DNA of 64,000 nt from Pseudomonadota bacterium (GTDB lineage: Bacteria; Pseudomonadota; Alphaproteobacteria; Rhizobiales; Aestuariivirgaceae): NCBI GenBank assembly GCA_020161855.1, contig JAIUNJ010000001.1, positions 186,001-250,000 of the forward strand, written 5' to 3'. Both the position numbers and the translations under genes were made by a program. Below, piece after piece: positions 1 through 64,000 of the stretch. Each line of letters opens with the position of its first letter. Positions within the stretch are counted from its first letter, which is position 1. A model generated the notes under the pieces. It had not been told where the DNA came from. It did not search any database and saw nothing but the letters and a program-made list of their open reading frames with translations.

Positions 1-1
1 A

Positions 2-1249
2 AGCCATGAACCGGTCATCGATTTCATCAAGAAGATCACCAGCAAGCCTGTCGTCGGTGTTGGCCGCTTTACCTCGCCCGACACAATGGTGGGGCAGATC
101 CGCCGTGGCATTCTCGACTTCATCGGCGGGGCCAGGCCCTCGATTGCCGACCCCTTTCTGCCCAACAAGATCAACGAGGGCCGCGAGGCTGACATCCGCG
201 AGTGCATCGGCTGCAACATCTGCATTTCTTCCTGGCATGATGGTGTCTGGGTACGCTGTACACAGAACCCGACCGCAGGTGAAGAATGGCGGCGGGGCTG
301 GCATCCCGAAAAAGTACGCAAGGACAGCGAGGAGTCCGTGCTTGTCGTTGGTGGCGGGCCCGCCGGGCTGGAGGCCGCACTCACGTTGGCCCGCCGCGGC
401 TTCACCGTCTCCGTTGCCGAAAAACAACGGAGTTTCGGAGGTCGTTTGCTGTGGGAGACAGCATTGCCGGGGCTCAAGGCGTGGTATCGCGTGGCGGAAT
501 ATCGCCTGGGGCAGTTGCGCCAGATGCCCAATGTCTCGCTGTTTCCGGAGAGCGATCTTTCAGCGGAAGATGTGCTCGCCTTTGGCGCCGGGCATGTCGT
601 GGTGGCGACCGGTGCAAAGTGGCTGAAGGTCTTGTGCGGCGCCAATGAATTGCCGGGCGGGACCGTCACGGGCCCGCGCGTCTACACACCGGATGATCTC
701 AAGGCGAGCGTGTTGCCGGAAGGGCCGGTTGCCGTCTTCGACTATGACAACTACTATCTTGGCACGGCCATCGCCGAAGACCTTGCGGCCAAGGGTTGCG
801 CCGTCACCTACATCACAACGGCGGGTGCTGCATCGGCCTGGACTTTCATGACCAATGAACAGCCACTCATCCATCAGGCTCTTGCCCGGCGCGGCATCGG
901 CTACAGGACGCTGGAGACTGTCACCGGCTTTGATGGCGAGCGCCTGAAGCTCGCCCAGATCTTCTCGGGCGAAGCACATGAGATTGCGGTCCGCTCGCTC
1001 GTCATCGTCGGCCAGCGCCTGGGTGGCAGCCCGCTCTACGACGCACTGCAGGCGTCCGACTGGCAGGCAGCGGGTATCAAGTCGATCGGTCTCGCCGGCG
1101 ATGCGCATGCGCCGGGGGCCATCGCCCATGCCGTCTATCATGGCCACAAGACAGCCCGAGAGCTGGGACTCGCCGCGGAAGCCATCCATATCGGGCGTGA
1201 TGCGCCTTTTGCGCCACGCGACTTCCTGCCTTTGCAGGCAGCCCAATGA
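2..1249 (+). CDS. TMADH-family iron-sulfur flavoprotein, C-terminal part (amine dehydrogenase/demethylase-like)
   Basis: The reading frame is open from the window edge, so the N-terminal FMN TIM barrel is mostly missing. What remains is the end of the barrel (a VVGVGRF stretch near base 50), a 4Fe-4S motif C-x2-C-x2-C-x11-C at about 203-262 followed by TQNPTAGEEWRRGWHPE, and an FAD/NAD(P)-like Rossmann domain (VGGGPAGLEAA, later ATGAKW and GLAGDAHAPGA). This order and the CIGCN and AGEE.RRGWHPE wording match trimethylamine and dimethylamine dehydrogenases. The same family includes N-methylproline and dimethylglycine demethylases. The likely role is oxidative demethylation of a methylated amine, passing electrons to a flavoprotein; the substrate cannot be read from this fragment. 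The stop overlaps the start of the MttB-like gene by 4 bp, so the two are probably translationally coupled. Confidence 0.85.
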   Translation, partial: SHEPVIDFIKKITSKPVVGVGRFTSPDTMVGQIRRGILDFIGGARPSIADPFLPNKINEGREADIRECIGCNICISSWHDGVWVRCTQNPTAGEEWRRGWHPEKVRKDSEESVLVVGGGPAGLEAALTLARRGFTVSVAEKQRSFGGRLLWETALPGLKAWYRVAEYRLGQLRQMPNVSLFPESDLSAEDVLAFGAGHVVVATGAKWLKVLCGANELPGGTVTGPRVYTPDDLKASVLPEGPVAVFDYDNYYLGTAIAEDLAAKGCAVTYITTAGAASAWTFMTNEQPLIHQALARRGIGYRTLETVTGFDGERLKLAQIFSGEAHEIAVRSLVIVGQRLGGSPLYDALQASDWQAAGIKSIGLAGDAHAPGAIAHAVYHGHKTARELGLAAEAIHIGRDAPFAPRDFLPLQAAQ

Positions 1250-2772
1250 CGGCAGGTGGCCGGCGCAGAAGCGGCAAGCCCCAGCGCAGCAGTGGCGGCG
1301 TACCACAGCGGCCATTTGGCCGGGTGCGCCGCCCCTATGCGCCCATTGAGGTTCTGAGTGCCGATCACGTCAGCACACTGCACCACAAGGCCCTGCAGGT
1401 TCTCGCCGAGATCGGCATGCGTGTGCTCGATGAACGGGCGCGCAGCCTGTTCAGGTCTGTCGGCGCGATGGTGGAAGGCGAAACTGTCCGTCTCGATCCG
1501 GGTCTGGTGGAGGAGCACCTGCGCAGCGTGCCACGGACTTTCACGCTTGCGGCCCGCAACCGCGAACGGGACCTTCACTTCGGTGCCAATGACTGCGTCT
1601 TCGCGTCGGTCGGCGGGCCTGCCTACGTCATGGACAATGATGGCGGGCGCCGCGACGGCACCTTTGCGGAGATGTGCGATTATCTCCGCCTCGTGCAGTC
1701 ACTGAACATCCTGCATCAGGAAGGTGGCTGCCCCTTCGAGCCCATGGATCTTCCAGCGAACACGCGGCATCTCGACATCTACAAGGCGCAGATCACGCTG
1801 CTCGACAAGAACTGGCAGACGCAGACGCTCGGCAAGGCCCGGACACTCGACGGACTTGAGCTTGCAGCCCTGGCGCTCGGAACCACACGCGAAGGCCTCA
1901 CCAACACACCTGCACTTCTTGGCATCATCAACACCAACTCGCCCCTTCAGCTCGACATTCCGATGGCCGAAGGGCTGATCACCATGGCGGAACATGGCCA
2001 GGTGCTCGTGATCACACCTTTCACGCTGGCAGGCGCCATGAGCCCTGTGACGCTGGCAGGAGCGCTCGTGCAGCAGCATGCGGAAGCGCTCGCAGGCATT
2101 GTCCTTACGCAGATCGTGCGGCCCGGCGTTCCGGTGATGTATGGCGGTTTCACCTCGAATGTCGACATGCGTTCAGGTGCTCCTGCCTTCGGCACACCCG
2201 AATATGCCAAGGCCGCCCAGGCATCAGGTCAGCTTGCGCGCCACATCGGCGTGCCCTTCCGCTCATCCAATGTGACCGCCGCCAATGAAGTCGATGCGCA
2301 GGCCGCCTATGAGAGCCAGATGGCCCTTTGGGGATCGCTGATGGGTGGCGCCCATCTCATCGAGCACGCCGCCGGCTGGATGCACGGGGGGCTGACGGCA
2401 AGCTTCGAGAAGCTCATTCTCGATGCCGAGATGCTGCAGATGATGGCCGCATATTTCGATCCGATTGCCGTGGACGATGCACACCTTGCCTTCGAGGCGA
2501 TGCGTGAGGTCGGTGCCGGTGGCCACTTCTTCGGTGCGGCCCACACCATGGACCGCTATGAGACGGCCTTCTATCAGCCGCTTCTCTCCAACTGGGACAA
2601 CCATCCAAACTGGCGCGAGCGAGGCAGTATACAGGCCCGCGAACGCGCCAACACGATCTGGAAGAAGCTCCTGCAGGAGCATGAAGCGCCAGCGATCGAC
2701 CCCGGTATCGTCGAGGCCATCGATCACTATATTGCCCGCCGCAAGGAGGAGGGCGGCGCGCCGATGAATTGA
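1246..2772 (+). CDS. MttB-like trimethylamine/betaine methyltransferase family protein (non-pyrrolysine)
   Basis: A 508-residue protein of the MttB superfamily (COG5598). It has the family's TIM-barrel body: a conserved start with VLAEIGMRVLDE, a central NTNSPLQLD and VITPFTLAGAMSPVT, then MYGGFTSNVDMRSGAPAFGTPE. Archaeal MttB carries an in-frame amber pyrrolysine. This gene is open throughout, so it belongs with the non-pyrrolysine homologues, one of which (MtgB) is known to demethylate glycine betaine. The basic, low-complexity first 25 residues may be a tail or a misplaced start, but the ATG overlaps the upstream stop and is plausible. No corrinoid protein gene, the usual methyl acceptor, is visible in the window. 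Its partner flavoprotein suggests work on a quaternary or tertiary amine. Confidence 0.85.
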   Translation: MTAGGRRRSGKPQRSSGGVPQRPFGRVRRPYAPIEVLSADHVSTLHHKALQVLAEIGMRVLDERARSLFRSVGAMVEGETVRLDPGLVEEHLRSVPRTFTLAARNRERDLHFGANDCVFASVGGPAYVMDNDGGRRDGTFAEMCDYLRLVQSLNILHQEGGCPFEPMDLPANTRHLDIYKAQITLLDKNWQTQTLGKARTLDGLELAALALGTTREGLTNTPALLGIINTNSPLQLDIPMAEGLITMAEHGQVLVITPFTLAGAMSPVTLAGALVQQHAEALAGIVLTQIVRPGVPVMYGGFTSNVDMRSGAPAFGTPEYAKAAQASGQLARHIGVPFRSSNVTAANEVDAQAAYESQMALWGSLMGGAHLIEHAAGWMHGGLTASFEKLILDAEMLQMMAAYFDPIAVDDAHLAFEAMREVGAGGHFFGAAHTMDRYETAFYQPLLSNWDNHPNWRERGSIQARERANTIWKKLLQEHEAPAIDPGIVEAIDHYIARRKEEGGAPMN

Positions 2773-2868
2773 ACCCGCCGGACCCTTCAGCCGAACTTAG
2801 CTGTCAGCACTCCGGAAGCGCGCTATAGATGCGGGACAGAGTTCCGCATCCAAGAAGGGCACATATCC

Positions 2869-3339
2869 ATGACCTCCTCCTTGCCACCGACCGACTGGAA
2901 GCATGATGGTGTACGTGTCATTCCCGGCAATGCACTCGATGCCAACACCGCGCAGACACCCGGCATGGACCGCAAGGCTGCGATCAATTTCGCCCGTGTG
3001 GGTGCACAGAAGCTCTGGGCCGGAACCGTCCACATCCACCCCAATGCCAAGACCGGCGCTCATCATCACGGGCCACTCGAAAGCGTGATCTTTGTGGTCA
3101 AGGGAAAGGCGCGCATGCGCTGGGGCGAGCATCTCGAATTCACCGCCGAAGCGGGCCCCGGCGATTTCATCTATGTGCCGCCATTCGTGCCGCACCAGGA
3201 GATCAATGCCAGCCGTGATGAAGTGCTCGAATGTGTGCTCGTGCGCAGCGATGGCGAATCCGTAGTCGTCAATCTCGATATTGCGCCGGTGGAAATGCCG
3301 GAGAACGTGCCGTGGATCGATCCCATCCACAAGGCCTGA
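2869..3339 (+). CDS. Cupin-domain protein
   Basis: A 156-residue single-domain cupin. The metal-binding motif 1 is visible as GAHHHGPLESVIFVVKG (two or three histidines plus a glutamate), and motif 2 as GDFIYVPPFVPHQEIN. No signal peptide is seen, so it should be cytoplasmic. It lies 96 bp after the MttB-like gene on the same strand and could share its transcript. The family includes small dioxygenases, isomerases and sugar- or ligand-binding sensors, so the chemistry cannot be named. Context suggests a role in the same amine pathway. Confidence 0.8.
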   Translation: MTSSLPPTDWKHDGVRVIPGNALDANTAQTPGMDRKAAINFARVGAQKLWAGTVHIHPNAKTGAHHHGPLESVIFVVKGKARMRWGEHLEFTAEAGPGDFIYVPPFVPHQEINASRDEVLECVLVRSDGESVVVNLDIAPVEMPENVPWIDPIHKA

Positions 3340-3347
3340 ACTGAACT

Positions 3348-4172
3348 TCAGAAGTTGCGGTATTTGCGGCTGCGGCGCTCGAGAAGCTGCACGGTCAGCA
3401 GCAGCAGCGTCGAGAGGCAGACGAGCAGTGTGGCAACAGCTGCGATCCCGGGGCTCACATATTCACGCACGCCGCTGAAGATCTGCCGGGGCAGCGTACG
3501 CTGCTCGGGTGCGGCGAGGAACAGCGTCACCACGATCTCATCAAAGGAAGTGACGAAGGCGAAAAGGCCACCTGCCGCAACGCCCGGGAAGATGATGGGC
3601 AATATCACGCGGCGGAAAGCGGTGAAGGGTGAAGCGCCCAGCGTCGAGGCAGCCCGCACGAGGGCAAAATCGAAGCGCTCAAGCGAGGCCATCACGGTCA
3701 CCACCACAAAGGGCACGGCCAGCGCGGTGTGCGCCAGGATGAGCCCCAGATAGGTTCCGCTCAGGCCGAAATCGGCGAAGGCGAAATAGATGCCAACAGC
3801 GGTGATGACGATCGGAATGACAATCGGCGAGAGCACCAACCCCATGATGAACGGCTTCCAGGCTGACTGGCTGCGCGCGAGGCCAAGGGCGGCAAGGGTT
3901 CCGAGGATCAAGGCAAGTGCGGTGGCGCTCAGGCCGATGAAGAGGCTGTTCTTCGCAGCATCGAGCCAGGCCTGGGTGTGGAACACGGTTTCGTACCAGC
4001 GGGTCGAGAAGCCCGGCATGGGGAAAACCAGCATGTTGCCCGAGGTGAAGGAAATGGGCGCGATGATGAGGATAGGAAGGATGAGGAAAGCGAGAACGGC
4101 GACGCAGACAATGCGCGACCCGTAATACCAGAACTTGTCCTCGAAGGTGGCGTAGGGCTTGAGAGACATCAC
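3348..4172 (-). CDS. ABC transporter permease, PotC-like (spermidine/putrescine type)
   Basis: A 274-residue inner-membrane permease with about six hydrophobic segments. It carries the BPD-type EAA loop near residues 170-190 (VRAASTLGASPFTAFRRVILPII), which contacts the ATPase. It sits 1 bp downstream of the larger PotB-like permease and both run on the minus strand. With the binding protein at 7581-8636 they form an importer for a polyamine-like or amino-acid-like cation. No ATPase gene lies in this cluster. The substrate is unknown, but the neighbouring aminotransferase and beta-keto-acid cleavage enzyme suggest a beta-amino acid or related amine. Confidence 0.88.
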   Translation of the reverse strand: MMSLKPYATFEDKFWYYGSRIVCVAVLAFLILPILIIAPISFTSGNMLVFPMPGFSTRWYETVFHTQAWLDAAKNSLFIGLSATALALILGTLAALGLARSQSAWKPFIMGLVLSPIVIPIVITAVGIYFAFADFGLSGTYLGLILAHTALAVPFVVVTVMASLERFDFALVRAASTLGASPFTAFRRVILPIIFPGVAAGGLFAFVTSFDEIVVTLFLAAPEQRTLPRQIFSGVREYVSPGIAAVATLLVCLSTLLLLTVQLLERRSRKYRNF

Positions 4173-4173
4173 A

Positions 4174-5412
4174 TCACCGCATCAGCTGGCGCATCTTGAC
4201 GAAGCGGCTCATCACCAGCAGCAAGACACAGGTGGAAATCAACAGCATGACGCCCAAGGCCGAGGCCATGCCCCAGTTAACCACCTCGTTGACGTGATAG
4301 GTGATCATGTAGCTCAGCATCTGGTCGCTTGGTCCGCCGACAAGCGCAGGGGTAATATAGTAGCCAAGCGCCAGAATGAAGACGAGCAAAAGGCCCGCCG
4401 CGACACCGGATGCCGTTTGCGGGAAATAGACACGCAAGAAGGCGACGCGGATATTGGCGCCGAGCGATTGTGCCGCGAGCATCTGGTTCTCTGGCACGAG
4501 CTTCATGACGCTGTAGAGCGGCAGGATCATGTAAGGGAGAAGCACATGGCTCATGGCAACCAGCGTGCCGAAGCGGTTGAAGATCAGTTGCAGCGGTTCG
4601 GTGATCAATCCCACGAACTGCAGCAGACTGTTCACCGGGCCATTGCCCTGCAAGAGAATGATCCAGGCTGTGGTGCGCACCAGAAGCGATGTCCAGAACG
4701 GCAGGAGCACACAGATCATGCCGATGCCGGCGGCGAGCGGCGGCAGCCGCGTCAGCACGTAAGCGGTCGGATAGCCGAGCACGAAACAGATGAGTGCCAC
4801 CCAGAAGCTGATCTCGAAAGTGCGCCATAGCAACGGCACATAGAGGCGCCGCTCTTCCGCAACGCGGGTAACACTGCCATCATCGGAAAGCTTGAGATCG
4901 AGGGCCGCGAGCACGAAGCTGGGTGTCAAGGCGCCGGTCTCGTGCTTGAGCACGGCCCAGTACTTCGTCTCCCCCCAGCGCTTGTCGATGTTGATGAAGG
5001 TGTCGCGCCAGTCCGCCTGCTGCTCCGGCGGCAGGCGGTTGGCCGTTTTCATCAAGAGGCTGCGAAAACCCTCCAGGAAGTTGTTGAGATTGCGCGCCGT
5101 GACGGCCACCCGCTCCGGTGAGCCGATGCCCTGCAGGTCTCTGGCCAAAGCATCGAAGGCAACTGGGGGAACATCGGCCGGAGCATCCCAGTCCTGGAGC
5201 GCCGCATGGGTCGCCGGAAAGCTCCGGTGCAGCACGCCATTATCGATGGCGCGATAGCTGAAGGCGAGGATCGGCCAGGCAAAAACCAGCACGAGGAAAA
5301 GGAGAAGGGGGGCCGCCAGGGCCATGTCCCGCAGGGTTCGCAACCTCTGTGTCCGGCGGATGGATTTCCGCAGTCCATGATCGAGATTGCCAATTGTGTT
5401 TTCTGTGATCAC
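4174..5412 (-). CDS. ABC transporter permease, PotB-like, with a large periplasmic insertion
   Basis: A 412-residue permease, longer than the usual roughly 290. The first transmembrane helix (LLFLVLVFAWPILAFSY) is followed by about 130 hydrophilic residues before the second helix, so a sizeable domain should face the periplasm. The rest is a standard permease core with an EAA loop (AAQSLGANIRVAFLRVYFPQ). The start shown is GTG; an in-frame stop lies just upstream, and the next internal ATG is at 5325. I keep the GTG because it retains the basic N-terminal leader typical of the family. The GTG lies inside a GTGATCAC palindrome, a candidate regulator site. Confidence 0.85.
   Translation of the reverse strand: MITENTIGNLDHGLRKSIRRTQRLRTLRDMALAAPLLLFLVLVFAWPILAFSYRAIDNGVLHRSFPATHAALQDWDAPADVPPVAFDALARDLQGIGSPERVAVTARNLNNFLEGFRSLLMKTANRLPPEQQADWRDTFINIDKRWGETKYWAVLKHETGALTPSFVLAALDLKLSDDGSVTRVAEERRLYVPLLWRTFEISFWVALICFVLGYPTAYVLTRLPPLAAGIGMICVLLPFWTSLLVRTTAWIILLQGNGPVNSLLQFVGLITEPLQLIFNRFGTLVAMSHVLLPYMILPLYSVMKLVPENQMLAAQSLGANIRVAFLRVYFPQTASGVAAGLLLVFILALGYYITPALVGGPSDQMLSYMITYHVNEVVNWGMASALGVMLLISTCVLLLVMSRFVKMRQLMR
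5405..5412. promoter_or_regulatory. Candidate operator GTGATCAC
   Basis: A perfect 8-bp palindrome in the short divergent region between the permease operon and the GntR gene at 5457. The same core appears in a longer perfect palindrome at 8698-8713, which lies between the binding-protein gene and the beta-keto-acid cleavage gene. Two copies at the two divergent promoters of one pathway suggest a shared operator for the adjacent GntR regulator. The assignment to that regulator is inference. Confidence 0.45.
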
Positions 5413-5456
5413 GCGTTACAGCAACCCAAAGAGACCCACATTAACTCAGGTTCATT

Positions 5457-6185
5457 ATGGCCCGTCACGCCACCCTTGCTTCCCCTTCGCGGTCCTCTGG
5501 CAATTTCGACGTGCCGAAGCTGGCGCGCAGCACGCTCAATGATGAAGTCTATGAGAGCCTGAAGGAAGCCCTGATTCAAGGCCGCATCGCCCCCGGATCG
5601 ACCATGACGATCCGTTCGCTTGCCGCCTCCTTCGGCATCAGCATGATGCCCGTGCGCGAGGCCCTGCGCCGCCTTGTGGCCGAACATGTTCTGGTCATGC
5701 TGCCGAACCGCAGCGTGGCGCTGCCCGTGTTCACGGCCGAGCGCTTTCATGAAGTGACGCAGATCCGCTTCGCACTTGAGGGACTCGCCGCTGAGGAAGG
5801 GGCTCGTCACATCACGCCCGAGAAGATCGCGCACATGATTCACATGACCGAAAAAATGGAGCGCGAGACGGACAATGACGCCACGGCGCGTCTCGGCTGG
5901 AATACCGAATTTCACTTCACGCTCTATCGTGCCAGCGGCATGTCCACGCTGGTGGCTCTCATCGAAGGCCTGTGGCTGCAGATCGGCCCGCTGCTCAACC
6001 TGCCGATCACCGAACTCTATGAGCGCACGCCCGGATACTTCTTCGAGCATCATCATCGTGCGATCGAGGGCCTCAAGGCTGGCCGTCCGGCTGACGTGCG
6101 AAAGGCCATCCTCGGCGATATCTCCGCCGCCGCGCAGACCATCGCCGAGCGGCTTTCCAGTGTCACGGCGCAACAACGGACGTGA
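5457..6185 (+). CDS. GntR/FCD-family transcriptional regulator
   Basis: A 242-residue regulator. The winged helix-turn-helix lies at about residues 20-85 (MTIRSLAASFGISMMPVREALRRL), followed by an all-helical FCD ligand domain with the usual metal-site histidines (FHFTLYRAS, HHRAIEGL). Members of this family usually repress a catabolic operon until a carboxylate effector binds. The gene is divergent from the permeases, and its 3' end overlaps the aminotransferase gene tail-to-tail by 23 bp. It most likely controls the importer, the aminotransferase and the BKACE operon through the GTGATCAC sites at 5405 and 8698. Confidence 0.9.
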   Translation: MARHATLASPSRSSGNFDVPKLARSTLNDEVYESLKEALIQGRIAPGSTMTIRSLAASFGISMMPVREALRRLVAEHVLVMLPNRSVALPVFTAERFHEVTQIRFALEGLAAEEGARHITPEKIAHMIHMTEKMERETDNDATARLGWNTEFHFTLYRASGMSTLVALIEGLWLQIGPLLNLPITELYERTPGYFFEHHHRAIEGLKAGRPADVRKAILGDISAAAQTIAERLSSVTAQQRT

Positions 6186-7521
6186 TCAGCCCCTTGCGGC
6201 TGACCTGAAACTCATCGACCGCTGCAATGAAGGAATCGACATCCTGGTCGCTGTTGGCGAGTGACAGGCAGCCCATGATGCGGCGTGAGATATAGAAACC
6301 CGCCTTCAGCATATCGAACTGGAACAGCTTCTTGAGGCTGGCAGTGGCCGCCTCGCGGCTCTTCTCCGCCGCCCGGATGTCCTCGGCGTTGCGCAGGGGT
6401 CCCTTATGAAAATGCAACCCGAAGATCGAACCCAGGCCTGAGGCCAGCATGGCAACGCCATTCTTGCGCGACAGCTCATTCAGGGCATCGCGCAGCCGGT
6501 CACCACGGGCATTCATCGCTGCCGAGGCTTCGGGCGTCAGCACCTTGCTCAGCGCCACATGGCCCAGCGCCATGGCCAGCACATTGTTGTTGAAGGTGCC
6601 GCCATGGGGAAAAGCCCCCGGCTGCGACGGATCAAAACGCTGCATGAGGTCAGCCCGGCCACCGAAGGCGCCGATGGTGATGCCGCCTGCGAGGTATTTT
6701 CCGAGTGTCACCAGATCGGGCGTGATGCCATAGCGGCCCTGGATGCCACCAAAGCCCGTACGCGAGGTCATCACTTCATCGAAAATCAGCAGCACGCCGT
6801 TCTTCTCGGTCTCGCTGCGCAAGGCCTTCAGAAACGCCTCGCTTCCGGGAATGACGCCGGCACCGCCCTGCAAGGGCTCGACGATCACAGCGGCAAGTTC
6901 ACCAGCATGGGCACGGATGTCCTGTGTCACCGCCGCGATGTCGTTAAACACCGATTTGATGAAGGGTACCGGCATGTTGAGTGGCGCGGGCTGCGCCCCA
7001 AAACTGAACAGGCCGCCATGATAGGCGCTGTCGAAGATCATCACCTTCTCTTTGCCGGTGACCGAGCGAGCCACAGCCATGGCCAGCATGTCGGCCTCGG
7101 TGCCGGAATTGCAGAAACGCACAAGCTCCATGGCCGGAAAGCGGCGGCGCACTTCAGCGGCAAAGAGCGCCTCATAGCGCGTGGGCGCGCCATAGTTGTA
7201 GCCGCGTTGCACGATCTCGATCAGCGACTGGATCAACACTTCGTTCGAGTGGCCGAAAAGGCCTGCGGTGAACTCATTGACGAAGTCGATGTAGGTATGC
7301 CCGTCGGCATCGAGCAGCGTGCTGCCCTTGCCGCTCTCGACATAAAATGGAAAGGGCGTGAAATAGACGGTCGTGCGCGTATTGCCGCCGGGAAGTTGCT
7401 GCTGCGCCAGCCTGGCAAGCTCAGCACTTTTAGGGTGTGCCGCCACATAGGCGGCTTCCGCGTCCTGAACGGCAGAAGCCAGGTCAAGGTTGGCGCGTGG
7501 CGCCGACACGTCCTTCAACAT
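6163..7521 (-). CDS. Class III PLP aminotransferase, beta-amino-acid transaminase-like
   Basis: A 452-residue fold-type I enzyme, close to glutamate-1-semialdehyde aminomutase in overall form. Motifs are CNSGTEADMLA (phosphate binding), LIFDEVMTSR (Asp248, pyridine nitrogen) and LVTLGKYLAGG (Lys275, Schiff base). As I recall the Variovorax beta-phenylalanine aminotransferase sequence, EFTAGLFGHS, FDEVMTSR, GAFGGRADLM and GGTFNNNVLAMA match it very closely, and both arginines I associate with its carboxylate binding appear retained (Arg49 and an Arg in FYISRRIMG). So beta-transamination is more likely than haem synthesis. It lies between the binding protein and the GntR gene, and its product, a beta-keto acid, is the substrate type of the BKACE enzyme at 8773. 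Confidence 0.85.
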   Translation of the reverse strand: MLKDVSAPRANLDLASAVQDAEAAYVAAHPKSAELARLAQQQLPGGNTRTTVYFTPFPFYVESGKGSTLLDADGHTYIDFVNEFTAGLFGHSNEVLIQSLIEIVQRGYNYGAPTRYEALFAAEVRRRFPAMELVRFCNSGTEADMLAMAVARSVTGKEKVMIFDSAYHGGLFSFGAQPAPLNMPVPFIKSVFNDIAAVTQDIRAHAGELAAVIVEPLQGGAGVIPGSEAFLKALRSETEKNGVLLIFDEVMTSRTGFGGIQGRYGITPDLVTLGKYLAGGITIGAFGGRADLMQRFDPSQPGAFPHGGTFNNNVLAMALGHVALSKVLTPEASAAMNARGDRLRDALNELSRKNGVAMLASGLGSIFGLHFHKGPLRNAEDIRAAEKSREAATASLKKLFQFDMLKAGFYISRRIMGCLSLANSDQDVDSFIAAVDEFQVSRKGLITSVVAP

Positions 7522-7542
7522 TCACTGCTCCGAAAGAAAATA

Positions 7543-7562
7543 GGGCGGCCCGAAAGCCGCCC
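7543..7562 (-). terminator. Hairpin after the substrate-binding-protein gene
   Basis: Arms GGGCGGC (7543-7549) and GCCGCCC (7556-7562) with a 6-base loop, 18 bp past the binding-protein stop. Read on the minus strand it is followed by TATTTTCTTTC, so it resembles a rho-independent terminator. Because the aminotransferase follows on the same strand, partial termination or 3'-end protection of the binding-protein mRNA is likely. Confidence 0.65.
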
Positions 7563-7580
7563 ATGCCAGTTGGCGTCAGA

Positions 7581-8636
7581 TCACTTTGCAGCCCAGGTGT
7601 TGAAGCGCTCTGTTGCGGCCGCCTGGTTTTCAACCCAGTAGGCATCGCTGTAGACGGCGGCTTGCGCAGCCTTGTCCGGTGCGGTCGGGAGCGAGTCCTT
7701 GGTTTCCGCCGGCATCAGGTCATAGGCGGCAAGCGTCGGTACACCGTAGGTCAGGTACTTGACCAGTTCGGCCTGGGTCTCGGGCTTGGAATAGAACTCA
7801 AGCATCTTTTCCGCAGGACCCGGGTTCGGTCCCTTGGCGATCTTCACCCAGAAGTCGGTGCCGACCCAGAAGCCATTGCCCCAGCCGATCACGAGATTGC
7901 GCTTGTTCTCGCGGGCAGCACCGGTGACGCGGGCGTTGAAGTTGACAACCATCGCCACGTCACCTGCGAGCAGGCGCTGCATGCCATCAGCAGCGCTCTC
8001 GGCCCAGATGATGTGTGGCTTCAGCTCATCGAGCTTCTTGAAGGCGCGGTCATAGCCTTCAGGTGACTTCAGCACATCGTAGATCTCTTCCTTCTTCACG
8101 CCATCGGCCATGAGCGCGATCTCGATCATGATGCGCGCGTCCTTGTAGCCGCTGCGCTTGCCGGGGAACTTGTTGACGTCCCAGAAGTCGGCCCAGCTCT
8201 TGGGGCCGTCCTTGATCTTGTCGCCATCCCAGGCCATCACCGTCGACCAGATGTCGGAGGCGATGCCGCAGTCATGGGCGGCGTAGGTGATCTGCTTGTC
8301 GCGGCCGCCGAGGGCATCCCAGTTCAGCTTTTCGAACAGGCCTTCGTCGCAGCCCTGGATCACCTGCGGGCTTTCAAAGGCAGCGAGATCCCAGACAACC
8401 TTGCCGGCTTCGGCCTGGCTGGTGATCTTCGAATATTCACCGCCGAATTCCTCTTCGATCACCTTGATGCCGGTGGCCTTGGAAAAGGGTTCGAACAGGG
8501 CCTTGCGATAGGCATCTTGCCAGACGCCACCCCAGCCGACGACCACGACCTGTTCCTGGGCAAGGACGGGCTGAAGAGTCAGAAGTGAAATGCCGGCGGC
8601 CAGGACACCGGTCTTCAAAAGCGATGAAAGTTTCAT
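7581..8636 (-). CDS. Periplasmic substrate-binding protein, PotD-like (ABC importer)
   Basis: A 351-residue secreted protein. It starts with a Sec signal peptide (basic MKLSSLLK, hydrophobic core, cleavage near PVLAQ) and continues with VVVGWGGVWQDAYRKALFEPF, typical of the PotD/PotF-like group in which an extended N-terminal strand opens domain I. A GGGAGA ribosome site precedes the ATG. It is the ligand receptor for the permeases at 3348-5412, read in the same direction beyond the aminotransferase and across the opposite-strand GntR gene. Polyamine, choline-like or amino-acid ligands are all possible; the catabolic neighbours favour a beta-amino or quaternary amine. Confidence 0.9.
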   Translation of the reverse strand: MKLSSLLKTGVLAAGISLLTLQPVLAQEQVVVVGWGGVWQDAYRKALFEPFSKATGIKVIEEEFGGEYSKITSQAEAGKVVWDLAAFESPQVIQGCDEGLFEKLNWDALGGRDKQITYAAHDCGIASDIWSTVMAWDGDKIKDGPKSWADFWDVNKFPGKRSGYKDARIMIEIALMADGVKKEEIYDVLKSPEGYDRAFKKLDELKPHIIWAESAADGMQRLLAGDVAMVVNFNARVTGAARENKRNLVIGWGNGFWVGTDFWVKIAKGPNPGPAEKMLEFYSKPETQAELVKYLTYGVPTLAAYDLMPAETKDSLPTAPDKAAQAAVYSDAYWVENQAAATERFNTWAAK

Positions 8637-8697
8637 TGTTTTCTCCCTGTGCCGGCGGGCAGGCCGGTTCTCGTTGACAGAAACACTTAAGCTGTTA

Positions 8698-8713
8698 GCT
8701 TGTGATCACAAGC
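8698..8713. promoter_or_regulatory. Candidate GntR operator, 16-bp perfect palindrome
   Basis: GCTTGTGATCACAAGC is a perfect 16-bp palindrome in the 136-bp divergent region between the binding-protein gene and the BKACE gene. The TTGT-N4-ACAA form is common among FCD-type GntR operators. The core GTGATCAC recurs at 5405-5412, next to the GntR gene at 5457. Confidence 0.6.
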
Positions 8714-8772
8714 AATGTGATGCTATTCAGAACTGCATATGCTTGTCAACGAAAAGCAGGGAGGAAGACGCC

Positions 8773-9735
8773 ATGGCAGCCGAGGGCAATGGAAGTAGCG
8801 CGTCAAAGCGCCGGAAGGTCATCATCACATGCGCCGTCACCGGCTCAGTCCACACGCCGAGCATGACGCCCTACCTGCCGATCACCCCTGACGAAATCGC
8901 ACAGGATTCGATTGCCGCGGCGGAAGCCGGCGCCTCTGTCATCCATCTCCATGCCCGCGATCCCAAGGATGGCCGGCCCACCCCCGATCCGAAAGTCTTC
9001 ATGCAGTTCCTGCCCCGCATCAAGCAGGGCTGCGATGCCGTCATCAACATCACCACGGGCGGCTCGCTCGGCATGAGCATCGATGATCGCCTGGCCGCGC
9101 CGCTGCAGGCCCAGCCCGAACTCTGCTCGCTCAACATGGGCTCGATGAACTTCGGCATCTTCCACGCCGGCGCCAAGATCAAGGACTGGAAATACGACTG
9201 GGAGAAGCCCTACCTCGAAAAGACGCGCGAGACGATTGTCTCCAACACCTTCAACCAGATCGAACAGTTCATCGAGAAGCTGGGCAAGGGTTGCGGCACG
9301 CGCTTCGAATGCGAATGCTACGACGTGGGCCATCTCTACACGCTGGCGCATTTTCTCGACCGCAAGCTGCTGGAGCCGCCGCTTTTCGTACAGACAATCT
9401 TCGGTGTGCTCGGTGGCATTGGCGCTCATCCGAGCCACCTCAGCCACATGCGCGAGACGGCGGACCGGCTCTTCGGTTCGGACTACCAGTGGTCGATCCT
9501 CGCCGCTGGAAGGCACCAGATGGCAATGATCACCATGGGCGCCACCATGGGGGGCAATGTGCGCGTCGGCCTCGAGGACAGCATCTATCTCGGCCAGGGT
9601 GAACTGGCCAAGAGCAATGCCGACCAGGTCTCGAAGATTCGCCGCATCCTCAGTGAATTGTCGCTCGATGTGGCAACGCCTGCCGAAGCAAGGCAGATGC
9701 TGAAACTCAAGGGCGGCGACCGCGTCGCTTTTTAG
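8773..9735 (+). CDS. BKACE-family beta-keto acid cleavage enzyme (DUF849)
   Basis: A 320-residue TIM-barrel enzyme. BKACE enzymes condense a beta-keto acid with acetyl-CoA and release acetoacetate plus a new CoA ester. Family marks are the zinc-binding HLHARDP near residue 50, INITTGGS, and GGNVRVGLEDS near the C-terminus. I chose the ATG at 8773 because AGGGAGGAAG sits 6 bases upstream; the open frame reaches farther up but only through the promoter region. The next gene is a thioesterase that could hydrolyse the CoA ester. In Pseudomonas carnitine catabolism a DUF849 enzyme (CdhC) and a thioesterase (CdhB) form such a pair, converting dehydrocarnitine to glycine betaine; no CdhA-like dehydrogenase is visible here. 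Confidence 0.9.
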   Translation: MAAEGNGSSASKRRKVIITCAVTGSVHTPSMTPYLPITPDEIAQDSIAAAEAGASVIHLHARDPKDGRPTPDPKVFMQFLPRIKQGCDAVINITTGGSLGMSIDDRLAAPLQAQPELCSLNMGSMNFGIFHAGAKIKDWKYDWEKPYLEKTRETIVSNTFNQIEQFIEKLGKGCGTRFECECYDVGHLYTLAHFLDRKLLEPPLFVQTIFGVLGGIGAHPSHLSHMRETADRLFGSDYQWSILAAGRHQMAMITMGATMGGNVRVGLEDSIYLGQGELAKSNADQVSKIRRILSELSLDVATPAEARQMLKLKGGDRVAF

Positions 9736-9745
9736 GAGCGAGGGA

Positions 9746-10177
9746 ATGGAAAAACGCGGGCCCGCCCCCATCGAGACCTTTCGCGGCGTGGCCTATCCGT
9801 GGTTCTGCGATTCCATGGGGCACATGAACACGCAGCATTATTGCAGCATGTTCGATGTGGCGACCTTTCACCTGCTGGCCTGCTTTGGCGGCTTTCGCGC
9901 CTTCAAGGAAAAAAACTGGGGCTGGGCCGACCGCAAGCAGACCATCACCTATGACAAGGAAGTGGCTTCCGGCGATCTCCTCGTTGTCAGATCGGAACTG
10001 CTCAGGGCTGGCCGCACCTCGATCACCTTCCTGCATCGCATGATCGACCAGGAAAGCGGCGAGCCCCGTGCGTCCAGCGAGAATGTGACCGTGTTCTTCG
10101 ATCTCAAGGCGAGAAGCGCCATGCCGTTGACGGGCGAGATGCTTGCGATCGCGGAAGGACTGAAGGCGAAACCATGA
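9746..10177 (+). CDS. Hotdog-fold acyl-CoA thioesterase
   Basis: A 143-residue single hotdog domain of the 4-hydroxybenzoyl-CoA thioesterase type. The active-site region reads CDSMGHMNTQHY, with the usual aspartate before GHxN, followed by a long central helix. It starts 10 bp after the BKACE gene and overlaps the next gene by 4 bp, so the three are one operon. The natural reading is that it releases the free acid from the CoA ester made by the BKACE enzyme; betainyl-CoA would be the substrate if the pathway is carnitine-like. The exact acyl group is not readable from sequence. Confidence 0.85.
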   Translation: MEKRGPAPIETFRGVAYPWFCDSMGHMNTQHYCSMFDVATFHLLACFGGFRAFKEKNWGWADRKQTITYDKEVASGDLLVVRSELLRAGRTSITFLHRMIDQESGEPRASSENVTVFFDLKARSAMPLTGEMLAIAEGLKAKP

Positions 10178-11592
10178 AGACACGCAAACTCGGCCGCTGC
10201 GTCTGGCTGCGCGAAGCCATTGCCGATGACGAGCAGGATCAACCGCCGCTGCAGGGCCAGCAGAAGGCCGATGTCTGCATTGTCGGTGGTGGTTATGCCG
10301 GCCTGTGGACGGCCCTTGAAATCAAGGCGCGTGATCCCGCTTGCGATGTGGCCATCGTCGAGGCCGACATCTGTGGCGGCGGTGCCTCTGGCCGCAATTC
10401 CGGCATGGTGCTGTCGCAATGGGCCAAGATCGATGCCTTGCGCAATTTCTGCGGCGAAGACGGTGCGGTTCGTCTCGGCAAGGCCTTTGGCGCTTCGGCG
10501 CACAATATCGAGGTATTCTGCAAGACCAATGGCATTGATGCCGAATTCAGGCCCGACGGCTGGATCTGGGGATCGACCTGTGCCGCCCATGATGGTTCAT
10601 GGCGTGGCATTCTTGAGTCGCTGGCACGCAGCGGCCAGTCGCCCTTCCAGGAACTGACTGCCCAGCAGATTGCCGAACGCTGCGGCACAACGTCATTTCG
10701 CGGCGGCATCTACGATCCGACGGCAGCCACGCTGCATCCCGGCAAGCTCGTGCGCGGGATCCGCCGCGTGGCGCTCGGCAAGGGCATCCGCATCTTCGAG
10801 AATTCGCCGATGCGGCATCTCGAGCGGACAGCCGAGCCACGCATCCATACAGCCGCGGGTTCGCTCACGGCCAAGACCTGCGTGCTCACCATGAATGCCT
10901 GGTCGCTCGGCATTCCGGAGCTCAAGTCGGCAATTGTGGTGCTGGCAAGCGATGATGCGGTGACGGAACCCGTGCCCGACCTTCTTGAGAAGCTCGGCTA
11001 TCTCGGCAAGCCCCTGATGGGTGACAGCCAGACCTTCGTTACCGGCTTCCGCACAACGGCCAACCATCGCTTTCAGCCCGGCATCAGCGGCGGCATCATC
11101 GGCTTCGGCAGTCTCGCAGGCCAGCGCTTCGAAGGACGCTCCATCCGCGATGCCGAGATCCGCGCCTGCGTGCAGCGCGGCTTTCCGGCCCTTGCCCACC
11201 TGCCCTTTGCCGACAGCTGGTGCGGCCCCATCGATCGCACGCAAAGCGGCCTGCCGCTCTTCGGCAAGCTGCCGGGCCCTTCGAACATTTTCTACGGCTA
11301 CGGCTTCTCCGGCAACGGCGTTGCAACAACACCGGTGACAGCACGGATCCTCGCCAGCCTCGCCCTGGGCGTGAAGGATGAGTGGTCAGGCTGCGGGCTC
11401 GTCCGCGCTCCTGAAAGATGGATGCCACCGGAGCCCATCCGCTATGTGGGCGCACACATGGTGCGCGCCGCCATCCGCCGCAAGGATGATCTCAATCAGC
11501 GCAGCAAGCGCATCGGCCCCATCGTCCGGGCGCTGTCAGCCATGGCGCCCGGCGGCATCACCACGTCAACCGTCAAGAAGGAGAGGAACTGA
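10174..11592 (+). CDS. FAD-dependent amine/amino-acid oxidoreductase (DAO fold)
   Basis: A 472-residue flavoprotein of the D-amino-acid oxidase/gamma-glutamylputrescine oxidase group. The dinucleotide-binding motif is at about residues 34-62 (CIVGGGYAGLWTALEI), followed by GGGASGRNSGMVL, which binds FAD. A C-terminal FYGYGFSGNGVATTP closes the flavin site. Such enzymes oxidise secondary or primary amines, or N-methyl groups, with oxygen or a quinone as acceptor. It overlaps the thioesterase stop and is followed 2 bp later by a cupin, so it belongs to the BKACE operon. A role on an N-methylated or beta-amino product is likely, but the substrate is open. Confidence 0.85.
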   Translation: MKTRKLGRCVWLREAIADDEQDQPPLQGQQKADVCIVGGGYAGLWTALEIKARDPACDVAIVEADICGGGASGRNSGMVLSQWAKIDALRNFCGEDGAVRLGKAFGASAHNIEVFCKTNGIDAEFRPDGWIWGSTCAAHDGSWRGILESLARSGQSPFQELTAQQIAERCGTTSFRGGIYDPTAATLHPGKLVRGIRRVALGKGIRIFENSPMRHLERTAEPRIHTAAGSLTAKTCVLTMNAWSLGIPELKSAIVVLASDDAVTEPVPDLLEKLGYLGKPLMGDSQTFVTGFRTTANHRFQPGISGGIIGFGSLAGQRFEGRSIRDAEIRACVQRGFPALAHLPFADSWCGPIDRTQSGLPLFGKLPGPSNIFYGYGFSGNGVATTPVTARILASLALGVKDEWSGCGLVRAPERWMPPEPIRYVGAHMVRAAIRRKDDLNQRSKRIGPIVRALSAMAPGGITTSTVKKERN

Positions 11593-11594
11593 CC

Positions 11595-11960
11595 ATGCCA
11601 GATGCACTGCTCTTCAAGCGCGCCGAACTGCCCTTCAAGGATTGCGTCACGCCCACCGGCGTAACCCAGACCGCCCGCACCATCACCACAAAGATCAGCA
11701 AGCACATGGGCGGTGGCATGGAGATCGGCGAGGATGTCTGCATCCACTGGACGACGCTCTACGACGAAATTCTCTTCATACATTCAGGCTCAATGATCGT
11801 GCGCACCGACAAGGGCGAACTCGAAGCCCATCCCGGCGACATCGTCTGGCTGCCGGAGGGTGTAACGCTTGACTATGATATGACTGGCCGCCGCTGCGAA
11901 TATTTCTATTCGCTGACCCCCATCGACTGGGCGGCGCGCAACAACATGGCCGAGCCCTGA
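11595..11960 (+). CDS. EutQ-like cupin protein
   Basis: A 121-residue cupin resembling the C-terminal domain of EutQ (LYDEILFIHSGSMIVRTDKGE, then HPGDIVWLPEGVTLDYD). Classical metal histidines are sparse, so it may bind a ligand rather than catalyse. It is the last gene of the BKACE operon and is followed by a bidirectional terminator. EutQ proteins are linked to ethanolamine use, but no other eut gene is present, so an ethanolamine role should not be assumed. Confidence 0.75.
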   Translation: MPDALLFKRAELPFKDCVTPTGVTQTARTITTKISKHMGGGMEIGEDVCIHWTTLYDEILFIHSGSMIVRTDKGELEAHPGDIVWLPEGVTLDYDMTGRRCEYFYSLTPIDWAARNNMAEP

Positions 11961-11981
11961 GCTGCTCTTACACAAACAAAA

Positions 11982-12005
11982 AAGGCGCCCCCGCAGGAGC
12001 GCCTT
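11982..12005. terminator. Bidirectional rho-independent terminator between convergent genes
   Basis: AAGGCGC (11982-11988) pairs with GCGCCTT (11999-12005) around a 10-base loop. An A-rich run (AAACAAAAAA) precedes it, which reads as a U-run on the minus strand. It lies between the plus-strand cupin and the minus-strand PfpI-like gene and can serve both, best for the minus strand. Confidence 0.7.
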
Positions 12006-12029
12006 CATTTGCTGAAAGACTCTGGCCGC

Positions 12030-12773
12030 TTACTTCGCAGCCTGCAACTGGCCGACCAGCGCCTTCACCATGCGCGGCAGGTCGTAGGGGAAGCGAGCCG
12101 TGATCAGGTTGCCGTCGACAACGCAGGGTTCATCGAGCACCGTGGCGCCGGCATTCTTGAGGTCGACCTGGATGTTCCAGACGGCCGTTGCCTTCTTGCC
12201 CTTGAGGATCTCGGCGCTGACCATCACCCACTGGCCGTGGCAGATGGCGCAGGTCGGCTTGCCTGCCTCATACATACCACGCACGAACTTGCGGCAGTCT
12301 TCGTCCATGCGGAGCGCGTCTGGATTCCAGCAGCCGCCGGGCAGGATCACGGCGTCATAGTCGGAGACCTTGGCCTCGTCGGTGTAACGGTCGATCTTGA
12401 GCCAGCCGGCATTTTCCATGAGACGGATGGCCAGCACGTGGGTCTTGGTGATGGGCGGGAAACGCAGGCCCAGGGTCGGATGGAATTCCCCGATGCGCGG
12501 CGAGACGATGTGAACTTCTGCGCCATGTTCGGTGAGCCAGCGCTGGGCACCGAGAATTTCGACTTCCTCGACGCCATTGGTGCAGCCGATGGCAATGCGC
12601 TTGCCCTTGAGCAGGTTCGGGTTTGACGGCGGGTCAAACAGGAAGGCGTTGAGTTCGCGGTTCAGTTCGCCGTCGGCGGTGGCAAGAAGTTCCGTCGAGA
12701 TCGACGGAACCGGCGATGTCGACATCAACTGCTGCATGCGGTTGAAGGCTGGGGCCTGGGCTGGTGCATTCAT
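12030..12773 (-). CDS. DJ-1/PfpI-family protein
   Basis: A 247-residue member of the DJ-1/PfpI class I glutamine-amidotransferase-like fold. The nucleophile elbow is CAICHGQW, with the usual cysteine-histidine pair, preceded by the conserved VILPGG. I placed the start at 12773 because GGGAGGATAG lies 5 bases upstream; the frame continues about 14 codons farther without such a site. The family includes proteases, glyoxalase III-like enzymes and isonitrile hydratases, so the exact reaction is unknown. The gene follows the GntR gene at 12888 on the same strand and may be coexpressed with it. Confidence 0.85.
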   Translation of the reverse strand: MNAPAQAPAFNRMQQLMSTSPVPSISTELLATADGELNRELNAFLFDPPSNPNLLKGKRIAIGCTNGVEEVEILGAQRWLTEHGAEVHIVSPRIGEFHPTLGLRFPPITKTHVLAIRLMENAGWLKIDRYTDEAKVSDYDAVILPGGCWNPDALRMDEDCRKFVRGMYEAGKPTCAICHGQWVMVSAEILKGKKATAVWNIQVDLKNAGATVLDEPCVVDGNLITARFPYDLPRMVKALVGQLQAAK

Positions 12774-12887
12774 GTTTCTATCCTCCCGTTGGTTGGTCAG
12801 TTCAAAAAATCTCAAAGAAAATCATCAGGGCTTCAGGCGCCGCAACTGCGGGCGAGAAGTTTCCTTTGCGCCATTGTGCCGCCACCC

Positions 12888-13541
12888 TCATGCGAAAGCC
12901 AGCAGCAAGCGTTGGCGCGAACGCTCAATGTGATCATGCATGGCCCGCTCGGCTGCTGCTCCATCGCCACGCCCGAATGCCGCCAGAAGTGACTCATGCT
13001 CGTTCAGTGCCTCTTCCGTGACGCGCGCGTGATACATCAGGCGGAAAATATGAAAGTGCGTATGCAGGTGCGAGAGCGTGTCCCGCACCAGATCATTGCC
13101 GGCAATGCTCATGATGTGGTCGTGGAAGACGGCATCGAGGCGCGCAAAGGACGAATAGTGCAGGCGCTGCTTGTTGCTGCCCAGTTCCGACATGCTGGCT
13201 GCGGTGTCCTGCAGGTCCTTCAGCATCTCAGGGCTCATCTTGAGTGCCGCCCGGTGCGCCGCGAAGGGCTCGAGCAACAGACGCATCTCGTAAAGTTCCT
13301 CGAAACGCTGGCGTGAAATCTGCGGTGCCGCGCTGTAGCCGAGAAGATGCGCCTTGACGACCAGCCCTTCCCCTTCGAGACGGCCGAGCGCCTCCCGGAT
13401 GGGCGTATGAGAAACACCCAGTTCGCGCACGAGGCTGTCGACGGTGATGCGCGCGCCCGGCGTGATCTCCAGCGCCATGAGCTTGTTGAAGATCACGTCA
13501 TAGGCTTCGTCGGCGAGGCCTTTCGACCGCTGGATGGGCAT
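12888..13541 (-). CDS. GntR/FCD-family transcriptional regulator
   Basis: About 217 residues from the ATG at 13541, which has GGAG 5 bases upstream; a GTG at 13628 would add 29 residues. The winged helix is clear (VDSLVRELGVSHTPIREALGRLEGEGL), followed by an FCD domain with LDAVFHDHIMSIAGN and LNEHESLLAAF. It is divergent from the Ldh2-like/Fe-ADH/ALDH operon at 13686, with a dyad between them at 13646-13664. It probably represses that operon until a hydroxy- or keto-acid effector accumulates. Confidence 0.88.
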   Translation of the reverse strand: MPIQRSKGLADEAYDVIFNKLMALEITPGARITVDSLVRELGVSHTPIREALGRLEGEGLVVKAHLLGYSAAPQISRQRFEELYEMRLLLEPFAAHRAALKMSPEMLKDLQDTAASMSELGSNKQRLHYSSFARLDAVFHDHIMSIAGNDLVRDTLSHLHTHFHIFRLMYHARVTEEALNEHESLLAAFGRGDGAAAERAMHDHIERSRQRLLLAFA

Positions 13542-13645
13542 GGATGCTCCGCTTGGCAATCCCCGACCGATAGTTCGGCGCGGCGCGGCCCCAAACAAGT
13601 CTTTGCGATTGACAGCAGTGTCAGACACTGGGATAAGCTCTCCTG

Positions 13646-13664
13646 ATCGGATATCCTATACGAT
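13646..13664. promoter_or_regulatory. Candidate GntR operator, 19-bp dyad
   Basis: ATCGGATATCCTATACGAT shows dyad symmetry, ATCG-n-ATA-nnn-TAT-n-CGAT, with 7 of 8 paired arm positions matching outside the centre. It contains the perfect palindrome GGATATCC (13649-13656). It lies between the divergent GntR gene and the dehydrogenase operon, where an FCD-type repressor would be expected to bind. Confidence 0.5.
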
Positions 13665-13685
13665 TTACTATGCGAGAAGACAAGG

Positions 13686-14711
13686 GTGAAAATCACCGAA
13701 GCTGAGGCCACGGCTCTCGCCACCGGGCTCCTGTGTGACAGGGGCGCGCCACCGGCCCATGCCGTGCTGCAAGCCAAGGTTCTCGTTGACGCCGAGATGA
13801 AGGGGCATCCCTCACATGGCCTGCAACGCCTGCCGCGGCTCATCAGGCGGATCGAGAAGGGGCTTGCAGACCCCGCCACTACCGGCAGCGGACAGTGGCA
13901 GTCTTCTTCCTTTTTCTCCGTCGATGGCGCGCGCGGCCTGGGGCCCGTTGTGGCCGATCATGCCATTGCAACAGCGATCCCCCGCGCCCGTGAGACCGGC
14001 ATCGCCATCGCCGCGATCCACAATGCCAATCACCTCGGCATGCTCGCTCACTATGTCGAGGGCATCGCCGAAGCAGGCCTCATCGGCATTGCCCTCTCTT
14101 CGAGTGAAGCGCTGGTTCATCCCTTCGGCGGCACGCGCGCCCTGCTCGGCACCAACCCGGTCGCCATGTCCATTCCCGTCGAAGGGGCTGCACCTTTCGT
14201 CGTCGACCTCGCCACCAGCATCGTCTCCATGGGCAAGGTCCATCACTATGCGGCGACCGGTGCCGCGCTTGAGCCGGGCTGGGCAAAGGACGAAAGCGGC
14301 CAACCGACAATCGATGCCGGGCTGGCCCGTGCCGGTTCGCTCGCCCCCTTCGGTGGCGCCAAGGGCTACGCCCTCGGCCTGTCTTTCGAGCTTCTGATTG
14401 CCGCCATTGCCGGAACACCCTTTGCGCCCGGCATCAGCGGCACACTCGACGCCGAGCATCCCTGCAACAAGGGTGATGTCTTCATCATCATCAATGCCGG
14501 GACGGACCGCCAGAACGCCTCGCGCTTCGCTGCCTATCTCGATGCGATCAGGCATTCGGCACCGGAACAACCTGCCGCGCCGGTACGTGTACCCGGTGAT
14601 GGCGCCCGCGACCGGATGACAGCGGCACGCCTTCAGGGTTTCACCCTTGATCCTGCACTTCACCGCCAACTGCTTTCCCTCTCAACCCAAACTGCACAGG
14701 CCCAGCCATGA
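13686..14711 (+). CDS. Ldh2-like NAD(P)-dependent malate/lactate dehydrogenase
   Basis: A 341-residue enzyme of the L-2-hydroxycarboxylate dehydrogenase family (Ldh2/ComC/ureidoglycolate dehydrogenase), which is unrelated to classical lactate dehydrogenase. Marks are GHPSHGLQRLPRL near the N-terminus (active-site histidine), IHNANHLGMLAHY and a central FGGTRALLGTNPVA. The start is GTG. It overlaps the iron alcohol dehydrogenase by 4 bp and heads an operon with it and an aldehyde dehydrogenase. Family substrates include 2-hydroxy acids, ureidoglycolate and cyclic imino acids, so the substrate here is uncertain. Confidence 0.87.
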   Translation: MKITEAEATALATGLLCDRGAPPAHAVLQAKVLVDAEMKGHPSHGLQRLPRLIRRIEKGLADPATTGSGQWQSSSFFSVDGARGLGPVVADHAIATAIPRARETGIAIAAIHNANHLGMLAHYVEGIAEAGLIGIALSSSEALVHPFGGTRALLGTNPVAMSIPVEGAAPFVVDLATSIVSMGKVHHYAATGAALEPGWAKDESGQPTIDAGLARAGSLAPFGGAKGYALGLSFELLIAAIAGTPFAPGISGTLDAEHPCNKGDVFIIINAGTDRQNASRFAAYLDAIRHSAPEQPAAPVRVPGDGARDRMTAARLQGFTLDPALHRQLLSLSTQTAQAQP

Positions 14712-15940
14712 CCACAGATATTTTCTCTGTCCTCAGATTGCCGCGTGAAGTCCTGTTCGGCGAAGATCAGGTGGCCGCCATCGGCGAGGTCGCGGCAAAG
14801 CACGGCAGCCGCGCGCTCATCTGCACCGATGCCCGCTTTGCCGGAACGCCGGCCTTTGCCGAGATCCGCCGTCACTTGGAGGAGGCCTCTGTTGCCGTCC
14901 ACGTCTTCGATGGCGTCGAGCCGGATGTGCCCTGCGAGAATGTCTATAAATGCGCCGACTTCGCCCGCAGCTTCGGGCCCGATCTCGTCATCGGCATCGG
15001 TGGCGGCAGCTGCATCGACATGGCGAAATGCGCCTCGCTCATTCTCACCCATGGCGGCAAGCTCGAGGATTACTACGGCGAGTTCAAGATTCCGGGACGT
15101 GTGCTGCCGATCATTGCTGTTCCGACAACAGCGGGCACAGGTTCGGAAGTGACGCCGGTCGCCGTTGTTTCGGATTCAAACCGCGTACTCAAGGTCGGCA
15201 TTTCCAGCCCTCACATTGTTCCGGCCGCAGCCATCTGCGACCCGGTGCTCACATGGACGTGCCCGCCGCAACTGACGGCCATTGCCGGGGCTGATGCCCT
15301 CACCCATGCCATCGAGGCCTACACCGCCATCAGCCGCAACGCCGATGCATCCCTGCCGCAGAAGCACGTCTTCGTCGGCAAGAACACCTTCAGCGACATG
15401 TTCGCCCTCAAGGCGATTACCCTGATCGGCCGCAGCCTTGTCGCCGCCTATGGCGGCGGCAGTGTGCCCGAGGCCCGCTCCGACCTGATGCTGGGTGCAC
15501 TGACGGCGGGTTGCGCCTTCGCCACCGCCGGCACGTCGCTTGCCCATGCGGTGCAGTATCCGATCGGTGCCCTCACCCACACACCCCATGGTCTCGGCGT
15601 TGCCGCCATGCTGCCCTATGCCATGAGCTACAATCGCCGCATCGCAACCCGCGACATGGGCGATGTCGCGGTGGCTCTCGGCATCCGCCGCAACGGCCAG
15701 TCCGACGATGCACTTTCCTCTGCCGCCATCATCAAGGTGCAGAAGCTCTTCGAGGCGGTCGGCATTCCCGCCAACCTGAAGGCCCTCGGCCTGCCCGAAG
15801 ACAAGATCGACTGGACGGCGGAACAGGCCATCGGCATCGGCCGCCTGATCAAGAACAACCCGCGGCCCATCCATCTCGATTCCATGAAGTCGCTTCTGCA
15901 GGCGGCCTATCGCGGCGAGATCGACGCGGCCGCCCTGTGA
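14708..15940 (+). CDS. Iron-containing (type III) alcohol dehydrogenase
   Basis: A 410-residue enzyme. The NAD-binding region has GIGGGSCIDMAK, and PTTAGTGSEVTPVAV follows. Metal ligands are visible as GADALTHAIEAY and HTPHGLGVAAMLPY. Members oxidise primary alcohols such as 1,3-propanediol, ethanol or 4-hydroxybutyrate. The gene is 28 bp upstream of a succinate-semialdehyde-type dehydrogenase. An alcohol-to-acid sequence such as 4-hydroxybutyrate to succinate therefore fits, as in the BlcA/BlcB pair of Agrobacterium, but this is inference from context. Confidence 0.9.
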   Translation: MTTDIFSVLRLPREVLFGEDQVAAIGEVAAKHGSRALICTDARFAGTPAFAEIRRHLEEASVAVHVFDGVEPDVPCENVYKCADFARSFGPDLVIGIGGGSCIDMAKCASLILTHGGKLEDYYGEFKIPGRVLPIIAVPTTAGTGSEVTPVAVVSDSNRVLKVGISSPHIVPAAAICDPVLTWTCPPQLTAIAGADALTHAIEAYTAISRNADASLPQKHVFVGKNTFSDMFALKAITLIGRSLVAAYGGGSVPEARSDLMLGALTAGCAFATAGTSLAHAVQYPIGALTHTPHGLGVAAMLPYAMSYNRRIATRDMGDVAVALGIRRNGQSDDALSSAAIIKVQKLFEAVGIPANLKALGLPEDKIDWTAEQAIGIGRLIKNNPRPIHLDSMKSLLQAAYRGEIDAAAL

Positions 15941-15968
15941 CGCACCCATCCGCAAAGAGGAACATGCC

Positions 15969-17456
15969 ATGAAGGCCGACAGCCAGACCCCGAACAGCAG
16001 CTCCCGGCACTATGATCCGGCCTCCATGCCGGTCGGCCTCTATCTCGACGGGCGCTGGCAGGCCGCGGTCGGCAAGAAGACCGTGGCTGTCACCGATCCC
16101 TCGACGGAAGCGGAGATTGCACGCGTTCCGGACGCAGGCCTTGAAGATGCCGATGCGGCCGTCAATGCCGCGGCCAGCGCTGCCCCGGCCTGGGCGGCCA
16201 TGGCGCCCCGCAAGCGCGCTGAAATCCTGCGCCGCTGTTTCGAGCTGATGACGGAGCGGGCCGAGGATCTTGCCTGGCTCATCTCTCTGGAGAACGGCAA
16301 GGCGTTGCGCGATGCCCGCGGCGAAGTTGCTTATGCCGCAGAATTCTTCCGCTGGAATGCCGAGGAAGCGGTGCGCGTCCAGGGGGATTTCTTCACGGCC
16401 CCCTCCGGTACGAACCGCATCATCGTCGATCACCAGCCCATCGGCATCTGCGTGCTGATCACGCCTTGGAATTTCCCGGCGGCGATGGCGACCCGCAAGA
16501 TTGGCCCGGCGCTCGCGGCCGGTTGCACCGTCATCCTCAAGCCCGCCACGGAAACACCGCTGACTGCCTATGCACTGGCAGCGCTCTATGAGGAAGCGGG
16601 CGTCCCGCCCGGCGTCGTCAATGTGCTGACGACCACCACGCCGGGGCCCGTTGTGGCCCGTATGCTGGCCGATCCGCGGGTACGAAAACTCTCCTTCACC
16701 GGTTCGACGGGTGTCGGCCGGCTTCTCCTTGCAGAGGCTGCCAAGACCGTCATCAGCAGCTCCATGGAGCTTGGCGGCAACGCGCCACTCATCGTCTTTG
16801 ACGATGCCGACATCGATCTTGCCATCGAAGGCACCATGGTGGCCAAGATGCGCAATGCCGGACAGGCCTGCACGGCGGCAAACCGCATCTATGTGCATTC
16901 TTCCGTCTACGAGACCTTCACCCGCAAGCTTACCGAACGCATGTCAGCCTTGGCAGTGGGCCCGGGCACCGCACCGGAAACTGAATGTGGCCCGATGATC
17001 ACGGCCAATGCCGTGGTGAAAATCGAACGCCTTGTCGAGAATGCATTGCAGGCCGGTGCAAAGCTTCTTTGTGGCGGCAAGAAGCCGTCGGGCAAGGGCT
17101 TCTACTATCCGCCAACGGTTCTCTCGGATGTGCCGCTCATGGCGCAGCTCAACTGCGAGGAAATCTTTGGCCCGGTGGCTGCCCTGTCGCGCTTCGAGAG
17201 CGAGGATGAAGTCATCGCCAAGGCCAATGACACGGAATATGGCCTCGCCGCCTACATCTTCACGCGTGATGCCGCACGCGGCTTCCGTGTGGCGCGCCAG
17301 CTCGAATCCGGCATGATTGCCCTGAACCGCGGTCTTGTTTCCGATCCGGCCGCGCCCTTCGGCGGCGTCAAACAGAGCGGCCTTGGCCGCGAAGGCGGCA
17401 CGCACGGTATCTACGAATTCCTCGAATCGAAATACATCGCCACCTCGACGATCTGA
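15969..17456 (+). CDS. NAD(P)-dependent aldehyde dehydrogenase, succinate-semialdehyde dehydrogenase type
   Basis: A 495-residue ALDH. It shows [20 protein letters not shown], the Rossmann loop [12 protein letters not shown], the general-base glutamate in [12 protein letters not shown] and the catalytic cysteine in [13 protein letters not shown]. The C-terminal [15 protein letters not shown] and overall wording are those of GabD-like enzymes. It should oxidise a small semialdehyde to the acid in the cytoplasm. It follows the iron alcohol dehydrogenase and precedes a broken hydrolase gene. Substrate choice between succinate semialdehyde and another omega-oxo acid cannot be fixed. Confidence 0.9.
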
Positions 17457-17473
17457 AGAAGGGCAAGCGGCAC

Positions 17474-18292
17474 ATGACCTCCGATCCGTTCAGAAACCGG
17501 GACCATGTTCCCGATTTCGATGCCCTGGTCGAAGAGTACAAGGTGCGGAGTGCCGCCACCCGCTCGGCCCTGCCGATGGCCGCCAATATTGCCTATGGCG
17601 ACGGCAAGGCGGAAACACTGGATCTCTTCTTCCCAGTGGTGCGCACGCCACGCATGCCCGTTCACCTCTTCATCCATGGCGGCTATTAGCGCATGTTCAC
17701 GAAGGAAGACTTCTCCTTCATCGCCGATACCGTGACCGTCAGTGGCGCGGTGGCCGCAGTCATGGACTATGACCTGATGCCCGCCGTGCGCATGGAGCGG
17801 ATCGTCGATCAGGTGCGACGCGCCACGCGGTGGCTTATACAGAATGCCGGAAATCATGGCGGCGATGCCGCGCGCCTTTCGGTCAGCGGGCATTCCGCCG
17901 GTGGTCATCTGGCGAGTTTCACCTTTACCGGCGGCGAACAGGCCATTGCACCCAAGTCTGCCTTTCTGCTCAGCGGACTCTTCGACCTGAAGCCGTTGCA
18001 GTCTTCCTTTCTTGAACCACTGATCGGCCTCACCAACGAGGAAGTACGCGCCTTCTCGCCGCTGAACATGCTGCATCTTGCAGGCCCGCGCATCACCATT
18101 GCCTGCGGCGAAGAGGAAACACCGCCCTTCAAACAGCAGGCCGCAGCCTTCCGTCATCATCTCGCGACGCAAGGCTGCGAAGCGGCGAGCGTCATCCTGC
18201 CCGGCGCCAATCACATGACTGCCGTGAGGGATATGGGCATTCCAGAATCGACGGCGGGCATCCTCCTGCGCCGGACGATCGAACAGTCCTGA
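17474..18292 (+). pseudogene. Alpha/beta hydrolase (arylformamidase-like) interrupted by an in-frame amber codon
   Basis: Two halves in the same frame (17474-17689 and 17693-18292) make one 272-codon hydrolase interrupted by TAG at 17687-17689. The stop falls right after HLFIHGGY, where this family normally reads HGGYW; TGG to TAG is a single G-to-A change at 17688. The downstream half keeps the nucleophile elbow GHSAGGH and a late histidine (PGANHM), so the sequence is otherwise intact. It may be a recent nonsense mutation, a sequencing error or a read-through case. A downstream ATG at 17693 could restart translation but would lack the oxyanion-hole strand. It ends the dehydrogenase operon. 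Confidence 0.8.
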
Positions 18293-18296
18293 CGGA

Positions 18297-19097
18297 CTAG
18301 CCGCGCTGCCGCATCCGGTTGGCGAGGATGACGAGCAATATGCCGGGCACGAAAACCACTGCGGCAATGGCAGGATAAAGCGGCGACGAGCCGATGGCGA
18401 TGCCGCTGAAAATGAAAGTGGGGATCGTGCGGGTCGAGCCTGCCAGGCTGTAGGTGAGATAGAAATTTCCCCAGCTCAGCAGGAAGGAGAAGATCGCAGC
18501 CGAGAAAATCCCGGGCCAGAGAATGGGGATGGTCACATAGCGGTAGACGTCCCAGGTTCCGGCACCACAGTCGCGGGCGGCATCTTCCAGAACGGGATCA
18601 AAATTATAGACCTGCACCGCAACGATCACCATGGCGAAGGGCGCGATATAGACGACGTGGCCGATGATGGCGGTGACAATGCCGGTGTTGAAGCCGAACC
18701 AGCGCCCCAGCACCGAGAACCACAGCAACAGAACAATGCCCAGCAGCAACTGCGGGAAGGCGAGCGGAGCACCGCTCAGGCCCTGGAAGGCGCGCTTGCC
18801 GATGAAGCGGTAGCGAACGGCAACGATCGCCGCCATGGTGCCGATGGTGGTTGCAGCAAGCGTTGCCACAAGGGCGATGATGGTCGAATTCCACAAGGCG
18901 TTGAGCGCTGGTGCACTGCGGAACAGTTCGCCATACCATTTCAGCGAGAAGCCTTCGAAAGGCAGTGTCAGATAGCGCCCTTCCTGAAAGGAAAAGGCAA
19001 TGAGCGTGAAGATCGGCACATAGAAGAAGATGAGGGCCGCGGCCATGCTGCCATAGAGCAGCACATCGGCAAGGCGCGCTTCGACACGGTGATTCAT
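18297..19097 (-). CDS. ABC transporter permease, PotC-like
   Basis: A 266-residue permease starting at MNHRVEARLADVLLYG; the ATG overlaps the PotB-like stop by 4 bp, and the longer open frame upstream is out of place. Six hydrophobic segments and the EAA loop (EDAARDCGAGTWDVYRYVTIPI) are present. It is the last gene of the LuxR-SBP-ATPase-permease-permease operon and ends 4 bp from the convergent hydrolase. Together they form a polyamine-type importer. Confidence 0.9.
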   Translation of the reverse strand: MNHRVEARLADVLLYGSMAAALIFFYVPIFTLIAFSFQEGRYLTLPFEGFSLKWYGELFRSAPALNALWNSTIIALVATLAATTIGTMAAIVAVRYRFIGKRAFQGLSGAPLAFPQLLLGIVLLLWFSVLGRWFGFNTGIVTAIIGHVVYIAPFAMVIVAVQVYNFDPVLEDAARDCGAGTWDVYRYVTIPILWPGIFSAAIFSFLLSWGNFYLTYSLAGSTRTIPTFIFSGIAIGSSPLYPAIAAVVFVPGILLVILANRMRQRG

Positions 19098-19960
19098 GTG
19101 GCGGCCCTCTTCATCCCGGCCACGCGCGTGAAGAGCAGCACGATGAAAACAGCAACAATCATCAGCACAAGCGTCAACGCCGCACCCAAAGGCCAGTTCA
19201 CGCGGGTCTCGAAGGTCTGGCGGATCAGTTCCGCCGACATCGGCGACTTGCCTCCGCCCAGAACCTTGGGTTCGAGGAAAACGCCGACACCGAGCAGGAA
19301 GATCAACACGCTGCCCGCCCAGATGCCGGGCTTGCAGAGCGGCAGTGTGACTTCCCAATGGGCGCGGAACTTGCTCGCGCCGGCGTCATAGGCCGCAAGG
19401 ATCAGCGAGCGGTCGATATTGTCGATCGAGAGATAGATGGTGAAGATAGCGAAGGGCAGCAGATTGTAGACCATGCCCAGCAGCGTGGCCCAGTCCGTGA
19501 AGAGGAAGGCCACGGTCTCCGGCGGAAATCCGATATAGGAAAGCAGGAAGTTCGCGCCACCTTTCTTGTCGAGAAAGAGCACCCAGCCGAAGGTCTTGAG
19601 CGTTGCATCCGTGATGAAGGCGAAGGTGATGAGCGTCTTGATCTCGTTTTCATAGGCCTTGAAGCGCGTGGCCAGACCATAGGCGATAGGCAGTGCCAGC
19701 ACGATGCAGACGATGACGCAGGCAATGGCCATGAAAAGCGTATGGCCGAGGATGGTCCAGTAGTGCGGCTTGGAGAAAATCTCCGTCCATGTGGCAAGAT
19801 CCCAGGTCCAGCGCAGCTGAAAATCGCGGGTGCGCTGGAAGGTGAGAATGAAGGTCATCAGCAGTGGCGCGAGGAAGCAGGTGGTCTGCAGCAAGACACT
19901 TGGCAGCGCCTTGACGAAGAGCTCGGGATCGCGCCAGCTTCTGGTGATCTCGCCGTCCAT
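19094..19960 (-). CDS. ABC transporter permease, PotB-like
   Basis: A 288-residue permease of ordinary family length, unlike the 412-residue one at 4174. It has about six membrane segments and an EAA loop (LAAYDAGASKFRAHWEVTLPLC). Its ATG overlaps the ATPase stop (TGATG), so translation is coupled. It pairs with the PotC-like permease to form the membrane channel of the importer encoded at 18297-22314. Confidence 0.9.
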   Translation of the reverse strand: MDGEITRSWRDPELFVKALPSVLLQTTCFLAPLLMTFILTFQRTRDFQLRWTWDLATWTEIFSKPHYWTILGHTLFMAIACVIVCIVLALPIAYGLATRFKAYENEIKTLITFAFITDATLKTFGWVLFLDKKGGANFLLSYIGFPPETVAFLFTDWATLLGMVYNLLPFAIFTIYLSIDNIDRSLILAAYDAGASKFRAHWEVTLPLCKPGIWAGSVLIFLLGVGVFLEPKVLGGGKSPMSAELIRQTFETRVNWPLGAALTLVLMIVAVFIVLLFTRVAGMKRAAT

Positions 19961-21063
19961 CAGGCCTCTCCGGGCCGCAGCAGCCAGATGTCCTTCTTCT
20001 GCCAGCCGAGACGCACCTTCTCGCCAAGCTGCATGGGAAGCGCCGAGGTGCCCTGGATCTCAACGGCAAGTTCGCGGCCCTTGTCCGTGCGGGCGCGGTA
20101 TTGCACCGTGCCACCCTTGGTGAAAACCTCAGTGACGGTCGCGGACAGACTGCAGTCCATCTTCTCGCCATCGGCCACGCGGCGGATCAGTTCTGGCCGC
20201 ACCATCATCAGGGCCGGGCCGGCCGCAAGGTCTTGCGCCACCATTGCCGCAGGCACATTGCCCTTGGCATCGGCAATCTCATCGCTCTGATAGACAGTCT
20301 GCTTTGCCGTGACGCTCTTCACGGTGACCGGCAAAAGGTTGGTCTCACCGATGAATCCCGCAACAAAGGGATCGGTGGGGCGGTAGTAGATATCGGCGGG
20401 CTCACCCAGTTGCAGGATGCGCCCGGCCCGCATCACGCAGATGCGGTCGGCCAGCATCATGGCTTCTTCCAGATCATGCGTCACGTGCACAAAGGTGACG
20501 CCCACGGAACGGTGCAGGCGCTTCAGTTCCGCCTGCAGAACCTTCTTGAGCTTGACGTCGAGCGCTGAAAGCGGCTCGTCGAGCAGCAGCAGTTTTGGCG
20601 AGGAGATCATCGAACGCGCCAGCGCAACGCGCTGCTGCTCACCACCCGACAGTGCCTTGGGAAAACGCGTCAGGTATTCCGGCTTGAGTTCCATCAGCCG
20701 GATCATGTCATCGACACGCGGCGCGATCTCGGCGGGTGGCACCTTCCGCAGCTTGAGCGGAAACCCGATGTTCCCGGCAACCGTCATGTGCGGGAAGAGC
20801 GCCAGCTTCTGGAACACCATGCTCGTCGGGCGGAGCGCGGCGGGAACGCCGGCCATGTCCTGGCCCTCGATGCGGATCGTGCCCGAGGTCACATCCTCAA
20901 AACCTGCAATCTGCTTGAGCAGTGTGGTCTTGCCACAGCCCGATGGCCCCACAAGTGCTATGAATTCACCGCGCCGCACCTCCAGCGACACGCCCTTGAG
21001 CACGGGCGAAGCGCCGTAGGACTTGTGAACGTTGCTGATGTCGAGGATCGGGGCTTCGGTCAT
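19960..21063 (-). CDS. ABC transporter ATPase, PotA-like
   Basis: A 367-residue ATPase with a complete consensus set: Walker A GPSGCGKTT, signature LSGGEQQR, Walker B LLLLDEP and H-loop VTHDLEEA, followed by a C-terminal regulatory TOBE-type domain. It powers the adjacent permeases as a homodimer. Because the importer at 3348-8636 lacks an ATPase gene, this protein could in principle serve it too. A hairpin separates it from the upstream binding-protein gene. Confidence 0.93.
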   Translation of the reverse strand: MTEAPILDISNVHKSYGASPVLKGVSLEVRRGEFIALVGPSGCGKTTLLKQIAGFEDVTSGTIRIEGQDMAGVPAALRPTSMVFQKLALFPHMTVAGNIGFPLKLRKVPPAEIAPRVDDMIRLMELKPEYLTRFPKALSGGEQQRVALARSMISSPKLLLLDEPLSALDVKLKKVLQAELKRLHRSVGVTFVHVTHDLEEAMMLADRICVMRAGRILQLGEPADIYYRPTDPFVAGFIGETNLLPVTVKSVTAKQTVYQSDEIADAKGNVPAAMVAQDLAAGPALMMVRPELIRRVADGEKMDCSLSATVTEVFTKGGTVQYRARTDKGRELAVEIQGTSALPMQLGEKVRLGWQKKDIWLLRPGEA

Positions 21064-21090
21064 GCGGGGCGGCGGGGCCTGAAAATGAAA

Positions 21091-21123
21091 AGGCCGGACC
21101 CGCCTTGCAAGCGGGCCCGGCCT
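21091..21123 (-). terminator. Intercistronic hairpin between binding-protein and ATPase genes
   Basis: Two 13-base arms (21091-21103 and 21111-21123) pair with one mismatch around a 7-base loop. On the minus strand it follows the binding-protein stop by 9 bp and is followed by TTTCATTTTC. Partial termination or 3' protection would raise binding-protein levels above those of ATPase and permeases. Confidence 0.65.
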
Positions 21124-21132
21124 GATTGCGTC

Positions 21133-22314
21133 TTACTGGGCGGCGGCCAGTTCTTCCTGCCAGATCGCCAGCATGTCGTCGATGTTGGGCGCGATGCGGT
21201 GCATCTGGGAATTGTCCCAGGCGTGCCACATGTAGTCGACCTGCAGGATGTCCTTTTCATCGGGCGTGTAGAGCTCTTCCACCGCCTTGTTGGTGACGAC
21301 GTTGCAGGTGGAATCGAGAAGCGAAAGAATGTGGCCCGACTCCTTCGAGACAACATGCTTGAGGAGCTTCTGGGCGAGATCCGGCTGGTCTGTCTCCTTG
21401 AGGATCGCGGTGGCCTCGACCCAGATGATGCCCTGCTTCAGGCCATTCTTCTGGTCAGGCACGAGGCCGACGATGTTCTTGTGGCCCTGCTTGCGCACCG
21501 CCGAGGTGAGATAGGAACCGGCGCCGATGCAGCCGAGGAGCGAACCATCGAGCAGGCCCTTCTGTGCCTGGGTGAGGTCACCCACCAGCGTGCGGGTGTT
21601 CTTGAACATGGCGCGCAGCACCTTGCGGATTTCCTCAAGCGCCGCCGCATCAAGCTCCGCATACGGATCAATTCCGGCATGGAGCGCCATGGGCAGGATC
21701 GGCCAGTCGCCCCAGTCCATGACGCAGATCTTGTCCTTGTTGGCGGGATCGAAGACCGGATCATAGGTCTTCCACACTTCCGGCTTGGTCACATCGGTGT
21801 TGACGCAGGGGCCGACCCAGCCCCAGCGCGTGGCCACGCCGATGGTCTTGCCGTCGCTGAGCAGCGGCTCGAAGGGCGGCTTGAACTGGTCGTAGAAGGT
21901 TGCATAGACATCGGCATAGTCGTCGGCATTGAGTTCCATGGCGAGCCCGGCCGGACCCATGCGGGTGATCCACGGCATGTCGCTCGAGACGATATCGACT
22001 TCACGCGAGGCGCCAGCCTGCAGCTTGGCGAAGCCGCCGGGGCTGTCGACGATCAGGTCGAAGCCGATGTCGACATCATTAGCGGCCTTGAAGGGATCGA
22101 TGATGCGCGGATCATTGTAGCCTTCCCAGCACATATAGGTCATCTGCGAGGCGGCAGAGGCCTGCTGCGAGTGCGCGCCGAGCATCGCCACACCGGCGGC
22201 GCCGGCCACGCCCTTGAGCAGGCGGCGGCGGTTCAGGCCCGCCTCGTCGAGGCCCATGGCCTTGATCTGCTTCTGGTAATATTGGGGAAGGTCGCTGTAC
22301 CAGGTCTTCGACAT
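21133..22314 (-). CDS. Substrate-binding protein, PotD-like, with Tat signal
   Basis: A 393-residue binding protein starting at MSKTWYSDLPQYY (ATG 22314 with AGGA upstream). A twin-arginine export signal appears late, NRRRLLKGVAGAAGVAML near residues 28-45, and mature sequence starts near ASAASQMTYMCWEGYNDP. The Tat signal suggests folding in the cytoplasm before export. It follows a LuxR-type gene by 13 bp. The ligand is unknown; the family binds polyamines and similar cations. Confidence 0.9.
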   Translation of the reverse strand: MSKTWYSDLPQYYQKQIKAMGLDEAGLNRRRLLKGVAGAAGVAMLGAHSQQASAASQMTYMCWEGYNDPRIIDPFKAANDVDIGFDLIVDSPGGFAKLQAGASREVDIVSSDMPWITRMGPAGLAMELNADDYADVYATFYDQFKPPFEPLLSDGKTIGVATRWGWVGPCVNTDVTKPEVWKTYDPVFDPANKDKICVMDWGDWPILPMALHAGIDPYAELDAAALEEIRKVLRAMFKNTRTLVGDLTQAQKGLLDGSLLGCIGAGSYLTSAVRKQGHKNIVGLVPDQKNGLKQGIIWVEATAILKETDQPDLAQKLLKHVVSKESGHILSLLDSTCNVVTNKAVEELYTPDEKDILQVDYMWHAWDNSQMHRIAPNIDDMLAIWQEELAAAQ

Positions 22315-22327
22315 CTCAGTCCTCCGG

Positions 22328-23197
22328 TTATCGTGATTTTCCCTGAGCATGTGGGATTTCCACGGGTGCATCCATATCCCCGGGGGAATAGGCGGGCGAA
22401 AGGCCAGCCCGTCCGGAAAAGCCCATGACGGCGGCAAAGAGCTCGCCCTGGGTTGAGACGCGCATCTTCCGGTAGATGTTCTTGCGATGGATCTTCACCG
22501 TGCCGGGGCTGATGCCAAGCTGGAGGGCGATCGATTCCGTCGAATGCCCGCGCAAGATCATGGTGACGATCTCGCGCTCGCGGGCCGTGAGCATGGGGAA
22601 ATCCGGAAGGCCCGGGCCACGCTGCGCCGGGGCAGGCAGGGCGCTCACCCCATGCAGGTTGGACCAGTGCCTGGCACACAGGGCACCAATCACCGGCTCC
22701 ATGGCACGGAGGATGTCGAACTCGGCCCGCACCACCAGGGGCGAGCGGTCCCAGCGCACGAAGGAGGTAACGCCGGTCCGGCCATTGCCAAGATCGAAGA
22801 AGATGCCGATCTCCTCGCCGATGCCGGTGCGGCCATAATGGACACGGAAATATTCACTGCGGCGGAAGTGATCGGGTGCCACGTCGCGCAGGCGGAAGCA
22901 GCCGCTGAGCTGGCCCTGCTCGACCAGTTGGAAAAACGGATCAAGGAGGAAAGGACCGGTCACATAGGCCTCTGAAAAGACGAGGTTTCGTCTCGTGTCG
23001 AGGGTATCGCCGAGAATGAGCGGCCTCGCCCTGCCGCCATAGGCGAAGGCCATCAGGAAATCGAAGTCCACCAGCCGTTTCACCGCGGCTAGCAGGACCC
23101 GCATGAAGCGGTCCGTGCCCTGGACCGTGGAGACCTCGGCGATGCCGCGGCTCCATTGCTCGAGGAAAAGCAGCTGTTTCGAGACCCGTGATGTCAT
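22328..23197 (-). CDS. LuxR-family transcriptional regulator
   Basis: A 289-residue regulator. The C-terminal LuxR helix-turn-helix is clear at about residues 203-262 (LTAREREIVTMILRGHSTESIALQLG and GTVKIHRKNIYRKM). The N-terminal 180 residues form a sensor domain I do not recognise; no receiver aspartate pattern or autoinducer-binding signature stands out. It is the first gene of the importer operon and divergent from the zinc alcohol dehydrogenase, with a 14-bp palindrome between them. It likely activates one or both transcripts in response to the imported compound. Confidence 0.88.
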   Translation of the reverse strand: MTSRVSKQLLFLEQWSRGIAEVSTVQGTDRFMRVLLAAVKRLVDFDFLMAFAYGGRARPLILGDTLDTRRNLVFSEAYVTGPFLLDPFFQLVEQGQLSGCFRLRDVAPDHFRRSEYFRVHYGRTGIGEEIGIFFDLGNGRTGVTSFVRWDRSPLVVRAEFDILRAMEPVIGALCARHWSNLHGVSALPAPAQRGPGLPDFPMLTAREREIVTMILRGHSTESIALQLGISPGTVKIHRKNIYRKMRVSTQGELFAAVMGFSGRAGLSPAYSPGDMDAPVEIPHAQGKSR

Positions 23198-23218
23198 GTC
23201 ACCCCTTATCGCTTTGGG

Positions 23219-23232
23219 GATATGGCCATATC
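23219..23232. promoter_or_regulatory. Candidate LuxR operator, 14-bp perfect palindrome
   Basis: GATATGGCCATATC is a perfect palindrome in the 84-bp divergent region between the LuxR-led operon (start 23197) and the zinc alcohol dehydrogenase (start 23282). LuxR-type dimers bind such inverted repeats. The assignment rests on position and symmetry only. Confidence 0.5.
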
Positions 23233-23281
23233 GGCGCCGGCAAATCTATGAGCAAGTCACAGACACAGAGAAGGCCCTGCC

Positions 23282-24316
23282 ATGACCCAGATGATGAAAG
23301 CCGCCGTCCTCCACGCCCTCAAGACCCCGCTCAGCATCGAGCAGGTGCCAATTCCGGAGCCGGGCCATGGCGACATCCTCATCAAGGTCACAGCCTGCGG
23401 CGTCTGCCACAGCGATCTTCACGCCGTCGAGGGCGACTGGACGCCACCGCCCGTCATCCCGCTCATTCCCGGCCATGAAGTGGCCGGCAAGGTCGCGAAG
23501 ATCGGCCCCGGGGTGACCGGCTTCAAGCTGGGCGACGAGGTTGGCGTGCCGTGGATGTATTCTTCCTGCGGCCAGTGCGAATTCTGCCTCGCCGGCATGG
23601 AGACGATCTGCAAGCAGGGTGAGGCTACGGGCTACACCAAGCCCGGCGGCTATGCCGAATACATGGTGGCGCCTGCCGCCTTCGTCGGTCGCCTGCCGGC
23701 TGGCACCGATCCCTATGCCATGGCGCCCATTCTCTGCGCCGGTGTCACCACCTATCGCGGCCTGAAGCGCACGGGGGCCCGCCCCGGCCAGTGGGTGGTG
23801 ATCCTCGGCATCGGCGGACTTGGCCATATCGCCGTACAATATGCCAAGGCCATGGGCCTGCGCGTGGCGGCGGTCGATGTCTCGCCGGAAAAACTCGAGC
23901 TGGCAAAATCCCTGGGGGCCGAGGTCACGGTCAATGGCGCCGAAGGCGATGCCGTCGCCGCCATCCAGGAGAAGATCGGTGGAGCTCATGCCGCGGTCGT
24001 CACCGCCGTGGCCAGCAAGGCTTTCGAACAGGCCATCCTCATGCTGCGGCCCGCAGGCACTGTCGCCTATATCGGCCTCCCCGGCGGGAAGTCGGATGAA
24101 ATTCGCACCTCGATTTCGGCCATCACCAACTGGGAACTGACAATCCGCGGCTCCAACGTGGGCACCAGGCTCGATCTCAACGAAGCCGTGGCCTTCGCCG
24201 CCAATGGCGTCGTCAAGGCCAAGATTCGCACTGCGGCACTCGAAGACATCAACGGCATCTTCGACGACATGCGCAAAGGCAAGATCGTCGGCCGCGTGGT
24301 GCTGAAGTTCAGTTAA
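23282..24316 (+). CDS. Zinc-dependent alcohol dehydrogenase, AdhP-like
   Basis: A 344-residue medium-chain dehydrogenase. Catalytic zinc ligands are in CGVCHSDLHAVEGDW and PGHEVAG, the structural zinc cysteines in CGQCEFCLAGMETIC, and the NAD site is GIGGLGHIAVQYAKAMG. An ATG 12 bases in is an alternative start; AAGG precedes the first. It oxidises small primary alcohols or reduces aldehydes. It stands alone, divergent from the LuxR operon, and may share the regulator. Confidence 0.92.
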   Translation: MTQMMKAAVLHALKTPLSIEQVPIPEPGHGDILIKVTACGVCHSDLHAVEGDWTPPPVIPLIPGHEVAGKVAKIGPGVTGFKLGDEVGVPWMYSSCGQCEFCLAGMETICKQGEATGYTKPGGYAEYMVAPAAFVGRLPAGTDPYAMAPILCAGVTTYRGLKRTGARPGQWVVILGIGGLGHIAVQYAKAMGLRVAAVDVSPEKLELAKSLGAEVTVNGAEGDAVAAIQEKIGGAHAAVVTAVASKAFEQAILMLRPAGTVAYIGLPGGKSDEIRTSISAITNWELTIRGSNVGTRLDLNEAVAFAANGVVKAKIRTAALEDINGIFDDMRKGKIVGRVVLKFS

Positions 24317-24325
24317 CCCTGATCC

Positions 24326-24359
24326 TGCATCGACGGTTGCGTCAGCGGCTGCCGATGCA
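24326..24359 (+). terminator. Possible stem-loop after the zinc alcohol dehydrogenase
   Basis: TGCATCG (24326-24332) and CGATGCA (24353-24359) form a 7-bp stem with a 20-base loop just past the stop. No clear U-run follows, so it is a weak terminator candidate. Confidence 0.35.
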
Positions 24360-24513
24360 AGCAGAGCGAGACGCATAAGCGTGTGCGCCGCAAAATAATC
24401 CGTAGACTGACTATTTTATCTTTCGCAATTGCGTTGTGATTCCGCATTGCACAACATTTCTTGCCGTCTTCTCAGCGAATAAACATTGACGATCCAGAAG
24501 CTCTGACCGATGC

Positions 24514-24532
24514 TGGTATGACAGGTATACCA
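24514..24532. promoter_or_regulatory. Candidate GntR operator with TGGTAT and GGTATACC elements
   Basis: TGGTAT (24514-24519) and ATACCA (24527-24532) form an inverted repeat, and the right half contains the perfect palindrome GGTATACC (24524-24531). It lies directly before the preferred GntR start at 24533. NanR-type GntR proteins recognise GGTATA repeats, so autoregulation is plausible. The 9-mer CTGGTATGA at its left edge recurs at 40197, upstream of the ApnO-like gene. Confidence 0.5.
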
Positions 24533-25243
24533 ATGGTGGACACGGTCAGACAGTCCCGGCTCTACGAACAGATCGCCGAGGTTCTCGAGCGGCAGATCCG
24601 GGCGCATGAATTCGCCGCGGGTGATGAGCTGCCGTCGGAGCGCGCCCTGATGAAATCCTTCGGGGTCGGCCGTACTGCCGTGCGCGAAGCCCTGTTTCAC
24701 CTGCAGCGCATGGGCCTCGTGCAGCTGCGCTCCGGCACCAAGGCAAAGGTGACGGCCCCCTCGCCTGATGCCATGCTGTCTTCGCTTGCCGGCAGCGCCC
24801 GCTATCTTCTCTCGGCCCCGGATGGCATCCGCCATTTCCAGAACGCCCGCATGCTCTTTGAAACAGGTCTGGTGCGCGATGCAGCGCGCGTGGCCAAGGC
24901 CGCCGACATCAAGCGGCTTGAGGCAGCATTGGCCGCCAATGGCGAGGCCATCGGCGATCTCCGGCGTTTCGAACGTACGGACATGGATTTTCACTATGCC
25001 ATCGCCACCATCCCGGGAAACCCGATCTATACGGCACTGCACACCGCCATCTTCGATTGGCTCATGGAGCAACGCCAGGTCACGCTCAGCCATCCGGGAC
25101 AGAGCAAGGCGGCATTCAAGGCCCATGAAACGATCTTCAAGGCCATTGCCGAAGGCGACAGCGAGAAGGCTGCCAGCCGCATGCGCAAGCATCTCGATCA
25201 AGTCAGCAACCTGTATTGGAAGAAGCGTCTAGGAGAAGCATGA
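24533..25243 (+). CDS. GntR-family transcriptional regulator, FadR/NanR-like
   Basis: About 236 residues from the ATG at 24533; other in-frame starts are an ATG at 24518 and a TTG at 24461. I prefer 24533 because the operator-like palindrome then lies outside the gene. The winged helix reads LPSERALMKSFGVGRTAVREALFHLQRMGLV, and an FCD domain follows (MDFHYAIATIPGNPIY, AHETIFKAI). It overlaps the next gene by 4 bp and heads a ten-gene plus-strand run ending at 34976, so it probably controls the apiose/apionate operon. Confidence 0.87.
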   Translation: MVDTVRQSRLYEQIAEVLERQIRAHEFAAGDELPSERALMKSFGVGRTAVREALFHLQRMGLVQLRSGTKAKVTAPSPDAMLSSLAGSARYLLSAPDGIRHFQNARMLFETGLVRDAARVAKAADIKRLEAALAANGEAIGDLRRFERTDMDFHYAIATIPGNPIYTALHTAIFDWLMEQRQVTLSHPGQSKAAFKAHETIFKAIAEGDSEKAASRMRKHLDQVSNLYWKKRLGEA

Positions 25244-25548
25244 ACAAGTTCATTATCACCGTCGATTTCAAGCTGAAGCCGGGCAGCATGTCCGCCTTCC
25301 GGACTCTCATCGACACCAATGCCAAGGCTTCCTGCCGGGACGAACCCGGCTGCCGCCGTTTCGATGTGGCCGTGCCACGCGGCAGCGAGGACCGCATTTT
25401 CCTCTATGAGATCTACGACACCCGTGACGCCTTCGAGGCGCACAAGCGCACACCACATTTCCACGCCTTCAATACAGCGAGCGCACCCCTGGTCGAAAGC
25501 AAGAGTGCTGTCGAACTCGATCTCGTCTGCGAAGGCGGTGAGGGCTGA
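25240..25548 (+). CDS. ABM-domain monooxygenase (YgiN-like)
   Basis: A 102-residue ferredoxin-like antibiotic-biosynthesis-monooxygenase fold: a beta strand MNKFIITVDFKLKPG, then a helix and CRDEPGCRRFDVAVP, and FLYEIYDTRDAFEAHKRTPHF. Start chosen at ATG 25240 with AGGAG 5 bases upstream, overlapping the GntR stop. Family members oxidise quinols or aromatic rings without cofactor, but many are of unknown role. Its place between a GntR gene and an aldolase suggests a pathway accessory enzyme or lyase-like function. Confidence 0.85.
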   Translation: MNKFIITVDFKLKPGSMSAFRTLIDTNAKASCRDEPGCRRFDVAVPRGSEDRIFLYEIYDTRDAFEAHKRTPHFHAFNTASAPLVESKSAVELDLVCEGGEG

Positions 25549-25552
25549 AATC

Positions 25553-26332
25553 ATGACAGACAATAATCTGAAGCAGTTCGCCAAGACCCGGGACGTGAAG
25601 CTCGGACACTTCATCGTCGAGTTTGCAACGCCGGGCATCGGCCACATCGTCAAGGCGGCCGGTGGTGACTTCGTGCTCTTTGACATGGAGCATTCCGGCT
25701 TTGGCTATGAAACCATCAAGAGCGGCATCCGCTACTTTGAGGCGGCTGGCGTCAGCACCATCGTGCGCGTGCCGTCGAAAGAGTATCACCACATTGCCCG
25801 CGCTGCCGACATGGGTGCGGAAGGCATCATGCTGCCGATGGTGAACAACGCCGCCGAGGCCCGCGCCATCGTGGACTGCATGAAATACTTCCCCGAAGGA
25901 AAGCGCGGCGTGGCGCTGGGCGTCGCCCACGACAATTACCGCGCAGGCCCTGTTGCCGAGAAGCTCGCCGGCGCCAACAAGCGCACCACCTTCTTCTGCC
26001 AGATCGAAACCGAGGAAGGTGCCGCCAAGGCCGACGAGATTGCGGCCATTGATGGTGTCGACTGCCTCTGGGTCGGCCATTTCGACCTCTCGGTCTCGCT
26101 CGGCATTCCGGCACAGTTCGATCATCCCAAGTTCCTGAAGGCGATCGAACAGACGATCAATGGCGCCCGCAAGCACAACAAGTCGCTTGGCCGCCTCGTG
26201 CAATCGACCGACACAGGCATCGATCTCTACAAGCAGGGTTTCGACTTCTGCTGCTACTCCGGCGATGCCTGGGTGCTGCGGGATGCGCTTGCCGCTGCCT
26301 TCAAGACACTGCGCGAAGGATGCAAATCATGA
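25553..26332 (+). CDS. HpcH/HpaI-family aldolase (class II, 2-keto-3-deoxy acid type)
   Basis: A 259-residue TIM-barrel aldolase starting at MTDNNLKQFAKTRD. The metal and pyruvate-binding sites are visible as FDMEHSGFGYETI, CQIETEEGAAKAD and WVGHFDLSVSLG. Relatives cleave 2-keto-3-deoxy-sugar acids or 2,4-dihydroxyhept-2-enedioate to pyruvate and an aldehyde. It lies 4 bp after the ABM gene and overlaps the next gene by 4 bp. No step of the known apiose routes needs such an aldolase, so its substrate here is an open question. Confidence 0.88.
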   Translation: MTDNNLKQFAKTRDVKLGHFIVEFATPGIGHIVKAAGGDFVLFDMEHSGFGYETIKSGIRYFEAAGVSTIVRVPSKEYHHIARAADMGAEGIMLPMVNNAAEARAIVDCMKYFPEGKRGVALGVAHDNYRAGPVAEKLAGANKRTTFFCQIETEEGAAKADEIAAIDGVDCLWVGHFDLSVSLGIPAQFDHPKFLKAIEQTINGARKHNKSLGRLVQSTDTGIDLYKQGFDFCCYSGDAWVLRDALAAAFKTLREGCKS

Positions 26333-27372
26333 GCAAGTTCCGCGTCGCGCTCTCTGGCGATTTTCGCAAGGCGGATGGTTCTCCGACCTATCCGGATTTC
26401 GACCTGACGCCGCTCAAGGAGGCGAAGGATGTGGAGTTCACCTATCTGGAGAATGCCAGCCCCCTGCGCGGCGAGCAACTTGAGGACTTCGATGCGCTGA
26501 TCCTGCTGGGCCATCGCTTCGGCGTGGAAAGTGTTCCAAAATCGGGCCGGCTTGCCGTCGTTGCCCGTTTCGGCGTCGGCTATGACAGTGTTGACGTCCC
26601 GGCCTGCACCGCCAACGACATTGCCCTTGCCATCACGCCCGACGGGGTGAGGCGCCCTGTCGCCGTCTCCATCATCACCTTCATGCTCGCCCTCACCGGC
26701 AAGCTCATGGTGAAGGACAAGCTTGCCCGCCAGGGCGCACCGGGCTTTGCGGCCCGCGGCGATCACATGGGTGTGGGCCTCGTGGGCCGCACCTTCGGTT
26801 CACTGGGTGTCGGCAACATCGGCGCGGAAACCTTCCGCATGGCGAAGCCCTTCGACATGAAGTTCATCGCGCATGATCCCTTTGCCGACAAGGCCGTGTG
26901 CCAAGAACTGGGCATCGAACTCGTCAGCATCGAGGAGTTGTTCAAGCGGGCTGACATTCTCTCGGTGAGCTGCCCGCTCACGCCGGAGACGCATCATATC
27001 GTCAATGCCGAGCGGCTCGCGCTGATGAAGCCCACAGCCTATGTCATCAACACGGCCCGCGGGCCGATTGTCGACCAGAAGGCCCTGACCGATGCGCTGG
27101 CGGCCCGGCGCATTGCAGGTGCCGGGCTTGATGTCTTCGAGCAGGAACCGACGGATCCTGATGATCCGATCTTCAAGCTCGACAATCTCATCGCAGCACC
27201 GCACGCCCTGTGCTGGACCGATCAGTGCTTCGCCGGAAACGGCGCTGCCGACGTCAGGGCCGTGCTCGACGTGATGAAAGGCAATGTGCCGCGCGGCGTC
27301 GTCAATCGCGCCGTCCTGGACAAGGATGGTTTCAAGAAGAAGCTCAGCGCCCTGAAGGGGCGGTTTGGCTGA
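26329..27372 (+). CDS. D-2-hydroxyacid dehydrogenase
   Basis: A 347-residue NAD(P)-dependent enzyme of the phosphoglycerate/glyoxylate reductase family. It has the dinucleotide motif LGVGNIGAETF, and the catalytic triad is visible as Arg in NTARGPIVD, Glu in LDVFEQEP and His in APHALCW. The start at 26329 overlaps the aldolase stop and has GAAGGA upstream. It may reduce glyoxylate or hydroxypyruvate, or oxidise a sugar-acid intermediate. Glycolate or 3-phosphoglycerate formed by the RuBisCO-like branch could be linked to it, but that is inference. Confidence 0.88.
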   Translation: MSKFRVALSGDFRKADGSPTYPDFDLTPLKEAKDVEFTYLENASPLRGEQLEDFDALILLGHRFGVESVPKSGRLAVVARFGVGYDSVDVPACTANDIALAITPDGVRRPVAVSIITFMLALTGKLMVKDKLARQGAPGFAARGDHMGVGLVGRTFGSLGVGNIGAETFRMAKPFDMKFIAHDPFADKAVCQELGIELVSIEELFKRADILSVSCPLTPETHHIVNAERLALMKPTAYVINTARGPIVDQKALTDALAARRIAGAGLDVFEQEPTDPDDPIFKLDNLIAAPHALCWTDQCFAGNGAADVRAVLDVMKGNVPRGVVNRAVLDKDGFKKKLSALKGRFG

Positions 27373-27380
27373 CAGGAATT

Positions 27381-27401
27381 CCCGGCCCGCCATGGGCCGG
27401 G
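27381..27401 (+). terminator. Hairpin between the dehydrogenase and binding-protein genes
   Basis: Perfect 8-bp stem CCCGGCCC (27381-27388) and GGGCCGGG (27394-27401) with a 5-base loop. No U-run follows. It may attenuate or separate transcripts upstream of the sugar importer. Confidence 0.5.
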
Positions 27402-27446
27402 ATGATGAGTGGTGGCATTGGGCCGCCGTTCAATGGGAGGATACAC

Positions 27447-28892
27447 ATGGTTACAAGACGCGACATAGGCAAGATCGGCCTCGGGGCCGGTCTCGTGACG
27501 GCGCTCGGGCGGCCTGCCTGGGCAGCGGACGCAGCGCAGGCTGCGGTGGAAGCTGCCAAGCAGTATAGCGGCGAGACCATCACGATCGTTTGGGAAGCGG
27601 GCCTTCAGTCCCTCGACCCGCTCAACTTCTCCGGCCCGAAGTGGAAGGAACTCACCGGCATCGACGTCAAGGTCGTCGAAGTTCCGGTGGCCGAGATGTT
27701 TACCAAGATCATGCAGGACTTCAAGTCGGGTGCCGGCGCCTATGACGCGCTGAACGTCATCCCGTCCTGGATGCCCGACCTCGCCAATGCCGGCGCGCTG
27801 GAAGCGCTTGATCCCTTCGTGGACAAATACGGCTACCGCGACGAGTTGCAGAAGATCGCACCGACCTACCGCGACAACCAGATGATGGTGAACGGCAAGA
27901 TCTTCGGCCTGCCGGATGATGGCGACGTCTTCGTCATGTACTACCGCACCGACGTGCTCAACGATCCGGCGATCCAGAAGGCCTACAAGGACAAGTATGG
28001 CACGGACCTGCCGGTGCCGCCGAAGAATTGGAAGGATTTCGACCAGGTTGGCGCGCTGATCACCGAAGTCACGGGCGGCAAGACCTATGGTGCTGCCTTC
28101 TTCCGTGAACCGGGCTACGGCAACTTCATGTTCCAGGAGCGCTTCCGCAACGAGGGCGGCAAGTTCTTCGACGCCGACACCATGAAGGCGACCATCAACT
28201 CCGATGCCGGCGTGAAGGTCTTCACCGACTGGCTGGCCGAGAACAAGTGGGCGCCTCCGGGCGTGGAGCAGTGGGGCTTCGTTGAGAACCTCGCCGCCTT
28301 CCTGCAGGGCCAGACCGCAATGACGATCTCGTGGCCGCCCTATGGCCGTTGGGCCGCCAGCTACGGCACCGACCAGGAAGTGATGAGCTGGGTGCCGAAG
28401 TCGACGATTGCCGGGAAGGTCGGCTATTCGACGACACCGGGTGGACATCCGGAGCTTGCTGCGGGCTTCTGCCTGTCGGTCTCCGCCACCTCCAAGAAGA
28501 AGGAAGCTGCCTATCTGTTCATCCAGTGGCTGAACAGCGAGTCGGTGAGCCTCGAGCGCGTGAAGCTGCCCTATGCGCTGCGCGATCCGTTCCGCGACTC
28601 GCACTTCACCGATCCGGGCTATGCCGCCCTCTGGCCGGAAGCCAAGGATTACCTCAAGGCCCTTCAGGATGGTGCCAACACCGGCCTTCTCGACCTGTCG
28701 CTGCTGCAGACCGACAAGTACGAGGAAGTGCTGCGCCAGTCGGTGTCCAAGCTGTGGTCCGGCGAGGACCCGAAGGCGATCCTCGATGCGGCCGCGGCCG
28801 AATGGGATGCCATCACCGAGAAGATCGGTGTCGACAAGCAGAAGGCCGTCTATGCCGACTGGGCCTCGAAGTCGGGCGCCTATCCAAAGTAA
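27447..28892 (+). CDS. Sugar ABC transporter substrate-binding protein (CUT1 type, Tat signal)
   Basis: A 481-residue protein starting at ATG 27447, with GGGAGG 6 bases upstream. A twin-arginine signal (TRRDIGKIGLGAGLV, cleavage near PAWAADA) leads to a CUT1-like binding protein with DALNVIPSWMPDLANAGALE and a long C-terminal lobe. It is the receptor for the permeases at 28965-30679 and the ATPase at 30683. With an apionate lactonase and kinase downstream, D-apiose, apionate or an apiose-containing sugar is the likely ligand. Confidence 0.9.
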   Translation: MVTRRDIGKIGLGAGLVTALGRPAWAADAAQAAVEAAKQYSGETITIVWEAGLQSLDPLNFSGPKWKELTGIDVKVVEVPVAEMFTKIMQDFKSGAGAYDALNVIPSWMPDLANAGALEALDPFVDKYGYRDELQKIAPTYRDNQMMVNGKIFGLPDDGDVFVMYYRTDVLNDPAIQKAYKDKYGTDLPVPPKNWKDFDQVGALITEVTGGKTYGAAFFREPGYGNFMFQERFRNEGGKFFDADTMKATINSDAGVKVFTDWLAENKWAPPGVEQWGFVENLAAFLQGQTAMTISWPPYGRWAASYGTDQEVMSWVPKSTIAGKVGYSTTPGGHPELAAGFCLSVSATSKKKEAAYLFIQWLNSESVSLERVKLPYALRDPFRDSHFTDPGYAALWPEAKDYLKALQDGANTGLLDLSLLQTDKYEEVLRQSVSKLWSGEDPKAILDAAAAEWDAITEKIGVDKQKAVYADWASKSGAYPK

Positions 28893-28904
28893 GACAACAA
28901 CGCG

Positions 28905-28933
28905 CCCTCTCCCATGCCTCGCATGGGAGAGGG
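28905..28933 (+). terminator. Perfect 13-bp hairpin after the sugar-binding-protein gene
   Basis: CCCTCTCCCATGC (28905-28917) pairs perfectly with GCATGGGAGAGGG (28921-28933) around a 3-base loop, 12 bp after the binding-protein stop. No U-run follows, so processing and mRNA protection are more likely than simple termination. The permeases begin 31 bp later. Confidence 0.75.
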
Positions 28934-28964
28934 ATTCCCTGCCCCGTGCCTGTGACGAGTTTTC

Positions 28965-29843
28965 ATGACGGCGACCGTACATCCCGACCGCAATTTCAAG
29001 TACTGGCTGGTGGCGCCTGCCATCTTCCTGCTGCTGCTGATCGGTCTCTTTCCGCTGATCTATTCACTGATCGTCAGCTTCATGCGCATCGACATGATGG
29101 ACACGGACACGTCATTCGCATGGTTCTATAATTACAAGACACTGTTCAAGGATTCGCGGCTGTGGTGGTCGCTGGCGCATACGCTGCTGATCACCGCCGT
29201 GGCGCTGCCCATCGAGCTCCTGCTGGGGCTCGCCATGGCCTACCTCTTTCTCGAGAAAATGCCGGGACGGCAGGTTTTCATTTCGCTGCTGGTCTTGCCC
29301 ACCATCATCTCGCCGATTGTCGCCGGTGCGACCTGGCGGCTGCTCTTCGACAACAGGTATGGCCCCATCAACCAGATTCTCGGCTGGTTTGCCGGTGAGC
29401 CGGTCAATGCGCTGTGGACCATCAATCCAACGCTCGTCTATCCCGCCATCATCTTCTGCGAGGTCTGGCAATGGACGCCCTTCATGTTCCTTATCCTGCT
29501 GGCGGCCCTGTCCAACGTCGACAAGTCGCAGACGGAAGCCGCCGAGATTGACGGTGCGCGCTTCATCCGCACCTTCCGCTACATCGTGCTGCCGGCGATC
29601 TGGCCGGTCATGGCCATCGCCATTCTCATCCGCGGCCTCGATCTCTTCCGCATCTTCGATATCGTCTGGGCCCTGACACAGGGCGGGCCCGGCACAAAAA
29701 CGGAAACAATCTCGATCTATGCCTATGTGCAGGGCTTCAAGCAGTTTGAAACGAGCTACACGGCGGCGATTGCCTTCCTCGTCGTCTTCATCCTCACCGT
29801 GGTCTGCGTCTGGGCGATCCGCCGCATGGGGCTTGTGAAATGA
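28965..29843 (+). CDS. Sugar ABC transporter permease (MalF/UgpA-like)
   Basis: A 292-residue CUT1 permease. N-terminal YWLVAPAIFLLLLIGLFPLIYS is the first membrane segment; the EAA loop reads TEAAEIDGARFIRTFRYIVLPAI. It overlaps the second permease by 4 bp. It forms the channel with that protein for the sugar bound by the upstream receptor. Confidence 0.92.
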   Translation: MTATVHPDRNFKYWLVAPAIFLLLLIGLFPLIYSLIVSFMRIDMMDTDTSFAWFYNYKTLFKDSRLWWSLAHTLLITAVALPIELLLGLAMAYLFLEKMPGRQVFISLLVLPTIISPIVAGATWRLLFDNRYGPINQILGWFAGEPVNALWTINPTLVYPAIIFCEVWQWTPFMFLILLAALSNVDKSQTEAAEIDGARFIRTFRYIVLPAIWPVMAIAILIRGLDLFRIFDIVWALTQGGPGTKTETISIYAYVQGFKQFETSYTAAIAFLVVFILTVVCVWAIRRMGLVK

Positions 29844-30679
29844 GTGGCCTTCCGCTTCATCGCCGTGCCGGTTTCCGCCTGTCGTTCCGCTATCTTCTCG
29901 CGGCACTCCTGGTCATCGTCTTCTGTTTCCCGGTCTATTGGCTTTTCATCATTTCCTTCAAGACGCCGGACGAGATCTTCGCCTTCCCGCCGGTCTGGTA
30001 CCCGGCCTCGCTCCAGTTCGGGAACTATTGGGTGCTGTTCAAGGATGGTGATGCGGGCACCGTATGGAACAGCCTGGTCCTGGCCTCGGTCTCGACCTTC
30101 TTCGCCATGATCCTCGGCACGGTCGCAGCCTATAGTCTGGTGCGCTTCAAGACGGGTGGCGAGAACCTCGCCGTGTGGATCATCTCACAGCGCATGATGC
30201 CACCCGTCGCCATCGTCTTTCCGCTGTTCCTGCTCTATGTCTATTTCGGCTGGGTCGACACCTATTTCGGCCTCATCATCCTCTACACCGCCTTCAGCCT
30301 GCCCTATGTGATCTGGATGATGCGCGGCTACATCGAAGATATTCCGCTGGAGCTTGAGGAAAGCGCGCTGATCGATGGCTGCTCGCGTTGGGAAGTGCTG
30401 TGGAAGGTCGTCCTTCCCATGGCGCGCTCCGGGCTTTTCGCCACCGCGGTCTTCACCTTCATCTTCGCCTGGAACGACTTCCTCTTCGCTCTCGTGCTCA
30501 CGCGCACCGAGGTCACCACGTATACAGTGCAGGTCACGCATTACTTCGGCGGACAGTCCAACTTCTGGGCCAAGATCGCCGCCATGTCGGTGCTCGGCAC
30601 CATTCCGGTCTTCATCACCGTCGCGATCATGCAGCGCTATCTGGTGCGCGGCATCTCGATGGGCGCAGTCAAGGGTTAA
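29840..30679 (+). CDS. Sugar ABC transporter permease (MalG/UgpE-like)
   Basis: A 279-residue permease with six predicted helices and the EAA loop EESALIDGCSRWEVLWKVVLP. It is translationally coupled to the previous permease and followed 3 bp later by the ATPase gene. It completes the CUT1 membrane channel of the putative apiose importer. Confidence 0.92.
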   Translation: MSGLPLHRRAGFRLSFRYLLAALLVIVFCFPVYWLFIISFKTPDEIFAFPPVWYPASLQFGNYWVLFKDGDAGTVWNSLVLASVSTFFAMILGTVAAYSLVRFKTGGENLAVWIISQRMMPPVAIVFPLFLLYVYFGWVDTYFGLIILYTAFSLPYVIWMMRGYIEDIPLELEESALIDGCSRWEVLWKVVLPMARSGLFATAVFTFIFAWNDFLFALVLTRTEVTTYTVQVTHYFGGQSNFWAKIAAMSVLGTIPVFITVAIMQRYLVRGISMGAVKG

Positions 30680-30682
30680 GCC

Positions 30683-31756
30683 ATGTCGGATCTCAAGATC
30701 AGCAATCTTCACAAGCACTATGGCGGTTTCCATGCCGTGAAGGGCATCGATCTCGATGTGCCGTCGGGAGAGTTCACCGTGCTCGTCGGTCCTTCGGGCT
30801 GCGGCAAGTCCACGCTATTGCGGTGCATCGCGGGACTCGAGGAAACAAGCCAGGGCACGATCGAGATCGGCGGGCGCGATGTCACCTATGCCCGTCCGCG
30901 CGACCGCGACATCGCCATGGTGTTCCAGAACTACGCGCTCTATCCCTATCTCAGCGTCAAGGAGAACATCGCCTTCGGCCTGCGTGCCCGCAAGTTCGCG
31001 GAAGCCGAGATCGAGAAGCGCGTGAGCCGGGCCGCCGAAATGCTGGCCATTGGCCATCTGCTGCAGCGTTTTCCCCGCGAGCTCTCCGGCGGTCAGCGCC
31101 AGCGCGTTGCCATCGGCCGCGCCATTGTGCGCGACGCCATTCTCTACCTCTTCGACGAACCGCTTTCCAATCTCGATGCGCAGCTGCGCGACGACATGCG
31201 GGTCGAGATCAAGCGCCTGCACAATGAGCTGGGCCGCACCATGATCTATGTGACCCACGACCAGATCGAGGCCATGACGCTCGCCGATCGCATCGTCCTT
31301 CTGCGTGACGGGCTCATTGAGCAGCAGGGCGCGCCCCTTGACCTCTTTGAGCGTCCGAAGACGCGCTTCGTGGCAGGCTTCCTCGGCAGCCCGAAGATGA
31401 ACTTCGTCGACGCCACCGCCACCCGGACAGGCGTCAAGCTCGCCGATGGCACGACACTCGATCTGCCGGGCCAGAAGGGCCTCAAGGCGGGTGCCGCCGT
31501 CGTCCTCGGCCTGCGCCCGCAGTTCATCACAGTCGCCGGCAAGACCGTCGCCAAGGGCCATGCCCGCGTGCCCGCCGTCATCGAGCTGCTGCAGCCCACC
31601 GGCTCGCGCGTGCAGGCCACGTTGCCGCTGGGCGGTGCCAGCATCGTCGCTGAACTGGCGGCCCATGACGTGAGCAAGCCCGGCGAGAAAATCCACATCG
31701 ACCTGGACCTGACGCGCGCTGTCGTCATGGACCCGCAGAGCGGCCAGGTCATCTGA
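30683..31756 (+). CDS. Sugar ABC transporter ATPase (MalK/UgpC-like)
   Basis: A 357-residue ATPase with all consensus motifs: Walker [10 protein letters not shown], signature LSGGQRQR, Walker B LYLFDEP and H-loop YVTHDQIEA, then a C-terminal regulatory domain. It should act as a homodimer. It serves as a useful in-window comparison for the motif-degenerate ATPases at 42554 and 47225. The apionate-lactonase-like gene starts 17 bp downstream. Confidence 0.93.
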
Positions 31757-31773
31757 ACCCCGAGGAGATTGTC

Positions 31774-33714
31774 ATGGCGAAACCGAAGCTCAGCCGCGCC
31801 GTCAAGTTGACGGGCACCGATGTGCCGGATGGAAAGAAGCGGACCCTCACGGCCGGCCCGATCACCGCCGTGCTCGACAATGGCAGCCTTCGCTACATCC
31901 GCTATCACGGCAAGGAAGTGTTGCGCGGCATCGCCTATCTGCTGCGCGACAAGAACTGGGGCACATATGCGCCTGCCATCGAGGGCCTGAAGGTGAAACA
32001 GGGCAAGGATGGCTTCAGCGTTAGCTACAGTGCCACCTGCAAGGACGACGTGCAGAGCCTGCGCTATGATGTGAAGATCGAAGCCTCCGCCAAGGGAACT
32101 GTGCGCTTCGCTGCCCATGGCATGCCGCTCTCGGACTTTCTCACCAACCGCTCGGGATTTGTGGTGCTGCATCCGCTGGTCGATGTGGTGGGTGCGCCCG
32201 TCGAGATCGTCCATACCGACGGCAAGAAAAAGAAGTCGCGCTTCCCGAAGTTCATCAGCCCGGGCCAGCCTGTCTTCGAGATCCGCTCGCTCAAGCATGA
32301 GGTGACGCCCGGCGTCACCGCCACCGTGCTGATGGAAGGCAACAAGTTTGAGATGGAGGACCATCGCAACTGGATGGACGCCTCGTACAAGACCTATGTC
32401 TGCTCGCTGCTCGATCCCTGGCCCTATACTCTCAAGAAGGGCGAGGCTTTCGATCAATCCATTACCGTCACGATTGAAGGCAAGCCCAGGGGCAAGGCGG
32501 CAAAAGCGGGCGGCAATGTCGAGGTCACGCTGGGAGGGCCCAAGGGCCGCATTCCGGCCATTGGTGCAGGTGTGCCCATGGCTCATGCCGCCGAGGCCCT
32601 GGCCAAGGCCGAGCTGGTGGCCGCGGCATCACCGGCCCATCTGGTCTGCCAGATTGATGGCCGGCAGGCAGGTGCCAGCAAGGCGGCAGCCGCCTTCCGT
32701 GATCTCAAGGCCCGCACCGGAAAGCCGGTGACGCTCGAGATTATCCTCCCCGCAAAGAAACCTGCTGCCGAGGAAGTGGCTGAGATCGCCAAGGCAGTGA
32801 AGGCCTGTGGCCTCGCGCCTGATCGCATCGTCGTCACGCAGATGCATGACCTCAAGTCCTTCCAGCCCAATACGCCGCGCCCGTGGGGGCCGACCTATGA
32901 GGAAATGGCGGCTGCAATCCGCGCACATTTCCCCGGGGTTCCGCTGGGCGGCGGCATGCTCTCCTTCTTCACCGAGCTCAATCGCAAGCCCACCCCGAAG
33001 GGCGTGTTTGATTTCGTCACCCACACGGTCTGCCCCATCGTCCATGCCGCCGATGACACATCGGTCATGGAGACGCTTGAATCCATGCCGTCGATCATCG
33101 CCTCGGCGCGCAACATCATGGGCAAGGTGCCCTATCATCTCGGCCCGTCCAGCATCGCCTGCCGCGACAATCCCTATGGTGCGGCCGTCGCCAGGAATCC
33201 GGGCGGCAACCGCGTCTGCCTCTCTGATGTCGATCCGCGCCAGCGTGCCCTCTTCGCTGCCGCATGGTCGCTCGGGCTCGCCGCAACAGCAGCGCGCGGC
33301 GGCATCGACGTGATGTCGATCGGTTCCTTCACCGGACCGCAGGGCGCCATCGCGCCCGATGGCGATGCCGGTGGCCTTGCTGTCTTTCCGGTCTATCAGG
33401 TGCTGGCAGGCCTCGGTGCGGCGAGTGGCGTCAGGCGCCGCGAAGCTCTCTCCAGCGCCCCGGCCCAGGTTGAGACGCTGGCTCATGACAGCAAGGCGGG
33501 GCCGGTGCTGTGGCTTGCCAACCTCACACCGGAAAAGCAGGTGGTGAAGGTCAGGGGATTTGCTGCCAAGGCCCATGTCCATCTCCTCAACGATGCCACC
33601 TTCGGCGCCATCACGGCAAAATCCGGCTATCTCAAAGGCGTCAAGGGTGTTGCCCGAAAGGTTACGCGTGTTGAACTCGGCCCCTATGCCGTGGCGCGGA
33701 TTTCTGCAGCATGA
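31774..33714 (+). CDS. apnL: D-apionate lactonase-like protein
   Basis: A 646-residue protein with an N-terminal beta-rich part (PITAVLDNGSLRYIRYHGKEVLRGI) and a C-terminal TIM-barrel-like part (VCQIDGRQAG, VTLEIILPAKK, THTVCPIVHAADD, GPSSIACRDNPYG). This architecture and its company (two DUF1537 kinases, a RuBisCO-like protein, a Gfo/Idh dehydrogenase and an ApnO-like oxidoisomerase) match the D-apionate lactonase ApnL, which opens apionolactone to apionate. No signal peptide is seen, so hydrolysis occurs in the cytoplasm. It overlaps the kinase gene by 4 bp. The name rests on recalled family features and context, not on a search. Confidence 0.65.
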   Translation: MAKPKLSRAVKLTGTDVPDGKKRTLTAGPITAVLDNGSLRYIRYHGKEVLRGIAYLLRDKNWGTYAPAIEGLKVKQGKDGFSVSYSATCKDDVQSLRYDVKIEASAKGTVRFAAHGMPLSDFLTNRSGFVVLHPLVDVVGAPVEIVHTDGKKKKSRFPKFISPGQPVFEIRSLKHEVTPGVTATVLMEGNKFEMEDHRNWMDASYKTYVCSLLDPWPYTLKKGEAFDQSITVTIEGKPRGKAAKAGGNVEVTLGGPKGRIPAIGAGVPMAHAAEALAKAELVAAASPAHLVCQIDGRQAGASKAAAAFRDLKARTGKPVTLEIILPAKKPAAEEVAEIAKAVKACGLAPDRIVVTQMHDLKSFQPNTPRPWGPTYEEMAAAIRAHFPGVPLGGGMLSFFTELNRKPTPKGVFDFVTHTVCPIVHAADDTSVMETLESMPSIIASARNIMGKVPYHLGPSSIACRDNPYGAAVARNPGGNRVCLSDVDPRQRALFAAAWSLGLAATAARGGIDVMSIGSFTGPQGAIAPDGDAGGLAVFPVYQVLAGLGAASGVRRREALSSAPAQVETLAHDSKAGPVLWLANLTPEKQVVKVRGFAAKAHVHLLNDATFGAITAKSGYLKGVKGVARKVTRVELGPYAVARISAA

Positions 33715-34976
33715 GTCTGCTTCTCGGCTGCATCGCTGACGACTTCACCGGTGCCACGGACCTCGCCAACATGCTGACGCGGCACGGCATGAAGACGATC
33801 CAGACCATCGGGATTCCGAAAGGCGACATCCCCGATGCAGAAGCAATCGTCGTGGCACTCAAGTCGCGTACGATTCCTGCCGCCGAAGCCGTGGCGCAAT
33901 CACTGGAAGCCTGCCGCTGGCTGAAAGCGGCGGGGGCGCGGCAGATCTTCTTCAAATACTGCTCGACCTTCGATTCCACCGACAAGGGCAATATCGGCCC
34001 GGTCGCCGATGCCCTGCTCGACGAACTGGCGGCACCTTTCACCATTGCCTGCCCGGCCTTCCCCGAAAACAAGCGCAGCATATATCTGGGCCATCTCTTC
34101 GTGGGCAACGAGCTGCTCTCGGATTCGAGCATGCGCAATCATCCGTTGACGCCCATGCGCGATTCCAATCTGGTGCGCGTTCTTGGCCGCCAGACCAAAC
34201 GCAAGGTGGGGCTCGTTCCTGCAAACGTCGTCGCGCGCGGCTCCGAGGCCATCGCGCAGGCTTTTGCCCAGTTGCAGAAGGATGGCGTGCAGCATGCCAT
34301 TGTCGACGCCCTGCAGGATGAGGATCTTTTCAGCATCGGCCATGCCGCCAGCGCCATGGCGCTGGTCACGGGCGGTTCGGGCATCGCCATGGGCCTGCCG
34401 GATAATTTCCGGGCCCAGGGCCTTCTTGCAAAACGTGACCAGAAGGTCTCGCTGGCCAAGGCTGGTGGGCTCTCTGCCGTGCTCGCCGGAAGCTGTTCCG
34501 TCGCAACACTGAAACAGGTCGAAACTTTCAAGTCCAGAGCACCGGCCTATGCCCTTGATCCCCTCATCCTGATTGACAACCTCGACAACTCCCTGGCCGA
34601 GGTCATGGCCTGGGCCAGGCCGCTGCTCGCCAAGGGGCCGGTGCTCATCTATTCAACCGCAACGCCGGACCGCGTGGCCGAAGCGCAAGGCAGGCTTGGC
34701 CGCGACAAGGCGGGCGAACTCATCGAACTGGCGATGGCCCGCCTCGCAACGATGCTGACGACGGAAGGCGTGCATCGCCTTGTGGTGGCTGGCGGCGAAA
34801 CGTCAGGTGCCGTCGTCTCGGCGCTGGGCGTGGAGGCACTGGAAATCGGCCCGCAGATCGCACCCGGCGTTCCGGCAACGCTGGCCACCGGTTCGCCGCG
34901 CCTCGGTCTCGTGCTCAAATCCGGCAACTTCGGCGGGCCGGAGTTCTTCTCCGAAGCCCTCGACGCGCTGAGCTAG
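33711..34976 (+). CDS. DUF1537-family four-carbon acid sugar kinase, OtnK-like
   Basis: A 421-residue kinase. The N-terminal domain opens with LLGCIADDFTGATDLANML and YCSTFDSTDKGNIGP; the C-terminal ATP-binding part has VVAGGETSGAVVSALG. The opening resembles OtnK, a 3-oxo-tetronate 4-kinase, as I recall it. A second family member lies next to it in opposite orientation and overlaps the RuBisCO-like gene. One of the two should be 3-oxo-isoapionate kinase (OiaK); this one may act on a different oxo acid. Its stop codon shares CTAG with that of its neighbour. Confidence 0.85.
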   Translation: MSLLLGCIADDFTGATDLANMLTRHGMKTIQTIGIPKGDIPDAEAIVVALKSRTIPAAEAVAQSLEACRWLKAAGARQIFFKYCSTFDSTDKGNIGPVADALLDELAAPFTIACPAFPENKRSIYLGHLFVGNELLSDSSMRNHPLTPMRDSNLVRVLGRQTKRKVGLVPANVVARGSEAIAQAFAQLQKDGVQHAIVDALQDEDLFSIGHAASAMALVTGGSGIAMGLPDNFRAQGLLAKRDQKVSLAKAGGLSAVLAGSCSVATLKQVETFKSRAPAYALDPLILIDNLDNSLAEVMAWARPLLAKGPVLIYSTATPDRVAEAQGRLGRDKAGELIELAMARLATMLTTEGVHRLVVAGGETSGAVVSALGVEALEIGPQIAPGVPATLATGSPRLGLVLKSGNFGGPEFFSEALDALS

Positions 34977-36253
34977 ACCGTGCCGTCGCGCAGGGCGACG
35001 AAATAGTCATCACCACCCACCTGCCCGCCCTTCATGGCGATCTCCAGGCCATTGAGCGGCGGGTGCGCGGAAGAGGCCGTGCACAGCGGTGAACCCGGTG
35101 TGGCGGGCAAGGGCCTGCGTGTGGTCAGAGCGAAGATGTCGAGCTGTCCGAGGGCATGGCTTGATGTGTCACCGCCCGCGATGATGGCGCGGCGCAAGCC
35201 GGTTTCGGCGAGCACGGCTTTCAACACACGTCCCAGGCCTTCGCCGATATTGCGCCGTCCATCCGTTTGCTGATCGACTTTCGCGCCTTCGTCGCTTGCC
35301 GCGCCCAGCGCAGTATGCACAAGCGGGCTCTTGCCGCTGCCGAGAACCCGCAGCGCACTGGCGACAGTTTCCGCGATGACAGAAGGTGCGCCTCGCGCCA
35401 GCGCCACGGCCGAAACGGGCACCGCTTCGAAACCCTGTTCCAATGCGAAACGAATCTGCCGCGCTGTTGTCGGGGAAACGCTGCCCGAAACGACGATGGT
35501 CTGGGCCTGGCGGGCCACCGCATCAAAGCTGGCATTGCCCGCAATGTCTCCGCGCGCCGCCAGCGCCTTCACCAGCGCGTATTCAACACCCGACGAGCCG
35601 ACGACAAAGGGCGCGGCATAAGCGGGAAGTGCCAGCAGTCTCTCGCCTGCCATCATCTGCGTCGCAGCATCGAAGACATCGAGCAGGCCGATGCCCTCGT
35701 GCGGCCAGGCGGCATCGGCTAGCACCGTTTTCATCGCTGTCTGCCGTGCCAGATGCAGGCGCAGGTCGGCTTCGGCCATTGGCGTCACCGGATGACGTGA
35801 CATTACGGGATGGCGATCAATGCGGTAGGTCTCGCCGCGATAGCCCGCGAAGAGATTGGCGGCGAAGGTGTAGCGCTTCAGCTGTGGCGCACCGACGATG
35901 AGCGGCACGCATTTCTGGCCGAAGACGCCGGCGCCAAGTTCCGTTGCCGCGCCGATGCTGCCGGTCGTGGGGCTTGAATCGAAGGTCGAGCAGACCTTGT
36001 AGTGGCAGAAGCGCGCGGCCAGCGCTTTCAGCCAACGGAACACCGGCGGCAGGTTCTGCGCCATCCATTGCGGGTTTTCGCTGCGGCTGGTGCCCGCCAC
36101 GCCGAAAGCCTGATAGGCGGCAAAGGGCGCAAACTCCTCGGCACTTGGCAGGCGCGTGAAAAGCACCGTGCTCACGCCATGGCTCGCCAGAGCCTCCATG
36201 ACATCGGTGGAGCCGGTAAAGTCATCGCCGTAGTAGGAAATGAGGCGGCTCAT
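34973..36253 (-). CDS. oiaK: DUF1537-family kinase, probable 3-oxo-isoapionate kinase
   Basis: A 426-residue four-carbon acid sugar kinase. Marks are YYGDDFTGSTDVMEAL, KVCSTFDSSPTTGSIG, VVSGSVSPTTARQI and AIIAGGDTSSHALGQL. Its ATG overlaps the stop of the RuBisCO-like gene by 4 bp, so it is coupled to that enzyme. In the described apiose pathway OiaK phosphorylates 3-oxo-isoapionate to the 4-phosphate, the substrate of the RuBisCO-like protein. The coupling makes this gene the better OiaK candidate of the two kinases in the locus. Confidence 0.7.
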   Translation of the reverse strand: MSRLISYYGDDFTGSTDVMEALASHGVSTVLFTRLPSAEEFAPFAAYQAFGVAGTSRSENPQWMAQNLPPVFRWLKALAARFCHYKVCSTFDSSPTTGSIGAATELGAGVFGQKCVPLIVGAPQLKRYTFAANLFAGYRGETYRIDRHPVMSRHPVTPMAEADLRLHLARQTAMKTVLADAAWPHEGIGLLDVFDAATQMMAGERLLALPAYAAPFVVGSSGVEYALVKALAARGDIAGNASFDAVARQAQTIVVSGSVSPTTARQIRFALEQGFEAVPVSAVALARGAPSVIAETVASALRVLGSGKSPLVHTALGAASDEGAKVDQQTDGRRNIGEGLGRVLKAVLAETGLRRAIIAGGDTSSHALGQLDIFALTTRRPLPATPGSPLCTASSAHPPLNGLEIAMKGGQVGGDDYFVALRDGTV

Positions 36254-37518
36254 GCACCCTTCCCGCCAGAGAAGGTGGCGATGGATTGTGCCAATTCCTT
36301 GTGGTCCTTGGCGTAAGTCTCCAGCGGAATGCCGGCCACGGCCGCTTCCCAGGCCTGGCGCACAGCCCTCACGCCAGCGCCCGCCCCACCGGGATGCGAG
36401 ACGATGCCGCCGCCACAGAGATACATGAGGTCGAGCGTGCGGCCTGTCTTCTCATAGGTCTCGGGCGCCTGCCCGCCCCATTGGCCGGAACCCGCAACAG
36501 GCAGCGGGCAATCTTTCGCATCGAAGAGCGGGGCTGCCAGCGCCTTGAAGGAGCTGACGAAGCTCTCATCCGGCTCCCAGTATTTCACACGGATGCCGTT
36601 GATCTGGAACTGGTCGACGCCGAGAAGCCGCCAGAACTGCTGCCAGACCCTGAAATCCATGCCGAGGCCGGGGTGGCGCGTGAGGATGTCCCAGCCGTTG
36701 CGATGGGCATGCAGCACCAGCGCCGAACGGCGGCGCAGGAAAGCAAAGGCTCCGAAGCCGATCGAGTTGATGTTGATGACGGCGCAATTGCCGCCATGTT
36801 TCACCACGATATCGTGATTGCGCATCATCTCGTCCGGATCAGTGGCCGAGATGCCCCAAGCATACATGACCTTGCGACCGGTCTTCTGCTCGCGCTCAAG
36901 GATCGTCGGCATGATCGCCTTCACGCGTGCTTCCAGCGGCGAATAGACGGGCGACATGAGCTTCTCGTCGTCCTTGACGAAATCTACATCGGCCTCGATC
37001 ACGTCCTTCACGAGGGCTGCCGTCTCGGGCGGGCGCAGACCCAGCGCCGGCTTGATGATGGTGCCGATGATGGGGCGCCCGGCAACACCTGTCAGGCGGC
37101 GCGTGCCGGGAATGCCGAATTGCGGTCCGGGCCAGGCCCGGCCGAATTCCTCGGGCAGCTTCATGTCAATGATGCGGATGCCGGTGAACCCCTTGATCGA
37201 ATAGACCCCGCCGATGGCGATGGTCATCAGGGCCGCAAGATCGGTGCCGATGGCCTCGAAGGGAAAGGCGATATCGGCCTCGGCCCGGTTGAAGGGGCCC
37301 GCCTCAGCGCTGGGGAAGGAAGGAACGGCCAGCGGCGGCAGCGGCCTCAGGGCCACAACCCGCGCCGCCACGCGGTTCTTCAGTTCCTCGGTCTCCCCCG
37401 GAACGGCCACGAAGGTGCCGGTCGACTGGTCGCTGGCAATCTTGGCGGCAAGCTTTTCCGGGTGTCCCACTGTCTCGATCAGATAGGTCAGGGTGACGAA
37501 GGACTGGGCTTTTGTCAT
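36250..37518 (-). CDS. RuBisCO-like protein (form IV), 3-oxo-isoapionate-4-phosphate decarboxylase or transcarboxylase/hydrolase
   Basis: A 422-residue RuBisCO large-chain homologue. By eye alignment Lys156 (IIKPALGL) matches Lys175 of spinach RuBisCO; Lys182-Asp-Asp184-Glu185 (VDFVKDDEKL) keeps the carbamylated lysine and the magnesium ligands; His272-Arg273 (LHAHRNG) matches His294-Arg295. In loop 6, DQFQINGIRVK keeps a lysine (312) but has glutamines where RuBisCO has His325 and His327. In apiose catabolism two such proteins are known, a decarboxylase (OiaX) and a transcarboxylase/hydrolase (OiaT); I cannot tell which this is. It is divergent from the GntR gene at 37572. Confidence 0.85.
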   Translation of the reverse strand: MTKAQSFVTLTYLIETVGHPEKLAAKIASDQSTGTFVAVPGETEELKNRVAARVVALRPLPPLAVPSFPSAEAGPFNRAEADIAFPFEAIGTDLAALMTIAIGGVYSIKGFTGIRIIDMKLPEEFGRAWPGPQFGIPGTRRLTGVAGRPIIGTIIKPALGLRPPETAALVKDVIEADVDFVKDDEKLMSPVYSPLEARVKAIMPTILEREQKTGRKVMYAWGISATDPDEMMRNHDIVVKHGGNCAVININSIGFGAFAFLRRRSALVLHAHRNGWDILTRHPGLGMDFRVWQQFWRLLGVDQFQINGIRVKYWEPDESFVSSFKALAAPLFDAKDCPLPVAGSGQWGGQAPETYEKTGRTLDLMYLCGGGIVSHPGGAGAGVRAVRQAWEAAVAGIPLETYAKDHKELAQSIATFSGGKGA

Positions 37519-37571
37519 GACGCGGGGCTGCTATGATGAAGAGGTCTTTTGCCAAGGAGCGCCAGGACAGC

Positions 37572-38291
37572 ATGGACAGGTCGGAACATATTTCCAAGCG
37601 CAAGCTTTCGGATGAGGTGTTTGAACGGCTCAAGCACATGATTGTCGAGGGCGCCATGCAGCCCGGCAGCCTGATGCCATCCGAGCGGGAGCTGATGACG
37701 CGCTTCGGTGTCGGACGCCCGGCCATCCGCGAGGCCATGCAGCAGCTCTCCAGCATCGGCCTCATCGAGATCAATCACGGTGAGCGGGCCCGTGTGCTGC
37801 AGCTGACGCCACAGTCGCTGATGCGGCAGGTGGACCAGGCGGCGCAGATCATGCTGTCGCTCTCCGCCGATTCTCTCGAACACCTGAAGACGGCGCGCAT
37901 CTTTTTCGAACGCGGCATGGCGCGGGAGGCCGCCCTGAAATGCACCGGACAGGATCTTGAGCGCCTGCGCGCCACGCTGGAAGAACAGCGCAAGGCCCTG
38001 GGTGATGCCGACAGCTTCATCGCCTCCGACATGCGCTTCCACACGCAGATCGCCGCCATCTCGGGCAATCCGATCTTTTCGGCGGTGAGCGAGGCCATGC
38101 TGGGCTGGCTCAAGGCCTATCGCGGCGAGATGCTGATCTGGGCCGGCATGGAAAAATACACGCTGGCCGAACACGAGGAAATCATCTCGCATCTTGCGAC
38201 CAATGATCCCGATGCAGCCGAGGCGGCCATGGTCAGGCATCTGGAGCGCTCGCGGTCGCTTTACGTGTCAAACCGCCAGGGGCCGGGCTAG
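37572..38291 (+). CDS. GntR-family transcriptional regulator, NanR-like
   Basis: About 239 residues from ATG 37572 (MDRSEHISKRKLSDEVF). An ATG at 37533 is possible but would leave only 14 bp to the divergent RuBisCO-like start, too little for a promoter. The winged helix reads LMPSERELMTRFGVGRPAIREAMQQL; the FCD domain has DMRFHTQIAAISGNPIF and AEHEEIISHL. It sits in the middle of the apiose genes and is a good candidate for their local repressor, alongside the GntR at 24533. Its stop shares CTAG with that of the Gfo/Idh gene. Confidence 0.88.
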   Translation: MDRSEHISKRKLSDEVFERLKHMIVEGAMQPGSLMPSERELMTRFGVGRPAIREAMQQLSSIGLIEINHGERARVLQLTPQSLMRQVDQAAQIMLSLSADSLEHLKTARIFFERGMAREAALKCTGQDLERLRATLEEQRKALGDADSFIASDMRFHTQIAAISGNPIFSAVSEAMLGWLKAYRGEMLIWAGMEKYTLAEHEEIISHLATNDPDAAEAAMVRHLERSRSLYVSNRQGPG

Positions 38292-39322
38292 GCCAGCAGA
38301 CCGGCAAGCGGCACGGTGCGCCCGCTGCTCGCCGATTGATAGACAGCTTCCACCAGCGCGAAGGTCTGCAGGTAGTCGCGCCCTGATGTCTGCGGTTCCG
38401 TGCCGTTCTTCAGGCAATCGACCCAGTGCTGTTGGATGAGCGAGACGCTTTCCTGCACATTGTGCCAGGGGCGCGTGGCCCAGGGCAGGAGCGGCGGCGA
38501 AACATCAAGATTGCGGCTCTTGCCACCAGCCGTCACCGACAGTTGGTAATTTGCACCGAGGCGGAGGGCGCCCTTCGTGCCGTCGATCTCGACCAGCGTC
38601 TGCGGGAAGAGATCATCCTCAGCCGGCGAGAAGTAGGAGCAGTCGACAATCGAGGCAACACCATCGCCATGGTCAAGCAAGGCGGTGGCGACATCCTCGC
38701 CCTTGACCCTGGGGTTCACCCGCTTGATCCGTGCACTGACGTTCAAGGCATCGCCAAAGAGGAAGCGCGCCACATCGAGCACATGGACACCGAGATCCTC
38801 GACGATGAAGCGCTCACCCTCCGCCAGATAGGGCTGGCCCGCGAAGATATCATAGGCCGTGCGGAAGGAGACCCGCCCCCAGGCGGGCGTGCCGATCTCA
38901 CCGGCATCGACAATCTCCTTCACCTTCAGGATCGGCGATTGCCAGCGGAAGTTTTCATGCACCATCAGCGGCACACCGGCCTTGGCACAGGCATCGACCA
39001 TGGCCTTGGCGTCGGCAAGATTGCTGGCGAAGGGCTTCTGGCAGATCACCGCCACGCCGTGGCGCGCCGCCAGTTCCACAAGGGCACGATGGCTCGGCAC
39101 GGTGGTGGCGATGTCGACGAAATCCGGCTTTTCCTTGCGCAGCATCTCCTCGGCATCGTCATAACGCTTGGCGATGCCGAACTGGTCACCGGCAATCTTC
39201 AGGCGCTCCGGATTCTTGTCGCAGATGGCAACGATCTCCGCTCCCTTTGCATCGCGCCAGCCATGCAGGTGGTTCATCGCGAAGAAACCGCAACCGATGA
39301 GTACGCCCCGTAGTGTGGTCAT
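38288..39322 (-). CDS. apsD: Gfo/Idh/MocA oxidoreductase, probable D-apiose dehydrogenase
   Basis: A 344-residue NAD(P)-dependent sugar dehydrogenase. It has the Rossmann start RGVLIGCGFFAMNHLHGW, the family lysine in CQKPFASNLADA and a C-terminal sheet domain with FIVEDLGVHVLDVARF. In the described apiose pathway a Gfo/Idh member oxidises D-apiose to apionolactone, which the ApnL-type lactonase then opens. Position next to the ApnO-like gene and opposite the RuBisCO-like gene supports this role. Confidence 0.68.
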   Translation of the reverse strand: MTTLRGVLIGCGFFAMNHLHGWRDAKGAEIVAICDKNPERLKIAGDQFGIAKRYDDAEEMLRKEKPDFVDIATTVPSHRALVELAARHGVAVICQKPFASNLADAKAMVDACAKAGVPLMVHENFRWQSPILKVKEIVDAGEIGTPAWGRVSFRTAYDIFAGQPYLAEGERFIVEDLGVHVLDVARFLFGDALNVSARIKRVNPRVKGEDVATALLDHGDGVASIVDCSYFSPAEDDLFPQTLVEIDGTKGALRLGANYQLSVTAGGKSRNLDVSPPLLPWATRPWHNVQESVSLIQQHWVDCLKNGTEPQTSGRDYLQTFALVEAVYQSASSGRTVPLAGLLA

Positions 39323-39330
39323 GTTATGCC

Positions 39331-40158
39331 TCAGGTGATCCGCTTGATGCTGGCGGCGATTTCATCGGTCTCGAAGACCTTCTTCCAATCATCGCGCATC
39401 AGCATGGGTTTGCCGAATTGAATAGCCTTGTTGCAGGCATCGGAGAAGACGCCGGGCTGTTCCTTGAAGATCACGGCGCCAAGAATGTTCATGTGGCCGA
39501 GCAGAAAATCGCGGGCCGCCTCGAGCGGCACGCCGCGCGCCACCACTTCGTCCATGGCTTCGCGCATGACATCGAGCAGCGAGGCGACAACGGTTTCGGC
39601 GAGGCCGGGTTCGAGAAGTGCGATCTGGTCGACGGTCAGGCGATGCGAGCGCATGACGGGCGCCCAGATGGTCTTTGCCACGGCCTCGCCGCGGGCATAG
39701 TCCGATTCCGGTCCCTGCATCAGGGCGCAGACGATGGCCTGCTTGGCGGCAACACCGCCGAAGCGGTCGAGCTTCGCTGCCATCTCGGTCTCGTCGTTGA
39801 AGATCGGCGGATGGCAGGGATGGGTGATGAAATAGGTAATGTCCTTGCGCTCCGGCAGGTGCCCGGCATAGGGCGCCGCGGCATCGAGGATCACCACCAT
39901 GGCGCCTGGCTTGAGCTTGCTGACAATGCCGTGGGCAACCTTGCCGATCACCGTATCGGGAACGGCGAGGACAACGATGTCGGCACCCTGGATGGCGGTA
40001 TCGCCGTCGACGGCGGTCCAGCCAAGCTCATCCTTCACGCGCTGGGCACCGGCCGGGCTCAGTTCCACGGCGGCCACGTCATAGGTGGAGGCCTTGAGGT
40101 TGCGGCCAAGCCGCATGCCCATCTTGCCACCAGCGCCAAACAAAGCGAGTTTCGTCAT
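39331..40158 (-). CDS. apnO: D-apionate oxidoisomerase-like NAD-binding protein
   Basis: A 275-residue protein starting at MTKLALFGAGGKMGMRLGRN (ATG 40158 with GGGAGGG upstream; a longer frame lacks such a site). The N-terminal NAD domain (GAGGKMG, VVLAVPDTVIGKVA) is followed by a 6-phosphogluconate-dehydrogenase-like helical C-terminus (LLGHMNILGAVIFKEQPGVFSDA). ApnO in the apiose pathway oxidises and isomerises apionate to 3-oxo-isoapionate. It precedes the dehydrogenase gene by 8 bp, so the two share a transcript driven from the region at 40159-40300. Confidence 0.68.
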   Translation of the reverse strand: MTKLALFGAGGKMGMRLGRNLKASTYDVAAVELSPAGAQRVKDELGWTAVDGDTAIQGADIVVLAVPDTVIGKVAHGIVSKLKPGAMVVILDAAAPYAGHLPERKDITYFITHPCHPPIFNDETEMAAKLDRFGGVAAKQAIVCALMQGPESDYARGEAVAKTIWAPVMRSHRLTVDQIALLEPGLAETVVASLLDVMREAMDEVVARGVPLEAARDFLLGHMNILGAVIFKEQPGVFSDACNKAIQFGKPMLMRDDWKKVFETDEIAASIKRIT

Positions 40159-40197
40159 GAACCCTCCCGACGTTGCTTTCGCCCTCTGTCTCATAAC

Positions 40198-40219
40198 TGG
40201 TATGATGAATCAATCATCA
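40198..40219. promoter_or_regulatory. Candidate operator upstream of the ApnO-like gene
   Basis: TGATGA-ATCAA-TCATCA (40203-40219) is a perfect inverted repeat with a 5-base centre, directly preceded by TGGTA. The 9-mer CTGGTATGA starting at 40197 is also found at 24513, in front of the GntR gene at 24533. A shared regulator for both ends of the apiose locus would explain this. Confidence 0.5.
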
Positions 40220-40271
40220 CGTTGGAGCCACGGGAAAGAGGTCTGCGTCCCCCATGCTTGCATCGAGCAAG

Positions 40272-40299
40272 ATCATATCTTAGGACTATACACTTTAAA
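40272..40299 (-). promoter_or_regulatory. Candidate sigma-70-type promoter for the ApnO-like operon
   Basis: On the minus strand TTTAAA (40299-40294) and TATGAT (40277-40272) are 16 bases apart, near consensus for -35 and -10 boxes. Transcription would begin near 40265, upstream of the palindrome at 40203-40219, which would then lie in the leader. Confidence 0.35.
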
Positions 40300-40454
40300 T
40301 AGGCCTTTAAATCACCTCAGGGGGCCGCAGGGCGCGATTCAGGGGTTGCCCGCTAGGGGGATAGCGGACAATGATAAAATTCTCTGTATAGGCTTCTATG
40401 GCTCAGGAAACGGCTATTCCCGTTTTGGTTGTTAACCTCGAGTTCCCGCGCCCT

Positions 40455-41147
40455 TTAGTAGGTGGCGCGACCACCGGAGATGTCGAACACGGCGCCTGTC
40501 GAGAAGGAGCATTCCTCGCTCGCCAGCCAGCAGATGAGGCTGGCATTCTCATCGACCGTGCCGAAGCGGCCCTTGGGGATCTTCGACAGCATGAAGTCGA
40601 TGTGGCTCTGCGGCATCTGGTCGAAGATCGGGGTGCGCACCGCGGCGGGCGTCACCGCATTGACCGTGATGTTGGTCTTGGCCAGTTCCTTGGCCAGCGA
40701 CTTGGTGAAGCCGATGACGGCGGCCTTGGAAGCCGAATAGGCCGAAGCATTGGGGTTGCCTTCCTTGCCGGCGATCGAGGCGATGTTGACGATGCGGCCG
40801 TAGTTCTGCGCGATCATGTGCGGGATGACCGAGCGGTTGGTGAAGAATGTGCCGTTGAGATTGACGGCGATGGTCTGCATCCAGCCATCGATAGGAAAGC
40901 CATCGACCGGCACGGTGGGGCCGGTGACGCCGGCACTGTTCACCAGGATGTCGATGCCGCCGATCTGGCGGATGGTTTCGGCCACGGCATTTTCAACCGA
41001 GGCCAGATTCGAGATGTCGGTCTTGATGCCGCCATTGGTATCCCACACGGCAACCTTGCCACCCTCCGCGGTGATCCGCTTGGCCACGGCCTCGCCAATG
41101 CCGGAAAGGCCTCCCGTGACAACAGCACGGCGTCCCTGAAATCTCAT
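40455..41147 (-). CDS. Short-chain dehydrogenase/reductase (SDR)
   Basis: A 230-residue classical SDR. The cofactor loop is TGGLSGIGEAVAKR, NSAG follows, and the active site shows Ser in NIASIAG and Tyr-Lys in YSASKAA. It is the last gene of the two-ATPase importer operon, 10 bp after the PfkB kinase gene. It likely oxidises a polyol or sugar to a ketose or lactone before or after phosphorylation; the substrate is not readable. Confidence 0.9.
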   Translation of the reverse strand: MRFQGRRAVVTGGLSGIGEAVAKRITAEGGKVAVWDTNGGIKTDISNLASVENAVAETIRQIGGIDILVNSAGVTGPTVPVDGFPIDGWMQTIAVNLNGTFFTNRSVIPHMIAQNYGRIVNIASIAGKEGNPNASAYSASKAAVIGFTKSLAKELAKTNITVNAVTPAAVRTPIFDQMPQSHIDFMLSKIPKGRFGTVDENASLICWLASEECSFSTGAVFDISGGRATY

Positions 41148-41157
41148 GATCGCACCT

Positions 41158-42099
41158 TCATTTCATCTTCCATGTCTTCATGGCAGCGAGCGTCTTCTCA
41201 AACGACTCGATGCCTGCATCCGATCCAAGCCCGGTGGCGACAAGGCCCGCCGCAGCCTGGGCGAAGCGCAGCGCCGTCTCCACATCCATCTTGTGATGCA
41301 GGGCCGCAATCATGCCGGCATCAAAGGCATCGCCGCAGCCCGTCGTATCCACCACCTTGATGTCATAGGCCAGCGCAGTGATGCGCGTGCCATCCCTGTG
41401 GGCATAATAGGCGCCATCGCCACCTAGCGTGAACACACAGCAGGCCGCGCCCTTGTCGAGATAGAAGCGGGCGCAATCTTCCGGCGTCGCCTGCCCCGAC
41501 ATGTCCTTTGCCTCTTCGATCGAAGGCATGAAGTAGTCGATACAGGGCAGGAGCGGCATGACGATCTTCGCCGTTTCGGCATTGGCGGCGATCAGGTCAA
41601 AGGTGACGGTGCGCCCGCGCTTCTTCGCTTCCTTCAGAAGGGTTAGGCTTGCCGGGCCATCGAGCTTGCGCAGCAGGCCCGTGCCGCCGAGGTGAATGAT
41701 CGGCGCATCGAAGACCTTGTCATAGAGTTCCGGTGGGACATCGAAGTGATCCGAGGCGCCACGCACATGCAGCGCCGGACGCTCGCCATTGGGCCTGACA
41801 TTGAGGATCGTCGCCGAGGTGGGGACGCCCTTGAGCCGCTGCATCGCCGACACATCGATGCCGTGCTTCTGCATGGTGAATAGAACCCAGTCGGCCTTCT
41901 CGTCATCGCCCACGGCACCGACAGCAAGGCTCTTCAGGCCGAGCTTCGCCGTGTCTACAACGGTGCCACCGGCCGTGCCGGCCACCGTGAGGCGGATCTC
42001 CTCGATGAAATCAACACCGCCCCGCTCGGGAATGCGCGTGACCGGACGGCCCAGCACATCGAGAATGTAGAGGCCGATGACGGAGACGTCGTGCCCCAT
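41158..42099 (-). CDS. PfkB-family carbohydrate kinase
   Basis: A 313-residue ribokinase-like enzyme. The N-terminal substrate region has TVAGTAGGTVVDTAKLG and the ATP/anion-hole motif is DTTGCGDAFDAG near the C-terminus, with the catalytic aspartate. It lies 5 bp after the small membrane protein gene in the importer operon, so it phosphorylates the imported sugar, its oxidised product or a nucleoside. The pair with an SDR fits a polyol-to-ketose-to-ketose-phosphate sequence. Confidence 0.9.
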   Translation of the reverse strand: MGHDVSVIGLYILDVLGRPVTRIPERGGVDFIEEIRLTVAGTAGGTVVDTAKLGLKSLAVGAVGDDEKADWVLFTMQKHGIDVSAMQRLKGVPTSATILNVRPNGERPALHVRGASDHFDVPPELYDKVFDAPIIHLGGTGLLRKLDGPASLTLLKEAKKRGRTVTFDLIAANAETAKIVMPLLPCIDYFMPSIEEAKDMSGQATPEDCARFYLDKGAACCVFTLGGDGAYYAHRDGTRITALAYDIKVVDTTGCGDAFDAGMIAALHHKMDVETALRFAQAAAGLVATGLGSDAGIESFEKTLAAMKTWKMK

Positions 42100-42104
42100 G
42101 GGCC

Positions 42105-42557
42105 TCAGGCCTTGTTGCGCGACCGCAGCGTGATGAGGCCGGCGAGAACGGCTGTGATGACGGCAATGGTCCAGGTGAAGGAGTGCAGATACCAGGGCGT
42201 TGCCGCCAGCTGGATCTTGCCGGCCGTGGTGTTCGGATCAGGCGGCTTGAGGAAGAAAATACCGTAGAGCGACGCGGCAAACATGGCGATCAGCAGCGTG
42301 ATGCCGAAGATCATGGCAACGACCATGGCGACAGTGATGATGCTGCGCGTCTGAACGCCGGGCTGCGCCATGGGCAGGAGGTTGTTCACCAGCCCCGCAA
42401 TGACGACCAGGATCGAGCCGATGGTGAAGAGCGCCAGGCTGAACGGCTGGAAGATCATGATCAGGGCGAGGATGCCAAGCCCGATGATCGAATATTCGAG
42501 GCGGAGTGCGCCCTGCTGGGTGATGCCGCCCTTGCCGGAGTCGAGATTGCTGCTCAT
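42105..42557 (-). CDS. Small four-helix integral membrane protein of unknown function
   Basis: A 150-residue protein with about four membrane segments (IIGLGILALIMIF, FTIGSILVVIAGLV, IITVAMVVAMIFGITLLIAMF and FTWTIAVITAVLAGLITL) and short soluble loops. I do not recognise a named family. Its ATG overlaps the ATPase stop by 4 bp, so it is made with the importer. Rhizobial glycerol importers (GlpSTPQV), which also have two ATPases, carry a small DUF2160 membrane protein in the operon; this may be an analogous subunit, but I cannot show homology. Confidence 0.75.
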   Translation of the reverse strand: MSSNLDSGKGGITQQGALRLEYSIIGLGILALIMIFQPFSLALFTIGSILVVIAGLVNNLLPMAQPGVQTRSIITVAMVVAMIFGITLLIAMFAASLYGIFFLKPPDPNTTAGKIQLAATPWYLHSFTWTIAVITAVLAGLITLRSRNKA

Positions 42558-43642
42558 GCCCGCACCGCCTTTCCGTCTTCGCCGAAGATGTGGGTCTGTG
42601 CCGGATCGGGCACGAGGTGAAGGGTCTCGCCGATCTTCACGCGCTTGTCGCGCGGCACCACCACGCGGATGTCATTGCCCGTCTTGGTGCGGGCGTGAAT
42701 GAGGGTTTCAGCGCCCATCGGCTCGATCAGCTCCGAAACCGCCTCGATCGTATCCTTGGTGTCCTTGCCGACGACCGAGAAGGCACGCGGGCGGATGCCG
42801 ACGGTGATCTGGCCGGGCTTGAGCTTGGCCACCGCATGGTTGACGCCGATGTCGACGTCCTGCTTGTCGAAGGTGACCTTGGCCTTGCCGTTGTTGTAGC
42901 TCTTGAAGTTGGCGCTGATGAGATTCATCTGCGGCGTGCCGATGAAGCTGCCGACGAAGAGATTGGCGGGCTTGGCAAAGACGTCATGCGGGCTGCCCAC
43001 CTGCTCGATGAGGCCATCACGCATGATGGCGATGCGGTCGGCCATGGTCAGCGCTTCAAGCTGGTCATGGGTCACGATCACTGTTGCCTTCGAGAGGTTC
43101 GAAAGCACGCCCTTGATCTGGCCGCGCATGGAATGGCGCAGTTCGACATCGAGGCGCGAGAGCGGTTCGTCGAAGAGGAAGCAGTTGGGATCGCGCACGA
43201 TGGCGCGGGCCACGGCCACGCGCTGCTTTTCACCTTCCGAGATGCGGCCCGGCAGGCGGTCCAGCACATCGCCGAGATGCAGGATGTCGGCGACCTTCTT
43301 GACGCGCGCCTGCTGTTCGGCAGCAGAGAGGCCCTCATAGTGCAGCGGCATGGCGATGTTCTCGCCGACCGTCAGCGCCGGATAGAGCGCATAGAACTGG
43401 AAGACCATGGCGATGTCGCGCTTGTCGGGGGCAAGCTCGTTCATGCGCTGGCCGGCAATGATGACATCGCCGGAAGTGGCACGCTCGAGGCCCGCGATCA
43501 TGCGCAGCGTCGTGGTCTTGCCGCAGCCCGAAGGACCGAGGAGACAGACCACTTCGCCAGCCTCCACCTTGAGGTCGGCATCGCGCACGGCGACGAACTC
43601 GCCGAACTTCTTGGTGATTTTTCTGATTTCGATCGTGGACAT
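42554..43642 (-). CDS. Sugar ABC transporter ATPase 1, altered signature motif
   Basis: A 362-residue MalK-like ATPase. Walker A is consensus (GPSGCGKT, residues 36-43), Walker B is intact (CFLFDEP, Glu159), and the H-loop is intact (IVTHDQLEA, His192). The signature, normally LSGGQ, reads ISEGEKQ (134-140), confirmed codon by codon. A C-terminal regulatory domain follows. A second, different ATPase gene lies at 47225 in the same operon. Its motifs complement this one, so the two probably form a heterodimer with one consensus and one degenerate ATP site. Confidence 0.9.
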   Translation of the reverse strand: MSTIEIRKITKKFGEFVAVRDADLKVEAGEVVCLLGPSGCGKTTTLRMIAGLERATSGDVIIAGQRMNELAPDKRDIAMVFQFYALYPALTVGENIAMPLHYEGLSAAEQQARVKKVADILHLGDVLDRLPGRISEGEKQRVAVARAIVRDPNCFLFDEPLSRLDVELRHSMRGQIKGVLSNLSKATVIVTHDQLEALTMADRIAIMRDGLIEQVGSPHDVFAKPANLFVGSFIGTPQMNLISANFKSYNNGKAKVTFDKQDVDIGVNHAVAKLKPGQITVGIRPRAFSVVGKDTKDTIEAVSELIEPMGAETLIHARTKTGNDIRVVVPRDKRVKIGETLHLVPDPAQTHIFGEDGKAVRA

Positions 43643-43645
43643 GGA

Positions 43646-44590
43646 TTAGCGCTTCACTGTGCCGAAGGTCACACCCCGCAGCAGGTGGTCCTGCAGGAAG
43701 AAGGTGACGAGGAAGACAGGGATGAGGAAGAGCGTCTCGATGGAGGCCAGCAGCGTCCAGTCGGTGCCGCGGCCGCCGGAAGAGACGGCCTGGTTCATGG
43801 CGACCGGCACGGTGCGCGTGTCCGGCCCCGTGAGCAGCAGGGCGAAGAGGAACTCGTTCCAGGTGAGGATGAGGCCGAAGACGAAAGTGGCGGCCAGACC
43901 GGCGATCACCTGCGGCAGGCAGATCTTCAGGAAGACCTTGGTTTCGGATGAGCCGTCGATGCGTGCGGCATCCTCCACGTCGGTTGAAAGCTCGTCGAAG
44001 AAGCTTTTCATCATCCAGATGGTGAAGGCCAGGTTGAAAGCCGTGTAGAGCAGGATGATGCCGATATAGGAGCCGGAGAGGCCGACCACGCGGAACATCA
44101 GGATGACCGGGATGATGACCACGATCGCCGGCAGCATGCGCGTCGTCAGGATGATGAAGAGATAGGTGTCGTTGCCCTTCAGCGGATAACGCGAGAAGCC
44201 ATAGGCCGCCAGTGTGCCAATGATCAGCGCCAGGAACACCGAGGTGGAGGCGATGACGATCGAGTTGAAGAAGTAGCGGTCGAAGCCCGTGGGCTCAGGC
44301 GCACCGCCCGAGGTCATCGAGCGCGAGAACACCGAGGAGAAATTCTCCAGCGTCGGCGTGAAGACATAGTGATCGGGGATCAGCCCGAAAAGCGACGTCG
44401 GCGACAAGGTCGGAGGAACCGACAGCGCCATGTCCTGCGGCTTCAGCGAGGTGAAGATGATGAAGAGCACGGGCAGGAAGTAGAAGAGGCTGATGAGCCC
44501 GACGCCGAGCGTGCGGCCCCAGCCGGATTCACCGACATTGCCCGACTTGAAGAAGCCGATACGCTCCAGGAAGGATGAAGATTGGGACAT
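43646..44590 (-). CDS. Sugar ABC transporter permease (MalG-like)
   Basis: A 314-residue CUT1 permease with six predicted helices. The EAA loop is EDAARIDGSSETKVFLKICLPQVI, where the ATPase docks. Residues 60-90 between the first two helices form a longer periplasmic loop than usual. It lies 3 bp from each neighbour (ATPase 1 and the other permease). Confidence 0.92.
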   Translation of the reverse strand: MSQSSSFLERIGFFKSGNVGESGWGRTLGVGLISLFYFLPVLFIIFTSLKPQDMALSVPPTLSPTSLFGLIPDHYVFTPTLENFSSVFSRSMTSGGAPEPTGFDRYFFNSIVIASTSVFLALIIGTLAAYGFSRYPLKGNDTYLFIILTTRMLPAIVVIIPVILMFRVVGLSGSYIGIILLYTAFNLAFTIWMMKSFFDELSTDVEDAARIDGSSETKVFLKICLPQVIAGLAATFVFGLILTWNEFLFALLLTGPDTRTVPVAMNQAVSSGGRGTDWTLLASIETLFLIPVFLVTFFLQDHLLRGVTFGTVKR

Positions 44591-44593
44591 CGC

Positions 44594-45655
44594 TCAGGCT
44601 CCCTGGCTGCGGCGGTTGGCGATATAGAGGTAGAGATTGGTCAGAACGATCACCATGAAGAGCATGAGATAGGAAATCGCCGCGCCTTCGCTCGTCTTGT
44701 TCTGCTCGTTGGCGATGCGGATCAGATGGTACGAAATGGTCAGCGTGTCGTTGCCGCCCTTGGTGAGCAGGATGACGAGATCGGCGAGCTTGAAGGCCTC
44801 GATGGTGCGGAAGAGAAGCGCCAGCATGAGCAGGCCGCGGATATAGGGGAAGGTGATGTTCCAGAACTGCCGCCAGCCCGAGACACGGTCGATGGCGGCT
44901 GCCTCGTAGAGATACTTGGGCACCGAAACGAGACCGGCCAGAACCAGCAGCATCACGAAGGGCGACCACATCCAGGCATCGGCGAAGACGATGCCGGCCA
45001 CGGCACCGACCTTGTTGTCCATGAGGATGAACTGCTCGTTGCTGAACTGGTTCATCACGTAAGAGAGAATGCCGAAGGTCGGGTCATAGTAGTAGGTGAA
45101 GAACACGCCCGAGGCCACGACCGAGAGCATCATCGGCGTGAGCACGAGGATGAGCAGGTATTTGCGCAGCGGAAACTGCTTGGAGAAGAGCAGCGCGAGC
45201 AGGAAGCCGACGATCATCTGGGCCGCCACCGTGAAGACCACGAACATGGCGGTGTTGATCAACGCATGCCAGTTGGCCGGTGCGGCCAGATCATTGGTGA
45301 GGGCCTTCACATAATTGGCGAGGCCGACGAAGCGGATCGACTGCTGGTTCGACTGATAGGCGAAGAAGGAAAGCCCGAGCGACCAGAGCAGCGGGAAAAT
45401 GTTCATCACGAAGAGAACGGCAATGGCGGGAGCCACGAGCAGCCCGCCGTAATAGCCACGGCGATAAGCATTGACGACGAAGGCCGCCGCGACGAGTGCC
45501 GCCATGGCACCCACGATCCAGAAGGACACCGAGGCCGGCAGGGCCAGGGCAGCCAGAATGGAGACCACGAGGCCTGCCAGAATGGCCAGTTTCCAGTTGT
45601 CGGGGGCCACCTCAAAAAGCTGGGGGGCCGGCCGGTCGATCACTACAGCGGACAT
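44594..45655 (-). CDS. Sugar ABC transporter permease (MalF-like)
   Basis: A 353-residue permease with extra N-terminal helices (LAILAGLVVSILAALALPASV and FWIVGAMAALVAAAFVV) before the conserved core, so about eight segments. The EAA loop reads YEAAAIDRVSGWRQFWNITFPYI. A hairpin separates it from the binding-protein gene upstream. It pairs with the permease at 43646. Confidence 0.9.
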   Translation of the reverse strand: MSAVVIDRPAPQLFEVAPDNWKLAILAGLVVSILAALALPASVSFWIVGAMAALVAAAFVVNAYRRGYYGGLLVAPAIAVLFVMNIFPLLWSLGLSFFAYQSNQQSIRFVGLANYVKALTNDLAAPANWHALINTAMFVVFTVAAQMIVGFLLALLFSKQFPLRKYLLILVLTPMMLSVVASGVFFTYYYDPTFGILSYVMNQFSNEQFILMDNKVGAVAGIVFADAWMWSPFVMLLVLAGLVSVPKYLYEAAAIDRVSGWRQFWNITFPYIRGLLMLALLFRTIEAFKLADLVILLTKGGNDTLTISYHLIRIANEQNKTSEGAAISYLMLFMVIVLTNLYLYIANRRSQGA

Positions 45656-45688
45656 TGGTTTATCGCGTCGCCTTGGAATTGACAGAAA

Positions 45689-45718
45689 GCCGCGCGGGAA
45701 GGTTCCCTCCCGCGCGGC
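45689..45718 (-). terminator. Intercistronic 11-bp hairpin after the binding-protein gene
   Basis: GCCGCGCGGGA (45689-45699) and TCCCGCGCGGC (45708-45718) form a perfect 11-bp stem with an 8-base loop. Read on the minus strand it follows the binding-protein stop by 13 bp and leads to TTTCTGTC. It probably causes partial termination or shields the upstream mRNA. Confidence 0.7.
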
Positions 45719-45731
45719 GACTAGGTTCGTT

Positions 45732-47165
45732 TTACTGGATCAGACCAGCTTCCGTGAGCAGGTTCTGCTGGAACTTGGCAATGTTGTCCAAGGTCGTCTT
45801 CGCATCCTGCTTGCCAGTGATGGCCAGGTCGAACTGGTCCTGCTGCTGGGTCAGAAGCTCGAAGAACTGCGGAACGTGCCAGACGTCCTTCTGCCAGTCG
45901 AGTTGCGGAGCCCAAGCGCGGTTCCACGGACGATAGGTCACGTACTTCGGATCTTCGTAGACCGACTTGATGGCCGACTGGCCGCCACCGGCTGCGAACT
46001 GGTGCTGAATGTCAGGAGACAGCCACCACTTCACGAACTCGACAGCTTCCTTGATCTGCGAGTCGGTCGTCCAGGTCGTCAGCACGAAGGGCTGGCCACC
46101 GATGTTGGACCAACGGATCATCTTGCCATCCGGACCCAGAGTGCCCGGCATCTGGCCGAAGACCAGCTTGTCGGAGACCTTGGAGGTCTTCGGATCGAGC
46201 GAAGCTTCGCCCAAGCCGATCCAGTCGACGTTCATAGCCACCTTGCCTTCGCGGAACAGTTCGTCCGACTTGAAGATGTCCATGGTGCCCGTCCGGGCGA
46301 CCGGCGGCATGTACTCGATCAGGCTGAGGTACTTCTCGAGCGCCTTGACGGCTTCCGGAGAGTTCACAACGCCTTCGGCCTGGCCGTTCGGAACCTTGGT
46401 TTCATCCCAGGTGTCGCCGCCCATCTGCCAGATGAAGCCGTTGATCTGCATGGACGAGAAGTCGTAGCCCTTGCCGGCCTGGAAGGCGATTCCGTAGAAA
46501 TCGTCATCGGCAGGCTTGCCAGCGAGCATTTCGCCCTTCTTGCGGCGGAAGAATTCGCCGACGTTCTTGAAGTCATCCCAGGTCATCGCATCGAGCTCTT
46601 CGCCCGTGCAAGGCAGCTTCTTGCTGTACTTGGCCTGGAAGTTCTTCTGCTCTTCCTCGTTGCAGAGAACGTCAGCACGGCCGTAGTTCACCAGAACGTC
46701 CGGGAACTGCGGGAAGCCGTAATAGTTCTCCGACTTGTGGGGATAGGTCGAGTAGGCGTTCAGCGGATTCGGATGGATCGACTTGAAGGTCGCCATGAAG
46801 GCCGGATCGGCGTCCAGAAGATCGTTGATCTTGCGGAAGTAGCCGCCTTCCACGAAGGCACCGAGCCACTGCGAGTCAGACACAATGAAGTTGTACTTCT
46901 GCTCGCCCGAGGTGAGCGAAGCGTTGACGCGCGTGTAGAAGTCCGGCCACGGAATGAAGTCCACGTCCAGCTTCACGGTATTGCCCGAAGCAGGCTTGTA
47001 CTGTTCGTCGAAGAACTTCTTCATGATGCGCGTCGGCGGCCAATCAGGCACCGCCATGGTCAGTGTCACATCTTCAGCAGATGCAACCTTGGCACCGCCA
47101 ACCATCAGCGCGGCGGCAAAGCCGGCTGCTGTCGCCAGTGTCTTCACTTTCATCATCACGGTCAT
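45732..47165 (-). CDS. Sugar/polyol ABC transporter substrate-binding protein
   Basis: A 477-residue secreted protein. A Sec signal peptide (VKTLATAAGFAAALMVGGAKVASAED) precedes a CUT1-type binding protein (PASGNTVKLDVDFIPWPDFYTRVNASL). GGGAGGAAA precedes the ATG. It is the receptor of the two-ATPase importer. Polyols or monosaccharides are expected ligands given the SDR and PfkB kinase; I cannot name one. Confidence 0.9.
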   Translation of the reverse strand: MTVMMKVKTLATAAGFAAALMVGGAKVASAEDVTLTMAVPDWPPTRIMKKFFDEQYKPASGNTVKLDVDFIPWPDFYTRVNASLTSGEQKYNFIVSDSQWLGAFVEGGYFRKINDLLDADPAFMATFKSIHPNPLNAYSTYPHKSENYYGFPQFPDVLVNYGRADVLCNEEEQKNFQAKYSKKLPCTGEELDAMTWDDFKNVGEFFRRKKGEMLAGKPADDDFYGIAFQAGKGYDFSSMQINGFIWQMGGDTWDETKVPNGQAEGVVNSPEAVKALEKYLSLIEYMPPVARTGTMDIFKSDELFREGKVAMNVDWIGLGEASLDPKTSKVSDKLVFGQMPGTLGPDGKMIRWSNIGGQPFVLTTWTTDSQIKEAVEFVKWWLSPDIQHQFAAGGGQSAIKSVYEDPKYVTYRPWNRAWAPQLDWQKDVWHVPQFFELLTQQQDQFDLAITGKQDAKTTLDNIAKFQQNLLTEAGLIQ

Positions 47166-47224
47166 TTAGGTTTCCTCCCTTGGTTAACCGCATTCGCTTC
47201 AGTCGGCAGATTGCAAGGCGCGCC

Positions 47225-48316
47225 TCACGACAGCGCCTCACCTCCTGCCGCACGGAAGAAGTGGAACTTTTCCGGATCAAGATAGATCGATGCCGCCTGG
47301 CCAGGCTCGAGCCCCGAGGCCACCTGCTCCGGCAACACCAGGCGGAGCGTCTCCTCACCGGCGGCAACGGAAACAACCGTCACGTCGCCGAGCGGCTCCA
47401 GCATCCTGATCTGTGTCTTCACCGCATCCTCGCCCTTCTTGGCGATACGGATGTCATTCGGCCTGATGCCCACGATCGCGGCCTCGCCCGCCTGGGCGCC
47501 GGCAAGCTTCTTCGGGCTCACCAGCTTGCCCAGGGCTGTTTCAAAAGTCGACTTGTCCTTGCCGGTCTTGGCCTGCAACAGGTTCATGTGCGGCGAGCCG
47601 ATCTTGCCGGCCACGTAGAGATCCTTCGGGCTCTCGTAGAGCTCGTCGGGCGTGCCGCGCTGCACGACAGCACCCTCGCGCATGACGGCGATTTCCTCGC
47701 CCATCGACAGGGCCTCAAGCTCATCCGGCGTCGCATAGACAATGGTCATGCCGAACTGGCGGTGCAGGCGCTTCAGCTCGGCACGCATGTCGTGACGGAG
47801 CTTGGCGTCCAGGTTGGTCAGCGGCTCGTCGAGCAGGAGAATCTTGGGACGGCGGATCAGCGAACGGCCAAGCGCCACACGCTGCTGTTCGCCGCCTGAC
47901 AGCGTGTTGGGCTTGCGGTCAATCTTCTTGTCGAGCTTGAGCATCGCCGCGGTTTCCTTCACGCGGCGATCGATCTCTTCCTTGCCGACCTTCTCCTCGA
48001 CCAGCGGATAGGCAAAATTCTCGTAGACCGTGAGGTGCGGATAGAGCGCGAAGGACTGGAACACCATCGATACGCCGCGGCCCTTGATCTCCGCTGCGGT
48101 CATGTCCTTGCCGAAAATCTCGAGCGAGCCGGCATCGGGGCGGACAAGTCCAGCGATGGTGCGAAGCGTTGTTGTCTTACCGACAGAGCTGGGTCCGAAC
48201 AGGACGAAAAACCTGCCCTCTGCAACCTCAAAGGAAAGGTTCTCGACGGCGCGGACGCGGCCGTAATGTTTGGTGACGCCTTTCAGAGACAGTGCGGTAT
48301 TCGCGCTCGCTGACAT
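47225..48316 (-). CDS. Sugar ABC transporter ATPase 2, H-loop histidine replaced by proline
   Basis: A 363-residue MalK-like ATPase from ATG 48316 (GGGAG 5 bases upstream; an ATG at 48328 would add four residues). Walker A is GPSSVGKT (41-48), the signature is consensus (LSGGEQQR, 139-146), Walker B is intact (ILLLDEP, Glu164). The H-loop, normally THD, reads ATPDELEA with Pro197; the codon is CCG on the minus strand. It heads the operon that ends with the SDR at 40455. It is probably the partner of ATPase 1 at 42554. Confidence 0.9.
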   Translation of the reverse strand: MSASANTALSLKGVTKHYGRVRAVENLSFEVAEGRFFVLFGPSSVGKTTTLRTIAGLVRPDAGSLEIFGKDMTAAEIKGRGVSMVFQSFALYPHLTVYENFAYPLVEEKVGKEEIDRRVKETAAMLKLDKKIDRKPNTLSGGEQQRVALGRSLIRRPKILLLDEPLTNLDAKLRHDMRAELKRLHRQFGMTIVYATPDELEALSMGEEIAVMREGAVVQRGTPDELYESPKDLYVAGKIGSPHMNLLQAKTGKDKSTFETALGKLVSPKKLAGAQAGEAAIVGIRPNDIRIAKKGEDAVKTQIRMLEPLGDVTVVSVAAGEETLRLVLPEQVASGLEPGQAASIYLDPEKFHFFRAAGGEALS

Positions 48317-48402
48317 CCGTGCTCCCATTCCCGATATTTTATCTCAATTGCGATCAGACTATCGCGTCCCCCGACAAGCGCAAGGGTCGCGCGTGGTTTT
48401 GG

Positions 48403-49545
48403 TTATCCCCGGGCGCTTTCCCAGCGGCCCGTTGCCGAAGATTTAAGCACCGCATCGGTGACCAGATCGGTCGCCATGGCCTCGCGGAAATCCGGTGCCG
48501 CTGACTTACCAGTCCCGACGCCCTCAAGGAAGTCGGCAACCTGGTGGATGAAGGAATGTTCATATCCGATCTGGAGACCCGGCACCCACCACTTGCCCAT
48601 GTAGGGATGGTCGCCATCGGTAATGTGAATCGAACGCCAGCCGCGGGTGCGGCCTTCGTCGCGGTGATCGAAATACTGCAGGCGATGGAGATCATGCAGA
48701 TCCCAGAAGATCGAGGCTTTTTCGCCATTGATCTCGAGCGTGTAGAGGGCCTTGTGGCCACGCGCATAACGTGTCGCCTCGAAGTTGGCGAGCGAGCCGT
48801 TGTCAAACCGCGCGAGGAAGAGGCTGGCATCATCGATGCCGACCTTCTCGGCCTTGCCGGTGAGCGCGTGGTGGCGCTCCTTGATGAAAGTCTCGGTGAC
48901 GGCGGTCACCTTGTCGATGCCGCCATTGAGCCACATAGCCGTGTCGATGCAATGGGCCAGAAGATCGCCGGTGACACCGGAGCCCGCCACGGACGCATCA
49001 AGGCGCCAGAGACCTTGGCCGCCCTGCGGCAGATCGGCAGAAATCGTCCAGTCCTGCAGGAACTTGGCGCGGTAATGGAAAATCTTGCCGAGACGGCCCT
49101 CGTCGATGAGCTGCTTGGCCATGGTGACGGCGGGGATGCGGCGATAATTGTACCACACCATGTTCGGCACCTTGGCCTTCTCGACCGCCTCGACCATCTT
49201 CGCTGATTCAGCAGCGTTGCGGCCCAGCGGCTTCTCGCACATCACCATCTTGCCGGCAGCAGCCGCGGCCAGCGCGATCTCCAGATGCATGTCATTGGGC
49301 GCTGCGATGTCGATGAGGTCGATATCCTTGCGCTCAACGAGCTTGCGCCAATCGGTCTCGGTCGACTCATAGCCCCACTGGTCGGCAAAGGCCTTGAGCT
49401 TCTCGCCGTTGCGGGCCGCCGCGGCCTTGAGCACCGGCTGATAGGGCAAGTCAAAGAAATGGCCAGCCTGGGCGAAGGCATTGGAATGGGCCCGGCCCAT
49501 GAAGCCGTAACCCACCATGCCGACATTGAGCTTCTTCTTGGCCAT
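48403..49545 (-). CDS. Gfo/Idh/MocA-family oxidoreductase
   Basis: About 380 residues from ATG 49545, whose A is shared with the TAA of the preceding gene; an ATG at 49557 is an alternative. It has the Rossmann start [17 protein letters not shown], the family EKP motif ([15 protein letters not shown]) and a C-terminal sheet domain ([16 protein letters not shown]). It oxidises a sugar or cyclitol carbon with NAD(P). With the TIM-barrel isomerase before it and the importer after it, it forms part of a sugar oxidation route whose substrate I cannot assign. Confidence 0.9.
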
Positions 49546-50591
49546 TATGCCGTCCATCCGTGCTTGTCGCGCACCTTGATCATGGTGGCGAGAATATCGT
49601 TCCAGGTCTGCTGCTTGAGCATCACGTCATTGGGGAACATGCAGCCATCCCAGCAGATGTGACGGAAGGCCTTGGTGAGGCCGCCATCCTTGCCGCGCAG
49701 CCAGAGCCCGGCATGCTTGACGATGTCGAGCTTGCCGTTCTTGTCGGTCACCATGCAGTGGCGGCCGGTCTTGTCGTGATAGCCGAGGCCCTTCACCGTG
49801 CCGTCGTTCTGCGCGACATGGAAATCGATGGTCCAGGGGCGCAGCGCATCGGTCATCTTGACCAGCGCCTCATCAAGCAGCTTCTTGTTCTTCCAGTCAT
49901 ACTTGGCCGGCAGCAGGCGGCTCTTCGGGGCGTTGTAGCCCATGGTGTAGAGCAGCGTGTGGGCCATATCGGCCTGGAAGCCGATGGTGTGGGGACGATC
50001 AACCTCCTCAAGGGTGTTGATCATGTCTCGCCAGGAATGCATGCCGCCCCAGCAGATCTCGCCTTCGGCAGCGAGGCGCTCGCCATAGTCGGCAGCCACA
50101 GAGCAGGCTTCGCGGAACGTCTGGGCGATCTTCTTGGTGCTACCCACCGGATCCTTGGCCCACTCGGCCGGGCTTGAGGCACTGTCGATGCGGATGACGC
50201 CATAGTGACGCACACCCAGATCGCGGAGCTTGGCGCCGAGCTTGCAGGACTTCTCGACATTGGCGACAAACTTCTTGCGGTCGGACGGCGAACCCATGGC
50301 TGAGCCACCACCAACCGGCGGCCAGACAGGCGCCACGATGGAACCGATGGCGAGATTATGCTTGCGGACCTTGTCGGCCAGCTTCTTCACTTCGTCGCCG
50401 CTGAAGTCGATATTGGTGTGCGGCGCAGCATGGAAAATGTCGATGCCGTCAAACTTGACGCCGTTCACCTGCGCCTTGGCCGTGAGTGCGATCATCGTAT
50501 CGAGATCGATGGGCGGCTCGGAATCCGAACCCTTGCCCACAAGTGCCGGCCACATGGCATTATGCAGCTTGGGAAAGTTGTTCTTGCCCAT
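49545..50591 (-). CDS. Xylose-isomerase-like TIM-barrel protein (sugar phosphate isomerase/epimerase family)
   Basis: A 348-residue protein starting at [15 protein letters not shown] (ATG 50591 with GGGAGGA upstream). It shows [12 protein letters not shown], a glutamate-rich mid barrel ([11 protein letters not shown]), [11 protein letters not shown] and [10 protein letters not shown], consistent with the metal-binding residues of the AP_endonuc_2/xylose isomerase-like barrel. Members isomerise, epimerise or decarboxylate sugar acids; one apiose-pathway decarboxylase (OiaC) belongs to this broad fold as I recall. It is divergent from the GntR gene at 50677. Confidence 0.85.
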
Positions 50592-50676
50592 CGCCGATCC
50601 TCCCAATTCTGTTCTTGGGCGAACGTTTTGCAGGTTTTCCCGTTGATGTCCAGAACTGATATATTAGTATGACAGC
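50592..50676. promoter_or_regulatory. Divergent promoter region with AT-rich near-palindrome
   Basis: The 85 bp between the isomerase gene and the GntR gene must contain both promoters. ATATTAGTAT, roughly 50660-50670, is a near-perfect dyad in an AT-rich spot just before the GntR start, a plausible repressor site. Evidence is limited to position and symmetry. Confidence 0.4.
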
Positions 50677-51366
50677 ATGCCACACGAGTTGGACGCCGCC
50701 CGCCTCGACCGCAGCCGCCCGCTGCGCGACCAGATTTACGACATGGTCAGGCACCTTATCCTTACCGGACGCATCGCCCCCGGTGAAGTGCTCGATGAAA
50801 AACACATGGCGGCCCAGCTCAGGATATCGCGCACCCCGGTGCGCGAGGCGGTGAAGAAACTCAGTGACGAAAATCTCGTCGACGTGGTGGCACAGTCAGG
50901 CACGCGCGCCTCGCGCGTCAGCCGCAACGAAGTGGAACAGGCCTATCTGATCCGCCGCGCGCTGGAGATGGAGAGTGCTGCGCAGGCGGCAGGCCGGATG
51001 AACGAGGCCGCCGCCGACCTGCTCAACGACATTCTTGCAAGCCATGCCCGCGCCCTCGAACGGCATCGCTACACCGAGGCCATCGGCATCGATGACCGCT
51101 TCCACCGCACTATCGCCGAGATCAGCAATCTCGACCGGCTGTGGCGCGCCATCGAAATCTCGAAGGCCCAGCTCGACCGGTGCCGGCATGTCATGCTGCC
51201 GCGCGAGGGCCAGGGCGAGGCAACGCTCGAACAGCACCGTGAAATCATCCGCGCACTGAACAGCCGCAACCCCGAGCGGGCCCGCAAGGCCATGGGCGAC
51301 CATTTGCAGATGGCTTTCTCGTCGACGCTCAAGGTGATCGAGAGCGGTGAGTTCGAGACGAAATGA
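50677..51366 (+). CDS. GntR/FCD-family transcriptional regulator
   Basis: A 229-residue regulator with winged helix LDEKHMAAQLRISRTPVREAVKKLSDENLV and an FCD domain (IDDRFHRTIAEISNLDRL, LEQHREIIRAL). It is divergent from the isomerase and Gfo/Idh genes, which continue into the two-ATPase importer operon on the same strand. It is the likely repressor of that whole minus-strand unit. Confidence 0.9.
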   Translation: MPHELDAARLDRSRPLRDQIYDMVRHLILTGRIAPGEVLDEKHMAAQLRISRTPVREAVKKLSDENLVDVVAQSGTRASRVSRNEVEQAYLIRRALEMESAAQAAGRMNEAAADLLNDILASHARALERHRYTEAIGIDDRFHRTIAEISNLDRLWRAIEISKAQLDRCRHVMLPREGQGEATLEQHREIIRALNSRNPERARKAMGDHLQMAFSSTLKVIESGEFETK

Positions 51367-51506
51367 GGCAGAGGCGCCGCATCATCGCCTCACTCCCGCC
51401 GATGTCCCAGCAGAGACTGTGATCCTCACCGTACCGGACGCAATTGCCGCCGGTGCATCGATCAACAGTACTCCGGCACGGCCCGGACAGATGAAAGGAC
51501 AGCAAC

Positions 51507-51869
51507 ATGAAAAGGCAGTTCATGCTCTGCGCGGCGGCGGTCTTTGCCGCCCTTGTTGGAACTTCGGCAGCAGCGATGGCCTATCCCGCCTATGCCACCA
51601 CCGACCTGAATGTGAGGAGCGGGCCCGGCACGGGATATCGTGTGATCGGAACATTGTATGATGGCGCGCGCATCAATGTCCGCTTCTGCCAGGGCAGCTG
51701 GTGCGCCATCAACGGCCCGGGACTGCGCGGCTGGGCCAGCGCAAGCTATCTCGCCACAGCCCAGGTGCGCCGCCCGCCGCTCGTGGTGCGGCCACAGATC
51801 TTCCTGGATTTCCCGCGCCATCACCACAGGAAGTGGGATGACAGGCACAAGCCGCGCCGCCGGCATTGA
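51507..51869 (+). CDS. Secreted SH3b-domain protein
   Basis: A 120-residue protein with a Sec signal peptide (MKRQFMLCAAAVFAALVGTS, cleavage near AAAMA) and one bacterial SH3 domain (LNVRSGPGTGYRVIGTLYDG to GWASASYL). The C-terminus is basic and histidine/arginine-rich. Such proteins often bind peptidoglycan or act as periplasmic adaptors. It is isolated between the GntR gene and the converging kinase gene and does not look part of either pathway. Confidence 0.85.
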   Translation: MKRQFMLCAAAVFAALVGTSAAAMAYPAYATTDLNVRSGPGTGYRVIGTLYDGARINVRFCQGSWCAINGPGLRGWASASYLATAQVRRPPLVVRPQIFLDFPRHHHRKWDDRHKPRRRH

Positions 51870-51898
51870 TGCGGGCGTGCAGCGGAAGCCGCTTGCAC

Positions 51899-53533
51899 CT
51901 ATCGCCGCGCAAGGCCTTCAAGGAGTGTCGCCACCGCCTCGGCACCCGGATCAGTGATGCCTTGCAGCTTGACTGACGAGACATAGCTGGAGCGGCCGGC
52001 GCGGGCCCGCGTCATGTGGGCTGTCGCGTCGGCCCCGGCACGGGCCGCCTGTGCGGCCGATTGCACACTTTCGCCTTTGACAAGGGCTGCCAGGGCCGGC
52101 ACCAGAGCATCGACCATGGTCCGGTCGCCGGGCAAGGCGCCGCCATAAGCCATCATCTTGTCGAGACCTGCCTGCAGGGACTTGGGCCAGGACGCGCCCG
52201 AGGCCGCTGCATGACCCGCAGCAGCGAAGAGAATGGCCATCAACACACCGCTTGAGCCGCCCATGGAACGGGTGAAGGACCCGCTCGCGGCGGCAAAGAA
52301 CTGATCAAGCCTGGCCAGCGGCATGGTGTTGAGGTGATCGCGCAGGAAGCGCGCCGCCGTGGCAATGGTGGAACCTGTATCGCCATCGCCGACCTTGGCA
52401 TCGAGCGCGTTGAGCTTGCCTTCAGCATCGATCAGGATTTCACAGGCCTTGTCCACCAGCTTTGCCAGCTCCGGGTTCTTGCTGGCCTTGGCAGGCCTCG
52501 CCTTCATGGCCGCGGGCAATTTCACGAGCTTCGGCTTTGCGTGGAGCTTGACGCCGGGCCAGACCAGCGGCGCCGCCGGTGACTTCAGCGCAACCTCAAA
52601 CTCCGGCGTAAGTGGCAGGAGGCTGAGCGAGAAGCCATGCATATCGAGTGAAGTGACGAGATTGGCCGGACCGCAGACGAGCTTGATCTTCTTGCCATGG
52701 GGGCCCTTCAGCACTTCATTGGTGAGCAGGCTCATTTCCAGCGGCGTTGTCGAACCCAGATTGTTGACGAGCAGCGCATAGGAGCGCGCCGGACGGGCCG
52801 CCGCAAAGAGCTTGTCGGCAATGAGGTTCGCGGCGTGCTTGCCACCTTCAAAACCGATGAGATCGACACCCGGTTCACCGTGGATGCCGAGGCCCAGTTC
52901 GGCCTGGCCTTCCGGAACACGGTCTTCGCGGCCGATGCCGGGCAATGTGCAGGAGGTCAGGGCAATGCCGAGCGAGACAAGACCATCAGCCGCCTTCTGC
53001 GCCACCTTCGCCACCTTCTCGAGGCTCCAGCCCTTGGCCGCATAGTGGCCCGCGATCTTCTCGACAAACATGACGCCGGCAATGCCGCGCGGCTGGGCGA
53101 TATCAGGCAGGGCAATGTCGTCGCGGACGATGACGATGGCCACCTTCTTGCCGAGGGCGCGGGCACGCTCTGCCGCAAGGCCGAAGTTGAGCCTGTCGCC
53201 GGTGTAGTTCTTGAAGATCAGGAGGCAGCCGGCCTTGCCGGTCACGGCCATGATGGCGGCGAAGACCGCATCGACGCTGGGCGAGGCAAAGACCTCGCCG
53301 CAGACCGCAGCCGTGAGCAGGCCGGGGCCGACAAAACCGGCGTGGGCCGGCTCATGGCCTGAACCACCACCAGCCACCAGCGCCACCTGGCTGGGCTTGT
53401 GATCGGTGCGCAGGATCACCTTGATGCCCGGATAGCCGTCGAGGCGGGCCAGATTGCTGCCGCCGCTGGCACGCAGAAGGCCATCAAGTGCGTCGACAAC
53501 AAGGCTTTCCTTGGCATTGATGAATTGCGGCAT
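51899..53533 (-). CDS. Dihydroxyacetone kinase-type fused DhaK-DhaL kinase
   Basis: A 544-residue single-chain kinase. Start ATG 53533 has GGGGAGG upstream. The DhaK part (GGGSGHEPAHAGFVG, hemiaminal-forming histidine in GLGIHGEPG) is fused to a DhaL part (AKVGDGDTGSTI, which binds Mg-ATP through aspartates). Being ATP-dependent, it needs no PTS partner. Relatives phosphorylate dihydroxyacetone, glyceraldehyde or L-erythrulose (LerK in tetrose routes). It lies 81 bp after the glycerate kinase gene and probably ends that operon. Confidence 0.9.
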   Translation of the reverse strand: MPQFINAKESLVVDALDGLLRASGGSNLARLDGYPGIKVILRTDHKPSQVALVAGGGSGHEPAHAGFVGPGLLTAAVCGEVFASPSVDAVFAAIMAVTGKAGCLLIFKNYTGDRLNFGLAAERARALGKKVAIVIVRDDIALPDIAQPRGIAGVMFVEKIAGHYAAKGWSLEKVAKVAQKAADGLVSLGIALTSCTLPGIGREDRVPEGQAELGLGIHGEPGVDLIGFEGGKHAANLIADKLFAAARPARSYALLVNNLGSTTPLEMSLLTNEVLKGPHGKKIKLVCGPANLVTSLDMHGFSLSLLPLTPEFEVALKSPAAPLVWPGVKLHAKPKLVKLPAAMKARPAKASKNPELAKLVDKACEILIDAEGKLNALDAKVGDGDTGSTIATAARFLRDHLNTMPLARLDQFFAAASGSFTRSMGGSSGVLMAILFAAAGHAAASGASWPKSLQAGLDKMMAYGGALPGDRTMVDALVPALAALVKGESVQSAAQAARAGADATAHMTRARAGRSSYVSSVKLQGITDPGAEAVATLLEGLARR

Positions 53534-53614
53534 GGGTTCCTCCCCGTGATGATCTTTGTCGTTGTTGGCGCGCAACTATGCTGAGGACGCGCCAAAAAGC
53601 AATCGCGCGCGGGG

Positions 53615-54874
53615 CTATTCGATCAGGATGGCGCGGAAGTCGTTGACATTGGTCAGCGTCGGCCCGGTCACCACCTGATCGCCGAGCTTCTCAAAGAAAC
53701 TGTGGGCATCATTGTTGCCGAGCATGGCCCAGGCATCGAGACCGAGAGCCCGCGCCCTTGCCAGCGTATCGGGGGTGATCAGGGCGCCCGCCACCTCCCT
53801 TGCACCATCAATGCCGTCCGTGTCGGCGGCCAGGGCGTGGATGCCGTCCGCACCGTTGAGCTTGAGGGCGAGCGCCAGCAGGAACTCGACATTGCGCCCG
53901 CCAACGCCTGTACCCTTCACCGTCACGGTGGTCTCGCCGCCCGAGATCAATACGCAAGGCGGCCTGGCCGGCTGGGCAAAATTGCGCGCCTGCCGGGCCA
54001 TGCCGGCCATCATGAAGCCCATCTCCCGGGCTTCGCCCTCGAGCGCGTCTCCCAGGATCAGCGGTGCAATTCCGTGGGCACGCGCCACAGCAGCACCGGC
54101 CTCCAAGGAGGTTTGCGGTGAGGCGATGAGATGCGTCGTGGCGCGGGCCAGACGCGGATCGCCGGGCTTTGGTGTTTCATCGGCAGCGCGCTCCAGATGC
54201 CGGCGCACGGAGTCTGGCACGGCAATGCCGTATTTGGCGATAATGGCGCGGGCTTCAGCAAAGGTCGTCGGATCGGCAACCGTCGGCCCTGATCCGACAG
54301 CGGAAACATCATCGCCCGGGACATCGGAGATGACGAGGGTTTCAACGCGCGCCGGGAAGGCTGCAGCCGCAAGGCGGCCACCCTTGATGCGCGAGAGATG
54401 CTTACGCAGGCAATTCATCTCATGAATGGGTGCACCAGAGGCGAGAAGCGCCCGGTTCACAGCGCGCTTTTCCTCTGCCGTGATGCCCTCGGCGGCCAGC
54501 GACAGCAAGGCCGAGCCACCGCCCGAAACCAGCGCAATGACAAGATCATCGGCCGTCAGTCCCTGAACGCAAGCGAGCATCTCGGCTGCGGCAGCGGCAC
54601 CGGCGGCATCGGGCACGGGATGCGACGCCTCGACCACGCGGATCTGCCGGGTCTTTGCGCCATGGCCATAGCGCGTCACGACAAGGCCTTCGAGCGGCCC
54701 CTGCCAATGATCCTCAAAAACCCTGGCCATGGCGGCGGAGGCCTTGCCGGCACCGACGACAATGGTGCGGCCTTTGGGCGGCTGCGGCAGGAAGCGCGGC
54801 ACGGATTTCTCCGGCAGGGCCGCCGCCACGGCCGCGTCGAACATGGCCCGCAACAGCCCGCGGGCGTCAGTCAT
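53615..54874 (-). CDS. Glycerate 2-kinase (MOFRL family)
   Basis: A 419-residue MOFRL-type glycerate kinase, often annotated as TtuD or hydroxypyruvate reductase. It shows TIVVGAGKASAAMARVFE, LVSGGGSALLSLAAEGIT and a C-terminal LISGGETTVTVKGTGVGGRN. It phosphorylates D-glycerate to 2-phosphoglycerate. Its ATG overlaps the hydroxypyruvate isomerase stop by 4 bp. The pair links glyoxylate-derived three-carbon acids to glycolysis; glyoxylate carboligase and tartronate semialdehyde reductase are not in the window. Confidence 0.88.
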   Translation of the reverse strand: MTDARGLLRAMFDAAVAAALPEKSVPRFLPQPPKGRTIVVGAGKASAAMARVFEDHWQGPLEGLVVTRYGHGAKTRQIRVVEASHPVPDAAGAAAAAEMLACVQGLTADDLVIALVSGGGSALLSLAAEGITAEEKRAVNRALLASGAPIHEMNCLRKHLSRIKGGRLAAAAFPARVETLVISDVPGDDVSAVGSGPTVADPTTFAEARAIIAKYGIAVPDSVRRHLERAADETPKPGDPRLARATTHLIASPQTSLEAGAAVARAHGIAPLILGDALEGEAREMGFMMAGMARQARNFAQPARPPCVLISGGETTVTVKGTGVGGRNVEFLLALALKLNGADGIHALAADTDGIDGAREVAGALITPDTLARARALGLDAWAMLGNNDAHSFFEKLGDQVVTGPTLTNVNDFRAILIE

Positions 54875-55656
54875 AGAGAGAAGCCGTGATCGGCAATCCA
54901 GCGCAGGCCTTCGACGGTTGTCGTCCGCGGCTTGTATTCGCAGCCGATCCAGCCGGTGTAGCCGATGGCATCGATATGGTTGAGCACATGGCGGTAGTTC
55001 ACTTCACCAGTGCCCGGCTCGAAGCGCTGCGGCGCATCGGCGATCTGGATATGGCCGATGCGCGGCAGGAGGCGCTGCACGGTGGCCGAGATCTCACCCT
55101 CCATGCGCTGCATATGATAGACATCATACTGCAGCCAGATATTGGATGAGCCGACCCGATCGAGCATGGCGATGCCGTCGCTGCTGCGGTTGAGAAGGAA
55201 GCCCGGAATATCGACGACGTTGATCGGCTCGACGAGAAGCTGGACACCTTCCTTGCCAAGCGCATCGGCGGCGATGGCGAGATTGGAAGCCAGCGTGCCG
55301 AGCGCTGCCTCGCGATCGAGGCCCTGCGGCTTGATGCCGGACAGGCAGTTGATCTTCCGGCAATTCACGGCCTTGGCATATTCCAGCATGCGGCCGATGC
55401 CGCTGCGGAATTCATCCTCGCGGCCCGGGAGGCAGGCGATGCCGCGCTCACCCTTGTCAAAATCACCGGGCGGCAGATTGAAGAGAATGACCTCAAGGCC
55501 ATTGTCCTTCACCCGGTCAGCGATGTCCTTGACCGCGAAGGCATAGGGAAACTGGAACTCGACCGCCTTGAAACCGGCGGAACGGGCAGCGGCGAAACGT
55601 TCCAGAAAGGGGACTTCCGGAAACATGAGCGAGATGTTGGCGGCAAACTTTGGCAT
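54871..55656 (-). CDS. hyi: Hydroxypyruvate isomerase
   Basis: A 261-residue TIM-barrel enzyme starting at MPKFAANISLMFPEVPFLERF, with the ATG sharing its A with the allantoinase stop (TGATG). Family marks are FQFPYAF, EPINVVDIPGFLLNR, QYDVYHMQRMEG and GCEYKPRTTT. It converts hydroxypyruvate and tartronate semialdehyde. Closely related OtnI proteins act on 2-oxo-tetronate, so that is the main alternative. Position after purine genes favours glyoxylate use. Confidence 0.87.
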   Translation of the reverse strand: MPKFAANISLMFPEVPFLERFAAARSAGFKAVEFQFPYAFAVKDIADRVKDNGLEVILFNLPPGDFDKGERGIACLPGREDEFRSGIGRMLEYAKAVNCRKINCLSGIKPQGLDREAALGTLASNLAIAADALGKEGVQLLVEPINVVDIPGFLLNRSSDGIAMLDRVGSSNIWLQYDVYHMQRMEGEISATVQRLLPRIGHIQIADAPQRFEPGTGEVNYRHVLNHIDAIGYTGWIGCEYKPRTTTVEGLRWIADHGFSL

Positions 55657-56567
55657 CAAGGCCGATGGTGATCGTGCCAATGGCGGGCAATGTCAATGCG
55701 CCGCGGAATCCATACACGATCCTTTTCAAGGATATAGTCGATGAAGCGGGCGATTCCGAGCGCCCGGCCCGGCCGCCCGGCCAGGCGGCAGTGGAGGCCC
55801 ACCGACATCATCTTGGGCGAGCCGCGGCGGCCCTCCTCATAGAGGCAATCGAAGCTGTCCTTGAGATACTGGAAGAAGTGATCGCCAGTATTGAAGCCCT
55901 GCGGCGTGGCAAAGCGCATGTCGTTGGCGTCGAGCGTGTAGGGAATGATGAGATGCGGGGCACCGTCTGCCTTGCGCAGCCAGTAGGGCAGATCATCGGC
56001 ATAGTCGTCGGAGGAATAGAGAAAGCCGCCCTGCTCCATGACCAGCCGCGTCGTGTTCATGGAGCAGCGCCCCGTGTACCAGCCCAGCGGCTTCTCGCCC
56101 GTCACCTCTGCATGAAGGCTGATCGCCTCGGCGATCTGCTGGCGCTCGACCTCTTCGGGCATATCCTTGTGCTCGACCCATTTGAGGCCATGCGAGGCGA
56201 TCTCCCAGTCTGCCTCCTTCATGGCCGCCACCTGATCGGGTGAGCGCATCAGCGCCGTGGCCACGCCATAGATGGTGAGCGGCACCTTGCGCCCGGTAAA
56301 TAGGCGCCAGAGGCGCCAGAAGCCGGCGCGCGCGCCATACTCATAGATTGATTCCATGTTCCAGTGGCGCTGACCGGGCCAGGGCTGGGCGCCGACAATC
56401 TCGGAGAGAAAGGCTTCCGAGGCGGCATCGCCATGGAGGATGTTGTTCTCGCCGCCCTCTTCATAGTTGAGGACAAACTGCACGGCCACATAAGCACCCC
56501 CCGGCCACCTGGGATCGGGAATGGCGCGGCCGTAGCCCTTCATGTCACGTGGATAGGGAACGCTCAT
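55656..56567 (-). CDS. puuE: Allantoinase of the polysaccharide-deacetylase type
   Basis: A 303-residue protein starting at MSVPYPRDMKGYGRAIPDPRW (ATG 56567, overlapping the guanine deaminase by 23 bp). FVLNYEEGGENNILHGD, IASHGLKWVEHKDM and SSDDYADDLPYW are the marks of PuuE-type allantoinase, which hydrolyses allantoin to allantoate without resembling the amidohydrolase allantoinases. It takes the product of UraD two genes upstream. Confidence 0.9.
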   Translation of the reverse strand: MSVPYPRDMKGYGRAIPDPRWPGGAYVAVQFVLNYEEGGENNILHGDAASEAFLSEIVGAQPWPGQRHWNMESIYEYGARAGFWRLWRLFTGRKVPLTIYGVATALMRSPDQVAAMKEADWEIASHGLKWVEHKDMPEEVERQQIAEAISLHAEVTGEKPLGWYTGRCSMNTTRLVMEQGGFLYSSDDYADDLPYWLRKADGAPHLIIPYTLDANDMRFATPQGFNTGDHFFQYLKDSFDCLYEEGRRGSPKMMSVGLHCRLAGRPGRALGIARFIDYILEKDRVWIPRRIDIARHWHDHHRP

Positions 56568-57840
56568 GAACCTTCTCGCCTGCAATGTAGGTCGCGGAGA
56601 CCGCCCGGTCATCGCCCAGGATGAGAAGGGCGAAGAGCACGTCTTCCAGCGTTTCGGACACCTCGTGACGGGCCGCAAGAACCGGCGTGGCCTCCGGATC
56701 CAGCACGGCAATGTCGGCAAATTTGCCGGCCTCAAGAGAACCTGTTTCGCCGGCCATGTGAAGCCGCGCAGCATTTCCGATTGTCGCCATGGCGAAGAGC
56801 TCCACGGCCTTCGGCTTGTAGCCCGACAGCATCTGCACCTTGTAGGCCTCACCCATGGTGGCGAGCATGGAATAGCTTGTGCCACCGCCCACATCCGTTG
56901 CCAGCGCCAGATCCACAGGCCGCGCCGCCTTGCGCAGATGCGGCATCGACATGAGGCCGGAGCCAAGGAAGGTGTTCGAGGTCGGGCAATGGATTACCGT
57001 GCAGCCTGCCTCATGCATGCGCCCGGCCTCGCGCTCACCGAGATGGACGCCATGGGCGAAAAGCGAGCGCGGCGACAACAGGCCAAAGCGATCATAGACA
57101 TCGGTATAATCCCGGGCCTGCGGGAAGAGTTCCTTGACGAAGGCAATCTCACCAGGACTTTCGGAGATGTGGGTCTGCATCAGGGCATCCGGCAGTGACG
57201 CCAGCAATTCGCCCGAGAGCCTGAGCTGCGCCTCGCTGGAGGTGATGGCGAAGCGAGGCGTAACGGCGTAGCGGAGACGCCCCTTTGCATTCCAGGCCCT
57301 GTAAAGTTCCTCGCTCTCGCGCGCGCCCGTCTCCGGCGTGTCGTGGACGGCCGGAATGGCGTTGCGGTCCATCATGGTCTTGCCGGTCACAAGCGCCATG
57401 TTGCGCCGGGCCGCCGCTTTGAAGAGCTCATCTGCGCAGGCCTTATGAACGGAACAGAAGGCAAGGGCCGCCGTAGTGCCATGCGCAGCCAGCCGGGACA
57501 GAAAGATATCGGCTGCCGCTGCTACATGATCGCGGTCGGCGTAGCGCGCCTCTTCCGGAAAGGTGAAGCGATGCAGCCAGTCGAGCAGGTCTTTGCCGGG
57601 CGCCGCCAAGATGCGGTATTGTGGAAAATGAATGTGCGCGTCGATGAAGCCAGGCGCGACCAGCCTGTGGCCGTGATCCTCGACCTTCCACGTGGCATAG
57701 GCGTCCGGAAGCTTGTCGATGCTGCCGGTCCAGGCAATACGGCCATCGTCCGCAACGGCGACAACGCCCTTCTGGTGATGAACCACCGACTGTCCATCTG
57801 CAGCAAAGGACAGAGTCTGGCCCCGGATCAGCTTGCTCAT
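56545..57840 (-). CDS. guaD: Guanine deaminase
   Basis: A 431-residue amidohydrolase. The zinc motif is FIDAHIHFPQYRI, followed by QTHISES, HCPTSNTFLGSG and TDVGGGTSYSM. It deaminates guanine to xanthine. It overlaps UraD by 4 bp upstream and PuuE by 23 bp downstream, in the purine operon. Xanthine dehydrogenase, needed for the next step, is not in the window. Confidence 0.92.
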   Translation of the reverse strand: MSKLIRGQTLSFAADGQSVVHHQKGVVAVADDGRIAWTGSIDKLPDAYATWKVEDHGHRLVAPGFIDAHIHFPQYRILAAPGKDLLDWLHRFTFPEEARYADRDHVAAAADIFLSRLAAHGTTAALAFCSVHKACADELFKAAARRNMALVTGKTMMDRNAIPAVHDTPETGARESEELYRAWNAKGRLRYAVTPRFAITSSEAQLRLSGELLASLPDALMQTHISESPGEIAFVKELFPQARDYTDVYDRFGLLSPRSLFAHGVHLGEREAGRMHEAGCTVIHCPTSNTFLGSGLMSMPHLRKAARPVDLALATDVGGGTSYSMLATMGEAYKVQMLSGYKPKAVELFAMATIGNAARLHMAGETGSLEAGKFADIAVLDPEATPVLAARHEVSETLEDVLFALLILGDDRAVSATYIAGEKVHERSLST

Positions 57841-58334
57841 GGCGCGACCCTGTCTTCGATGCGGAAGCGGAAGATGCGCATGACCTGTGTCAGCGCCATC
57901 TCGAACTCCTGCTCCCTGCTGTTGTGCACGCGCGCCTCAAAGCTCTCAAGGATCTGGTGCTTGTCCGCACCCTTCACTGCAAAGATGAAGGGAAAACCGA
58001 AGCGCTCCTTGTAGAGCGAATTCAGGCTGGTGAAGCGGGCAAACTCCTCTGCCGTCAACGTGTCGAGACCAGCGCCCTGCTGTTCGCGATTGGAATCATC
58101 GGTGAGCCGCGCACGCGTTGCCAGATCGGGATGGGCACGGATCAGGGCCAGTTGCCTGTCCGGCGGCGCGGCGCGCAAGGTGCGCTCAAAGGCTGCAATC
58201 ATGGCATCGCGTCCCCCGAAGGGACGTGATACGGCAGCGGCGGCGGCCACCCAGGGCGAATGCTCGGCGACATCACCGAAAGCGGCAACGAAAGCCTCAG
58301 GCGGCAACGAATTGACTTCGGCAAGCGTCTTCAT
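57837..58334 (-). CDS. uraD: OHCU decarboxylase
   Basis: A 165-residue helical enzyme that decarboxylates 2-oxo-4-hydroxy-4-carboxy-5-ureidoimidazoline to S-allantoin. EVNSLPPEAFVAAFGDVAEHSPWV contains the catalytic histidine, and LNSLYKERFGFPFIFAVKG is the family signature. The usual partner, 5-hydroxyisourate hydrolase (PucM), is not visible, so it is encoded elsewhere or the step is spontaneous here. Confidence 0.92.
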   Translation of the reverse strand: MKTLAEVNSLPPEAFVAAFGDVAEHSPWVAAAAAVSRPFGGRDAMIAAFERTLRAAPPDRQLALIRAHPDLATRARLTDDSNREQQGAGLDTLTAEEFARFTSLNSLYKERFGFPFIFAVKGADKHQILESFEARVHNSREQEFEMALTQVMRIFRFRIEDRVAP

Positions 58335-59530
58335 TGTGTGTCGAGCCAGGCGCCAAGCTTGGCGCGCTCTTCATCGGTCATCGCCGTCTTGTTGCCGAGC
58401 GGCATGGCGCGCGAGAAGACAGCCTGCGCCAGGACCTGCTGTTTATGGCGGCGCAGCTCATCCAGCGTTTCCAGGGCAATATCCTTCGGCGCGGCTTTGA
58501 CGGTGGGATCAAGCGGCTTTGCGGAGTGGCAGGCGGCACAGCGGCTCTGCGCGATCGACAGTGCTTCTTCGTCAGTGACGGTGCCGGAGAATGTCGGACG
58601 CGCCGTGGGTGCGGTCAGCATCATGGCGAGCACCAGCGCGCCTGCGATGACGGGAAGCACCCAGGCGATATCCTTCTGGTCGTCACCCACCTCGGTGCGC
58701 ACCAGATAATGACGCAAGGCAGCGCCGCCGACGACCACGAGGCAGATCAGGATCCAGCTTTGCGGATGGCCGGTGAGAAAGGCATAGTGGTTCGACACCA
58801 TCATCAACAGCACGGGCAAGGTGAGATAGGTGTTGTGCAGCGAGCGCTGCTTGCCCATGGCGCCGAACTTCGGGTCCGGCGCTTCGCCACGCATCAGGGC
58901 AGCAACGATCTTTCTCTGGTTCGGAATGATCACCATGAAAACATTGGCGGCCATCATGGTGCCGATGAAGACGCCGACATGAATCCAGGCGCCACGGCCC
59001 GAGAAGACATGGGTGAAGCCATAGGCGGCACCGGCAATGAGCAGGATCAGGCCGGCAAGCAGCCAAGTGGGATGATTGATGGCGAGCTTGCGGCAGAGGA
59101 CATCATAGACAATCCAGCCGCCGGCAATGGCAGCGAGCGAGATGCCGATGGCCTGCATGTCGCTCAACGGCATGATTGCCGGATCCACAAGAAAACTCCC
59201 GGCATTCAGATAATACTGAACCACGAGCAGCGAGAAGCCGGTGACCCAGGTGAGATAGGCCTCCCATTTAAACCAGGTCAGATGATCGGGAAGCGACGAC
59301 GGTGCCGAGAGATATTTCTGCACATGATAGAAGCCACCGCCATGGACCTCCCAGGCCTCGCCGCGGACACCGGCCGGAAGGCCCTCACGCGTCTGCAAGG
59401 AGAAGTCGAGGGCGACAAAATAGAAAGACGTGCCGATCCAGGCGATGCCGGCAATCATGTGGCCCCAGCGCAGAAGCAGGTTGAGCCAGTCGGCAATGAA
59501 GGGATCGATCACGTCTGCAGCTTCCCGCAA
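58331..59530 (-). CDS. puuD: Membrane-bound urate oxidase with cytochrome c domain (PuuD type)
   Basis: A 399-residue protein with about eight membrane helices in the N-terminal 300 residues (WGHMIAGIAWIGTSFYFVALDF, LIAGAAYGFTHVFSGRG) and a C-terminal haem-binding motif CAACH near residue 335. PuuD-type urate oxidases pass electrons to the respiratory chain instead of making hydrogen peroxide. It lies after the BMP-type importer and overlaps UraD by 4 bp, matching the urate to allantoin order. Confidence 0.9.
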   Translation of the reverse strand: MREAADVIDPFIADWLNLLLRWGHMIAGIAWIGTSFYFVALDFSLQTREGLPAGVRGEAWEVHGGGFYHVQKYLSAPSSLPDHLTWFKWEAYLTWVTGFSLLVVQYYLNAGSFLVDPAIMPLSDMQAIGISLAAIAGGWIVYDVLCRKLAINHPTWLLAGLILLIAGAAYGFTHVFSGRGAWIHVGVFIGTMMAANVFMVIIPNQRKIVAALMRGEAPDPKFGAMGKQRSLHNTYLTLPVLLMMVSNHYAFLTGHPQSWILICLVVVGGAALRHYLVRTEVGDDQKDIAWVLPVIAGALVLAMMLTAPTARPTFSGTVTDEEALSIAQSRCAACHSAKPLDPTVKAAPKDIALETLDELRRHKQQVLAQAVFSRAMPLGNKTAMTDEERAKLGAWLDTQ

Positions 59531-59534
59531 AAAT

Positions 59535-59560
59535 GCCGGGTGCCAGTTACGACACCCGGC
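59535..59560 (-). terminator. Hairpin after the BMP-family binding-protein gene
   Basis: GCCGGGTG (59535-59542) pairs with CACCCGGC (59553-59560) around a 10-base loop, 19 bp past the binding-protein stop. On the minus strand a short TTTT run follows. It looks like a leaky terminator before the urate oxidase gene. Confidence 0.7.
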
Positions 59561-59579
59561 ACTATGAGTTCAGAACCGC

Positions 59580-60653
59580 TTATTGCGGCAGCTTGTCGTC
59601 AATACCCTTGACGTACCAGTTCATGCCTAGGATGTCGCCATCGGAAAGCGGCTTGCCGGCTTCACCGACAACCGTTCCGTCCTGCCTGGTGATCGGGCCG
59701 GTGAAGGGATGCAGCTTACCAGTCTTGATCGCTTCCGCGGTCTCGGTGGCCATCTTGGCCACGTCTTCCGGCATGTTGGTGTAGGCTGCCATGGCAACTT
59801 CACCGTCGTTCATGCCACCCCAGTACTGGCCCGAGGTCCAGGTCCCGTCCATCACGGCCTTCACGCTCTTGATGTAGTGCGGAGCCCAATCATCCACGAT
59901 CGCCGTCAACTGCGCCTTGGGGGCGAACTTGATCATGTCAGAAGCCTGGCCGAAGCCCTGGGCTCCCACTTTCTCAGCTTCCTGCAGAGGTGCTGTCGAG
60001 TCGGTGTGCTGAACCATGATGTCGGCGCCCTTGCTCAGAAGGACCTTGGCCGCATCGGCTTCCTTGCCCGGATCAAACCAGCTGTTGATCCAGATGATCT
60101 CGACCTTGAAGTCGGGATTGACCGACTGCGCACCCAGCATGAAGGCGTTGATGCCGGAGATCACTTCCGGAATCGGCACAGAGACAATGTAGCCCGCCTT
60201 GCCGGTCTTCGACACCTTGGCGGCGATCTGGCCGATCACGTAGCGGCCTTCGTGGAACTTGGCATTGTATGTGCCAAGGTTCGGCGCCGTCTTGTAGCCC
60301 GTGGCGTGCTCGAACTTCACATCGGGGAACTTGGCCGCCACTTTCAGCATGGGCTCCATATAGCCGAAGGACGTGCCGAAGATGAGGTTGCAGCCTTCAC
60401 GGGCAAGGCGCTCGAAGGTCTTCTCGGAATCGGCTTCAAGCACGTTCTCGACATAGACGGTTTCGACCTTGTCGCCGAATTCCTTCTTCACGGCCTCAAG
60501 GCCCTGATGGTGCTGGTAGGACCAGCCGAAGTCGCCGATCGGACCGATATAGGTCCAGCAGGCCTTGACCTTGTCCATCGCCGCTTCGGCCGAAGCCGAG
60601 GCAGCGCCGAGTGCCAGTGCGGCAGCAGCGGCGGTCATCAAGAATTTTCTCAT
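59580..60653 (-). CDS. BMP-family ABC transporter substrate-binding protein
   Basis: A 357-residue protein starting at MRKFLMTAAAAALALGAASAS (ATG 60653), a Sec signal peptide without a clear lipobox. The mature part (VKACWTYIGPIGDFGWSYQHHQGLE, IFGTSFGYMEPML, IMVQHTDSTAPLQEAE) is a Med/BMP-type protein; the group binds purine nucleosides and related compounds. Its place ahead of urate and guanine genes suggests a purine base, nucleoside or urate ligand. Confidence 0.9.
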   Translation of the reverse strand: MRKFLMTAAAAALALGAASASAEAAMDKVKACWTYIGPIGDFGWSYQHHQGLEAVKKEFGDKVETVYVENVLEADSEKTFERLAREGCNLIFGTSFGYMEPMLKVAAKFPDVKFEHATGYKTAPNLGTYNAKFHEGRYVIGQIAAKVSKTGKAGYIVSVPIPEVISGINAFMLGAQSVNPDFKVEIIWINSWFDPGKEADAAKVLLSKGADIMVQHTDSTAPLQEAEKVGAQGFGQASDMIKFAPKAQLTAIVDDWAPHYIKSVKAVMDGTWTSGQYWGGMNDGEVAMAAYTNMPEDVAKMATETAEAIKTGKLHPFTGPITRQDGTVVGEAGKPLSDGDILGMNWYVKGIDDKLPQ

Positions 60654-60688
60654 AGTCAGTCTCCCTCTCAGTGGTTTTGCTTTCAGAA

Positions 60689-61552
60689 TTAGCGGTCCGG
60701 CACAAAGGGCTGGCCCAGGCAGGCAGGCGTGTTCCGCTTGGACAGCGCCCGGTTTCCAGAGATCAGCACAAGTGCGAGGATTGTTACGAGGTAAGGCAAG
60801 GAATTCAAGAACTGCGACGGGATCCCCAGACCATAAGTCTGGACCACGAAGGACAGGATCGAGATCGCGCCGAAAAGATAGGCACCGATTGCCGCGCGCC
60901 ACGGCAGCCATGAGGCAAAGACAACCAGGGCCAGCGCGATCCAGCCCTTGCCGGCCGTCATGTTCTCCACCCATTGCGGCGTATAGACGATCGACAGATA
61001 GCCGCCGGCAAGGCCTGCGCAGGCGCCGCCAAACATCACACAGAGATAGCGCACGGCGATCACATTGTAGCCCAGGGCGTGGGCCGCACTGTGACTGTTG
61101 CCAACGGCCCTGATGATGAGCCCCGACCGCGTGCGGAACAGCACATATGAGACGCCGGCCGTGAGGATCACAGAGAAGGGGATAAGCGGATCAATGCCGG
61201 CGACCACAGGAAGCTTGACGCCCGGCTGGCCGACAAAACTCTCGCCGATCAGGCCGGAAAGGCCAATACCGAGCAGCGTGAGCGCAAGCCCGGTTGCCAC
61301 CTGATTGGCAAGAAGCGTGAGCGTGAGGAAGCCGAACAACAGCGACATGGCTGCACCGGCAATGATCGAAGCCAAGACGCCAACCCAGGGATTGCCGGTC
61401 AGGAAGGCGGCACCGAAGCCACAGACGGCCCCCATCACCATCATGCCCTCGACGCCGAGATTGAGGACACCCGAGCGCTCGACAACAAGTTCACCTATGG
61501 CCGCAAGAAGGAGCGGCGTGGCGGCGGTGATGATCGTGAGGAAGAGATCCAT
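60689..61552 (-). CDS. ABC transporter permease, BMP/nucleoside type (NupQ-like)
   Basis: A 287-residue branched-permease-family protein with about eight helices (LLAAIGELVVERSGVLNLGVEGMM at the start, LALTLLGIGLSGLIGESFVG in the middle). It lies 35 bp upstream of the binding protein gene and 3 bp after the other permease. It forms the purine importer channel. Confidence 0.9.
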   Translation of the reverse strand: MDLFLTIITAATPLLLAAIGELVVERSGVLNLGVEGMMVMGAVCGFGAAFLTGNPWVGVLASIIAGAAMSLLFGFLTLTLLANQVATGLALTLLGIGLSGLIGESFVGQPGVKLPVVAGIDPLIPFSVILTAGVSYVLFRTRSGLIIRAVGNSHSAAHALGYNVIAVRYLCVMFGGACAGLAGGYLSIVYTPQWVENMTAGKGWIALALVVFASWLPWRAAIGAYLFGAISILSFVVQTYGLGIPSQFLNSLPYLVTILALVLISGNRALSKRNTPACLGQPFVPDR

Positions 61553-61555
61553 CGT

Positions 61556-62632
61556 TCAGGCCCCCTGCGCGGACGGCAAGCGTTGCTGCCAGCGGATGCG
61601 GTAGAGGATGAGCGTGTCGCAGGCGAGGATGTAGAAAAGCAGCACGCCCTGGAAAACGCGCGCGATCTTCTCGGAAACGCCAAGGGAAATCTGCGCTGCC
61701 TCGCCACCGATGTAGCTCAGCGCCAGCAGCACGCCCGCAAGAATGACCCCAATGGGATTGAGGCGCCCGAGGAAGGCAACGATGATGGCGGCAAAACCGT
61801 AGCCTGGCGAAATCTGCGGCTGCAGCTGCCCGACGACCGAGGCAATTTCCGAGACACCGGCGAGCCCGGCCAGGCCACCGGAGAGCAGGAAGCAGAACAG
61901 CACCGTCCATTTCTGCGAGAAGCCCGCAAAGCGTGCGGCTCGTGGACTCTGGCCTGCCACGCGGATCTCGAAGCCTTTCATGGTGCGGCCCAGCAGGAGG
62001 GCAAGCGCCACGGCGGCGATGATGGCAAAGATCACACCCAGATGAATGCCACTCGTCAGGTAGGGCAGCAGCTGCCAGTTGGAGAAGGTGATCGACTTGG
62101 GAAAGTTGAAGCCCATGGGGTCGCGCCAGGGCCCGCGCACCAGCCAGTCGAGGAAGAGCTGCGCCACATAGACGAGCATCAGGCTCGTGAGAATTTCATT
62201 GGCATTGAAGCGATTGCGCAGGAGCGCCGGTATTGCCCCCCAGGCCATGCCGCCGATGATGCCCAGCGCCAGCATCGTAATGAGCGTGAGTGGTGACTGC
62301 CATTCAGGAAAGAGCACCGGAATGGCACCGCCAAGGACAGCGCCCATGGTGAACTGGCCTTCCGCCCCGATGTTCCAGACATTGGCGAGATAGCAGACGG
62401 AAAGCCCGGCCCCGATGAGCACCAGTGGCGCGGCCTTGACGATGATCTGCTCGACCGACCAGAGGGCAACCCATGGCTCGATGAAATAGACATAGATGGC
62501 ATCCACCGGGTTGTTGCCGCGCAGGGCGAAGATGATGCCACCGGTGACGACCGTGAGCGCCAGCGCGATCAGCGGCGAGGCGATCGCCATGGCCGCGGAG
62601 GCCTCGGGGCGTTTTTCAAGCACCAGCCGCAT
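61556..62632 (-). CDS. ABC transporter permease, BMP/nucleoside type (NupP-like)
   Basis: A 358-residue permease starting at MRLVLEKRPEASAAMAIA (ATG 62632 with AAGGAG 7 bases upstream). This start overlaps the ATPase stop by 17 bp; a longer frame lacks the ribosome site. The core (VWNIGAEGQFTMGAVLGGA, LLRNRFNANEILTSLMLVY) is typical of the larger permease of BMP-type importers. Confidence 0.9.
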   Translation of the reverse strand: MRLVLEKRPEASAAMAIASPLIALALTVVTGGIIFALRGNNPVDAIYVYFIEPWVALWSVEQIIVKAAPLVLIGAGLSVCYLANVWNIGAEGQFTMGAVLGGAIPVLFPEWQSPLTLITMLALGIIGGMAWGAIPALLRNRFNANEILTSLMLVYVAQLFLDWLVRGPWRDPMGFNFPKSITFSNWQLLPYLTSGIHLGVIFAIIAAVALALLLGRTMKGFEIRVAGQSPRAARFAGFSQKWTVLFCFLLSGGLAGLAGVSEIASVVGQLQPQISPGYGFAAIIVAFLGRLNPIGVILAGVLLALSYIGGEAAQISLGVSEKIARVFQGVLLFYILACDTLILYRIRWQQRLPSAQGA

Positions 62633-64000
62633 GGCGCTTCTCCTTCCTGCTGTCGTGCTTCTGCTCATGGGCGCCTGCCATCATCAGGCCGATGGCTTCG
62701 CGGCTCCAGGCCGCAGCCGGCCGCGCCTCGCTCAGTTCGCCACGGGATATGACAGCAATGCGCGTCGCGACCTCGAAAATCTCATCAAGATCCTGGCTGA
62801 TGACAAGCACGGCCGAGCCCTGCGCCGCCAGATCGAGAATAGCCTGGCGAATGGCGGCGGCAGCACCGGCATCTACACCCCAGGTCGGCTGGTTGATCAC
62901 CAGCACGGCGGGTGTGCGGTCCAACTCGCGCCCGACAACAAATTTCTGAAGGTTGCCACCGGAAAGGGCACGCGCCTCCGGATCGGGCTTGCCCTTGCGC
63001 ACGTCAAAGGCCTTGATCACGCGCTCAGCGGTTTCGCGCGCGCCATCCTTCTGGACGAGGCCTTTCTTCACCAGCCTGTCGTCAGCGGCATGGCGCGAGA
63101 GCAGGACATTCTGTGACAGCGGAAATTCCGGAACGGCACCATGCCCCAGGCGCTCTTCCGGGACAAAGGCAGCACCGACCTTGCGCCGCGCATTGATGCC
63201 GGCGCGGCCCATGGCAACACCATCGATCTCGACCATCCCTGTCTCGACAGGCCGCTCGCCGGAGATGGCGTCAAAGAATTCACCCTGGCCGTTGCCTGCC
63301 ACACCGGCAATGGCAACCACTTCCCCGGCCCGCACAGCAAGCGAGATGTTCTTCAGAGCAACGGCAAACTGGCCATCGGCCGCGAGCGACAGGTTCTTCA
63401 GCAGCAGCCTTTCCTTGCCCACTGTACCTGCCTTGGCCGGTTTCACGGCATGGACATCGCCGCCGACCATGAGGCGGGCGAGGCTTGCGGCCGTTTCCTT
63501 CTTCGGATTGACGCAGGCCACCACCTTGCCATGGCGCAGGATCGTGGCGGAGTCGCAAAGGTCCTTCACCTCTTCAAGGCGATGGCTGATGTAGAGGACC
63601 GAGCAGCCCTCCGATGCCAGCCGCTTCAAGACGGCAAAGAGCTGGTCGGCCTCCTGCGGTGTGAGCACCGATGTCGGCTCATCCATGATCAGCAGTTTCG
63701 GTTCCTGCAGAAGGCAGCGGATGATCTCGATGCGTTGGCGTTCACCGACGGAAAGATCGGCGACCACAGCATCGGGGGCAATCGGCAAGCCATAAGAGGC
63801 CGAGACCTTGCTGATGCGCGCGGAGAGGGCGCCGAGATCAAAGCTGCCGGGCATGGCCAGGGCGATGTTCTCGGCCACTGTCAGCGCCTCGAACAACGAG
63901 AAGTGCTGGAACACCATGCCGATGCCGAGCTGGCGCGCAACCGAGGGGCTGGCGATAACCACCCCGCGGCCATTCCAGAAGAACTGCCCCGAGGTTGGCT
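62616..64000 (-). CDS. ABC transporter ATPase, tandem NBD, BMP/nucleoside type (5' end outside window)
   Basis: At least 461 residues; the frame stays open to the window end, reading SGQFFWNGRGVVIASPSVARQ, so the start lies outside. The first domain has VADLSVGERQRIEI and LLIMDEPTSVL with SHRLEEV, consensus except a V in LSVGE. The second domain has AGVAGNGQGE, RALSGGNLQK and VLVINQPTWGVD, in which the Walker motifs are degenerate as is usual for RbsA/NupO-type tandem ATPases. It drives the purine importer. Confidence 0.93.
   Translation of the reverse strand, partial: PTSGQFFWNGRGVVIASPSVARQLGIGMVFQHFSLFEALTVAENIALAMPGSFDLGALSARISKVSASYGLPIAPDAVVADLSVGERQRIEIIRCLLQEPKLLIMDEPTSVLTPQEADQLFAVLKRLASEGCSVLYISHRLEEVKDLCDSATILRHGKVVACVNPKKETAASLARLMVGGDVHAVKPAKAGTVGKERLLLKNLSLAADGQFAVALKNISLAVRAGEVVAIAGVAGNGQGEFFDAISGERPVETGMVEIDGVAMGRAGINARRKVGAAFVPEERLGHGAVPEFPLSQNVLLSRHAADDRLVKKGLVQKDGARETAERVIKAFDVRKGKPDPEARALSGGNLQKFVVGRELDRTPAVLVINQPTWGVDAGAAAAIRQAILDLAAQGSAVLVISQDLDEIFEVATRIAVISRGELSEARPAAAWSREAIGLMMAGAHEQKHDSRKEKRHAAGA

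Follow-up and report, generated by a model that had tools for sequence, protein, structure and literature searches.

Introduction

The CUT1 importers MalFGK2, UgpABCE and AlgQ1M1M2SS each work with one kind of ATPase, and both of their ATP sites are consensus; their domain make-up is the same as that of the system described here. The exporters TAP, TM287/288, BmrCD and MRP1 combine, as this system does, one consensus composite site with one degenerate composite site, but they carry substrates outward and their degenerate site is often without the catalytic Glu, which is kept here. According to excerpts of PMC7756269, a composite site is built from Walker A, Walker B and the A-, Q- and H-loops of one domain together with the signature of its partner, and in heterodimeric exporters one domain carries a signature change and its partner Walker B changes, often together with H-loop changes. 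That exporters can have a degenerate site is established (PMC7756269 and PMC7756565, excerpts). Among sugar and nucleoside importers, the fused CUT2 ATPases RbsA and NupO, described among the type II importers, are reported to have one degenerate site (PMC11466899, excerpt), but differ from the present system in being a fused single chain and in having lost the second Walker A Lys. DppD/DppF is treated in a figure legend of PMC12136057, the glpSTPQUV operon is mentioned in PMC7912956 and its genes are listed in PMC11223650 (all three in excerpt). The open-access literature, searched by titles and the starts of abstracts, returned no report of a degenerate ATP site in a CUT1 importer.

Whether one or two hydrolyses are spent per cycle has been hard to test in type I importers, since the two ATPases of the model importers are identical. 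Here we describe an alphaproteobacterial operon in which two different MalK-type ATPases carry complementary motif changes. What is probably new is an exporter-type asymmetric pair of ATP sites in a binding-protein-dependent type I importer, a pair that is conserved and has probably arisen by convergence.

Locus and motifs of the two ATPases

The window, that is, the whole stretch of 64,000 nucleotides that was analysed, contains a run of minus-strand genes with the following order:

49545..50606, minus strand: xylose-isomerase-like TIM barrel protein, upstream
48403..49557, minus strand: GFO/IDH/MocA oxidoreductase, upstream; levoglucosan dehydrogenase-like, with a score under that family's cut-off
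47225..48328, minus strand: ATPase 2 (A2), LSGGEQQ signature intact, H-loop His replaced by Pro (ATPDELEA); start at 48316 or 48328
45732..47165, minus strand: solute-binding protein (SBP_bac_8 / SBP_bac_1)
44594..45655, minus strand: permease 1 (PermF), UgpA/MalF-like
43646..44590, minus strand: permease 2 (PermG), UgpE/MalG-like
42554..43642, minus strand: ATPase 1 (A1), signature degenerate (ISEGEKQ), Walker A, Walker B and H-loop His intact
42105..42557, minus strand: U150, a small helical membrane protein overlapping the end of A1; matched by no Pfam or NCBIfam family at E 0.001
41158..42099, minus strand: PfkB-type sugar kinase, the next gene downstream of U150
40455..41147, minus strand: short-chain dehydrogenase, downstream

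Beyond the short-chain dehydrogenase the minus-strand run continues into more sugar-acid genes. Relatives of the neighbouring enzymes, at 45% identity or higher, recur near the loci of the best 80 of 283 PermG relatives, the PfkB kinase near 31 of the 80, the GFO/IDH/MocA oxidoreductase near 27, the short-chain dehydrogenase near 24 and the TIM barrel protein near 23. The predicted substrate is a sugar, polyol or sugar acid. A1 and A2 are both MalK/UgpC-type ABC ATPases, in which Pfam recognises ABC_tran and, towards the C-terminus, TOBE_2 and OB_MalK, and two BPD permeases and a solute-binding protein share their operon, which is the composition of a CUT1/type I importer. Both ATPase genes are open frames on the minus strand, where the first-pass annotation of this DNA had placed them, and its choice of 48316 as the start of A2 is plausible, as GGGAG precedes that ATG; a second in-frame ATG lies at 48328.

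Aligned to one profile, A1 reads GPSGCGKTT in Walker A, MVFQFY in the Q-loop, ISEGEKQ in the signature, CFLFDEP in Walker B, SRLD in the D-loop and VTHDQ in the H-loop, and A2 reads GPSSVGKTT, MVFQSF, LSGGEQQ, ILLLDEP, TNLD and ATPDE at the same places. The alignment confirmed the two motif readings with which the analysis began, namely that A1 has an altered signature and keeps its Walker motifs and H-loop His, and that A2 has kept LSGGEQQ and carries Pro at the position of the His. The catalytic Glu and Walker A are retained in A1 and A2 alike. The altered signature positions of A1 and of GlpT (see below) correspond to Gly550 and Gly551 of CFTR. The proposal that an A1/A2 heterodimer would have one consensus and one doubly degenerate ATP site agrees with the composition of such sites in PMC7756269 (excerpt).

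The rarity of these changes was gauged within the same genome, where 27 MalK-type ATPases were read (score >200, of 33 rows), frame length being the main criterion for choosing them among 108 ABC domain matches. The H-loop His was absent in two of the 27, A2 and a protein of a second operon (L190, below), and S-G-G was absent from the signature in two, A1 and that same L190 protein, so that all three motif-altered proteins sit in two operons, each with two ATPases. Because the changes are rare among the 27 and the odd cases are confined to two-ATPase operons, the altered motifs of A1 and A2 are not chance.

Conservation in the window family

Further loci of the family were gathered with permease or binding-protein queries, which are blind to ATPase motifs. 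PermF gave matches at E 1e-30 in 53 of 289 genomes of the class, and by this permease the same family is present in its own genome and, at 58-60% identity, in four more; the binding protein gave a match at E 1e-30 in 37 of 61 relatives, with at least 74% identity in 25 of the 37 (its own genome plus 24 of the 36 other genomes of the genus) and about 29-32% in the other 12. From the 283 relatives that PermG returned in a search of genome contigs we retained the best 80, among them Reyranella, Dongia, Inquilinus, Bradyrhizobium, Mesorhizobium, Tistlia, Geminicoccus, Pelagibius and many alphaproteobacterial MAGs; a few PermG relatives bear, as deposited, the record labels Gammaproteobacteria, Mycobacterium, Blastopirellula or Actinobacteria. 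A plasmid search with A2 at E 1e-90 gave no match.

Both ATPases were present in 91 of 105 fetched loci (which are not 105 genomes, some having been entered under two names), with the two genes flanking one block of binding protein, permease and permease, and in each of the 14 loci with a single ATPase the side where the other gene would lie is cut off by the end of the contig. The signature defect in A1 and the H-loop defect in A2, which fall on the same composite site, occur together in 76 of 76 distinct A1/A2 pairs, a count that omits the 14 single-ATPase loci and uses class labels obtained by BLAST with the motif columns masked, against reference rows picked partly by motif. In this and the following counts identical sequences were counted once, and ATPases gapped in the signature or H-loop columns were excluded. 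The expected co-occurrence of both alterations in the same genomes is thereby borne out, and orthologous pairs with consensus motifs, named beforehand as the refuting result, were not seen in the fetched loci. Since signature position 3 is acidic in 87 of 87 distinct A1 orthologues (Glu in 86, Asp in one) and Pro stands for His in all 78 distinct A2 orthologues, the altered residues look constrained, not drifting. The H-loop His of A1 (87/87) and the S-G-G of A2 (78/78) are retained as well, with identities to the window proteins ranging down to 52% for A1 and 46% for A2, and the neighbours of the Q-loop consistently differ between the subunits (FQFY in A1 versus FQ[ST]F in A2).

Related two-ATPase families

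The GlpSTPQUV systems of the Rhizobium leguminosarum type share with the window family two MalK-type ATPases with the complementary pattern, two permeases, a binding protein and the presence of a small helical membrane protein, but differ in that both ATPase genes are adjacent and lie ahead of the permeases, that their proteins are about 21-38% identical to those of the window, and that their small protein, DUF2160, has no detectable relation to U150. DUF2160 was found in 55 of 299 genomes of the phylum, with no match in the window genome, and loci were taken from 40 of the 55, the names GlpS and GlpT being assigned here from operon make-up in genomes without annotation. All 40 distinct DUF2160-linked pairs showed the complementary pattern, GlpT having the signature L[TSAG][AP]D with the His kept, and GlpS keeping LSGGQ with Thr (38) or Ser (2) in place of the His; the first-pass annotation had cited GlpST as a two-ATPase importer without having this asymmetry in view, and these pairs show that GlpST shares it. 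The replacement residues are not those of the window family, where Pro and a signature E at position 3 stand against Thr/Ser and D at position 4 in the Glp family.

A sister family comprises the nearest two-ATPase relatives by permease (about 40% identity to the window permeases), and its loci often adjoin a dihydroxyacetone kinase gene. It shares with the window family the closest permeases, two different ATPases per operon and a small membrane protein related to U150, and differs in having the gene of this small protein between a permease gene and that of the first ATPase. The His is present in both ATPases in 23 of 23 distinct sister pairs, and both signatures are near consensus (S-G-G or A-G-G) in 19, while the first ATPase of the other four has taken a Gly-to-Ser step (LSSGD, LTSGD). 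As the sister pairs keep both His, two different ATPases per operon need not entail degeneracy.

A homologue of U150, which is predicted to be helical (AF2 pLDDT 87), adjoins the end of A1 at all 80 loci of the best 80 of 283 PermG relatives, 74 of them at E 1e-10, and a fold search of U150 against the PDB found nothing within E 0.001, the best hit having E 1.2. The sister proteins are shorter, mostly about 60-75 residues, and were located in 23 of 23 sister loci (21 by pattern, L079 by inspection of the locus and L083 by the U150 profile); the U150 profile matches 20 of the 23 at E 1 or better, with a best E of 2e-5, and gave no match in the 40 Glp loci or in the L190 loci. A relationship between U150 and DUF2160 was rejected on this absence of profile matches in the Glp loci and on an hhalign probability of 0.7%. 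The notion that the small protein marks asymmetric families only was also rejected: because relatives of U150 occur in all sister loci, whose ATPases both keep the His, a U150-type protein is a mark of the group formed by the window and sister families, not of ATP-site asymmetry.

One origin or two

In a joined permease tree, the window family stands beside the sister family (100/99), a grouping recovered in a quick tree of all 48 rows. The window permeases did not cluster with GlpP/GlpQ, and an approximately unbiased test rejected the window and Glp families as one clade (p-AU 0.0057), on a tree of 35 of the 48 rows (4 long rows and 9 others omitted) for which the program still warned of long branches meeting. 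Since the permeases reject this clade, the complementary arrangement probably arose twice, once in the window family and once in GlpST; the permease tree, the small protein common to the window and sister families and the differing replacement residues all favour two origins.

The alternative, which we regard as unlikely, is a single origin before the split of GlpST and the window family, with the sister family later regaining consensus motifs. The ATPases lend it some weight, as a clade of A1 with GlpT was not rejected (p-AU 0.74) and the tree constrained to it scored 9.3 log units higher, and quick ATPase trees placed A2 with GlpS (support 85 and 93). However, the careful ATPase tree, built without the motif columns on 59 of 100 rows, has a backbone without resolution and settles neither grouping. 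For this reason ATPase-only phylogeny was dropped as an arbiter of origins, and the case for two origins rests on permeases and operon make-up. Against a single origin stand, besides the permeases that join the window family to relatives keeping both His, the U150 relatives found in sister loci and not in Glp loci, and the replacement of His by Pro in one family and by Thr or Ser in the other, with the signature altered at different positions.

Proposed mechanism

We consider it likely, judging from sequence, that the operon encodes a CUT1/type I importer with an obligate A1/A2 heterodimer containing one hydrolysing and one ATP-holding site. A1 and A2 would pair on one permease pair; site I, formed by Walker A/B and the His of A1 with the signature of A2, all consensus, would hydrolyse ATP, and site II, formed by Walker A/B of A2 with Pro for His and the ISEGEKQ of A1, would bind ATP with slow or no hydrolysis, serving as a clamp or hinge, with one ATP per cycle spent at site I. 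Pairing, site occupancy and kinetics are thus predicted properties. A heterodimer is favoured because either homodimer would have two damaged sites and one fully consensus site is formed only between A1 and A2, and obligate pairing is suggested because defects in different subunits spare one site, where both in one subunit would damage both sites; the window and GlpST families, probably independently, each place their two defects in different subunits. With the catalytic Glu and Walker A still in place in A2, some hydrolysis at site II, as residual or slow turnover, is possible. Among solved chains, AlgS, sugar-transport ATPases, SugC and MalK come closest in sequence; AlgS, MalK and SugC work as homodimers with two consensus sites, which counts against the heterodimer. 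In E. coli, moreover, maltose uptake is severely impaired when one MalK subunit is mutant, so that type I importers cannot be assumed to function with one site.

A heterodimer in which both sites hydrolyse, Pro and EGEKQ being tolerated and the subunits differing for docking to two permeases, is unlikely. The intact catalytic Glu and Walker A of both ATPases are consistent with this, the subunit-specific Q-loop neighbours are as expected for separate docking, and Gln or Asn at the H-loop of the catalytic site can sustain transport by ABCC1 (PMC7756269, excerpt). Tolerance of Gln or Asn, however, says nothing for Pro or Thr; sister pairs, whose Q-loop neighbours also differ, keep both His in 23 of 23; and every one of the 76 window-family and 40 GlpST-type pairs has its two alterations on a single composite site.

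It is very unlikely that A1 and A2 are each homodimeric and serve different permease sets. Single-ATPase importers do occur in the same genome (L198 has two permeases, a binding protein and one ATPase), but here the operon offers one permease pair with both ATPases around it, the 14 single-ATPase loci all end at a contig edge on the missing gene's side, and neither homodimer would have an undamaged site. Relaxed decay of a duplicated pair, without functional meaning, can draw on the drift-like signature change without His loss in 4 of 23 sister pairs, but is scarcely credible with altered residues that are near-invariant over 87 distinct A1 and 78 distinct A2 sequences.

If single-engine heterodimers have evolved repeatedly, as put forward below, they would show that a single hydrolysis per cycle can drive import that depends on a binding protein, as it does export in TAP-type systems. 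In the window and GlpST systems evolution has made the two sites different, and each could be addressed singly by genetics; mutants and growth assays already exist for the GlpST glycerol importer. Asymmetric CUT1 pairs would thus offer a test, set up by nature, of how many working ATP sites, one or two, such importers need, and the degenerate-site question of TAP, CFTR and MRP1 extends to binding-protein-dependent importers, GlpST included.

A third asymmetric family

From two other CUT1/PotA-type ATPases in the window, the first-pass annotation had concluded that asymmetry is no general trait of the strain. This needs correcting: L190, another two-ATPase operon of the same genome (G000:C18:408620-410837; L190 and L279 are one locus, entered twice), is a second and different asymmetric pair. 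In its NBD1 the signature is LSNGQ, Walker B has DDP (Glu to Asp) and Gln replaces the His; its NBD2 has VSGGQ, DEP and His, with a Gln-to-Glu change in the Q-loop (MAFEAY). Glu to Asp together with His to Gln is a change of the TAP1 type. Glu-to-Asp, often plus H-loop changes, is a frequent pattern of degenerate sites (PMC7756269, excerpt). With the L190 family added to the window family and GlpST, we tentatively put forward, doubt slightly outweighing belief, that type I importers have repeatedly evolved single-engine heterodimers by different residue changes, one site staying consensus or close to it in each case. What L190 shows in signature, Walker B and H-loop is kept across 21 NBD1 entries and 19 readable NBD2 entries, with ISGGQ in one of the 19.

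A second asymmetric ATPase pair

The genome carrying the window encodes another two-ATPase importer pair, at a separate locus (L190):

L190 7621-9838 (G000:C18:408620-410837): asymmetric two-ATPase CUT1-like pair, the second such in this genome

Its NBD1 displayed the signature LSNGQ, Walker B DDP and Gln at the H-loop His position, and NBD2 carried VSGGQ, Walker B DEP, the H-loop His and the Q-loop FEAY, a pattern represented by 21 NBD1 entries and 19 NBD2 entries (the latter counting readable ones).

In the sister family, the nearest two-ATPase CUT1 relatives by permease, a drifting first-ATPase signature (LSSGD or LTSGD) was observed at L075, L079, L087 and L103, with the His retained in both ATPases, which possibly represents an early stage of site asymmetry.

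Genes surrounding the importer operon

42105-42557, -: U150, a helical, small membrane protein that matches no Pfam family
33711-40194, downstream: sugar-acid catabolic island
36250-37518, inside the island: RuBisCO-like protein
within the island: two acid-sugar kinases (SBD_N/NBD_C)
within the island: PGDH_C-type dehydrogenase
within the island: a second GFO/IDH/MocA protein
51899-54874, upstream: dihydroxyacetone kinase (Dak1+Dak2) adjoining a MOFRL/DUF4147 gene

U150 homologues were present in 80/80 compared loci with the window-type operon, and shorter relatives in 23/23 sister-family loci; proteins of this type are perhaps an accessory subunit of both importers. The MOFRL/DUF4147 gene is glycerate kinase-like, and many sister-family importers likewise adjoin dihydroxyacetone kinase genes. 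Close to the window-type operon in Mesorhizobium (L222 and L225), a MalK-type frame reads FRAAEMQ where LSGGEMQ is expected and lacks Walker A; it may be a partial gene, a frameshift or a pseudogene.
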